Shown piece after piece: positions 1 to 34,370 of a stretch of DNA of 34,370 nucleotides. The position numbers and the translations under genes are program-made. Source of the stretch: Oscillospiraceae bacterium (GTDB lineage: Bacteria > Bacillota > Clostridia > Oscillospirales > Acutalibacteraceae); the NCBI GenBank assembly GCA_015066515.1, contig SVOH01000021.1, positions 1 through 34,370 of the forward strand, in the 5' to 3' direction. The stretch's first letter is position 1. Each line of letters starts with the position of its first letter. The notes under the pieces were generated by a model. That model saw only the letters and a list, made by a program, of their open reading frames with translations, ran no database searches and was not told where the DNA came from.

Positions 1-768
1 GTTGGTGTTCAAACGGGGTTTGACGTTTATGAAAGCACAGACCTTGAAAACTGGAGCGAGGCAAAAAGTGTTTTTGAAATAACTGACGACTTTTGGGCTA
101 CTACTGATGCCTGGGCACCCGAGGTGAATTTTTATAAAGGTAAATTTTATATGTTTGCCTCTTTTAAGTCACCCAACACCTGCCGCGGTACACAAATACT
201 AGTAAGCAATACGCCTGACGGTAAATTTGTACCACTTACAAAAAATCCCATTACACCAAACGATTGGGAATGTCTTGATGGCACTTTTTATATTGACAAA
301 AACGGTAATCCGCACATTATATTTTGTCACGAATGGGTACAGATTGAAAACGGAACCGTGTGCGAAATGCAGTTATCCCCCGATCTTACTTGCGCAGTAA
401 GCAAACCAAGAATTCTTTGGAGTGCAAAAGACTATAAAGACATTTGTATGGTTGGCAAAGATATTAAAGGATACGTTACCGATGGACCGTTTTTGTATCG
501 CAACCATAGTGATAAACTTTTGGCTATATGGTCATCATTTAACAAAAACGGATATACCGCTCTGGTATCGCAAAGTGATAACGGTGATATTAATGGTAAC
601 TGGAGTGTTTGCGAAACACCGCTTTCGGCAGTTGATGGCGGTCACGGTATGATATTTAAGGCATTTGACAGTAAAGATTATCTTATAATGCACAAGCCCA
701 ATACAGCCACTCTTGAACGACCGGTAATTACCGAACTTAAAGAAAATAACGGAAATATATTTATATAA
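1..768 (+). CDS. Glycoside hydrolase family 43-like protein, 3' part
   Basis: Reading frame 1 is open from the first base to the TAA at 766-768, so the true start lies upstream of the window. The visible 255 residues include a WAPEV motif, which in GH43 five-bladed propeller glycosidases precedes a catalytic-site blade, followed by repeated short blade-like strands and a late DGGHGM motif that fits the conserved His of the last blade. The family removes arabinose or xylose from plant polysaccharides. One oddity is that the segment aligned with the usual Glu-Gly-Pro (general acid) reads Thr-Asp-Gly-Pro-Phe, so the acid may be Asp or lie elsewhere. No signal peptide can be judged because the N-terminus is missing. 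Substrate is not predictable from this part. The family call is from motif pattern only. Confidence 0.75.
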   Translation, partial: VGVQTGFDVYESTDLENWSEAKSVFEITDDFWATTDAWAPEVNFYKGKFYMFASFKSPNTCRGTQILVSNTPDGKFVPLTKNPITPNDWECLDGTFYIDKNGNPHIIFCHEWVQIENGTVCEMQLSPDLTCAVSKPRILWSAKDYKDICMVGKDIKGYVTDGPFLYRNHSDKLLAIWSSFNKNGYTALVSQSDNGDINGNWSVCETPLSAVDGGHGMIFKAFDSKDYLIMHKPNTATLERPVITELKENNGNIFI

Positions 769-774
769 ACAAAA

Positions 775-803
775 AAGAGGATTGACGTTAAGTTAATCTT
801 CTT
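775..803. terminator. Bidirectional terminator between convergent genes
   Basis: A 12-bp stem (775-786 with 792-803) with two G-T pairs and a 5-base loop is flanked by A and T runs. It serves the GH43 gene on the plus strand and overlaps the stop codon of the radical SAM gene on the minus strand. Confidence 0.75.
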
Positions 804-1665
804 TTAAATATTTATTTAAATAATTAAGCACCATCTTTTTATCTGCCGACCATAGCGGTGCTATTAGGTCACGCTTGGCACCGTCGCCGGTTATTCGATG
901 AACAACTATTTCGGGCGGTAAAACCGATATACATTTTTTTAGAATTTCTGCATAATTTTCGAGCGTTAAGCATTCGAATTTCCCACCTAAATAATCACGT
1001 TCTAAATCGGTGTTTTTTAGTACGTGTAACAGGTGAAACTTAACCCCGTTAGTCCCTGCCGATATTGCGTCAAGCGTAGTTTTAACAGCATCATTAGCCG
1101 TTTCATTGGGCAGACCAATTATTATGTGGGTTACAACGTCTATTCCCGCCGATTTTAAACGTTTTACAGCATCAAAATAAACCTGTGTTTTATAACCTCG
1201 TCTTATATATTCTACACTTTTTTCGTTGGTGGTTTGTAGCCCCAATTCAATGCTTACGGGTTTTACAAGGTTTATTTCTTTTAAAAGTGATATAACATCA
1301 TCGCCCAGACAATCGGGGCGGGTGCCAATTGACAAACCAACTATATAATCGGGTTTTATAGCCTCGTAATATAGTTTTTTTAGTTTTTCAACAGGCGCGT
1401 ATGTACCCGTAAAAGACTGAAAATATGCAATATATTTACCGCCTTTATTTTTATTTTCTACACGTAGCTTTGCATTTTCAAGCTGTGTAGTTATATCGTT
1501 GCCTTTTTCGGCAAATTCACCACTACCAAACTCTGAACAAAAAATGCAACCACCTGTACCTAAAGTTCCGTCACGGTTAGGACAGGTAAATCCACCATCC
1601 AGTGACAGTTTATATACTTTACAGCCAAACCTTTGCTTATAGTAGTCATTGACACTTTTATACAT
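793..1665 (-). CDS. Radical SAM protein, TIGR01212 family (YtqA/YhcC type)
   Basis: A 290-aa protein, full length for the family. The [4Fe-4S]/SAM cysteines are C28, C40 and C43, in the long-spaced arrangement C-x11-C-x2-C (CPNRDG...GGCIFC) that marks this group rather than the canonical CxxxCxxC. A GLSIGTRPDC segment and SIELGLQTTNE follow, as in Elp3-like radical SAM barrels. Bacillus subtilis YtqA has been assigned to wobble-uridine tRNA modification (mnm5s2U pathway, MnmL), so a tRNA role is plausible but is inference here; no partner gene (mnmM/ytqB) lies nearby. ATG at 1663-1665 is preceded by AGGTGA at good spacing. A terminator hairpin stands between it and the upstream small gene, so it may depend on read-through or on a promoter I cannot see. 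Confidence 0.88.
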   Translation of the reverse strand: MYKSVNDYYKQRFGCKVYKLSLDGGFTCPNRDGTLGTGGCIFCSEFGSGEFAEKGNDITTQLENAKLRVENKNKGGKYIAYFQSFTGTYAPVEKLKKLYYEAIKPDYIVGLSIGTRPDCLGDDVISLLKEINLVKPVSIELGLQTTNEKSVEYIRRGYKTQVYFDAVKRLKSAGIDVVTHIIIGLPNETANDAVKTTLDAISAGTNGVKFHLLHVLKNTDLERDYLGGKFECLTLENYAEILKKCISVLPPEIVVHRITGDGAKRDLIAPLWSADKKMVLNYLNKYLKED

Positions 1666-1679
1666 AATATCACCTATAA

Positions 1680-1710
1680 AAAAATCATCCGCAAAAAACG
1701 GATGATTTTT
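1680..1710 (-). terminator. Terminator of the small membrane protein gene
   Basis: A perfect 12-bp stem (1680-1691 with 1699-1710) with a 7-base A-rich loop, T runs on both sides. It lies 5 bases past the stop of the 1715-1951 gene and just before the radical SAM ribosome binding site. Confidence 0.8.
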
Positions 1711-1714
1711 AAGT

Positions 1715-1951
1715 TTACTTTAACACCTTGCAAAAATCAAGAATTGCAATAACAATTGCTGCTAAAAGATAAATTTCAACCAAAGCACCAACAATGCCGG
1801 TTAACAAACCTATAACAGGAATTTTACCAATCAAGCTAAGCACAAAACCTATTACCGCGCCTACAACTATGTAAATTAATATTTTGATAATAAGCGTTGC
1901 AACATCCTTTACTCCAAACGAAAATGGAAATAGTTTTTTTAATGTATCCAT
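1715..1951 (-). CDS. Small two-helix membrane protein, function unknown
   Basis: 78 residues. Two hydrophobic segments (about residues 17-42 and 47-72) are joined by a short turn with IGKIPVIG, preceded by a short basic N-terminus (MDTLKKLF). It has its own promoter, a strong ribosome binding site (AAAGGGG) and a terminator, so it is a complete single-gene transcription unit and very likely real. The glycine-rich helices resemble small membrane proteins of the Clostridia, but I recognise no family and assign no function. Confidence 0.7.
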   Translation of the reverse strand: MDTLKKLFPFSFGVKDVATLIIKILIYIVVGAVIGFVLSLIGKIPVIGLLTGIVGALVEIYLLAAIVIAILDFCKVLK

Positions 1952-1980
1952 AAGAATACCCCTTTCGAATTGATGATTTT

Positions 1981-2009
1981 ATTTTACTTTTTAACGATTA
2001 TTTTGTCAA
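1981..2009 (-). promoter_or_regulatory. Sigma-A-type promoter for the 1715-1951 gene
   Basis: On the minus strand TTGACA (2004-2009) and TAAAAT (1981-1986) are separated by 17 bases. Confidence 0.7.
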
Positions 2010-2027
2010 TAATTTTATAATAAAATA

Positions 2028-2056
2028 TTTACATCTTTGTTTAAATATGGTATTCT
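2028..2056 (+). promoter_or_regulatory. Sigma-A-type promoter for the deacetylase gene
   Basis: TTTACA (2028-2033), a 17-base spacer and TATTCT (2051-2056). The predicted start of transcription falls next to the ribosome binding site, giving a very short leader. The bases AAAATATTTACA recur in the promoters at 4146 and 6920. Confidence 0.5.
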
Positions 2057-2078
2057 TTTTACAAAGGCGGTGTTCATT

Positions 2079-2783
2079 ATGAATTTTAAAGAAAGCGGAA
2101 AATTAAAGGCGATTACATTTAGCTATGACGATGCCGTAACGCAAGATATTGAGCTTGTAGAGCTTTTTAACAAATATAATTTAAAGTCTACTTTTAATGT
2201 TAATTCCGAATTACTTAATACAAATAATATGCTTATACGCGAGAATAAACGCGTAGCGCATTATAAGCTTCATAAAAGCGATGTTAAGGGTGTTTATGAA
2301 GGTCACGAGGTTGCCGTTCATACACTTACACATCCCCATTTGCCGCCCCTTGAAGAAGTCGAGGTTATACGCCAAGTAGAACAGGACCGATTAAACCTAT
2401 CCGAAATTGTTGGCTACGAGGTTATAGGTATGGCGTACCCCGGCGGCGGAGTTAATAACGACGACCGTGTTGCCGAAATTATAAAGAATAATACAGGTGT
2501 AAAATACAGCCGTACCATTACCTGTAACGACAGCTTTGATTTACAAGATAATTTGTATCGTTTTAACCCTACAGTATATCATCTGCATTTTGACAAGATG
2601 ATGGAAATGGGCGAGAAATTTATAAATATGTCATCCGATAAGCCACAAATTTTTTATATTTGGGGTCACTCCTACGAATTTGATTACCAAAGCGATTATC
2701 TTGCAAAATTTGAAGAATTTTTAAAACTGATATCTAATAAAGACGATATTTTCTATGGAACAAACAAAGAAGTATTGCTGTAA
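2079..2783 (+). CDS. Polysaccharide deacetylase (carbohydrate esterase 4-like)
   Basis: 234 residues from the ATG at 2079, chosen over an upstream in-frame ATG at 2037 because AAAGGCGG sits 8 bases ahead of it and the longer start would overlap the promoter. NodB-fold motifs are visible: TFSYDD (catalytic base and metal Asp, D17-D18), HTLTHPHL (metal His, H81 and H85) and AYPGG near residue 121. The family removes N- or O-acetyl groups from sugars such as peptidoglycan, chitin or xylan using a divalent metal. There is no signal peptide or membrane segment, so a cytoplasmic substrate is likely. It is a single-gene unit with its own promoter and terminator. Substrate unknown. Confidence 0.82.
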   Translation: MNFKESGKLKAITFSYDDAVTQDIELVELFNKYNLKSTFNVNSELLNTNNMLIRENKRVAHYKLHKSDVKGVYEGHEVAVHTLTHPHLPPLEEVEVIRQVEQDRLNLSEIVGYEVIGMAYPGGGVNNDDRVAEIIKNNTGVKYSRTITCNDSFDLQDNLYRFNPTVYHLHFDKMMEMGEKFINMSSDKPQIFYIWGHSYEFDYQSDYLAKFEEFLKLISNKDDIFYGTNKEVLL

Positions 2784-2805
2784 AAATATTTATTAAATTT
2801 TATAC

Positions 2806-2838
2806 AAAAAGTCTTGACCAAAACGGTCAAGACTTTTT
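2806..2838. terminator. Bidirectional terminator
   Basis: A perfect 14-bp stem (2806-2819 with 2825-2838) with loop AAAAC, A run on one side and T run on the other, between the deacetylase and the convergent thioesterase. Confidence 0.9.
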
Positions 2839-2842
2839 TGTT

Positions 2843-3565
2843 TTATTTATATTCAAGCCAACATGCAAACATAATATCGCTGTTGTCGTTAACTCCCTTT
2901 GCAACGACTACGTTTTCTTCGCTTGCGTGATATATATTTAGTGTAGTGCCCTCTAACACTTCTTTTCGGTAATCTATTTGAAAAGTATCTAATACTTGTG
3001 TTTCGCTAGGTGCTATTGCATCCATAACGTAATTGGCATATTTAGTATTGTTTACGTGATTGTTTGTATCCAATTCGCTAAAACCCGCATTTACAATACG
3101 CGGTGTGCCCAATGCTTCAAAATCGTGGATTTTACCAAGCTTTTCTTCAAACATCAGCTCATTATGAAAACCGTCGGTAAATGAGTACAAATTCATATCT
3201 GACACCAAACGTCGCTTTTCATTGTGCATTACAACCCATTCCGAACTACCTATAATCAGTCGATCACCGTACTCGTTTTCAATGCAGTATTCCCTGCGAT
3301 AGCTAAGTCTATTTGGCGCTAACGGCCATGTTTTTATAATAACTTTTTGGTAACTATATGGGTCCGCAATAATTTTAAATCTAATTCTTGTAAGCACCCA
3401 CAAATAAGAGCGGTCAAGCATTGCCTTAAACCCTACGCCAAGCTGCTCGGCGTGTTGACCTGCGGCATCTTGAAAAAGCTCTAGTACTGCAGACGGCTTA
3501 ATACGATTGTATTTATCAAAATCATTCGCCCTTAGTGTATATTCTTTTTGCCATAAACGATCCAT
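2843..3565 (-). CDS. Acyl-ACP thioesterase (FatA/PF01643 type)
   Basis: 240 residues, the usual length for bacterial FatA-like enzymes. It has two hotdog halves: the N-terminal half contains ELFQDAAGQHAEQLGVG, and the C-terminal half contains LDTNNHVNNTKYANYVMDA with the Asn/His catalytic region. It hydrolyses acyl-ACP to free fatty acid and ACP, ending fatty acid elongation. The start at 3565 has GAGGTATATAAAAA upstream. It begins 15 bases after the MarR-type gene and shares its transcript, which suggests that the regulator controls lipid or acyl metabolism and possibly its own operon. Cytoplasmic, no signal peptide. Chain-length preference cannot be told. Confidence 0.88.
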   Translation of the reverse strand: MDRLWQKEYTLRANDFDKYNRIKPSAVLELFQDAAGQHAEQLGVGFKAMLDRSYLWVLTRIRFKIIADPYSYQKVIIKTWPLAPNRLSYRREYCIENEYGDRLIIGSSEWVVMHNEKRRLVSDMNLYSFTDGFHNELMFEEKLGKIHDFEALGTPRIVNAGFSELDTNNHVNNTKYANYVMDAIAPSETQVLDTFQIDYRKEVLEGTTLNIYHASEENVVVAKGVNDNSDIMFACWLEYK

Positions 3566-3580
3566 TTTTTATATACCTCA

Positions 3581-4027
3581 TTATTTCCCACTGTTTTTCG
3601 AAACGTTTTCAAGACTTTCGCTTATAACCGAAAGACTACGGTAAAAGGCCACCCTTTCATCCTCGGTAAGACAACTGCGTACTTGGTCAAGCACTCGGTT
3701 TATCTTGTCAGCAATTTTTTTGCCAACCTCTATTCCCTTATCAGTAAGCATAAGTGGACTTTTATATCTTTTGGTGCATTTTGCTTCACAAGTAAGATAA
3801 CCGTTTGTCTCAAGAAAATCTAACGCGCGAGATATTGTTGCCTTGTCCTCCTCGCAACGTTCACACAAGGTTGCCGCTATAACGCCTTTTTCTATATACA
3901 AGTAATAAAGACAAGAAATATGAACACTACGAAGTCCATATTCCATCATTTCTTGATTTTTGATTTTACGAATATTACGACTTATCCTGTTAATAAGAAT
4001 TGTAAAAGTTTCAAATCTCTCTTTCAC
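3581..4027 (-). CDS. MarR-family transcriptional regulator
   Basis: 148 residues with the MarR winged-helix layout: an N-terminal dimerisation helix, a helix-turn-helix around VIAATLCERCEEDKATISRA, and a wing in YLTCEAKCTKRYKSP followed by LTDKGIEVGKKI. The start codon is GTG (4025-4027), with GTGGGGG a few bases upstream; no better ATG exists in frame. It is the first gene of a two-gene unit with the acyl-ACP thioesterase. A perfect 19-bp inverted repeat overlapping its -10 box suggests autoregulation. A ligand related to fatty acids is plausible by analogy with FabT-type MarR proteins, but that is inference. Confidence 0.88.
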   Translation of the reverse strand: MKERFETFTILINRISRNIRKIKNQEMMEYGLRSVHISCLYYLYIEKGVIAATLCERCEEDKATISRALDFLETNGYLTCEAKCTKRYKSPLMLTDKGIEVGKKIADKINRVLDQVRSCLTEDERVAFYRSLSVISESLENVSKNSGK

Positions 4028-4051
4028 TTATGAACCCCCACTCAATTCAAC

Positions 4052-4070
4052 TTATACTTCACAAGTATAA
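4052..4070. promoter_or_regulatory. Candidate MarR operator
   Basis: A perfect inverted repeat, TTATACTT-n3-AAGTATAA, typical in size for a MarR dimer site. It touches the -10 box of the regulator's own promoter, so binding there would block transcription of the MarR-thioesterase unit. A second dyad, TTGTTGA-n4-TCAACAA, overlaps the -35 region. Confidence 0.55.
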
Positions 4071-4098
4071 AAATAGCACAAGCTTGTTGAAATGTCAA
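4070..4098 (-). promoter_or_regulatory. Promoter of the MarR-thioesterase unit
   Basis: On the minus strand TTGACA (4093-4098), a 17-base spacer and TATTTT (4070-4075). Confidence 0.65.
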
Positions 4099-4145
4099 CA
4101 AACTTATGCTTGTACTTCACTGTGCAATTAGCGCTTCAAAAAATA

Positions 4146-4174
4146 TTTACATTAAATCAGCTGTGTGATATAAT
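4146..4174 (+). promoter_or_regulatory. Cassette 1 promoter
   Basis: TTTACA (4146-4151), a 17-base spacer and TATAAT (4169-4174). The stretch AAAATATTTACATTAAAT is shared with the cassette 3 promoter. Confidence 0.75.
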
Positions 4175-4195
4175 GCAATAAAGTGAGGTATCAGT

Positions 4196-4681
4196 ATGAC
4201 CACGATTCAAAAAGATGAATATATATTTGAAGTTGATGTTGTGAAAACAATAAAATATTATAAAACACATTCGCTTTGCGAGTGCGAAAGCTGCGAGAAT
4301 TTCTATGCTCAAATCAAAGGCAAGTTCCCCAAACTCGAGTCTTTTCTTGCTGACTTTGGCGTAGATATAACGAAGCCCGACGAATGTATGAGTGTTGAAT
4401 TAGACAACACTATTCAATATATTGGAATTGACTATACTGTGTGTGGTAAAGTTGTTACTATGGGACAGTATGAAATTGATATTCAGGATAATTTGTTTTT
4501 TAATCTTGTCATTACCAATGGATTTGCATCACCAAATGAGCAGACAGGAGAATATTTTACCATTTCAATAATTAATGTTTTTGAGTTGCCGTGGGTATTG
4601 GATAATCCCTTTCCTACTGCCTCGCAATTCAAACCAACCAGCAAAATAAAAGGTTTTTTCAAAAAAATTTTTAAGGCTTGA
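4196..4681 (+). CDS. Cassette 1 cargo: unknown 161-aa protein
   Basis: I do not recognise this protein. It begins with an ATG preceded by GTGAGG and follows a good promoter by about 20 bases. Visible features are a Cys-rich stretch early on (CECESCENF, about residues 28-36), alternating beta-type sequence through the middle, no membrane segment, and a basic amphipathic C-terminus (KIKGFFKKIFKA) that could touch a membrane. The last codons AAG-GCT-TGA lie inside the stem of the terminator hairpin shared by all cassettes, so the natural C-terminus may have been replaced or trimmed when the cassette formed. The terminator, a palindromic repeat and a detached spoVAC tail follow directly. It may be accessory cargo; function unknown. 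Confidence 0.65.
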   Translation: MTTIQKDEYIFEVDVVKTIKYYKTHSLCECESCENFYAQIKGKFPKLESFLADFGVDITKPDECMSVELDNTIQYIGIDYTVCGKVVTMGQYEIDIQDNLFFNLVITNGFASPNEQTGEYFTISIINVFELPWVLDNPFPTASQFKPTSKIKGFFKKIFKA

Positions 4682-4704
4682 CCTAATCGGTCAAGCCTTT
4701 TTCT
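4673..4704 (+). terminator. Cassette 1 terminator
   Basis: An 11-bp stem (4673-4683 with 4689-4699) followed by TTTTT. The core GGCTTGACC/GGTCAAGCC is the same as in the cassette 2 terminator and the resident spoVAC terminator. Confidence 0.85.
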
Positions 4705-4816
4705 AAAGCCTCCCTCTGACGAGGGAGGTGGCAAAACAAAGTTTTGACGGAGGGAGAGATTCTCTCCCCCAGCCACGGCTTTCGCCGTGTCAGCCCCCTC
4801 GTCAGAGGGGGCCTTT
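4705..4816. repeat. Palindromic intergenic repeat (MITE-like), family 1
   Basis: The left arm AAAGCCTCCCTCTGACGAGG is answered by GCCCCCTCGTCAGAGGGGGC at the right end. Inner hairpins include CACGGCTTTCGCCGTG and GGGAGAGATTCTCTCCC. It has no coding content. A related but longer element sits at 25709-25854. Here it lies between the terminator and the detached spoVAC tail, and its insertion has removed the tail's stop codon. Confidence 0.75.
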
Positions 4817-4821
4817 TCTAT

Positions 4822-4936
4822 AAAACAATGTCGTTACCCAATAAATAACTCCATACACCACACTCGCCACCGTGCCATACACAATCACCGGTCCTGCTAT
4901 GGTGAAAATTTTAGCGCCAACGCCTAAAATATATCC
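4822..4936 (-). pseudogene. Detached spoVAC 3' end, copy A
   Basis: 115 bp aligned without gaps to 8291-8405 of the intact spoVAC, with 98 identical bases by my count. On the minus strand it encodes GYILGVGAKIFTIAGPVIVY and onward to WVTTLF, with only three conservative replacements (M to V, I to V, F to V) against the resident gene. The stop codon position reads TAT because the neighbouring repeat abuts it. The codon just upstream of GYILG is TAA and there is no ribosome binding site or start, so it cannot be a gene. The low number of amino acid changes shows it was a selected spoVAC end until recently. Confidence 0.85.
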
Positions 4937-4979
4937 TTATGCTTGTGTCAAGTTGGGACCCATTAGTTTTTGAAAAATA

Positions 4980-5008
4980 TTGATTTTTCTTCGATAAAGT
5001 GTTATACT
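4980..5008 (+). promoter_or_regulatory. Cassette 2 promoter
   Basis: TTGATT (4980-4985), a 17-base spacer and TATACT (5003-5008). The predicted transcription start, about 7 bases on, coincides with the first base of the structured RNA at 5015. Confidence 0.7.
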
Positions 5009-5014
5009 AACTAT

Positions 5015-5206
5015 GCCAAACCAACTGAATAATGCAGAAAGTATAATTTTTCATAGGAATATTATACCCCTTTGTACCATAGACTGAATTTGATAAAAAT
5101 GCAAATTCTGATTCTGTGGTGCAATAAGTTTGCTTTCTGCGGAGTTGGTTTGGCGACTATCGGAGTTTGCGTTTTTTGTGCGGCTACTTCGGTAGCCGCA
5201 CTTTTT
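5015..5206 (+). ncRNA. Candidate structured leader RNA with terminator (riboswitch-like or sRNA)
   Basis: Long-range pairings can be drawn by eye: P1 5015-5026 with 5143-5154 (12 perfect pairs), P2 5034-5041 with 5133-5140 (8 pairs), a hairpin 5042-5047 with 5061-5066, P4 5074-5083 with 5113-5122 (10 pairs, two G-U) and P5 5086-5092 with 5102-5108. This makes a closed multi-branched fold whose 5' end is the predicted transcript start. After 23 single-stranded bases a UUCG-capped terminator follows, then the ribosome binding site of the PH/SHOCT gene. I recognise no known riboswitch class. It may control read-through into the cargo genes or be a free small RNA. I see no clear antiterminator pairing. 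No open reading frame in it has a convincing start. Confidence 0.6.
5178..5206 (+). terminator. UUCG-capped terminator upstream of the cargo operon
   Basis: A perfect 10-bp stem GTGCGGCTAC/GTAGCCGCAC closed by a TTCG tetraloop and followed by five T. It lies between the promoter and the gene it should serve, the usual position of an attenuator. Confidence 0.85.
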
Positions 5207-5225
5207 ATTTTGGAGGTAAAAGAAA

Positions 5226-5984
5226 ATGACTCAAGAAAAAACAAATGTCAAGCAACAAGAAGAAACGAAATTTGAAAGAAAAGTGAAAGAGAGTTTTATT
5301 GAGCCCGATGAAAACCTTATTGCTATTTTAGGGGCAAATACTGCAAAAACATTCTTTTCAACAGGCGTTCTTGGTAATGGGTTTGCTATTTTATCGGACA
5401 AGCGAATGTATTTTAAAGGTCGCTGCTATGTCCGAGCAGGAAAGGGTTTCTTTAAGAAGATGGAAGAGCGCGTTGTCGATTTGAACGACATCACAGGAAC
5501 AGGTTTTGTACACAATAAAAATATGATAACCACCATCTTATACTACATAACTTTTGCCATTTCTTGTACTACGTTCTTATCTTTGCCTTTCTGGATTGTC
5601 TATTTTTCAACTGGTAAGAGTTGGGCAAAAAAGGTCGCGTGGGGAATACAATGTATATTTTGGCCTATGCCACTATTTTATTTTATTAATAAAGCTTTTA
5701 ACTATAGCTTATTTGAAGTATCCTACGCAGGTGGCGGAATTGCGTTTGATTTATCTTGGATAACAAAGGCTGATTCTGACAGTTTTCAAAAATCACTTCA
5801 AAGCGCAAAAAGTGAATACAAGAAGAAAGCACAGCAAAATCAATTCACTGATTTTACACAGCCTGCACAAAAAAATGAAAATAGTATCACTGAGCAATTA
5901 AAAGAATACAAAGCGCTTCTTGATGACGGTGTTATTACCCTAGAAGAATTTGAAGCCAAAAAGAAACAACTATTAGCAAAATAA
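5226..5984 (+). CDS. Cassette 2 cargo: PH-like domain and SHOCT membrane protein
   Basis: 252 residues. Residues about 25-105 (from ESFIEPDENLIAILGAN through VDLNDITGTG) look like a bacterial PH-like domain, including the ILSDKRMYFKG strand typical of that fold. Two hydrophobic segments follow at about 99-120 and 134-156, then a short strand region, a Gln/Lys-rich linker, and a C-terminal SHOCT motif (EQLKEYKALLDDGVITLEEFEAKK, quoted in part) at about 220-250. SHOCT helices are short oligomerisation modules. ATG at 5226 has TGGAGG 9 bases upstream. The next gene starts 10 bases after its stop, so the two form an operon. Proteins of this build are common but of unknown role; a membrane-associated sensor or scaffold is a guess. 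Confidence 0.75.
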   Translation: MTQEKTNVKQQEETKFERKVKESFIEPDENLIAILGANTAKTFFSTGVLGNGFAILSDKRMYFKGRCYVRAGKGFFKKMEERVVDLNDITGTGFVHNKNMITTILYYITFAISCTTFLSLPFWIVYFSTGKSWAKKVAWGIQCIFWPMPLFYFINKAFNYSLFEVSYAGGGIAFDLSWITKADSDSFQKSLQSAKSEYKKKAQQNQFTDFTQPAQKNENSITEQLKEYKALLDDGVITLEEFEAKKKQLLAK

Positions 5985-5994
5985 GGAGTTATAT

Positions 5995-6657
5995 ATGAAA
6001 TTAAAGTTAAACATTATAGGCTTTACTCTAGTGTTGGTATCGGTAATAATACTCAATATATTTCCGCTTCTAATGCCTTTAGGAACCATCATAATATTTA
6101 TTGGTGTAATTCTCTTTGCGGGGTTTTATAATGAAAGAAGTTTTATTGATTTTATAACTTTTGAAAATGGTAATTATATTATTTCGGTGCGTAAAAGACT
6201 GTATTATAATTTCTTCCCATTCACTATTATTTTTTCGATTTTCAGGTTTGATATTGATTTTATATACAAGGTTGAATATTATAAATTTATTACCCCAAAT
6301 CTTGAAATGTTAGAAAACAATATAGAACAAATCAAAGTAAATCGTGCTGAATATAAAAAAATCTTGCAAAACCAAAAACAGCAGTATTTGAACAATTCTG
6401 TACCAAAAGAGCTCGTTAATGAATGTTGTTCTCCTCAAAATAACAATATCAAGCTCGCAAAAACTCGCTATATTATTTGGCTTATATTAGCAATATTATG
6501 CCTAACAGGATTAACTGTTCCGTCTGATTGGCTATTGGCTATAGCATCCGTTGCTTTATTTGGACTATTAGCAGCATTTCGCTACACAGAATATAAGCAA
6601 TCGCAATTTAAAGACACAGTTTATAATAATTATTTCAAAAACTCTAAAAATCAATAA
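5995..6657 (+). CDS. Cassette 2 cargo: membrane protein, function unknown
   Basis: 220 residues in four parts: two N-terminal hydrophobic segments (about 6-23 and 26-45), a soluble middle with an aromatic-rich stretch (RLYYNFFPFTIIFSIFRFD) and a likely helical region around LENNIEQIKVNRAEYKKILQ, two further membrane segments (about 158-174 and 178-195), and a charged tail. AAGGAG precedes the ATG at 5995 by 7 bases, and the gene follows the PH/SHOCT gene closely, so the products probably act together at the membrane. No family recognised. Its end is followed within 20 bases by the cassette terminator. Confidence 0.65.
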   Translation: MKLKLNIIGFTLVLVSVIILNIFPLLMPLGTIIIFIGVILFAGFYNERSFIDFITFENGNYIISVRKRLYYNFFPFTIIFSIFRFDIDFIYKVEYYKFITPNLEMLENNIEQIKVNRAEYKKILQNQKQQYLNNSVPKELVNECCSPQNNNIKLAKTRYIIWLILAILCLTGLTVPSDWLLAIASVALFGLLAAFRYTEYKQSQFKDTVYNNYFKNSKNQ

Positions 6658-6671
6658 CATACACAAAAAAG

Positions 6672-6699
6672 AAGGCTTGACCGATTTGGTCAAGCCTTT
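6672..6699 (+). terminator. Cassette 2 terminator
   Basis: Stem AAGGCTTGACC/GGTCAAGCCTT (6672-6682 with 6688-6698), but only three T follow before GCTG, so termination may be weaker than in the other cassettes. Confidence 0.65.
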
Positions 6700-6707
6700 G
6701 CTGTATG

Positions 6708-6757
6708 TAGGGAACGGATTTATCCGTTCCGTTAGGAATGCATAAATGCATTCCCTA
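6708..6757. repeat. Double palindrome repeat, family 2
   Basis: Two adjoining hairpins, GGAACGGAT/ATCCGTTCC (6711-6730) and GGAATGCAT/ATGCATTCC (6735-6754), inside outer arms TAGGGAA/TTCCCTA. It occupies the same place in cassette 2 (between terminator and spoVAC tail) as the unrelated repeat does in cassette 1. Confidence 0.7.
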
Positions 6758-6762
6758 AAATT

Positions 6763-6877
6763 AAAACAATGTCGTTATCCAATAAACAACCCCATAAATC
6801 ACACTCGCAATTGTGCCGTACATAATTACAGGGCCTGCTATGGTAAATATTTTAGCACCCACACCTAAGATATATCC
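6763..6877 (-). pseudogene. Detached spoVAC 3' end, copy B
   Basis: 115 bp, gap-free against 8291-8405 with 103 identical bases by my count. It encodes the same 38-residue tail with four conservative changes and keeps the TAA stop (6761-6763). Just upstream in frame it reads Leu-Thr-Ala-Ala-Glu before GYILG and then meets stops or unrelated sequence, with no start signals. The first bases beyond GYILG resemble those beyond copy A (TGTCAA and GGAC at matching positions) but not the intact gene, so the two remnants share a junction. Confidence 0.85.
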
Positions 6878-6919
6878 CTCTGCTGCTGTCAATATAGGAC
6901 ACACCGCTTTGTAAAAATA

Positions 6920-6948
6920 TTTACATTAAATTGGCGATATGGTATAAT
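6920..6948 (+). promoter_or_regulatory. Cassette 3 promoter
   Basis: TTTACA (6920-6925), a 17-base spacer and TATAAT (6943-6948). The transcript would start near 6955, directly at a small hairpin GTTAAAC/GTTTAAC (6956-6962 with 6974-6980) in a 60-base leader. Confidence 0.75.
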
Positions 6949-7015
6949 ATTTTATGTTAAACAAAGAATCGAGGTTTAACTTTAAATTTGCATTTGTACC
7001 ACTAGGAGACATAAA

Positions 7016-8212
7016 ATGGAAATAGAGATTAGTGAATATGTTTCTTTTTACCAGAAATACAATCCGTTTGAACTATCAATGATCAATCCGACAGAATATA
7101 CTAAAATTCCATATGAAAAATTAAACGCAATTTTGTTTGGAAACAATCCAACAAAAATTCGTATAAAAGATACTTGGTATGATGTTCTGACATATTCTGA
7201 TGCGGTTCGTACAATTAGCAAAAGCGATAATGGCTATCATTTTTTGTATATTCAAATCAACTGGAAAACAAAAGAATACTATATTGGTAAGGTAAATCGT
7301 AAGCGTTGGAGCGAAATACGTAGATACCAAGGGTCTGGTATTAGATTTAAGCAAAAATATAAAAAACATCAAGAAGACTTCTGTAGATACTTATTCGCAT
7401 ATGCTAATACAAATGATGGGACTGAACATATAGAGAAAGTTATAGTTGATGAGGTGCTTTTAAATGATCCCAAATGTTTAAATCTTGTTTGTGGCGGTGG
7501 CGGAACAAGTGAACAAAGTGATAACGAAGAAAGAAAAGAACGGATACGCGCTCATATGAAATCTCACCCCGAACAATATGAAGCAATGATGCAAAAGGCA
7601 AAGGAGTTATACCATTCTGGACAAACTCAAGCTCTGAAAATGCGTGCTCAATCGATAAAAAATACAATGAGCGACGAAAAATATAGCAATATGTTTAGGG
7701 AACGCATAATGCAATGGAGAAACGAAAATCCAGAAGAATATGAAAAGGCTAGAGAAAATAATCGAATAGCAGCTCAGTCGGAAGAGTCAAGATTAAAGCG
7801 CAAGTTATCAAGGGAGAAATGGATTGCAGAGCACCCAGAGGAACACAAAATACAACAGCAACAATTGATTGCTGCACGGACAACTCCGGAAGCTATCGAG
7901 AAAAGAAAAGCCTCGCTAAAGCTTTGGCAAGAAACCCATCCCGAAGAAGCTAAAGAAAACGCACGCAGAAGAGCGGCTGCATCTGCTGCAAAGAACAGCA
8001 AACGAGTACACATGTGTGACCTTGAAACGGGTGAGATAATTACAACATTTGATAGTCAGGCTGCAGCTGCGCAATGGCTAGTTGATCAAGGAATTGCCAA
8101 AAATACAAATTGTAAAAGTTCCATTAGCCAAGTATGTTTACAGAAACCATGCAGCACTGGCTATGGGATAAGGAAAAAAGCGTACGGATTCGGGTGGAAG
8201 TTTGCAGACTAA
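7016..8212 (+). CDS. Cassette 3 cargo: GIY-YIG homing-endonuclease-like protein with NUMOD domains
   Basis: 398 residues. The GIY-YIG-like core spans about 74-165: FLY stands for the GIY strand (77-79), then YYIGK (88-92), Arg 95 and 97, RRYQGSG (102-108), a likely catalytic Glu in the EHIEKVIVDE helix (137-146), and the NLVCGGGGTS turn that ends such domains. A highly charged helical region with repeated His/Asn-Pro-Glu segments (about 170-325) resembles NUMOD3-type DNA-binding repeats. The C-terminus (about 330-398: MCDLETGEIITTF ... GYGIRKKAYGFGWKF) matches NUMOD1/IENR1. This layout is that of free-standing homing endonucleases. AGGAGA precedes the ATG. It is convergent with spoVAC and its end is 40 bases from the shared terminator. 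Whether it cuts spoVAC is untested. Confidence 0.82.
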   Translation: MEIEISEYVSFYQKYNPFELSMINPTEYTKIPYEKLNAILFGNNPTKIRIKDTWYDVLTYSDAVRTISKSDNGYHFLYIQINWKTKEYYIGKVNRKRWSEIRRYQGSGIRFKQKYKKHQEDFCRYLFAYANTNDGTEHIEKVIVDEVLLNDPKCLNLVCGGGGTSEQSDNEERKERIRAHMKSHPEQYEAMMQKAKELYHSGQTQALKMRAQSIKNTMSDEKYSNMFRERIMQWRNENPEEYEKARENNRIAAQSEESRLKRKLSREKWIAEHPEEHKIQQQQLIAARTTPEAIEKRKASLKLWQETHPEEAKENARRRAAASAAKNSKRVHMCDLETGEIITTFDSQAAAAQWLVDQGIAKNTNCKSSISQVCLQKPCSTGYGIRKKAYGFGWKFAD

Positions 8213-8251
8213 CTCACACAAATTGTTACTATTAATTAATAATCTTAATAG

Positions 8252-8288
8252 CGCAAAAGGCTTGACCCATCGGGTCAAGCCTTTTGCG
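8252..8288. terminator. Bidirectional terminator of spoVAC and cassette 3
   Basis: A perfect 17-bp stem (8252-8268 with 8272-8288) with a 3-base loop, AAAA/TTTT inside the stem, abutting the spoVAC stop codon. It holds the same core as the two cassette terminators. Confidence 0.85.
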
Positions 8289-8732
8289 TTAGAACAATGT
8301 CGTTACCCAATAAATAAACCCATAAATCACACTCGCCACTGTGCCGTACATAATTACAGGTCCTGCTATGGTAAATATTTTAGCGCCTACACCAAGTATA
8401 TATCCCTCATTTTTAAACTCTATCGCTGGGGAAACCACTGCATTTGCAAAGCCGGTAATCGGCACCAAAGTCCCAGCACCTGCGCGGCGAGCTATCTTGT
8501 CAAAAATACCAAAGCCCGTAAGCAGTGCCGCTAAGAATATAATTGACACAGGCACCGCCATTTTTACCACCTTTTCACTTAAATCTAAAACGGTATAAAG
8601 TTCGTTTAAAAGCTGTCCTATAACACAAATGGCACCGCCCACTATATACGCCCAAACAAAGTCTTTTAATTTGGGTGATGGTGGCGATGCCTTTTTTGTC
8701 ATCTCGTTATATTTTTTCTTGTCAGGCAACAT
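8289..8732 (-). CDS. spoVAC: Stage V sporulation protein AC
   Basis: 147 residues from the ATG at 8730-8732; the longer GTG start at 8741 lies inside the ribosome binding region (AAAGGGAAG). Strong family signatures are AYIVGGAICVIGQ, ALLTGFGIFDKIARRAGAGT, VPITGFANAVVSPAIEFKNEG and IAGPVIMYG. It has about four hydrophobic segments. SpoVAC is part of the spore inner-membrane SpoVA channel that moves Ca-dipicolinate into the forespore and out at germination; B. subtilis SpoVAC is mechanosensitive. It is the second gene of a two-gene unit. No spoVAD or spoVAE follows, unlike many operons. Its 3' end is the sequence repeated in the cassettes, and its C-terminus was probably brought in with the latest insertion. 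Confidence 0.93.
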   Translation of the reverse strand: MLPDKKKYNEMTKKASPPSPKLKDFVWAYIVGGAICVIGQLLNELYTVLDLSEKVVKMAVPVSIIFLAALLTGFGIFDKIARRAGAGTLVPITGFANAVVSPAIEFKNEGYILGVGAKIFTIAGPVIMYGTVASVIYGFIYWVTTLF

Positions 8733-8760
8733 ATAATCCACTTCCCTTTCGGGAATATTG

Positions 8761-9366
8761 TTACCCCTTGGTTACCTGTTTATACGGATTATAATTTGTT
8801 AAAAATTCCTGCCACTCGTCGTCGGTAAGCTTTTCACCGTCACGAGTGCCATATTGCTTATAAAGTCCTTCTACCAACATATTATATAGCTTGTTATCCT
8901 TAACAATACCATTTATTAAAAACAATAAAATTATTACCGCAAACAGCACCAATAAAATAGCAGGAATTGCATGTCGCCAATAAAAAGAAAGCTTTAAATC
9001 CCCTATTTGATCCCTCATTAAGTGAGAAAACGCTATAACCATTACGGGCTGAGATATTATACCAACAATACACGCGATAAGCTTTTGCCTACAACAAAGC
9101 AAAACTGCGCTTACAACCATTAAAACAGTTCCTGTAACAATTGAGTAAAAACTGTTTTTAAAAAAGTCAAAGTCAACAAAACCCAACTTTATTTGCATAA
9201 GCGTTCCTAAAATAAATATCATTGCCATAAAAAATGCATAGCACCAACATATTGCACCCAAAACAGTAAGAACGTTCATTATTCTTTTGTTGTCACTTAT
9301 GTTCGATATACCATACTTATACTTATACTTTTCCACGTAATCTAAAATGTTTGCATTTTTCTTCAT
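8761..9366 (-). CDS. Multi-pass membrane protein, operon with spoVAC
   Basis: 201 residues from the ATG at 9364-9366. A longer reading frame back to 9393 is rejected because its first codons overlap the -10 box. Five hydrophobic segments (roughly 38-65, 78-98, 100-115, 138-158 and the preceding turn region) are followed by a charged, probably cytoplasmic tail (KLYNMLVEGLYKQYGTRDGEKLTDDEWQEF, quoted in part). GGTGAT serves as ribosome binding site. Only 28 bases separate its stop from the spoVAC start, so the genes are co-transcribed and it may act in spore membrane function; no family recognised. Confidence 0.7.
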   Translation of the reverse strand: MKKNANILDYVEKYKYKYGISNISDNKRIMNVLTVLGAICWCYAFFMAMIFILGTLMQIKLGFVDFDFFKNSFYSIVTGTVLMVVSAVLLCCRQKLIACIVGIISQPVMVIAFSHLMRDQIGDLKLSFYWRHAIPAILLVLFAVIILLFLINGIVKDNKLYNMLVEGLYKQYGTRDGEKLTDDEWQEFLTNYNPYKQVTKG

Positions 9367-9381
9367 AATATCACCAAAATC

Positions 9382-9410
9382 ATTATACATCAAACAACTT
9401 TACTTGACAA
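9382..9410 (-). promoter_or_regulatory. Promoter of the membrane protein-spoVAC unit
   Basis: On the minus strand TTGTCA (9405-9410), a 17-base spacer and TATAAT (9382-9387). The -35 box overlaps that of the divergent trmL promoter by five bases. The sequence looks like a vegetative sigma-A promoter, unexpected for a forespore gene. Confidence 0.65.
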
Positions 9411-9433
9411 GTGTTTATTAAAGATAATATAAT
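9404..9433 (+). promoter_or_regulatory. Promoter of trmL
   Basis: TTGACA (9404-9409), an 18-base spacer and TATAAT (9428-9433), back to back with the promoter for the opposite strand. Confidence 0.7.
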
Positions 9434-9449
9434 GTTATTTGGTGATTTT

Positions 9450-9959
9450 ATGGCAAAAATAAATATAGTAATGGTAGAACCCGAAATACCACAAAACACG
9501 GGCAACGTTGCGCGCACCTGTGCCGCTACGGGAGCAAGGCTGCATCTCGTAAAGCCTATGGGTTTTACCCCCGATGACAAAAAACTAAAGCACGCGGGGC
9601 TTGATTATTGGAAATATCTTGATATTACCTATTATGAAAACCTTGCTGACTTTTTTGAAAAGAACAAGGGCGGCAACTTTTTTTACTTTACAACCAAGGG
9701 GCGACACACCCACTCCGACCACAATTACCCCGATAATTGTTTCTTACTCTTTGGTAAAGAAAGTAAAGGTCTACCCGAGGAACTTCTACTGCAAAACCCC
9801 GACTACTGCGCACGCATACCAATGCAGGGCGAAATACGCAGCCTAAACCTTTCTAACTCGGTGGCAATTGCCGTTTACGAGGTGCTACGTCAATGGGACT
9901 ACCCCGCTCTCGAAAATTTTGGACAATTGCACAACTACAAATGGGAAGATAATATATAA
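9450..9959 (+). CDS. trmL: tRNA (cytidine/uridine-34 2'-O)-methyltransferase, SPOUT family
   Basis: 169 residues from the ATG at 9450; an in-frame ATG at 9411 is rejected because it lies within the promoter. The sequence is characteristic: NIVMVEPEIPQNTGNVARTC at the N-terminus, LFGKESKGLPEE, and IPMQGEIRSLNLSNSVAIAV forming the trefoil knot that binds SAM. TrmL methylates the ribose of the wobble base in tRNA-Leu isoacceptors. GGTGAT stands 5-10 bases before the start. It is a single-gene unit with a leader of only about 10 bases, and no clear terminator before the pgk promoter. Confidence 0.93.
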   Translation: MAKINIVMVEPEIPQNTGNVARTCAATGARLHLVKPMGFTPDDKKLKHAGLDYWKYLDITYYENLADFFEKNKGGNFFYFTTKGRHTHSDHNYPDNCFLLFGKESKGLPEELLLQNPDYCARIPMQGEIRSLNLSNSVAIAVYEVLRQWDYPALENFGQLHNYKWEDNI

Positions 9960-9977
9960 ATATATATAAAATTTATA

Positions 9978-10005
9978 TTGAATTTTTTGAAAATTGTGGT
10001 AAAAT
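9978..10005 (+). promoter_or_regulatory. Promoter of the pgk-tpiA-gpmI operon
   Basis: TTGAAT (9978-9983), a 16-base spacer and TAAAAT (10000-10005), with a TG one base ahead of the -10 box (extended -10). The surroundings are very AT-rich. Confidence 0.6.
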
Positions 10006-10047
10006 ATAATTGTATATTTTTTAACAATCTCGAAAGGATGTATTTAA

Positions 10048-11259
10048 ATGAGTCTACTTAACAAAAAAACTGTTGATGACATTAACGTAAAGGGCCAAAA
10101 GGTTCTTGTTCGTTGCGATTTTAACGTTCCGCTTAAAAACGGCGTTATCACCGACGAAAATAGAATTAACGCTGCTCTTCCAACAATCAAAAAACTTATT
10201 GCTGACGGCGGTCAGGTAATTCTTTGCTCACACCTTGGCAAGCCAAAGGGCGAGCCAAAGCCAGAGCTTTCTTTGGCTCCTGTTGCTGCTTGCCTTTCTG
10301 AAAAATTAGGTCAAGAAGTTGTATTCGCTGCTGACGATAACGTTGTTGGTGACAATGCAAAGGCTGCAGTAGCTGCTATGAAAGACGGCGATGTTGTACT
10401 TCTTCAAAACACACGTTACCGCGCAGAAGAAACCAAAAACGGCGAGGCTTTCTCAGCAGAGCTTGGTTCTTTGGCTGACATATTCGTAAACGATGCATTT
10501 GGTACTGCTCACCGTGCGCACTGCTCAACCGTAGGTGTTGTTTCTCACGTTAAGCAGGCTGTTGCGGGTTACCTTATCGGTAAAGAGCTTCAGTACCTTG
10601 GCAACGCAGTTGAAACACCTGTACGTCCTTTCGTTACCATTCTTGGCGGTGCAAAGGTTGACAGCAAGCTCCCTGTTATTGAAAATCTTCTTACTAAGGC
10701 AGATACACTTATTATCGGCGGCGGTATGGCTTATACCTTCCTTGCAGCAAAGGGCTACACCGTTGGCACATCACTTATTGATGAAACCAAGATTGACTAC
10801 TGCCGCGATATGATGGCAAAGGCTGAGGAGAAAGGCGTTAAAATCCTTCTTCCTATCGACTGCACAATTACAAAGGAATTCCCAGACCCAATCGATGCTC
10901 CAATCGACATCGAGGTTGTTGATGCTGATAAGATTCCTGCAGATATGATGAGCCTTGACATTGGTACCAAGACTGCTGAGCTTTACGCTAACGAAGTTAA
11001 GGGTGCTAAGACTGTTGTTTGGAACGGACCTATGGGCGTATTTGAAAACCCAATCTTGGCAAAAGGCACAATGGCTGTTGCTAAAGCTATGGCAGATACC
11101 GATGCTGTTACCGTTATTGGTGGTGGCGACTCTGCAGCCGCTGTTAACATCTTGGGCTTTGGCGACAAGATGACTCACATCTCTACAGGTGGTGGCGCAA
11201 GCCTTGAATTCCTTGAAGGTAAGGAACTTCCAGGTATTGCAGCACTTAACGATAAATAA
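10048..11259 (+). CDS. pgk: Phosphoglycerate kinase
   Basis: 403 residues, normal length. Signatures are [14 protein letters not shown] near the N-terminus, an RxxAALPTI region, [25 protein letters not shown], the nucleotide-binding [12 protein letters not shown], and the C-terminal GGGDSAAAV and STGGGASLE motifs. It transfers the acyl phosphate of 1,3-bisphosphoglycerate to ADP in glycolysis. AAAGGATG precedes the start. It is first in an operon with tpiA and gpmI; the glyceraldehyde-3-phosphate dehydrogenase gene that often precedes pgk is absent here. Codon use is visibly more biased and GC-richer than in the accessory genes, as expected for a highly expressed gene. Confidence 0.97.
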
Positions 11260-11274
11260 TTAAAATAAATTTTA

Positions 11275-11299
11275 GGCGGCTCGGGTTTCCCCTGCCGCC
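11275..11299 (+). other. Intercistronic hairpin between pgk and tpiA
   Basis: GGCGGC (11275-11280) pairs with GCCGCC (11294-11299), with a further GGG/CCC inside. No T run follows, so it is unlikely to terminate; it may stabilise the pgk part of the message or tune tpiA expression. Confidence 0.5.
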
Positions 11300-11324
11300 A
11301 AATTTTAGGTTAGGAGAAATAATT

Positions 11325-12092
11325 ATGAACAAAGCAAAAAGACAGGCAATTATTGCAGGTAACTGGAAAATGAACAAAACCCCCGCTGAAACTACAGCAC
11401 TTATTAACGAAATGAAACCACTCGTTGCAGACGCAAACTGTGAAGTTGTACTTTGCGTACCTTTTATTGATATCGCTGCTGCTGTAGAGGCTGCAAAGGG
11501 CTCTAATATTAAAATTGGTGCCGAGAACGTACACTTTAAGGCTTCAGGCGCATATACTGGCGAAATAAGCGCCGAGATGCTTACAGCCGCTGGCGTAGAA
11601 TACGTTGTAATCGGTCACAGCGAGCGTAGACAGTACTTTGGTGAAACAGACCAGACTGTAAACCTTCGTACACTTGCTGCTGTAAACGCTGGCCTTAAGG
11701 CAATCGTTTGCGTTGGTGAAACACTTGAACAGCGCGAGCTTGGCTACACTGAAACACTTCTTAAATACCAGACTAAGATGGCTCTTACAAACGTAAGTGC
11801 TGATCAACTTAAGAACATTGTTATTGCTTACGAGCCTGTTTGGGCAATCGGTACAGGTGTTACCGCTACTGCTGACCAAGCTGACGAAGGCAACGGCTAT
11901 GTTCGTGCCGCTATTGCTGAGGTTTATGGCGCAGATGTGGCAGAAACCGTTACAATTCAGTACGGTGGTTCTATGAACGCAGGCAACGCTGACGAATTGG
12001 TTGCTAAGGTAAACGTTGACGGTGGTCTTATCGGCGGTGCATCACTTAAAGCACAGGATTTCTCAGTTATAGTTAAAGCTGCTAGCAAATAA
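11325..12092 (+). CDS. tpiA: Triosephosphate isomerase
   Basis: 255 residues. The catalytic set is visible: AGNWKMN with Lys15, VIGHSERR with His98 and AYEPVWAIGTG with Glu170, then the phosphate-gripping YGGSMNAGNA and GLIGGASL loops. It interconverts dihydroxyacetone phosphate and glyceraldehyde 3-phosphate. TAGGAGA lies upstream of the ATG. It is 65 bases from pgk and 15 bases from gpmI, so all three are co-transcribed. Confidence 0.97.
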   Translation: MNKAKRQAIIAGNWKMNKTPAETTALINEMKPLVADANCEVVLCVPFIDIAAAVEAAKGSNIKIGAENVHFKASGAYTGEISAEMLTAAGVEYVVIGHSERRQYFGETDQTVNLRTLAAVNAGLKAIVCVGETLEQRELGYTETLLKYQTKMALTNVSADQLKNIVIAYEPVWAIGTGVTATADQADEGNGYVRAAIAEVYGADVAETVTIQYGGSMNAGNADELVAKVNVDGGLIGGASLKAQDFSVIVKAASK

Positions 12093-12107
12093 TCAGGAGA
12101 TTTTATA

Positions 12108-13622
12108 ATGAAAAAACCCGTTGTTTTATGTATAATGGACGGTTTTGGTATTCGTGATGTAAATGACGGCAACGCGATTTACACCGCCAAAACCCCTAAT
12201 CTTGACAAATTCTTTAGTGAAAATCCTTTTACCACAATTGGCGCATCAGGTCTTGATGTTGGTCTTCCTGACGGTCAGATGGGTAACAGTGAGGTTGGTC
12301 ACACCAACATAGGCGCTGGCCGTGTTGTTTACCAAATGCTTGTTAAGATTACAAAAGATATCGAAGACGGAAAATTCTTTGATATCGAGGTTCTTAAAAA
12401 CGCCATTGAAAACTGCAAGAAAAATGATAGTGCGCTCCACCTTATAGGTCTACTTTCAGACGGTGGTGTTCACAGCCATATCGAGCATCTTTACGGTCTA
12501 CTGCAGATGGCAAAGAAAAATGGTCTTACCAAGGTTTATGTTCACTGCCTTATGGACGGCCGTGACGTTTCTACCACAAGCGGTATCGGCTTTATCAAGG
12601 ATTTGCAAGACAAAATGCTCGAACTTGGCGTTGGTAAAATTGCAACCGTTATGGGTCGTTACTACGCTATGGACCGTGACTTTGCTTGGGACCGTGTAGA
12701 AAAGGCTTATGCCGCTATGGTTTACGGCGAGGGCGTACAAACAAACGACATACTCGCTACTATGAGTGAATCATACTCAAACGACGTAACCGACGAATTT
12801 ATTGTTCCTACCGTTGTTGATAATAAGGGTATGATTAAGGCAAACGACAGCATTGTATCGTTTAACTTCCGTCCCGACCGCGCACGTCAGTTTACAAGAA
12901 CATTTGTAGACCCTGAATTTGACGGTTTTGAACGTAAGAATGGTTTCTTCCCTGTAAATTACGTATGTATGACACAGTATGACGAAACTATGCCAAACGT
13001 TACCGTTGCTTACCCACCCGAAGAGCTTAAGATGACATTGGGTGAGTATCTTGCAAGCAAGAATATGACTCAGCTTCGTATAGCTGAAACACAAAAATAT
13101 GCTCATGTTACCTTTTTCTTTAACGGTGGCGAGGAAAAAACCTTTGAGGGTGAAGACCGTGTGCTTATTCAATCCCCCGATGTTCCTACCTTTGACCTAC
13201 AACCCGAAATGAGTGCATACCCTGTTTGTGATGCAGTATGCGATAAGATTCGTTCAGGCAATTACGATGCAGTTATTCTTAACTTTGCTAACTGCGATAT
13301 GGTTGGCCACACAGGTATATTTGATGCCGCTGTAGCCGCTGTAGAAGCAGTTGATACTTGCGTAGGTAAAGTGGTTGAAGCGACACGTGAAATGGGCGGC
13401 GCTGTAATTATTACAGCCGACCACGGTAATGCCGACTGTATGGTGGGTGAAGACGGTAATCCATTTACCCCACACACTACAAACCCCGTTCCTTTCTGCG
13501 TAGTAGGTTACGACTGCGAATTGCGCGAAGGTGGCAGACTTGCCGACATTGCACCGTCAATGCTCAAAATCTTAGGTCTCCCCCAACCCGCCGAAATGAC
13601 CGGCGAGTCAATTATAAAATAA
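12108..13622 (+). CDS. gpmI: 2,3-bisphosphoglycerate-independent phosphoglycerate mutase
   Basis: 504 residues, usual length. Alkaline-phosphatase-fold metal ligands are seen at D11 (MDGFG), the phosphoserine nucleophile S61 in MGNSEVGHTNIGAGR, and late motifs NFANCDMVGHTG and ADHGNADCM. The enzyme interconverts 3- and 2-phosphoglycerate with Mn2+ and needs no bisphosphoglycerate. CAGGAG is 9 bases before the ATG. It closes the operon and is followed by a strong terminator. Enolase is not adjacent. Confidence 0.97.
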   Translation: MKKPVVLCIMDGFGIRDVNDGNAIYTAKTPNLDKFFSENPFTTIGASGLDVGLPDGQMGNSEVGHTNIGAGRVVYQMLVKITKDIEDGKFFDIEVLKNAIENCKKNDSALHLIGLLSDGGVHSHIEHLYGLLQMAKKNGLTKVYVHCLMDGRDVSTTSGIGFIKDLQDKMLELGVGKIATVMGRYYAMDRDFAWDRVEKAYAAMVYGEGVQTNDILATMSESYSNDVTDEFIVPTVVDNKGMIKANDSIVSFNFRPDRARQFTRTFVDPEFDGFERKNGFFPVNYVCMTQYDETMPNVTVAYPPEELKMTLGEYLASKNMTQLRIAETQKYAHVTFFFNGGEEKTFEGEDRVLIQSPDVPTFDLQPEMSAYPVCDAVCDKIRSGNYDAVILNFANCDMVGHTGIFDAAVAAVEAVDTCVGKVVEATREMGGAVIITADHGNADCMVGEDGNPFTPHTTNPVPFCVVGYDCELREGGRLADIAPSMLKILGLPQPAEMTGESIIK

Positions 13623-13638
13623 TCTAAATAAAAACCTT

Positions 13639-13674
13639 AAAACCCCGTTCTTTATGTTAAGAACGGGGTTTTTT
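13639..13674 (+). terminator. Terminator of the glycolytic operon
   Basis: A 14-bp stem AAAACCCCGTTCTT (13639-13652) with its complement to 13672, a 6-base loop and a T run. Confidence 0.92.
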
Positions 13675-13675
13675 C

Positions 13676-13704
13676 TTTACATTTATTTTTTAGTATGATA
13701 TATT
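13676..13704 (+). promoter_or_regulatory. Possible promoter for the GGADGPT membrane protein
   Basis: TTTACA (13676-13681), a 17-base spacer and TATATT (13699-13704); the start of transcription would fall very near the ribosome binding site. Confidence 0.45.
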
Positions 13705-13724
13705 TAATTTGAGGAAGTGGTTTA

Positions 13725-14294
13725 ATGAAAAAATTTTCAATAATTACAATTATTATAGGTGTATTACTTATAATCAGCTGTATCGTAACACCTTGGATAT
13801 CTCTACTTCTAATGCCCCCTGCGCCGTCAGTTGGTATAATTGGTGGTGCTGATGGACCTACGCTTAACTATTTATACCGTGATGCATGGCTTTCATCTGT
13901 GCATTTTCCGTTGTCACTTTTAGGTATTGCCACTATAATCACTGGAATTATAACACTAATTTTTAAAAATTCTATTATTAAAAACTGTAATATCAAATCA
14001 AGCGCTTACGCTTTATCAATAAGCGCACTTATTAGCTTGACTTTTTATTGCATTATTGCATATATCTTTATTGGCAGTTGGCACGATACAAACGTAACAT
14101 TTAGTGCGTCACATTTTATATGCATATTACTTGCGTTATTATCGTTGATTGGTTGTATTATACTTGGTATATCATACGCTAAAAAATACATATGTGACAA
14201 AAAATACAAACGCATTATTTTTGATATTGGAATAATTATTGTTTTCTTTGTGCCATTTTTAATGTTATTCAGTTATATACATAGCATTTTTTAA
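13725..14294 (+). CDS. Five-helix membrane protein with a GGADGPT motif
   Basis: 189 residues. Hydrophobic segments lie at about 4-29, 62-82, 92-118, 128-150 and 162-188, with a short outside loop after the first. That loop carries VGIIGGADGPTLNY. IGGADGPT is the hallmark of the beta subunit of sodium-pumping decarboxylases (OadB/GcdB/MmdB), where it lies in the ion path, but the rest of this protein is far too short and does not resemble OadB. The motif may be convergent, a borrowed short element, or the signature of a small membrane family I cannot name. GAGGAAGTGG precedes the ATG. It is a single gene between two terminators. Confidence 0.7.
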   Translation: MKKFSIITIIIGVLLIISCIVTPWISLLLMPPAPSVGIIGGADGPTLNYLYRDAWLSSVHFPLSLLGIATIITGIITLIFKNSIIKNCNIKSSAYALSISALISLTFYCIIAYIFIGSWHDTNVTFSASHFICILLALLSLIGCIILGISYAKKYICDKKYKRIIFDIGIIIVFFVPFLMLFSYIHSIF

Positions 14295-14321
14295 AAACTT
14301 ATAATTTTTATTCAAAACAAA

Positions 14322-14358
14322 AAAACACGGACTTATCGTTATGATAAGTCCGTGTTTT
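14322..14358. terminator. Bidirectional terminator
   Basis: A perfect 16-bp stem (14322-14337 with 14343-14358) with A and T runs, shared by the membrane protein gene and the convergent rpoC. Confidence 0.93.
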
Positions 14359-14365
14359 ATTTTAA

Positions 14366-17300
14366 TTATTCTTCAACTGTTTCAGTTGCTTCCTCTACCA
14401 TCATATCAGTTTCGATTGTATCGATTTCTTCTACGATTGGTTCGGGGTTAATGTCGGGGTGCTTCATACCGGTACCTGCTGGAATAAGCTGACCGATAAT
14501 AACGTTTTCCTTAAGACCAAAGAGTGGATCAACCTTACCCTTAATAGCGGCTTCGGTAAGAACACGTGTAGTCTCTTGGAAGGATGCGGCTGACATAAAC
14601 GACTCGGTAGCAAGTGAAGCCTTGGTAATACCGAGCAATGTATGCTCATAGGTAGCCTTTGTAAGACCCTCTTCACCGGCATCAATACGAGCCTGTACAG
14701 CTGCATTTGCATCAGCAATTTCCTTATATTCATAACTGCTACCTGCAAGAAGTGTGGTTGAACCTGCATCAAGAATGCGAAGCTTACGCATCATCTGACG
14801 AACGATAATTTCGATATGCTTATCGTTGATATCAACACCTTGTGTACGGTAAGCATTTTGAATTTCGGCAATGATATATTCTTGAACTGCCTCGTGACCC
14901 TGAGCCTCTAAAATATCTTGTGGATACTTAGAACCCGGAACAAGCAGGTCGCCTGCATGCACATAATCACCGTCATTAACGAGTGTACGTGAACCGTAAG
15001 GAATAATAATCTTTTCTTCCTGCATAGTTTCTTCATTGTTAATAACAAGCACGTTACTGCGCTTTTCTTCAACCATACGCACACGACCGTCAATCTTGGC
15101 AATAAGACCGCAAACCTTTGGCTTACGAGCCTCAAAGAGTTCTTCAACACGTGGAAGACCCTGTGTAACGTCGGCAACGTCACCACCCGCAACACCACCG
15201 GTATGGAAGGTACGCATTGTAAGCTGTGTACCAGGCTCACCGATAGACTGAGCAGCAACTATACCAACAGCCTCACCAACAGTTACAGGCTTATTGGTTG
15301 CAAGGTTTGCACCGTAGCACTTCTGACATACGCCGTGGTGGCTATGACAAGTAAGGATAGAACGAATCTTGATACGCTCGATACCAGCATCTACAATGCG
15401 CTTAGCATCTTCCTTAGTCATCATATGGTCGTTAGTGCAGATAACCTCACCTGTTTCAGGATGAACTGCATTCTCCAAGAGGAAACGGCCAACAAGACGT
15501 TCTTCGAGTGATTCAAGCAAGTGATTACCGTCTTTAATATCAAATACTTCAAGACCTTCGTGAGTACCACAGTCGATATCACGAACAATAACATCCTGTG
15601 AAACGTCAACAAGACGACGTGTAAGGTAACCTGAGTCAGCTGTACGAAGAGCCGTATCGGCAAGACCCTTACGAGCACCACGAGATGAAATAAAGTATTC
15701 CAAAATGTTAAGACCTTCACGGTAGTTAGCACGAATAGGAACTTCGATAACCTTACCGGCAGTATTTGCGATAAGACCACGCATACCAGCAAGCTGACGA
15801 ATCTGGCTCATAGAACCACGGGCGCCTGAGTCAGCCATCATATAGATTGGGTTAAACTCGTCAAGGTTGCCCTTAAGTGCATCTGCAACGTCCTCGGTTG
15901 CTTTGTTCCAGATTTCAATTACGTGGCGGCTACGCTCATCATCACTGATAAGACCGCGACGGTAGTTCTTGGTAATAGCGTCAATCTTCTTTTCAGCTTC
16001 AGTAAGAATCTCCTTCTTTTCGGGAGGAATAACCGCATCAATAACAGCAACGGTGATAGCGCCCTTTGTTGAATACTTAAAGCCGGTAGCCTTTACCTTA
16101 TCAAGAACGATTGATGACTCGCTTGTACCGTGAGTATCAATGCAACGCTCAATAATTTTACCAAGCGCTTTTTTACCAACCTTGTTTTGAACAATGTCGT
16201 CATTAGACTCAATAATCTTTTTGCTTGGGTCCTTAACCTCAAAGCACCATTCAAGCTTGAATTCGTTTTCTGCCTTTGTGCGATCAACAAAACCAAGGTC
16301 TTGTGGGATTGATTCATTAAAGATAAGGAAACCAACAGTACACCAAACAAGAGCAGATTTACCTTCACTATTCGTCATACGAACGCGGATAGGAGCGTGA
16401 AGACCAATAACACCGTCGTTATAAGCCATCATTGCCTCATCTTTGTCGCGGAACACCTTGTTTGCGCCCGGCTCTTCTGACTTAACAAGTGTTAAGTAGT
16501 AGCAACCAAGTACCATATCCTGTGTAGGAACAGCAACAGGCTTACCGTCGGCAGGCTTAAGAAGGTTATTAGCAGCAAGCATAAGGAAACGTGCTTCTGC
16601 CTGTGCCTCTGCTGAAAGAGGTACGTGAATAGCCATCTGGTCACCGTCGAAGTCGGCGTTGTACGCAGTACATACGAGTGGGTGAAGTTTAAGTGCCTTA
16701 CCCTCTACAAGTACCGGCTCAAATGCCTGAATACCAAGTCTATGAAGTGTAGGAGCACGGTTAAGAAGTACAGGATGTTCTTTTATAACGAGTTCCAAGG
16801 CATCCCAAACTTCAGCCGATGCACGCTCTACCATTTTACGGGCTGTTTTAATGTTGGTAACAGACTTAGTCTCTACCAAGCGCTTCATAATAAACGGTTT
16901 AAAGAGTTCAAGCGCCATTTCCTTTGGCACACCGCACTGATACATCTGAAGTTCAGGTCCTACAACGATAACCGAACGGCCAGAGTAGTCAACACGTTTA
17001 CCAAGAAGGTTCTGACGGAAACGACCCTGCTTACCCTTAAGCATATCAGAAAGTGACTTAAGTGCTCTGTTGTTTGGTCCTGTAACAGGCTTGCCACGGC
17101 GGCCGTTGTCGATAAGTGCGTCAACAGCCTCTTGAAGCATACGCTTTTCGTTACGAACAATAATTTCAGGAGCACCAAGCTCTAAAAGTCTTTTAAGACG
17201 GTTATTACGGTTAATAACACGGCGGTAAAGGTCGTTAAGGTCACTTGTTGCAAAGCGACCACCGTCGAGCTGTACCATAGGACGTAAATCAGGTGGAATA

Positions 17301-18004
17301 ACCGGAATAACGTCAAGTATCATCCACTCTGGACGGTTACCTGACTGACGGAATGCTTCAAGCACCTCGAGACGCTTTAAGATACGAGCACGCTTTTGTC
17401 CGCTTGCATTTTCAAGCTCTAAGCGAAGCTCTGTACAGGTTTCGTCAAGGTCAATTTCACTAAGCAATTCCTTAATTGTTTCAGCACCCATACCAGCCTT
17501 AAATGCATCTTCATACTTTTCACGCATTTCGTGATACTGTTTCTCGTTAAGAATTTGTTTCTTTTCGAGTGGTGTATCGCCTGGGTCGGTTACGATGTAC
17601 TGTGAGAAATAAAGTACATGCTCAAGTGCTTTTGGAGATACATCAAGAGCAAGTCCCATACGTGAAGGAATTGTCTTGAAATACCAAATATGTGATACAG
17701 GAGCAGCAAGCTCAATGGTACCCATTCTCTCGCGGCGAACCTTTGCACGTGTTACCTCAACACCGCAACGTTCACAAACCTTACCCTTGTAACGAATTCT
17801 TTTGTACTTACCGCAATGACATTCCCAGTCCTTTGTTGGTCCAAAAATGCGTTCGCAGAATAGACCGCCGGTTTCTGGCTTTAGTGTACGGTAGTTTATA
17901 GTCTCGGGCTTGGTAACCTCACCATAAGACCAGCTTCTGATTTGTTCGGGAGAAGCGAGACCGATTTTTATAGATTCAAATGATAAATTCTTTTCTTCTG
18001 ACAT
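14366..18004 (-). CDS. rpoC: RNA polymerase subunit beta'
   Basis: 1212 residues, the length of the Firmicute form without large insertions. The N-terminal zinc site is C62, C64, C77 and C80. The catalytic Mg2+ loop NADFDGD has D451, D453 and D455. The second zinc site is seen in DIDCGTHEG and [11 protein letters not shown], and the bridge-helix/trigger-loop region in MADSGARGS and [10 protein letters not shown]. With beta it forms the active centre of RNA polymerase. A strong site (GGAGGGTGAG) precedes the ATG, 16 bases after the rpoB stop. The C-terminus has an acidic tail. The genes usually following (L7Ae-like, rpsL, rpsG) are absent; a terminator and a convergent gene come instead. Confidence 0.98.
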
Positions 18005-18020
18005 AATCTCTCACCCTCCG

Positions 18021-21000
18021 TTAAATTTCTTCCGAATCATCGTAGTCGGAATATTCATTTTCTTCAACAATATCTTCGCCGTTTTCATCCTGCAAGGTAT
18101 AACCTTCAAAGTTGCCGTCATTTACCATTTCAGGCGCTAATACTTCATCATCAGCAGGCTTCACAAGACCAATATCATCGTCATCATCAAAGGTCTGCTT
18201 AAGGTCAACCTCAAGGCCTAATTTATCAAGCACATGGATGTCGAGACCAAGCGACTGAAGTTCTTTAATAAGAACCTTAAACGACTCAGGAACGCCTGCC
18301 TTAGGTACGTTTTGACCCTTAACAATAGCTTCATATGTCTTAACACGACCAACAACGTCGTCAGATTTAACAGTAAGAATTTCTTGCAAGGTGTAAGCCG
18401 CGCCGTAAGCTTCAAGTGCCCAAACTTCCATCTCACCAAAACGCTGACCACCAAACTGTGCTTTACCACCGAGAGGCTGCTGAGTAACAAGTGAGTATGG
18501 GCCTGTAGAACGAGCGTGAATCTTATCATCAACCAAGTGGTGAAGCTTGAGATAATACATATAACCAACGGTTACCTTATTATCAAACGGTTCACCGGTA
18601 CGGCCATCATAAAGCTGTACCTTACCGTCTTCTGACATGCCTGCCATCTTGAAGCATTCACGAATATCAGACTCATGTGCACCGTCAAATACAGGTGTAG
18701 CAATGTTCCAACCGAGTGCCTTAGCGGCGTAGCCCAAATGAACTTCGAGAACCTGACCGATGTTCATACGAGAAGGAACGCCCAATGGGTTAAGAACTAT
18801 ATCAAGTGGAGTACCATCCGGTAAGAACGGCATATCTTCACTAGGTAATATGCGAGATACAACACCCTTATTACCGTGACGACCAGCCATTTTATCGCCG
18901 ACAGAAATCTTACGCTTCTGAGCGATATAGCAACGAACAACCACGTTAACACCGGGACTAAGCTCTGATGAATTTGAACGGTCAAATACCTTAACGTCTA
19001 CGATTGTGCCGTACTCACCGTGAGGAACACGCAAAGAAGTATCACGAACCTCACGTGCTTTTTCACCAAATATTGCACGAAGCAAACGCTCTTCTGCTGT
19101 AAGCTCGGTTTCACCCTTAGGTGTTACCTTACCTACAAGTATATCGCCTGCCTTAACCTCGGCACCAACGCGTATAATACCGCGCTCGTCGAGGTCTTTA
19201 AGTGCGTCGTCACCAACGTTTGGAATATCACGGGTGATTTCCTCAGGTCCAAGCTTGGTGTCGCGACATTCAATTTCATACTCTTCAATATGAATTGATG
19301 TGTAAATATCTTCACGTACAAGACGCTCATTAAGTAAAACAGCGTCCTCATAGTTATAACCTTCCCAAGTCATAAAGCCGATAAGAGCGTTACGACCAAG
19401 TGAAATTTCACCATTGCTAGTAGCAGGACCATCAGCGATAACATCTTTTTCTTCTACGGTATCGCCTACTGCAACAATTGGTTTTTGGTTAATACAGGTA
19501 CCGTGGTTAGAGCGCAAGAACTTGATAAGGTTATATTCATCAATTTCGCCGTTCTTTGCACGGATTTTGATAATATCAGCGCTAACATAGGTTACAGTAC
19601 CTGCGCGTTTAGCAAGCACTACAACACCTGAGTCAACGGCTGCTTTATATTCCATACCAGTGGCAACGATTGGGTTCTCTGGCTTTAATAGAGGCACAGC
19701 CTGCTTCTGCATGTTTGAACCCATAAGTGCACGGTTGGTATCGTCATTTTCAAGGAACGGAATCATAGCGGTAGCTACAGATACAACCATCTTAGGAGAT
19801 ACGTCCATAAAGTCGGCACGTGTAGCCTCTACCTCGCTATAGTTTTCACGAATACGAACATTAACCTTTTTGTGAACGAAATATCCGTTTTCATCTAAAG
19901 GTTCATTTGCCTGAGCTATTACGTAATCGTCCTCTTCATCGGCTGTCATATAAACAACCTCACTGAGTACCTGACCGGTTGTTTTGTCAACGCGACGGAA
20001 AGGAGCCTCAATAAAGCCGTATTTATTAATCTTTGCATAGGTTGCAAGATAAGAAATAAGACCAATGTTAGGACCTTCAGGTGTTTCGATTGGACACATA
20101 CGGCCATAGTGTGTGTAGTGAACGTCACGCACCTCAAATGATGCACGATCACGAGAAAGACCGCCAGGACCAAGGGCAGATAAACGACGCTTATGGGTAA
20201 GCTCAGAAAGTGGGTTTGTCTGATCCATAAACTGTGAAAGCGGTGAAGAACCAAAGAATTCTTTAACTGCCGCTACAACAGGACGAATGTTTATAAGTGA
20301 CTGTGGTGTAATATTTTCAGGGTCTTGTGACTGAAGTGTCATCTTTTCACGAACAACACGCTCCATACGTGAAAAACCAATACGGAACTGATTTTGCAAA
20401 AGCTCACCTACCGAACGTATACGACGGTTGCCAAGGTGGTCAATATCGTCAATAACGCCCACTTCGTGAGGAAGACCAAGGAAATAGTTAACAGTTGCAA
20501 AAATATCGTCAAGAGTAATGTGATTAGGAATAAGAACAGCTGCATTGTCAACAAGTGCCTGCTTTAATTCCTCTTTATCGGTAAACTCATCCATCAATTC
20601 TTTAAGAACTGAAAGAGATACCTTTTCGTTAACACCGGCTTTGTCAAGCTCGGCAAGCTCTTCAGCGGTGAAGTCTACAAAATCTCCAAGGTTTACCATT
20701 CCGTTTGAAAGAACCTTAACTTCTTTTGTATTGCCCTCAAAATTTTGAATATTGATGTACGCTTCAATTACACCCTTGCGCTCAACAGCATCAGCCATTT
20801 CGCGAGTAATAACCGTATCGGCATCAACAAGAATCTCGCCTGTCATTGGGTCAACGATAGGACGTGAAGCCACCTTGCCACGAATACGTGAAGCAATGGC
20901 TAGCTTTTTATTATACTTATAACGACCAACACGTGAAAGGTCGTAACGACGTGGATCAAAGAATAACTGTTCGAGATATGTCTTTGCGCCCTCGATTGTT

Positions 21001-21752
21001 ACAGGTTCGCTAGGTCTTAATTTTTTATAAACCTCAACAAGTGCATCCTCAACGCTCTTGGTTTCATCAACCTGGAGTGTTGCCTCAAGACGCTCGTCCT
21101 CGCCAAGAAGCTGACGAATCTGCTCATTAGTGCCAATGCCTAAAGCACGTACAAATGTTGTAACAGGGAGCTTTCTATTCTTGTCTATGCGAACATAAAG
21201 CACGTCGTTTACATTAGTTTCATACTCAATCCAAGCACCACGGTTTGGAATAATAGTAGATGAAAACAACTTTTTACCGGTTTTTTCTTCAATCTTTCTC
21301 GCAAAGTAAACGCCTGGTGAACGAACAAGCTGAGAAACAATTGCACGCTCAGCACCATTAATTACAAAGGTACCCGAGTCGGTCATAAGCGGAAAATCGC
21401 CCATGAATACTTCGCTTTCTTTGATTTCGCCTGTTTCCTTGTTTGTAAGTCTTGCGGTTACACGCAATGGTGCTGCGTATGTTGTATCACGTGACTTACA
21501 TTCAGTAACGCTATACTTTGGTTGTTCATCAATTCGATAGTCTATAAATGAAAGTTCAAGATTGCCGCTATAATCGGTAATAGCAGCCATATCCTTGAAG
21601 ACCTCCATAAGACCTTCCGTGACGAACCAGTTGTATGAATCTTTCTGAATTTCAATGAGGTTAGGCATATCAATAACTTCATTGATTTTAGAAAAGGTCA
21701 TACGAGTGTTTTTACCCATCTGGACAGGTTTAACCATTTTGTTAGGTTCCAT
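18021..21752 (-). CDS. rpoB: RNA polymerase subunit beta
   Basis: 1243 residues from the ATG at 21750-21752; a GTG four codons earlier overlaps AGGAG and is rejected. Family landmarks include [16 protein letters not shown] and the adjoining rifampicin region [18 protein letters not shown] with unaltered residues, [17 protein letters not shown], the GRHGNKGV motif, and a C-terminal [20 protein letters not shown] clamp. The acidic tail (DDDDDIG ... YDDSEEI) is longer than in many relatives. It is transcribed with rpoC from a strong promoter with a leader of about 100 bases. rplJ and rplL, normally just upstream, are missing. Confidence 0.98.
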
Positions 21753-21857
21753 TGGTTTTATCACTCCTAAAACACTTAAAAATTCGGGATTTTTGCCTTA
21801 AAAACTTCATCCAATCCGTCAAAAAGGCGCAAACTCCCCCATCTTCGGTAATTACAT

Positions 21858-21886
21858 AGTATATATCATTGTCAAGCCATTGTCAA
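21858..21886 (-). promoter_or_regulatory. Promoter of rpoBC
   Basis: On the minus strand TTGACA (21881-21886), a 17-base spacer and TATACT (21858-21863). A second TTGACA (21870-21875) lies inside the spacer as TTGACAATGG-CTTGACAATG, a short direct repeat. The leader to the rpoB start is about 100 bases and has no reading frame that I trust. Confidence 0.75.
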
Positions 21887-21916
21887 GCACTTTTTTCAAA
21901 ATTTGCAAAAAAATAA

Positions 21917-21943
21917 CTGCAAAGACAAATTTTGCCTTTGCAG
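21917..21943 (-). terminator. Terminator of the U32 gene
   Basis: Stem CTGCAAAG/CTTTGCAG (21917-21924 with 21936-21943) followed, on the minus strand, by TTATTTTTTT. It separates the U32 gene from the rpoBC promoter. Confidence 0.75.
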
Positions 21944-21959
21944 TAGAAAAATATTTTCA

Positions 21960-24005
21960 TTAAATTAAATCACGATAATATAAATTTCTTGTATAATCAC
22001 CCGTTGTTTTTTTGCCGCTATAATACATATTTATTATTTCACTTGCTTGCGATTGTGTTTCATTTGTAAAATAAAGCAACAAATAGTCGACTGCGGGTAC
22101 TTCTTGTAACCTGTCACCCATATAAAGCGGTGCCGAATTTAACAACTCGCTATACCCCGCACGACACATAACAGGAAACTCTATGCCCTTGCGGTCAACA
22201 AGTGTACCCTTTTTATCACATTCGGCACAAGTTTTGCCGTTTTTAATGGGGCAATTGCGCGTAAGCATAAGCGGTAGTCTGCCGTAAGCAAAGATACCGA
22301 CGGGTGTTATGGAACTTATACTTTTAATTTCTTTAACCGAAATTTCAGCCGACAACATTTGTATATCAACACCAATTTGCGTTAGCGTTTTTATAGTTTC
22401 GTTATTATTTGCATTAAGCCCCACGGCACCGATAACCTTAAATCCTAAAGACTTTGCAATAGCCACCGCAGAAAGATTACCGCAATAAGCGGTTGTTATT
22501 CCCCGCTCTTTTAAATATTCAAGTCTTTTTACAACCACTGCTTCGTCACCAATATATCTCGGCAGTTCGGCAACAATTTCTATCCCGTCAATTTGTGGCA
22601 TTTCACATTCATAGGGCAGTATTATTATTTTAATACATCCCAGCCTTTTCGGTATTTGCTCTACACTTGCAAATCGTGCAATAAACTGCTTTTTACCGTT
22701 TAAGTTATTAGTATCATCAAAATTAGGCACGGTATATTCGTTTAAGTTAACTTCAGCACATTTGTTGTCAAGCTGTTCTATTGCATCGCGACGAAGCGCA
22801 TTAAGAGCCGATGCCGCTACAAAAAGTCCATCATCAAGCCTAACATTTATAACCTCACAATAATATGGTGTATTGCCAAGCTTTGTAAGATTATCAATAA
22901 CGGTTTGTTTTTCCAATGCTTTGGTTTTTGCCGCTTGCGGTATATCACCACTAACTGTAACTGTATTTTTGTCATCACTTACAGTAAGCATTACAGGCTT
23001 GTCAGCTAAAATTTGGGCATCCATTTTAATAGATACACTCTGTCTTTCGGCTCGATACAATTCGTGCAGATAGCTGTATGTATCCCCTGCCGCTATAACA
23101 TCGTCTTTTGTACGTATGCCAAACATATCTTTGCCTAAATTACCATTATAATAGCCGTCGGTAAAGCCCGAACGAGAAAAAACATCTTGCAAAGTCTTAA
23201 ACAGTTTTGGGCCTATAAATCCGTTATCTACCGCCTGTCTGCAAGCAGCGGTTGCGGCCGAAACGTACTCGGGGCGTTTCATTCTACCCTCTATTTTAAG
23301 GGATGCCACGCCCATTTCTTTTAGTTCGTTTATATATTCGTAAAGGCATAAATCTTTAAGACTTAAATCATAACCCGTACCATTTTGTGCCTTAAAAGGC
23401 AAACGACAAGGGCCTGCGCAAAGACCGCGGTTTCCACTGCGTGCACCAAGCACCGATGATAAAAGGCACTGCCCCGATACACTCATACAAAGCGCACCGT
23501 GAACAAAGACTTCGACCTCAATACCTGTTTCATTTGCCGCCGCACAAAAATTTTGCAATTCTTGCTTACTCATTTCACGCGATACAACAACTCGTGTAAA
23601 GCCTAGTTTTTTTAGCATTGGCAAACACGCGGGAGAATGTACTGTCATTTGCGTTGATGCGTGTAGCTGTAAATCGGGTATGTGCTTATGTATAAGTGAG
23701 GCAAGACCTAAATCGGAAATAATAATAGCATCTACACCACATTTGTAAGCTGTAAGCGCCACATCAAATGCCGCTTGTAGCTCTGACTGTTTTATCATTA
23801 TATTAAGTGCAAGATACACCTTTACCCCACGAATGTGACAGTAACGGACAGTATCAATTATATCGTTATCGTCAAAGTTGTCGGCATTACGTCGTGCCGA
23901 AAACTGCTTGGCACCAATATATACTGCATCGGCGCCACTGCGCACAGCCGCAGCCAAAGACTCGGGACTGCCAACGGGCGCCAAAACCTCGGGACTAAAA
24001 ACCAT
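21960..24005 (-). CDS. U32 family protein, RlhA-like (23S rRNA hydroxylase type)
   Basis: 681 residues from the ATG at 24003-24005; the GTG three codons upstream sits in the AGGTGA site. The peptidase U32 domain fills about 1-300: ELLAPVGSPESLAA-type start (here EVLAPVGSPESLAAAVRSGADAVY, in part), AFDVALTAYKCGVDA, ASTQMTVHSP, EVEVFVHGALCMSVSGQC, GNRGLCAGPCRLPF with clustered cysteines, and SLKIEGRMKRPEYV. A DUF3656-like part follows, then a second TIM-like part with a further Cys group (CPIKNGKTCAEC). This architecture is that of E. coli RlhA, which hydroxylates C2501 of 23S rRNA with prephenate, so RNA modification is more likely than collagenase activity. It is monocistronic. Confidence 0.87.
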   Translation of the reverse strand: MVFSPEVLAPVGSPESLAAAVRSGADAVYIGAKQFSARRNADNFDDNDIIDTVRYCHIRGVKVYLALNIMIKQSELQAAFDVALTAYKCGVDAIIISDLGLASLIHKHIPDLQLHASTQMTVHSPACLPMLKKLGFTRVVVSREMSKQELQNFCAAANETGIEVEVFVHGALCMSVSGQCLLSSVLGARSGNRGLCAGPCRLPFKAQNGTGYDLSLKDLCLYEYINELKEMGVASLKIEGRMKRPEYVSAATAACRQAVDNGFIGPKLFKTLQDVFSRSGFTDGYYNGNLGKDMFGIRTKDDVIAAGDTYSYLHELYRAERQSVSIKMDAQILADKPVMLTVSDDKNTVTVSGDIPQAAKTKALEKQTVIDNLTKLGNTPYYCEVINVRLDDGLFVAASALNALRRDAIEQLDNKCAEVNLNEYTVPNFDDTNNLNGKKQFIARFASVEQIPKRLGCIKIIILPYECEMPQIDGIEIVAELPRYIGDEAVVVKRLEYLKERGITTAYCGNLSAVAIAKSLGFKVIGAVGLNANNNETIKTLTQIGVDIQMLSAEISVKEIKSISSITPVGIFAYGRLPLMLTRNCPIKNGKTCAECDKKGTLVDRKGIEFPVMCRAGYSELLNSAPLYMGDRLQEVPAVDYLLLYFTNETQSQASEIINMYYSGKKTTGDYTRNLYYRDLI

Positions 24006-24093
24006 ATCTTTCACCTACCTCAATAAATTATGTTTATATAATACATTATTTCAGACAAAAAGAAAAGTGTTTTATGATAATTAATTTGTCTTG

Positions 24094-24161
24094 TGTAGGG
24101 ACTGGCCTCTGGACAGTCCGTTATGAAATTTTACGGACCATTTGTGACGCCAGTCCCTACA
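24094..24161. repeat. Palindromic MITE-like repeat, family 3
   Basis: Perfect 13-bp terminal arms TGTAGGGACTGGC/GCCAGTCCCTACA enclose an inner GTCCG/CGGAC hairpin, 68 bp in all. It is non-coding and lies in the spacer between the U32 gene and the GNAT gene. It shares the GTAGGG ends with the repeats at 6708 and 32236. Confidence 0.75.
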
Positions 24162-24180
24162 TATCTTAATTGGTTTTACA

Positions 24181-25479
24181 TTATAAAAATTTGTATTGTT
24201 CTAAATATTTGGACACATATTTTTCTATTCCAATGTCTTTATATTTTGGATGTATCATTAAAATTGTTTCTAGCAATTTACCGTTATAATTTGTTGTATC
24301 AATTTCTGCAAAACCTATGGGGACAATACCTTTCCTTATTATGTAGTTGTATTGTTTTGAATTGTTGTTCAAAATTAAAGTATCACGCGTTTCTTTGTAT
24401 AATCTTTGATATTCATCATCAGGAACATTGTTTTCATTTTTCAACAAATCGCATATAAATATCAAATAATCATACCTGTCGGTCAGTACTACCATATTAA
24501 AATTCTGCTCAACATTTATCTCAAACATAATTTGACCAGATATTTCAAAATCCTCAAAAGGCACAAGCTTCGTTTCTTTAAATCCAATGCTTTTTTGCAA
24601 ATTTATAGATGCGATATTATTGGGTTCTACGGTACATTTTAGTAGTTGTGCTTCTGTTTGTGATAAATAATCCAACCCTAATTTTATTATTTTTTTAGCT
24701 ATTCCCTGTCGTCTGTAACAAGTGTCCACCCATAAATCACTATAAAACCATTGACCGCTTTCCAAACTGTTTTGAAAAAAGTTTGCAGAACCAACAACAT
24801 TATCAAAGTTATCTACCGCTATGACGCAAAAGAAATCAGATTTATAATGCAACGAAGTTATTTCATCAGTAATAGCTACTTCTCTTTCAAACGATTTGTC
24901 ACCGTATCTTTTTGTAATTGCTTTTAAAATACTATCACTAGGATAACGTAATATTTTAATGTTTATATTACTTGCCAAACATATCGTTTTATCATATATC
25001 ATTTGACTGTTTTCAGGAGATAATTCACCTGTTGTCATAAAGCCTAATGACTGCCAAAACGGTTTGCCTGTTACACCGTCTGCTGTAAGATACATACGAC
25101 TTACACCATCATCAGCAAACAATTTTTGCAAATGAAAAAACATTTCCCTACCATAGCCTTTGCGACGATACTCTGGTAAAACAAAAAATTCCATTATATA
25201 GCCGTACCCGATTTTTTTATAACCTTTATGTTCCGGTTTATCAACCTTTCCGTATAAAAAACCTATTAAGGTTCCATCATCATAACAAATCTTTAAATGT
25301 CGGTCATAGTCCCCTTGCATTTTGATTATGCTGTCAATCCATTTTGATATAACCTCATCAGGAGTACTTCGGTTATTATGACTGTCAAGTTCTTTTGCAT
25401 AAAGTCGCATTAGTTGTTCAAATTCGATACAATGTTTTTCGTTTTGCGGGTCAAGTTTAACATAAGTTAGTCTGTTCAT
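24181..25479 (-). CDS. Tandem GNAT acetyltransferase (two clear domains, a possible third)
   Basis: 432 residues. Domain 1 (about 1-165) has an acetyl-CoA loop in FVLPEYRRKGYGREMF (RRKGYG at 105-110). Domain 2 (about 172-320) has DLWVDTCYRRQGIAKKI (RRQGIA at 256-261) and the NIASINLQKSIGF helix. The remaining 110 residues (IVPIGFAEID ... LETILMIHPKYKDIGIEKYVSKYLEQY, in part) look like a third GNAT half whose CoA loop is degenerate. GNAT pairs of this type acetylate amino groups of small molecules, including antibiotics, or proteins. AGAGGT precedes the ATG. A promoter, a 16-codon reading frame and a terminator hairpin lie upstream on the same strand, suggesting attenuation control. Substrate unknown. 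Confidence 0.8.
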   Translation of the reverse strand: MNRLTYVKLDPQNEKHCIEFEQLMRLYAKELDSHNNRSTPDEVISKWIDSIIKMQGDYDRHLKICYDDGTLIGFLYGKVDKPEHKGYKKIGYGYIMEFFVLPEYRRKGYGREMFFHLQKLFADDGVSRMYLTADGVTGKPFWQSLGFMTTGELSPENSQMIYDKTICLASNINIKILRYPSDSILKAITKRYGDKSFEREVAITDEITSLHYKSDFFCVIAVDNFDNVVGSANFFQNSLESGQWFYSDLWVDTCYRRQGIAKKIIKLGLDYLSQTEAQLLKCTVEPNNIASINLQKSIGFKETKLVPFEDFEISGQIMFEINVEQNFNMVVLTDRYDYLIFICDLLKNENNVPDDEYQRLYKETRDTLILNNNSKQYNYIIRKGIVPIGFAEIDTTNYNGKLLETILMIHPKYKDIGIEKYVSKYLEQYKFL

Positions 25480-25502
25480 AAAATACCTCTTTCAAATAAT
25501 AT

Positions 25503-25534
25503 AAAAAATCGCCTCTGATAAAATCAGAAGCGAT
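25503..25534 (-). terminator. Attenuator-type terminator ahead of the GNAT gene
   Basis: A 12-bp stem (25508-25519 with 25523-25534; one G-U pair in the minus-strand RNA) followed by UUUUU (25503-25507). Only the minus strand has both the wobble pair and the U run. It stands between the leader peptide and the GNAT start. Confidence 0.75.
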
Positions 25535-25557
25535 AGTTTTATACCATTAAAAAAAGT

Positions 25558-25608
25558 TTAGTTCGAGGACAAAACGGCATTCTGATTTATCAGTTTATTA
25601 CTTGTCAT
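25558..25608 (-). CDS. Candidate 16-aa leader peptide
   Basis: ATG at 25606-25608, stop TAA at 25558-25560, peptide MTSNKLINQNAVLSSN. It has a strong ribosome binding site, GAGGTGG (25614-25620), 5 bases upstream, and a sigma-A promoter 35 bases further. The RNA GGACAAAA around the start can pair with UUUUGUCC near the stop. CTGATAAATCAGAA within the frame is nearly complementary to the 5' arm and loop of the following terminator (one extra base), so ribosome position could decide between terminator and antiterminator. Too short for family recognition; the case rests on the signals around it. Confidence 0.55.
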   Translation of the reverse strand: MTSNKLINQNAVLSSN

Positions 25609-25642
25609 TTTGTCCACCTCACTTTCAAATCAAGTTTGAATT

Positions 25643-25671
25643 ATTATAACACACTATTTATCAAAATTCAA
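25643..25671 (-). promoter_or_regulatory. Promoter of the leader-GNAT transcript
   Basis: On the minus strand TTGAAT (25666-25671), a 17-base spacer and TATAAT (25643-25648). Confidence 0.7.
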
Positions 25672-25708
25672 GAAGTTAATATGTTAAATCACAAAACATC
25701 TTGCCCAA

Positions 25709-25854
25709 AGCCTCCCTTGCCTAAAGGGAGGGGGACCACGCCTGCGTGGTGGAGGGATATAACTATTACAAAAACAATTAAACAATAACAACTTTTGATC
25801 CCTCTAATATCCCTCAGTCAGCTACGCTGACAGCTCCCTTTAGGCAAGGGAGCC
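25709..25854. repeat. Palindromic intergenic repeat, family 1 (long form)
   Basis: End arms CTCCCTTGCCTAAAGGGAG (25712-25730) and CTCCCTTTAGGCAAGGGAG (25834-25852) are reverse complements. Inner hairpins are CCACGCCTGCGTGG and GTCAGCTACGCTGAC, and an AT-rich centre lies between. No coding content. It resembles 4705-4816 in layout and in the AAAGCCTCCCT start. Confidence 0.75.
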
Positions 25855-25874
25855 ATTAATTTTAAATTATTTAT

Positions 25875-26612
25875 TCACTTGAGAATAAATTCTGCTACCG
25901 TTTTTCCAAATCCGCCGTCACCGTCTTGAGTTTCGGCTTCAACATAGGCGCAATGGTTGCCGTGCATAAGCTTGTATGTAATCTTGTCACCGTGACCAAA
26001 ATGCTTAAGTGTGGTTATAAGCAGTTGTGTCTGCTCAAAACGGTTATACATATCGTTATCTGATACGATAATCAGCATTGGTGGGTATTCATTATCAACA
26101 CCAACATAATATAGCGGTGCTCTTTCGTCAACAATAACACGCTTGCCGTCAATACCGCTTTTTTGCAGCACGTTAAAATGTGCTGTTGGCTGACCTGCGT
26201 CATGCACAAAGCCCGCAATATCCATAACCTTTATATTATGGCGAGCTAAATATTCCTTATTAAAGCAAAGCTGTTGTGACATATAACCGCCCGCCGAAGA
26301 GCCGCCAACATATATTCCGATTGATTTGCCGTATTTATCAATATTTTTAAATACCCAAGCAACCGACTCGGCAACATCTTCAATAAATTCAGGATATTTT
26401 GCCTGCGGGTACATACGATAGTTTACACTTACTGCCGCTATACCGCGGTTTGCCAAATACTCGCAAAAGAATTTAACGTCAGACTTATCGCCTGCCTGAA
26501 TCCCGCCGCCGTGGAAATAAACAAAGGTTTTAAACTCTTGGGCATCGGGCAAATAAATATCTAAACACTGTTTAGTCTCTTCATTATAACAAACATCAAG
26601 GAATTTTTTCAT
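25875..26612 (-). CDS. Alpha/beta hydrolase, HSL-like esterase
   Basis: 245 residues from the ATG at 26610-26612 (AAAGGG 8 bases upstream); a GTG three codons earlier lies too near that site. The oxyanion-hole motif HGGG is at 34-37, the nucleophile elbow GGSSAGG places the Ser at 106, the acid is likely D187 in VSDNDM, and the His is in HGNHCAY (about 217-220). This is the lipase/carboxylesterase group that hydrolyses short acyl or feruloyl-type esters. No signal peptide, so it acts on imported substrates. It has its own promoter. Confidence 0.85.
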   Translation of the reverse strand: MKKFLDVCYNEETKQCLDIYLPDAQEFKTFVYFHGGGIQAGDKSDVKFFCEYLANRGIAAVSVNYRMYPQAKYPEFIEDVAESVAWVFKNIDKYGKSIGIYVGGSSAGGYMSQQLCFNKEYLARHNIKVMDIAGFVHDAGQPTAHFNVLQKSGIDGKRVIVDERAPLYYVGVDNEYPPMLIIVSDNDMYNRFEQTQLLITTLKHFGHGDKITYKLMHGNHCAYVEAETQDGDGGFGKTVAEFILK

Positions 26613-26640
26613 TTTTAACACCCTTTAAAGTTTTTATTTA

Positions 26641-26669
26641 ATTGTAGCATTTTTACAAATAAATGTAAA
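26641..26669 (-). promoter_or_regulatory. Promoter of the esterase gene
   Basis: On the minus strand TTTACA (26664-26669), a 17-base spacer and TACAAT (26641-26646). Confidence 0.65.
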
Positions 26670-26679
26670 GTGATAAAAC

Positions 26680-26706
26680 AAGCCCCTGCTTTAAAAACAG
26701 AGGCTT
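26680..26706 (-). terminator. Terminator of the degV-like gene
   Basis: A 9-bp stem (26680-26688 with 26698-26706) with one G-U pair in the minus-strand RNA, followed by GTTTT. Confidence 0.65.
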
Positions 26707-26736
26707 TTGCATTAATTAATTAATTGTGCATTATTT

Positions 26737-27603
26737 TTATCTTTCATTAGCGAGGAAAAAGAGAGCCAAAGTTCCGGGACCCGAATGCGAGCCGATTACA
26801 GGACCAACATAAGTGGTAACTTGAACGGTCGCACCGCTATTTTCTTTTATCATATCGGCAAGTGCGTTTGCGTCATCAATGCAGTCACCGTGCGATATAA
26901 ACACAACGCCGTCTTTTTTATCAAGTGCCGTTTCCGCATATAAATCAGCAATTGCCTTAAGCGCCGCTTTACGACCGCGAACTTTAGATACGCTTATAAG
27001 CTTTCCGTTATTGTCCATCTTCATTACGGGTTTAATATTAAGCATACCGCCCAAAAGTGCTGTTGTAGCACTAATACGACCGCCCGCTTTTAAATATTTA
27101 AGGTCATCTACCGTAAACCAATGGCAAACCTTAAGCTTGGTGTCTTCGGCAAAGCTTGCTACCTCATCTATCGTAGCGCCCGACGCTTTTTTATCTACAG
27201 AAAGTTTTACAAGCAGTCCATAGCCTGCCGAAGCACAAAGCGTATCAACAACTACTACCTTGCTACCCTCGTATTCAGACATAATTTCTTCAGCAGCTTC
27301 ACGCGCAAAGTTAACCGTAGCCGAAAGACCTGATGAAAAACCAAGATACAAAATATCGTATCCTTCTTTTACAATGCTCTCAAACGCGTCGTAAAACTTG
27401 CCCATATTAGCAGCTGAGGTTTTAGGCAAAGCACCGTTTCTCATTTTTTCATAAAAATCATGTGCCGGAATTTCATAGTCTAAATACTCTTTTGTATCGC
27501 CACTAAAAACAAGGCTAAGGCTGCAATACTTTACGCCCCACTCATTTAATAAATCGCATGAAATATCACACGCAGAATCGACAAAAATCACATAATCACG
27601 CAT
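26737..27603 (-). CDS. DegV family fatty-acid-binding protein (FakB-like)
   Basis: 288 residues from the ATG at 27601-27603, with AAGGAG upstream; the longer frame to 27645 adds 14 residues without family likeness. Motifs are YVIFVDSACDIS at the start, KTSAANMG (about 61-68), GFSSGLSATVNFA (88-100), WFTVDDLKYLKAGGRIS, and HSGPGTLALFFL at the end. FakB proteins hold a fatty acid for phosphorylation by FakA, leading exogenous fatty acids into phospholipid. No fakA lies in the window. The acyl-ACP thioesterase at 2843 could feed the same free fatty acid pool, but that link is inference. Confidence 0.92.
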   Translation of the reverse strand: MRDYVIFVDSACDISCDLLNEWGVKYCSLSLVFSGDTKEYLDYEIPAHDFYEKMRNGALPKTSAANMGKFYDAFESIVKEGYDILYLGFSSGLSATVNFAREAAEEIMSEYEGSKVVVVDTLCASAGYGLLVKLSVDKKASGATIDEVASFAEDTKLKVCHWFTVDDLKYLKAGGRISATTALLGGMLNIKPVMKMDNNGKLISVSKVRGRKAALKAIADLYAETALDKKDGVVFISHGDCIDDANALADMIKENSGATVQVTTYVGPVIGSHSGPGTLALFFLANER

Positions 27604-27646
27604 AAAATAATTTACTCCTTTTAAAATGCTCAGTGTAAAAACCACA

Positions 27647-27675
27647 ACGCTATCATTTTATTAGATAATTGTCAA
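27647..27675 (-). promoter_or_regulatory. Weak candidate promoter of the degV-like gene
   Basis: On the minus strand a consensus TTGACA (27670-27675) is followed after 17 bases by TAGCGT (27647-27652), a poor -10 match. The rest of the 27604-27773 spacer shows nothing I can identify. Confidence 0.35.
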
Positions 27676-27773
27676 AAATACTATCTATTAAGCCTAAAAT
27701 TCACTCTACCCAAAATTCTAACATATCTACTCATAGTAGAAATCCAGTGTTTATGCCGCTTTATAAAAGAAAA

Positions 27774-27800
27774 AACGGCAAACAATGACTGTTTGCCGTT
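27774..27800 (-). terminator. Terminator of the dehydrogenase pair
   Basis: A perfect 11-bp stem AACGGCAAACA/TGTTTGCCGTT with a 5-base loop, followed on the minus strand by a T run. Confidence 0.88.
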
Positions 27801-27807
27801 AACAAAT

Positions 27808-28782
27808 TTATTTATAAATAATATTTGCTTCTTCCTTGATTTTGTCCATACAAGCATGAACGCTTTCGGTAATTTTGCTGTTTTGCTCATATTCGTCGAG
27901 TCGTTTACCGTTTATAAAATCATAAAACGCTGACGCTTCATACCCCATTAAAGTTTCTTTGGAAAGATTATAAAACAGAGGTGTTTTTTTACCCTGCTTT
28001 ACAAGATACGCATCTTGATAGTAAACTGCGGTTTCCATAATAATAGAACCGCTGTCACCTACAATTTCGGTGGGCGCAACACTTTGTCCCGTTTTACTGT
28101 ATGTAAGACTTGCGATAAATTTATCATAGTCAAAAATAGCTACACCGCTACCATCGGCACCGTTATTTAAAAACGATGCAGTTGCCTTAATATTATTTGG
28201 CATACCAAATAAATCTATAGCCGCATACACGCAATAAACACCCAAATCCATAAGAGTTCCGGCGTGCAAAGACATATCAAATATATTGACATGTTCGCCA
28301 TTCATAAAACGGTCATACCGCGACGAACGCTGACAATAGTCAATCTTTACCATCGATATATTGCCGATTTCTTTCAAAGCATTCTTTATAAGTCGCCGAC
28401 TCGAATTATAGATTGGAATAATTGCTTCCATATATATTATCCCCTTTTCGTCCGCAAGCGACTTTAATCTCTTATATTCGGCAGCCGAGGTTGTAATAGG
28501 CTTTTCACATATAACGTGCTTGCCTGCGCGCAGTAATAGCTCACTTTGCTCTGCGTGAAAGGAATTTGGCGACGCCACGTAAACAGCATCTATATTTTCG
28601 TCTTTAGCTAGTTTCTCTAAAGACGTATAAACCTTATTGCACCCGAATTTTTTAGCAAACGCAAGACCTGTATTTGAGCTGCGTGAATAAACTGCCGATA
28701 AGTTGAATTGTCCGGTAGCATCGGCACCTGTAACAAACTGTTCTGCAATAAAGCTAGTCCCTATGGTTGCAAATTTTATCAT
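27808..28782 (-). CDS. Gfo/Idh/MocA family oxidoreductase (second of pair)
   Basis: 324 residues from the ATG at 28780-28782; upstream in-frame codons lie inside the preceding gene. The Rossmann start is MIKFATIGTSFIAEQF, with GTSFIA in place of the usual GxGxxA, and CEKP appears at 92-95 (the Lys-Pro pair is typical of the family). It oxidises or reduces sugar or inositol derivatives with NAD(P). The start lies one base after the stop of the previous dehydrogenase and has no strong ribosome binding site, so it is probably translationally coupled. The two are only distantly alike, so they are not a recent duplication. Substrate unknown. Confidence 0.88.
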   Translation of the reverse strand: MIKFATIGTSFIAEQFVTGADATGQFNLSAVYSRSSNTGLAFAKKFGCNKVYTSLEKLAKDENIDAVYVASPNSFHAEQSELLLRAGKHVICEKPITTSAAEYKRLKSLADEKGIIYMEAIIPIYNSSRRLIKNALKEIGNISMVKIDYCQRSSRYDRFMNGEHVNIFDMSLHAGTLMDLGVYCVYAAIDLFGMPNNIKATASFLNNGADGSGVAIFDYDKFIASLTYSKTGQSVAPTEIVGDSGSIIMETAVYYQDAYLVKQGKKTPLFYNLSKETLMGYEASAFYDFINGKRLDEYEQNSKITESVHACMDKIKEEANIIYK

Positions 28783-28783
28783 A

Positions 28784-29803
28784 TTATTTATTAAATGGAT
28801 TATCGTTATTAGCATAAATCTGACAAATTATATTTTGTATTTTAAGCGCTTCTTCGCCTGAAATTTCAAGCGCTTCTTCGCCCTTAACTGCATTATAAAA
28901 CTGTCTGATTTGGACAGCATGTTGAAATCCCCAATAATCCTTTCCACCTGTATATTTAAACATATCGTCTGGATTATTTGTTGCCGTTTCTACAGTGCCG
29001 TCGTTATATCTTACAGTAGCATAATCATAAGAGAACGTCGCCTTACCGTTTTCACAAAGCAAGCGTATTTCAATCGGATCATCACACAAATAGTTATTCA
29101 TTGCGTAAAAAGACAGCAAAGCACCATTTTCATATTTTATAAGGCCCTCTCCTGTATCTTCAACAACCATTATTTCGTGATTGCGGTTATGAAGCGTTGA
29201 CTGAATCTCTACAGGCTTACTACCTATCATCCAGTTAGCAAGGTCAATTGAGTGAATAGCCTGATCAATTATAACACCGCCACCCTCTTTGTCCCAAGTG
29301 CCCTTCCAATCAGAGTGATCATAATAATGGTCGGGGCGATACCAGGTAAGTGTCGTTCTTCCGCACTTAACAGGACCCAATCTACCATCTAGCACACGTT
29401 GTTTTACAAGCCGAGATGGGGCATTATATCGGCACTGAAAAATCACACCATACAAAACACCACATTCTTTAGCCGTTTCAACAGCATTTACCGCATCTTC
29501 ATATTTAATGCTCATTGGTTTTTCAGACAAAACATTTACACCTGCACGAAACGCATCAATAGCAACCGAAACGTGTAAGTAATGAGGCAAGCAGATATGC
29601 ACTACATCAAGATGCTCATTTTTAAACATATCCATATAATCGGTATAAACCCTACCGCCGTACTTTTTAGAAGCATCAATCGCTCTATCCTCTTTAATAT
29701 CGCAAACAGCAACCAACTCAACATCACCAAAAGCATTTATTGAATCAAGATGCATAACCGAAATATTACCGCAGCCTATAACTGCAACCTTTATTTTTTC
29801 CAT
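28784..29803 (-). CDS. Gfo/Idh/MocA family oxidoreductase (first of pair)
   Basis: 339 residues from the ATG at 29801-29803, preceded by GTGAGGG; an upstream TTG in frame is inside that site. NAD-binding VAVIGCGNIS is at 6-15 and SEKP at 93-96. A conserved GGGVIIDQAIHSIDLANWM segment holds the family's catalytic His, with Asp four residues before in the same block. The family acts on sugars, sugar acids and inositols. It is first of a two-gene operon with its own promoter. The partial GH43 gene at the left edge hints at a carbohydrate-using host, but no transport or kinase gene neighbours this operon, so the substrate stays open. Confidence 0.9.
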   Translation of the reverse strand: MEKIKVAVIGCGNISVMHLDSINAFGDVELVAVCDIKEDRAIDASKKYGGRVYTDYMDMFKNEHLDVVHICLPHYLHVSVAIDAFRAGVNVLSEKPMSIKYEDAVNAVETAKECGVLYGVIFQCRYNAPSRLVKQRVLDGRLGPVKCGRTTLTWYRPDHYYDHSDWKGTWDKEGGGVIIDQAIHSIDLANWMIGSKPVEIQSTLHNRNHEIMVVEDTGEGLIKYENGALLSFYAMNNYLCDDPIEIRLLCENGKATFSYDYATVRYNDGTVETATNNPDDMFKYTGGKDYWGFQHAVQIRQFYNAVKGEEALEISGEEALKIQNIICQIYANNDNPFNK

Positions 29804-29832
29804 AATGCCCTCACACAACCGATTTTTTCTTT

Positions 29833-29861
29833 ATTCTACACCAATAATCTGTAAAATTCAA
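29833..29861 (-). promoter_or_regulatory. Promoter of the dehydrogenase pair
   Basis: On the minus strand TTGAAT (29856-29861), a 17-base spacer and TAGAAT (29833-29838). Confidence 0.65.
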
Positions 29862-29892
29862 GATAACAAATACAATTTATAACAAAAAAATA

Positions 29893-29928
29893 AAAGCCAT
29901 ACGGCTATAATTTTAGTCATATGGCTTT
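29893..29928 (-). terminator. Terminator of spo0A
   Basis: A 13-bp stem (29893-29905 with 29916-29928) with G-U pairs in the RNA, followed on the minus strand by T-rich sequence; 6 bases past the spo0A stop. Confidence 0.75.
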
Positions 29929-29933
29929 ATGTA

Positions 29934-30713
29934 TTAACTGGCTTTTAAATTCAAACGAATTTTATCGCTAATCATTGCAATAAACTCCGAATTTGTAGGC
30001 TTACCTCGATTATTATGAATAGTGTACCCAAAATATGAATCAAGCGTGTCCATATCACCTCTGTCCCAAGCAACCTCAATCGCATGACGTATTGCCCGCT
30101 CGACCCTAGAAGATGTAGTCTGATGCTTTTTTGCCACCGTGGGATACAAAATTTTGGTTATCGCATTTAACATTTCGGTATTTTTCACCGACATCATTAT
30201 CGCATCTCGCAAATAGTTATAACCCTTAATATGCGCAGGCACACCTATCTGATGAATAATATCGGTTATTATCATTTCAAGCTGTATATCGGTTGTAACA
30301 TTACTTTTATTTACAACAAGCGGAGCATTATCGTTTTTCCATCCCGAAAGGCTTATGATCCTTTTGGCCAACACATTTAAATCAATCGGCTTTAAAAAAT
30401 AATACTCGGCACCTGCTTGTAGCGTCTCGCGTTCAAGCCTTTGGTTATCAAAATTAGACATCACTACTACAAGCGGCTTGTTGGCGCCATCCTTTTCTTT
30501 TAAAGCCGCAAGTAGCCCCAACGCATCTAGATTTTTCATAAAAACATCGGCAAGTATTATGTCAATTTTATGCTTGTCTACCTCGCTCAATACTCTAGAT
30601 CCATCCTTTTCGCATAAAATGACATCCATCCCGTAATTTTTAAGTACTCTTGCACAATCCTGCCCAAATTCTCCCGAATCGTCAGCAATCAGCACGTTTA
30701 GTTTTGTTTTCAT
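29934..30713 (-). CDS. spo0A: Sporulation master regulator Spo0A
   Basis: 259 residues, usual length. The receiver domain has acidic D11-D12, phospho-acceptor D56 (ILADVFMKN), S86 and K108 (FLKPID). The output domain has the diagnostic [36 protein letters not shown] and [18 protein letters not shown], so the assignment is firm. Phosphorylated Spo0A switches on early sporulation genes by binding TGTCGAA boxes. The Pro after the phospho-acceptor stretch (DxxMP in most receivers) is Lys here. AAGGAGATG precedes the ATG. spoIVB, which usually stands just upstream, is absent; mscL on the other strand takes its place. No clear sigma promoter seen. Confidence 0.97.
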
Positions 30714-30834
30714 TTAAAAACATCTCCTTTTTTATATTGTGGCAAAATATTACCATATTTTTCCTGCATAATATACACTTTTTTGTCGCTTTATCATCTT
30801 TTTCAATCGCAACAAACCTCTTAAGATGACAACA

Positions 30835-30841
30835 ATCGACA
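30835..30841 (-). promoter_or_regulatory. Possible 0A box
   Basis: TGTCGAT on the minus strand is one base from the consensus TGTCGAA, 120 bases before spo0A and 44 before the mscL promoter. Short and possibly fortuitous. The remaining 30714-30884 spacer shows no other recognisable element. Confidence 0.25.
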
Positions 30842-30884
30842 CCACAATTTTTAACCAAACGTAATTGGAATTCTCAAAAAACAC

Positions 30885-30912
30885 TTGTCAATACAGCAAA
30901 ATATGCTATAAT
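30885..30912 (+). promoter_or_regulatory. Promoter of mscL
   Basis: TTGTCA (30885-30890), a 16-base spacer and TATAAT (30907-30912), with TGAGGTG as ribosome binding site further on. Confidence 0.7.
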
Positions 30913-30942
30913 AAAATTAAATCAAATATTTGAGGTGTTTTT

Positions 30943-31425
30943 ATGAAAAAATTTTTAAATGAGTTCAAGGCCTTTGCCCTGCGCGGCAACGTAATCGACC
31001 TAGCTGTCGGCGTTATCATAGGTGGCGCATTTCAGGCAATTGTAAAGTCATTGGTAGATGATCTTATTATGCCATTTGTCGGTCTTGCAACAGGCGGTAT
31101 TAACTTTACCGACCAATTTGTTGTCTTAAGGCTTGCCGAGGGTGTTGACGCAGGCACTACCTACGCTTCGCTTACTGCGGCCAAGGAAGCCGGCGCTACA
31201 GTTTTTGCATATGGTTCCTTTATTACTGCTGTAATCAATTTCATTATTATGGCGATTGTCATATTCCTTTTTGTAAAGGGTATTAACAATCTTCACAAGC
31301 TTGGCAAAAAGAAAGAGGAAGATGTTCCTGCTGCTCCCACCACCAAGATTTGTCCATTCTGCAAGAGCGAAATTGCTATCGAAGCTACACGTTGTGCTCA
31401 CTGCACATCCGAACTTAAAGAATAA
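30943..31425 (+). CDS. mscL: Large-conductance mechanosensitive channel with a C-terminal zinc ribbon
   Basis: 160 residues. The N-terminal amphipathic helix and pore helix [20 protein letters not shown] and the second membrane helix (about 91-112, ending [10 protein letters not shown]) are classic MscL. The channel opens under membrane tension to release solutes in osmotic downshock. After the charged cytoplasmic segment come C137, C140, C151 and C154 in a CPFC-x10-CAHC arrangement, a small zinc ribbon replacing the usual short C-terminal helix bundle. MscL with such a tail is known from other Clostridia-type sequences. It could sense redox state or metal, or tie the pentamer together; its role is unproven. 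Confidence 0.95.
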
Positions 31426-31438
31426 GTACACAAAAGCG

Positions 31439-31474
31439 GGCGGTAATTCCCAATTGGGAATTACCGCCTTTTTT
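31439..31474. terminator. Bidirectional terminator of mscL and tspO
   Basis: A perfect 13-bp stem GGCGGTAATTCCC (31439-31451) and its complement (31456-31468) with loop AATT, then six T that run into the tspO stop codon. Confidence 0.93.
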
Positions 31475-31949
31475 AATTCAATAAATATATCGCCAGGTTC
31501 AAATATCCCGCAAATGTTAGCCATACGAGATATGGTATTTGTAAAAGTCCCGCCGCCTTAGAGATTTTATAAAAAGATATTATCATTATAAGCACGAATA
31601 ACCACAATAATATAAGTACAATAAATGCCAACAAAAACCTTTGCTCATTAAAAAAGATGGGCGACCAGATAAAATTTAAAAATAGCTGTATTCCAAAAAT
31701 GCTAAACGCCCGCCTTTTTTCTATGCTATCAGCATCACTGTTCCAGACAATGTAAAGCGATACACCCATCAGAGAGTATAATATCGACCAAACAATCGGA
31801 AACAACCAACCCGGTGGCGACAGAGGCGGATTTATTATCCGAGAATATATATCCATATTCCCGCTTGTCAGTAGTGCCGACAAACCACCCGCTCCAAGCG
31901 GAATTGCAATACTAATTAAAAATTTTCTCAAATTAAACTTAAATACCAT
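31473..31949 (-). CDS. tspO: TspO/MBR family tryptophan-rich sensory protein
   Basis: 158 residues with five membrane helices. Family motifs are NPPLSPPGWLFPIVWSILYSLMG, LFLNFIWSPIFF, and PYLVWLTFAGYLN at the end. Bacterial TspO binds porphyrins and similar compounds and has been linked to stress or tetrapyrrole handling. GGGGTG stands 6 bases ahead of the ATG. It is monocistronic, and borders the prophage-like region on its upstream side. Confidence 0.93.
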   Translation of the reverse strand: MVFKFNLRKFLISIAIPLGAGGLSALLTSGNMDIYSRIINPPLSPPGWLFPIVWSILYSLMGVSLYIVWNSDADSIEKRRAFSIFGIQLFLNFIWSPIFFNEQRFLLAFIVLILLWLFVLIMIISFYKISKAAGLLQIPYLVWLTFAGYLNLAIYLLN

Positions 31950-32001
31950 AACAACACCCCATTGTATTTTATGCTGACACGTGATGTTATATTATTAAAT
32001 T

Positions 32002-32205
32002 TCAAATAGCACTTTCAGGTAAACTCTTAATGTTAAAGAGTATTGTTACCACACCCGACAACGCGCATGCGCTTAGCACACCAAGCCAATCAACCTGCGT
32101 TATACCGATTGTATTTGTACCGATTACCGCAAGTGCAGTTTCGGCCATTGTTTTAGCAACCTTAACACCTGCTACTTTAAGCCAATTTATAAACTTATTT
32201 TTCAT
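32002..32205 (-). CDS. Phage holin, r1t-like
   Basis: 67 residues with a basic N-terminus (MKNKFINWLKVAGVKVAK), a first hydrophobic segment (about 19-34), a turn with QVDWLG, and a second segment (41-58). AETALAVIG and VDWLGVLSACALSGVVTIL match the r1t holin pattern. It forms membrane lesions that let the endolysin out. GGGAGGT precedes the ATG. It follows the amidase, as in many lysis cassettes. Confidence 0.8.
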   Translation of the reverse strand: MKNKFINWLKVAGVKVAKTMAETALAVIGTNTIGITQVDWLGVLSACALSGVVTILFNIKSLPESAI

Positions 32206-32235
32206 TTGTTTTACCTCCCAAAATTAATTTTACGC

Positions 32236-32258
32236 TAGGGGATGCAACCCATCCCCTA
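32236..32258. repeat. Short palindrome over the amidase stop codon
   Basis: TAGGGGAT/ATCCCCTA with a 7-base loop; the amidase stop TAG is part of it. It resembles the GTAGGG ends of the repeats at 6708 and 24094 and may be a reduced member. No T run follows on either strand. Confidence 0.45.
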
Positions 32259-33230
32259 CACGATATAAATTTTAATCGCGTCAATCTCTTGACCGAGTAT
32301 TCCCGCAAAGCCGTTATTGCTGTCTTTTTCGTTATAGCCCGTTACAAACGGTAACCAACGGTTGCTACGACGCAGATGTACCGCATACTTAATTGTTCTA
32401 CCTGTATCGGTACGCATCATAAGCGCGTCAATTGGCTTGTTAAATATACCCGCATAATCCTCACGGTTTTTAACCTCAGGTAGCCAACGGCCGCCCTTTG
32501 TATGTACCTTGTAAAAGATATTGCCTTTAGTAAGCTTCGCAAACACAGCGCATACATCGTGACCGAAAATACCGGCATAATCGGTAAGATCTGTAACTTC
32601 TGGCAACCATGCATTGCCGACATCATCCCATACCTGATATGTAACAGATATTTTTTCCTTTGTAGGTGCCGATGCAGGCTTGCTAACGGTGGGTGCTGTC
32701 GCCGATTGCTTCACACTTATTTTAAAGCAACCCAAAATATTCTTTGCAAGCTCGTCCATTTTGGCATTAAACTTGCTAATATCTTCAGCATTTGAAATAA
32801 AACCGCATTCCATCAGCCTATAGTTATATCCCTTTTGTGCCGCGCGATTAACGTTTGCAAGGTCGGTACGTTCTACAATTGTTTTAGCTCTACCCGGGAA
32901 CATAGCTGATATCATCTTAGCAAGAGCTTGGTCATATTCATCGGCTTTAAACTTGGCATTGATAATAACGTGACCGCCACGAGCGCTCTTATTTGTACTA
33001 CTATCCAAATGCAGTTCAAGCACAAGGCAATCTTTTGGTATTACTCCGTTGCTGAAAATATCAGTCTTGTATGAGTTCAAATTGAAATCACTAAGTATTA
33101 CCTTATCACCACCGTATTCTTTAATTTTTGCAGCAAGCGCACGTACTCGCTCTGCTTCTTGGTACCCGTTACCAACCGCGCCACTATCACCTGCGCCGTG
33201 ACCCGGAATTATAAACAATTTCTTTACCAT
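32256..33230 (-). CDS. Phage endolysin: N-acetylmuramoyl-L-alanine amidase with C-terminal repeats
   Basis: 324 residues. The Amidase_3 catalytic domain fills about 1-170, with zinc ligands and catalytic residues in PGHGAGDSGA, GYQEAER, LELHLDSS and MECGFISNAED. It cleaves the bond between muramic acid and L-Ala of peptidoglycan. A Thr/Pro/Ser linker follows, then three repeats of about 45 residues, each with a WLPEV or WLPFV motif and a DYAGI-F-G type end (about 195-324), related in pattern to ChW cell-wall repeats. There is no signal peptide, which fits export through the holin. AAGGAGG precedes the ATG. Confidence 0.88.
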   Translation of the reverse strand: MVKKLFIIPGHGAGDSGAVGNGYQEAERVRALAAKIKEYGGDKVILSDFNLNSYKTDIFSNGVIPKDCLVLELHLDSSTNKSARGGHVIINAKFKADEYDQALAKMISAMFPGRAKTIVERTDLANVNRAAQKGYNYRLMECGFISNAEDISKFNAKMDELAKNILGCFKISVKQSATAPTVSKPASAPTKEKISVTYQVWDDVGNAWLPEVTDLTDYAGIFGHDVCAVFAKLTKGNIFYKVHTKGGRWLPEVKNREDYAGIFNKPIDALMMRTDTGRTIKYAVHLRRSNRWLPFVTGYNEKDSNNGFAGILGQEIDAIKIYIV

Positions 33231-33245
33231 AATATATTTACCTCC

Positions 33246-33506
33246 TTAATTATGATATTTTTCAAGGTCATCAATTCTATGATTGATGACCTTTATCTTT
33301 TCTTCCTCTACTTCTTCTTTACGTTCAAGAATATATACCCGCTCAACCACTTGATTGTGCTTTTCTACCTTCTTTTCTAACTGGTCTATACGATAGATTG
33401 TTAAATCGGTCTGCGATTTAATATCCTTTGAAGTCTTTTTATTACCAACCGCAACCGTAATAATTACACCTGCAAGAGTAATTAATGCAACGGCAATTTC
33501 TACCAT
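33246..33506 (-). CDS. XhlA-like phage membrane protein
   Basis: 86 residues: an N-terminal membrane helix (about 3-22, VEIAVALITLAGVIITVAVG) followed by a long charged coiled coil (KSQTDLTIYRIDQLEKKVEK and on to the end). This is the reverse-topology relative of XhlA/haemolysin-type proteins found beside holins. CAGGAG precedes the ATG; the gene overlaps the upstream stop region (TAAAATG). It probably helps lysis or anchors a partner at the membrane. Confidence 0.7.
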   Translation of the reverse strand: MVEIAVALITLAGVIITVAVGNKKTSKDIKSQTDLTIYRIDQLEKKVEKHNQVVERVYILERKEEVEEEKIKVINHRIDDLEKYHN

Positions 33507-33507
33507 T

Positions 33508-33684
33508 TTAATCGCTCTCCTGTTCTTTTAAAATTTTTTCATATTCAGCCTCTGTAATTTCATACCATACACTCTGGTCTGCACTTTCCGGCAACACAAC
33601 GGTTTTACCGTATGTTTCACCGTTTGTAAGGTACATACCTTCGTCTGCGGTTAATATAATTTGCTTAATTGTTTCCTTTTTCAT
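33508..33684 (-). CDS. Small phage accessory protein, 58 aa
   Basis: ATG at 33682-33684 preceded by AAGGGGGAA; TAA at 33508-33510 sits one base before the next gene's ATG. The peptide starts MKKETIKQIILTADEGMYLT and ends YEKILKEQESD, acidic, with no membrane segment. Small proteins of this kind often lie between tail fibre and lysis genes in Clostridia prophages. It fills a gap that would otherwise be empty, with good translation signals. Function unknown. Confidence 0.7.
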   Translation of the reverse strand: MKKETIKQIILTADEGMYLTNGETYGKTVVLPESADQSVWYEITEAEYEKILKEQESD

Positions 33685-33696
33685 TTTATTTCCCCC

Positions 33697-34323
33697 TTAA
33701 TAAACCAATTCCCAATTTTTTGCGGTTATGGTTGCCTTTTGCTCGTCGGTAAGTTTTTCGCACACCGATTTATGCACAGTAAGTGTTTGTGCTGTACCGC
33801 CTGTTAAGTCTTTAAGACAACCAATAATATTATTTATACTTTCTACCGTTAAAAGTGACGAGTTAGCGAAACTTAATGAATTTGCTATAACACCCTCAAA
33901 AGTTATGTTTTCAAGTGAGGTGCAGCTTGAAAATGTACCTGAATATTTAACACCCTCGTTTACAACTAACTTTTTAATGGTTTTTAAAGTTCTTGCTGCA
34001 GAGAATGTTGAAACTAAATCAACACTACCCTCACAAATAATATCGACCTTTGTATCGGTTATTCCCGTTGAGTTTGCAAAGGTATTATTTGCCCCAAAGC
34101 CATTAGATGATAGTATTATTGGATATTTGGGATTATAGGTAGTATTATCTTTCCAGCCGAAACCGTAATCCTGAAAAGCATTACGATAAGCACGGCGATT
34201 ACCGTAGTCTTGAAAAGTATCCCAAAAGCTGTCATAGTAACTATTACTGCCTGCTGCTTTCCCTGCCGCATAAACATCATCAAAGTCTTGTTTAAGTTGA
34301 GTAACTAAATCTGCCGTAGCCAT
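33697..34323 (-). CDS. Phage tail-associated protein with leucine-rich-like repeats
   Basis: 208 residues. The N-terminus (ATADLVTQLKQDFDDVYAAG) is helical, followed by an aromatic stretch with repeated FQDYG units (SFWDTFQDYGNRRAYRNAFQ, then DYGFGW), then beta-rich sequence with BspA-like pattern (ICEGSVDLVSTFSAARTLKT, LVVNEGVKYSGTFSSCTSLE). The end is DEQKATITAKNWELVY, a type seen at the end of BspA-like surface domains. Position next to the lysis genes suggests a receptor-binding or baseplate accessory role. The ATG overlaps the upstream gene's TAA. Confidence 0.6.
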   Translation of the reverse strand: MATADLVTQLKQDFDDVYAAGKAAGSNSYYDSFWDTFQDYGNRRAYRNAFQDYGFGWKDNTTYNPKYPIILSSNGFGANNTFANSTGITDTKVDIICEGSVDLVSTFSAARTLKTIKKLVVNEGVKYSGTFSSCTSLENITFEGVIANSLSFANSSLLTVESINNIIGCLKDLTGGTAQTLTVHKSVCEKLTDEQKATITAKNWELVY

Positions 34324-34370
34324 TATGAATTACCCCCAATCAATGCTTGCGCGTAATTGTGTAGTTCAGT
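34323..34370 (-). CDS. 3' end of a phage gene, partial
   Basis: An open frame enters from the right edge and ends TELHNYAQALIGGNS at TAA (34323-34325), overlapping the next start as TAATG. Only 15 residues are visible, so no identification; by position it is probably a tail component. Confidence 0.5.
   Translation of the reverse strand, partial: TELHNYAQALIGGNS

Follow-up and report, generated by a model that had tools for sequence, protein, structure and literature searches.

The locus described here raises the question of how several small, unrelated genes came to be lined up in tandem beside repeated copies of the 3' end of the spore gene spoVAC. The original prediction for the window (the whole stretch of 34,370 nucleotides that was analysed) was of three promoter-cargo-terminator units captured one after another at a single point in spoVAC, each bringing its own gene end.

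The array in the window

Tandem spoVAC-linked units were confirmed, with every element that had been described lying at its predicted place. The spoVAC tails occur in three copies (repeat family D1: 4821-4976, 6762-6917 and 8290-8445), the last of which lies within the intact gene (8289-8741, minus strand), and this gene is indeed SpoVAC. They are accompanied by three related terminators (D2: 4645-4700, 6644-6699 and 8229-8284) and by two copies of a promoter block (D3: 4139-4174 and 6913-6948). The three units stand as predicted, with the correction that the middle cassette holds two ORFs. In the list below, J denotes a conserved end sequence of ~23 nt, TGTGTCCTATATTGACAGCAGCA, whose joint with the spoVAC 3' end falls on a GA dinucleotide.

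4139..4174, plus strand: cassette 1 promoter block, TTTACA, 17 bp, TATAAT (D3 repeat)
4196..4681, plus strand: cassette 1 cargo, 161 aa, without assigned family (similar ORFs in other arrays, e.g. L080 and L207)
4673..4702, no strand: cassette 1 terminator (I1 repeat)
4821..4939, minus strand: detached spoVAC tail 1 (D1 repeat; alignment and tail-model matches)
4940..4964, minus strand: cassette 2 junction end J, variant GGGTCCCAACTTGACACAAGCA, with TA in place of GA at 4938-4939 (sequence, tail alignment)
5226..5984, plus strand: cassette 2 cargo, first ORF, 252 aa, C-terminal SHOCT domain (PF09851, E 1.7e-8)
5995..6657, plus strand: cassette 2 cargo, second ORF, 220 aa (no family over cut-off)
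6669..6698, no strand: cassette 2 terminator (D2/I1 repeats)
6761..6880, minus strand: detached spoVAC tail 2 (D1 repeat; alignment and tail-model matches)
6881..6903, minus strand: cassette 3 junction end J (TGTGTCCTATATTGACAGCAGCA), then GA at 6879-6880 (exact pattern match; alignment of detached tails)
6913..6948, plus strand: cassette 3 promoter block, TTTACA, 17 bp, TATAAT (D3 repeat)
7016..8212, plus strand: cassette 3 cargo, 398 aa, weakly homing-endonuclease-like (PADLOC HEase, E 0.0044)
8255..8285, no strand: cassette 3 terminator hairpin, GGCTTGACC..GGTCAAGCC (D2 repeat and sequence)
8289..8408, minus strand: 3' tail of intact spoVAC, from GA at 8407-8408 through the stop codon (repeat family D1)
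8289..8741, minus strand: intact spoVAC, the docking gene (Pfam PF03862, E 4.6e-42; NCBIfam TIGR02838, 175.7 bits, cut-off 164)

An Rfam search of the window gave no match. Blocks similar to the cassette 3 promoter block are present at many junctions in relatives. By tblastn (E 8e-8), 37% of the cassette 3 cargo aligns with a phage homing endonuclease at 31.5% identity; this cargo has no Pfam family at E <0.1. A homing endonuclease as general driver of the arrays was rejected because no other cargo scanned, a small sample searched for Pfam or PADLOC matches, gave such a match. The array cannot be put down to chance, because a second spoVAC paralog in the same genome (contig C5; protein 75% identical) bears a two-cassette array with two detached tails, and its breakpoint and junction type are the same.

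Junctions, spread and cargo

The tails had been said to begin before GYILG and to be followed by similar junction sequences. The common breakpoint holds, with homology starting at the GA of the Glu codon immediately preceding GYILG, and the junction sequences are more exactly described as the conserved J, to which each detached tail is joined. In a junction-tail model, detached tails match from position 1-5 and intact tails only from about 16-24. Of 140 detached tails, 133 have GA after J, and all 79 intact genes counted have it too; as evidence for a crossover it is weak, because the Glu/Asp codon also fixes GA. Over 34 gapped rows, median conservation is 91% for positions in J and 74% for the 50 positions upstream, and the lead of J over the adjoining promoter block (median 74%) is only moderate; 30 ungapped rows give 90% against 50%, figures that exaggerate the contrast. 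Only genus tails found by spoVAC entered this measurement, because the 101 loci of the genome_contigs collection were selected by the J pattern. At junctions that have no promoter or carry forward cargo, J is kept. The idea that J is a palindromic recombinase core was given up, as the inverted repeat in J is only GTC-N7-GAC and too weak to claim. The promoter is directed away from J, which would place J outside the cargo transcript and speaks against a retro-element end.

Such junctions are widespread. Within the genus, 17 of 70 genomes have J-joined tails, 16 of these (one truncated) from the loci examined and one added by G053, and in 21 genus loci of >12 kb only the intact tail is present. 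The J pattern (≤3 mismatches) matched 14 of the 70 genomes, and its reversed control none. Across the family, at ≤2 mismatches, it matched 20 of 300 genomes and 16 of 135 genera (control, 3 matches); a spoVAC tail next to J was verified at 25 of 28 sites, belonging to 17 genomes and 13 genera (of 135 sampled), and in G177, G244 and G282 no spoVAC tail lies beside J. The genome_contigs collection contains 101 stretches with 122 exact J sites, 100 of them followed by a spoVAC tail; the remaining 22, without a long spoVAC tail, comprise 5 with a deacetylase tail and 17 grouped together as truncated or other. L181, L201, L208 and L224 were left out of the spoVAC set, as their tail belongs to another gene. 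Many of the MAGs with these junctions were assembled separately, and they come from several animal hosts and projects. A phage or plasmid vector was rejected: J had 0 places in two scans of viral_contigs and one chance-like match in a third, and a search with J and its tail matched no plasmid and, in part, one phage record.

Altogether 135 units were collected (median 1.1 kb), distinct by exact sequence only, so that a few near-duplicates remain. Their 203 ORFs fall into 126 protein clusters, 116 of the units are antiparallel to spoVAC, and no integrase was found in the units, in agreement with the original prediction. Relatives carry zero to several cassettes with varied cargo at the same breakpoint, which is the pattern that had been proposed as a check. 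Repeated capture at one point of spoVAC is borne out to this extent, with the reservation that the site is not confined to spoVAC. The core of J (20-21 of 22 bases) is also found at two further genes in other Clostridia, a polysaccharide deacetylase (21/22 identical at the tail) and a manganese catalase (20/22), and one of the junctions at these several target genes lies on a 2.04-Mb contig (G406:C1). GA is present at most deacetylase and catalase joints; the exceptions, with AA or CA, are G367:C96, G368:C4 and the degenerate joint of G368:C32. The left break of the Mn-catalase array falls within the tail, some 100 bp away from GA.

Recombinases and the history of the tails

Large serine recombinase clusters lie directly upstream of J-like ends at G407:C70, G368:C54 and G368:C32, which are two genomes, with two clusters in one of them. 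At G368:C32 J is degenerate, and at G368:C54 it runs into the tail of a gene without identification. The best NCBIfam models for these recombinases are CcrB or XisF, far below cut-offs, and one is 30% identical to an annotated TndX. No large serine recombinase of this type, and no ccr-type gene, was found in the spoVAC-array loci examined; serine recombinases in 14 stretches of 7 spoVAC-array genomes are ≤35% identical to the J-linked ones, and three array genomes, 72-87% complete, gave no serine-recombinase match. A dedicated tyrosine integrase was rejected, as integrase-family genes number only two in array genome G015 (99% complete; Xer-sized open frames of ~300 and ~336 aa) and one in G010 (87%). 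On C5, a tandem integrase pair lies about 5 kb from the second array, its first member interrupted by TAG.

The part played by the tails was followed in pairs of units with the same cargo (cargo ≥80% identical, n = 46; a shared tail being ≥85%). Twelve of the 46 (cargo ≥98%) were checked for the same genome, and 4 that came from the same genome or near-identical contigs were removed. In the remaining 42 pairs the own tail was shared in 1 and the following tail in 0. Near-identical cargo in different genomes thus has a similar J and different flanking tails, and therefore the tails are mostly not carried by the cassette; L230/L276 is the one clear case of a tail carried with it. This gives no support to the claim, as worded, that each new unit brings its own gene end, as gene-end-restoring elements do, and the relation in which a donor's own tail becomes the recipient's next tail was likewise not supported. 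The proposed ages (cassette 3 newest, cassette 1 oldest) remain unproven, since exchange of cassettes in place is apparently possible.

Intact and first detached tails are 94-97% identical in 4 arrays, from GA to about GGATAAC; the median identity over 41 pairs is 0.79. For 21 of 70 detached tails the best match is the host's own intact tail, and for 26 of 70 at least 20 other genes match better than the own gene. Neighbouring tails differ chiefly at third codon positions (319, 166 and 1325 differences at codon positions 1, 2 and 3; 20 of 237 tails, out of register, were left out), and a stop lies inside 7 of 127 detached tails. Judging from these substitutions, the detached tails appear mostly to have diverged as functional genes rather than as decaying copies. 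Left breaks lie at the tail end or within the terminator, and right breaks often within the promoter block; breaks within promoter/J or terminator indicate homologous exchange.

Possible origins and known systems

The observations establish the repeated anatomy, the precise joint, the diversity of cargo, the sharing of near-identical cargo and similar J between genomes with different tails, and a near-identical J core at two other genes. We think it somewhat probable that the array in the window belongs to a widespread gene-cassette system at the spoVAC 3' end, derived from serine-recombinase elements and now mainly exchanged homologously. Each cassette has a terminator, its cargo (as a rule a single gene running antiparallel to spoVAC), in most cases an outward promoter, and J, and sits between ~120-bp copies of the spoVAC 3' end with J joined at GA. 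J would be the attachment half-site of TndX/Ccr-like large-serine-recombinase elements with a GA crossover; ancestral elements may have entered the gene first, leaving a functional gene end behind, and the spoVAC cassettes would be their descendants without recombinase. Gain, loss and exchange of cargo would now rely mostly on homologous recombination between two conserved islands, one formed by J and promoter, the other by tail end and terminator, with a recombinase possibly acting in trans at times. Against this stand the four arrays with nearly identical intact and first detached tails, which suggest a tail duplication that simple cassette exchange does not predict, the L230/L276 tail that travels with its cassette, and the recombinase link, which has three clusters behind it, two of them in one genome, with none of that type found in the spoVAC-array loci examined. 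More tentatively, J ends may make the 3' ends of sporulation-related genes (spoVAC, the CotJC-like Mn catalase and the deacetylase) into gene-capture platforms, a serine-recombinase-derived counterpart of integrons with at least 100 mostly promoter-equipped cassettes shared across at least 13 genera of gut Clostridia, the recombinase acting in trans or being replaced by homologous recombination.

The breakpoints would also suit pure homologous recombination, in which J is only a stretch of a shared promoter block, RecA swaps the cassettes once DNA has been taken up, and a site-specific recombinase was never involved. The left break inside the Mn-catalase tail and the fairly conserved promoter block point the same way, but J is kept where there is no promoter or the cargo is forward, and two other genes in other Clostridia have it as well, with recombinase clusters ending in J there; we regard this explanation as rather unlikely. 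The four arrays with 94-97% identical tails, and the 21 detached tails that match their host's gene best, would instead be expected if a transposase or CRISPR-adaptation-like enzyme put a tail-less cassette after GA and duplicated the ~100-bp tail each time. The low median identity, the third-position bias, the rarity of stops and the 26 tails better matched by other genes speak against it, we know of no enzyme making such long duplications in this manner, and we consider it improbable. An ordinary integron cassette cluster without integrase (CALIN) would share the tandem, mostly single-gene cassettes. Known attC sites have the paired core motifs GTTRRRY and RYYYAAC; both were present in 0 of 30 J-tail sites on either strand (2.5% in shuffled sequences), single-stranded hairpin folding of two sites on both strands was unremarkable (z-scores +1.20, +0.96, -0.47 and +0.02), and most cassettes have their own promoter and run antiparallel to the docking gene, so that a CALIN is hardly credible. 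Nearly all data are draft MAGs and many contigs break near arrays, as an assembly or binning artefact would have it; the recurrence of these junctions in many MAGs from separate assemblies, and at several target genes including that on the 2.04-Mb contig, makes an artefact extremely improbable.

No published description of such arrays was found in a literature searched largely without subscription papers, and as far as these searches went spoVAC cassette arrays are undescribed. Integrons are the textbook platform for gene capture. They and CALINs resemble the spoVAC arrays as tandem arrays of mostly single unrelated genes common to several species, with an integrase sometimes not nearby; unlike them, the present cassettes dock inside a coding gene, most have their own promoter, and the sites analysed show no attC motifs or unusual folding. 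The end of a spore gene is a docking site in many gut Clostridia: small genes, unrelated to one another and mostly equipped with a promoter, are stacked there and swapped between species, integron-like without integrase and with an attachment end of a different kind. This is a traffic of small single-gene cassettes comparable to that of integrons, across a family of gut Clostridia of which many are from ruminants, and most cassettes bring their own promoter and terminator and dock without visibly breaking the spore gene. As a short searchable tag, J allows the cassette pool to be counted, puts many unknown proteins into context and offers a way to the enzyme question, and the J site might serve as a natural landing site for inserting genes into these bacteria.

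CIMEs are cis-mobilizable, recombinase-less elements that accrete in tandem, flanked by att-like repeats at a gene 3' end, and are alike in this; unlike them, the present units are much smaller, more numerous and more diverse, and their tails are mostly left behind. SCC elements (SCC, pseudo-SCC and composite islands at rlmH) are stacked at the 3' end of a housekeeping gene, which stays functional, and some have no recombinase of their own; the CcrB or XisF matches of the J-linked recombinases, although far below cut-offs, add to the likeness. Unlike SCC elements, cassettes of the spoVAC type mostly measure 0.4-2 kb and hold a single gene, the repeat consists of ~120 bp of coding sequence from the gene's 3' part instead of short direct repeats at rlmH, the targets are spoVAC, Mn catalase and deacetylase, and no recombinase was found in the spoVAC arrays. 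Tn5397/TndX and Tn4451-type elements are large transposons for which, to our knowledge, neither cassette arrays nor gene-end repeats have been described, and they differ from the spoVAC cassettes, in which no recombinase of their own was found. The resemblance lies in the J-linked recombinase 30% identical to TndX and in the central GA that TndX target sites share (PMC4430133).

Cassette arrays behind spoVAC

The window is the entire contig C36 of a draft genome (2.02 Mb, 98% complete, 41 contigs). Here spoVAC is followed by tandem cassettes, each consisting of a terminator, cargo, usually a promoter, and a conserved end sequence of about 23 nt (J) that is joined to a detached copy of the roughly 120-bp spoVAC 3' end (the tail). 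On the minus strand, in spoVAC sense, the order is:

the 5' part of spoVAC with its own tail, then a terminator
cassette 3 with its 398-aa ORF, promoter and J, then a detached tail and a terminator
cassette 2 with its two ORFs and J, then a detached tail and a terminator
cassette 1 (161-aa ORF), promoter, last in the array

The cargos of the three cassettes are mutually unrelated, and the only Pfam match above cut-off among them is a SHOCT domain, encoded by the first of the two cassette 2 ORFs. The cassette 3 cargo (window:7016-8212) has a weak likeness to homing endonucleases of phages, with 31.5% identity across roughly one third of its length, and would be an unusual solo passenger. No clear J was found at the far side of cassette 1 in the window; a stretch at ~4101-4120 on that side resembles J and is a candidate only. 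The tandem cassettes with spoVAC tails of the original prediction are borne out, and the breakpoint recurs at a paralog. On contig C5 of the same genome, a second spoVAC (protein 75% identical) is followed by two more cassettes and two detached tails with a breakpoint identical to that in the window; the gene beyond, judged by eye, we take to be threonine dehydrogenase-like. About 5 kb from this second array lie two adjoining tyrosine recombinase genes (C5:10001-12709, L008:2-2710), the first broken by an in-frame TAG.

In the genus, 69 of 70 genomes have a SpoVAC match, and 60 spoVAC loci were fetched. Relatives were expected to share the breakpoint and to differ in cassettes and cargo, and their spoVAC 3' regions do so: there are array-free loci (the intact tail alone in 21 fetched loci >12 kb), J-joined tails in 17 of 70 genomes (16 from the fetched loci, one of them truncated, and a 17th, G053, through a search for J), a shared breakpoint and varied cargo. 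In one genome (G035) the detached tail is not joined to a J. Absence of arrays elsewhere in the genus is uncertain because many contigs break beside spoVAC. The J pattern with up to three mismatches occurs in 14 of 70 genus genomes (reversed control 0), and with up to two in 20 of 300 family genomes and 16 of 135 genera, with three control matches. A spoVAC tail adjoins J at 25 of 28 sites of the family search, representing 17 genomes and 13 genera; G177, G244 and G282 have no spoVAC tail beside J at these sites. A scan of genome_contigs for exact J returned 101 stretches with 122 sites; at 100 of these a long spoVAC tail comes next. The stretches come from MAGs named mostly Oscillospiraceae or Clostridia, with some Clostridiales, Ruminococcus, Lachnospiraceae, Eubacteriaceae and Bacillota, and very many originate from ruminant guts.

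The end sequence, its joint and its target genes

Conservation of J was measured in a gapped alignment of 34 detached genus tails found via spoVAC and not via J. Its 23 positions are 71-100% conserved (median 91%), and the 50 positions upstream, including the promoter block, 38-94% (median 74%). J comes in a few discrete forms: among 30 detached tails, GTCCTATATTGACAGCAGCA occurs 14 times, GTCCTACTTGACCACAAGCA three times and GTCCTAAGTTGACACAAGCA twice, and the remaining listed forms once each. The two bases directly after J are GA for 133 of the 140 detached tails; all 79 intact genes counted have GA as well. The tail boundary is sharp, because intact tails align to a junction-tail model only from about position 16-24 and detached ones from position 1-5. 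Several junctions keep J without a promoter or with cargo in the other orientation, and J is therefore not merely part of the promoter. Upstream of J at five loci (L166, L169, L193, L206, L262), a GGGTCCTAATAGAACACGAAGTAAT-like unit is repeated once or twice more, which looks like a set of binding sites in tandem or the trace of earlier events.

Neighbouring tails of one array are at least 93% identical in 7% of 85 pairs, compared with 0.0% of 23,315 pairs across loci, and in four arrays the stretch from GA to about GGATAAC is 94-97% identical between the intact and first detached tails. Of 70 detached tails, 21 match the gene of their own host best, but 26 match 20 or more other genes better than that gene. 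Recent local duplication and foreign origin thus both seem to be present, not reducible to one rule. Tail differences at codon positions 1, 2 and 3 number 319, 166 and 1325, and a stop is present in 7 of the 127 detached tails and in none of the 90 intact ones; from the third-position bias and the few stops it follows that detached tails diverged mostly while functional.

Four stretches found by the J pattern carry the repeated tail of another gene. In G366, G367 and G368, GTCCTATATTGACAGAAGCAGA (21 of 22 bases as in the spoVAC J core) meets, at GA, the final ~20 codons and the terminator of a gene whose fragment matches polysaccharide deacetylases (best E 5.7e-7), with no Pfam match; J occurs in 6 of 48 genomes searched of their family. 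The tails in G407 and G408 come from a manganese-catalase gene (Pfam E 1.3e-23 to 9.4e-26), presumably CotJC-like, whose 3' part adjoins J at GA; the best of these J sites agree with the spoVAC J core in 20 of 22 bases. Weaker sites of the same kind, with AA or CA replacing GA, are found in G367:C96 and G368:C4. A J match alone at other genes is weak, because the pattern itself brought these loci in. By our own estimate ~0.5 chance matches are expected in 257 Gb, but J stands at joints where a detached gene end recurs in a cassette-like array, which can hardly be chance. At all three main targets J is in frame with the tail (LTAAEG, LTEADHEG, LTEADHG), and its reading frame has a possible TTG start.

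Cargo and its exchange

The 188 pooled loci contain 233 J-tail sites (171 full tails, 62 truncated) and 164 units, of which 135 are non-identical (median 1092 bp, range 423-8386). A -35-like ATGTAAA motif precedes J in 89 of the 135, and in 116 the longest ORF is antiparallel to spoVAC; this orientation and the private terminator presumably keep spoVAC expression undisturbed. The 203 ORFs of at least 60 aa form 126 clusters, 89 of them singletons. Pfam and PADLOC, applied to a small cargo sample, gave a Fic protein, a Y1/RAYT-like transposase and otherwise mostly unknown proteins. The transposase gene is found in two cassettes (L262:2230-2709, Pfam E 2.7e-6, and a similar ORF in L238). From reading the sequences we take further cargos to be lipoproteins, YitT-like transporters, HAD hydrolases, radical-SAM enzymes and sugar-metabolism operons. 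One 8.4-kb spoVAC unit (L112:1080-9209, G008) has seven ORFs, including a transporter-like protein and four similar ~450-aa proteins, by eye presumably radical-SAM/B12-like.

Cargo can be the same, with up to 100% DNA identity, across genomes and at different places in the array. For 46 pairs whose cargo is at least 80% identical, the two tails flanking the cassette (own and next) are no more alike than those of unrelated units (across-loci median 0.71): mean identity is 0.71 own-own, 0.70 next-next, and 0.69 and 0.68 crosswise, and identity of at least 85% is reached in 2, 4, 1 and 1 pairs. Four pairs are redundant, coming from the same genome (WIN, the window itself, with L281; L082/L282) or near-identical contigs (L229/L244, L205/L258). 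Without them the numbers fall to 1, 0, 0 and 1 of 42, which does not support the claim that each unit carries its own gene end.

Breakpoints were read base by base in ten pairs. All ten have the right break within the promoter/J block or at J|GA. The left break is near the tail end in six (two also placeable in the terminator), in the terminator in two, mid-tail in one, and beyond the tail in one (L230/L276), where identity begins at GA and the spoVAC 5' parts differ. L222 and L266 have near-identical spoVAC genes and different first cassettes. The manganese-catalase arrays of G407 and G408 have a common cassette that is 99.4% identical, and J does not differ between them; identity of the next tail is 91%, the same level as other tails there, and the own tail climbs from ~87% near GA to 96-100% near the cargo. 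The identity pattern in these alignments is consistent with homologous exchange between two conserved islands.

Serine recombinases and known systems

The elements have conserved ends, a precise joint, diverse exchanged cargo and three target genes. They resemble integrons in having mostly single genes, in tandem, common to several species, but none of the integron features looked for is present in the spoVAC arrays. SCC composite islands and pseudo-SCC are nearest in logic; the spoVAC arrays differ from them in size, target, missing recombinase and cargo number. No published description of such arrays was found in the literature searched.

At some sites J ends a group of large serine recombinase genes. 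In G407:C70 there are three, together with a 148-aa ORF. In G368:C54 (L353, reverse strand, 3032-11484) five in a row (six ORFs, the first gene being split), with a 160-aa ORF, lead up to a J variant that adjoins the tail of a further gene (DDGDRVWIWDEVEETLMKYKESFYIGEE), and in G368:C32 three end in a degenerate J with the deacetylase tail. Those scanned have Resolvase and Recombinase domains and resemble CcrB, below cut-off; one is 30% identical to an annotated TndX. In B. subtilis, every TndX target has GA at its centre (PMC4430133). Together, the J-ended clusters, the CcrB and TndX likeness and this GA make J look like an attachment half-site of large-serine-recombinase elements.

Against this reading, no such recombinase was found in the fetched spoVAC-array loci, and those in 14 stretches of seven spoVAC-array genomes are at most 35% identical to the J-linked ones; G005, G010 and G034 (72-87% complete) have no serine-recombinase match. 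The link between recombinases and spoVAC is the shared J only. A serine-recombinase element family may have founded the sites, recombinase-less cassettes would then have accumulated, and present shuffling would be mainly homologous, with J/promoter and tail-end/terminator as the islands. Separately, a 582-aa large serine recombinase (L067:812-2560, G069) lies ~11 kb downstream of a cassette-free spoVAC.
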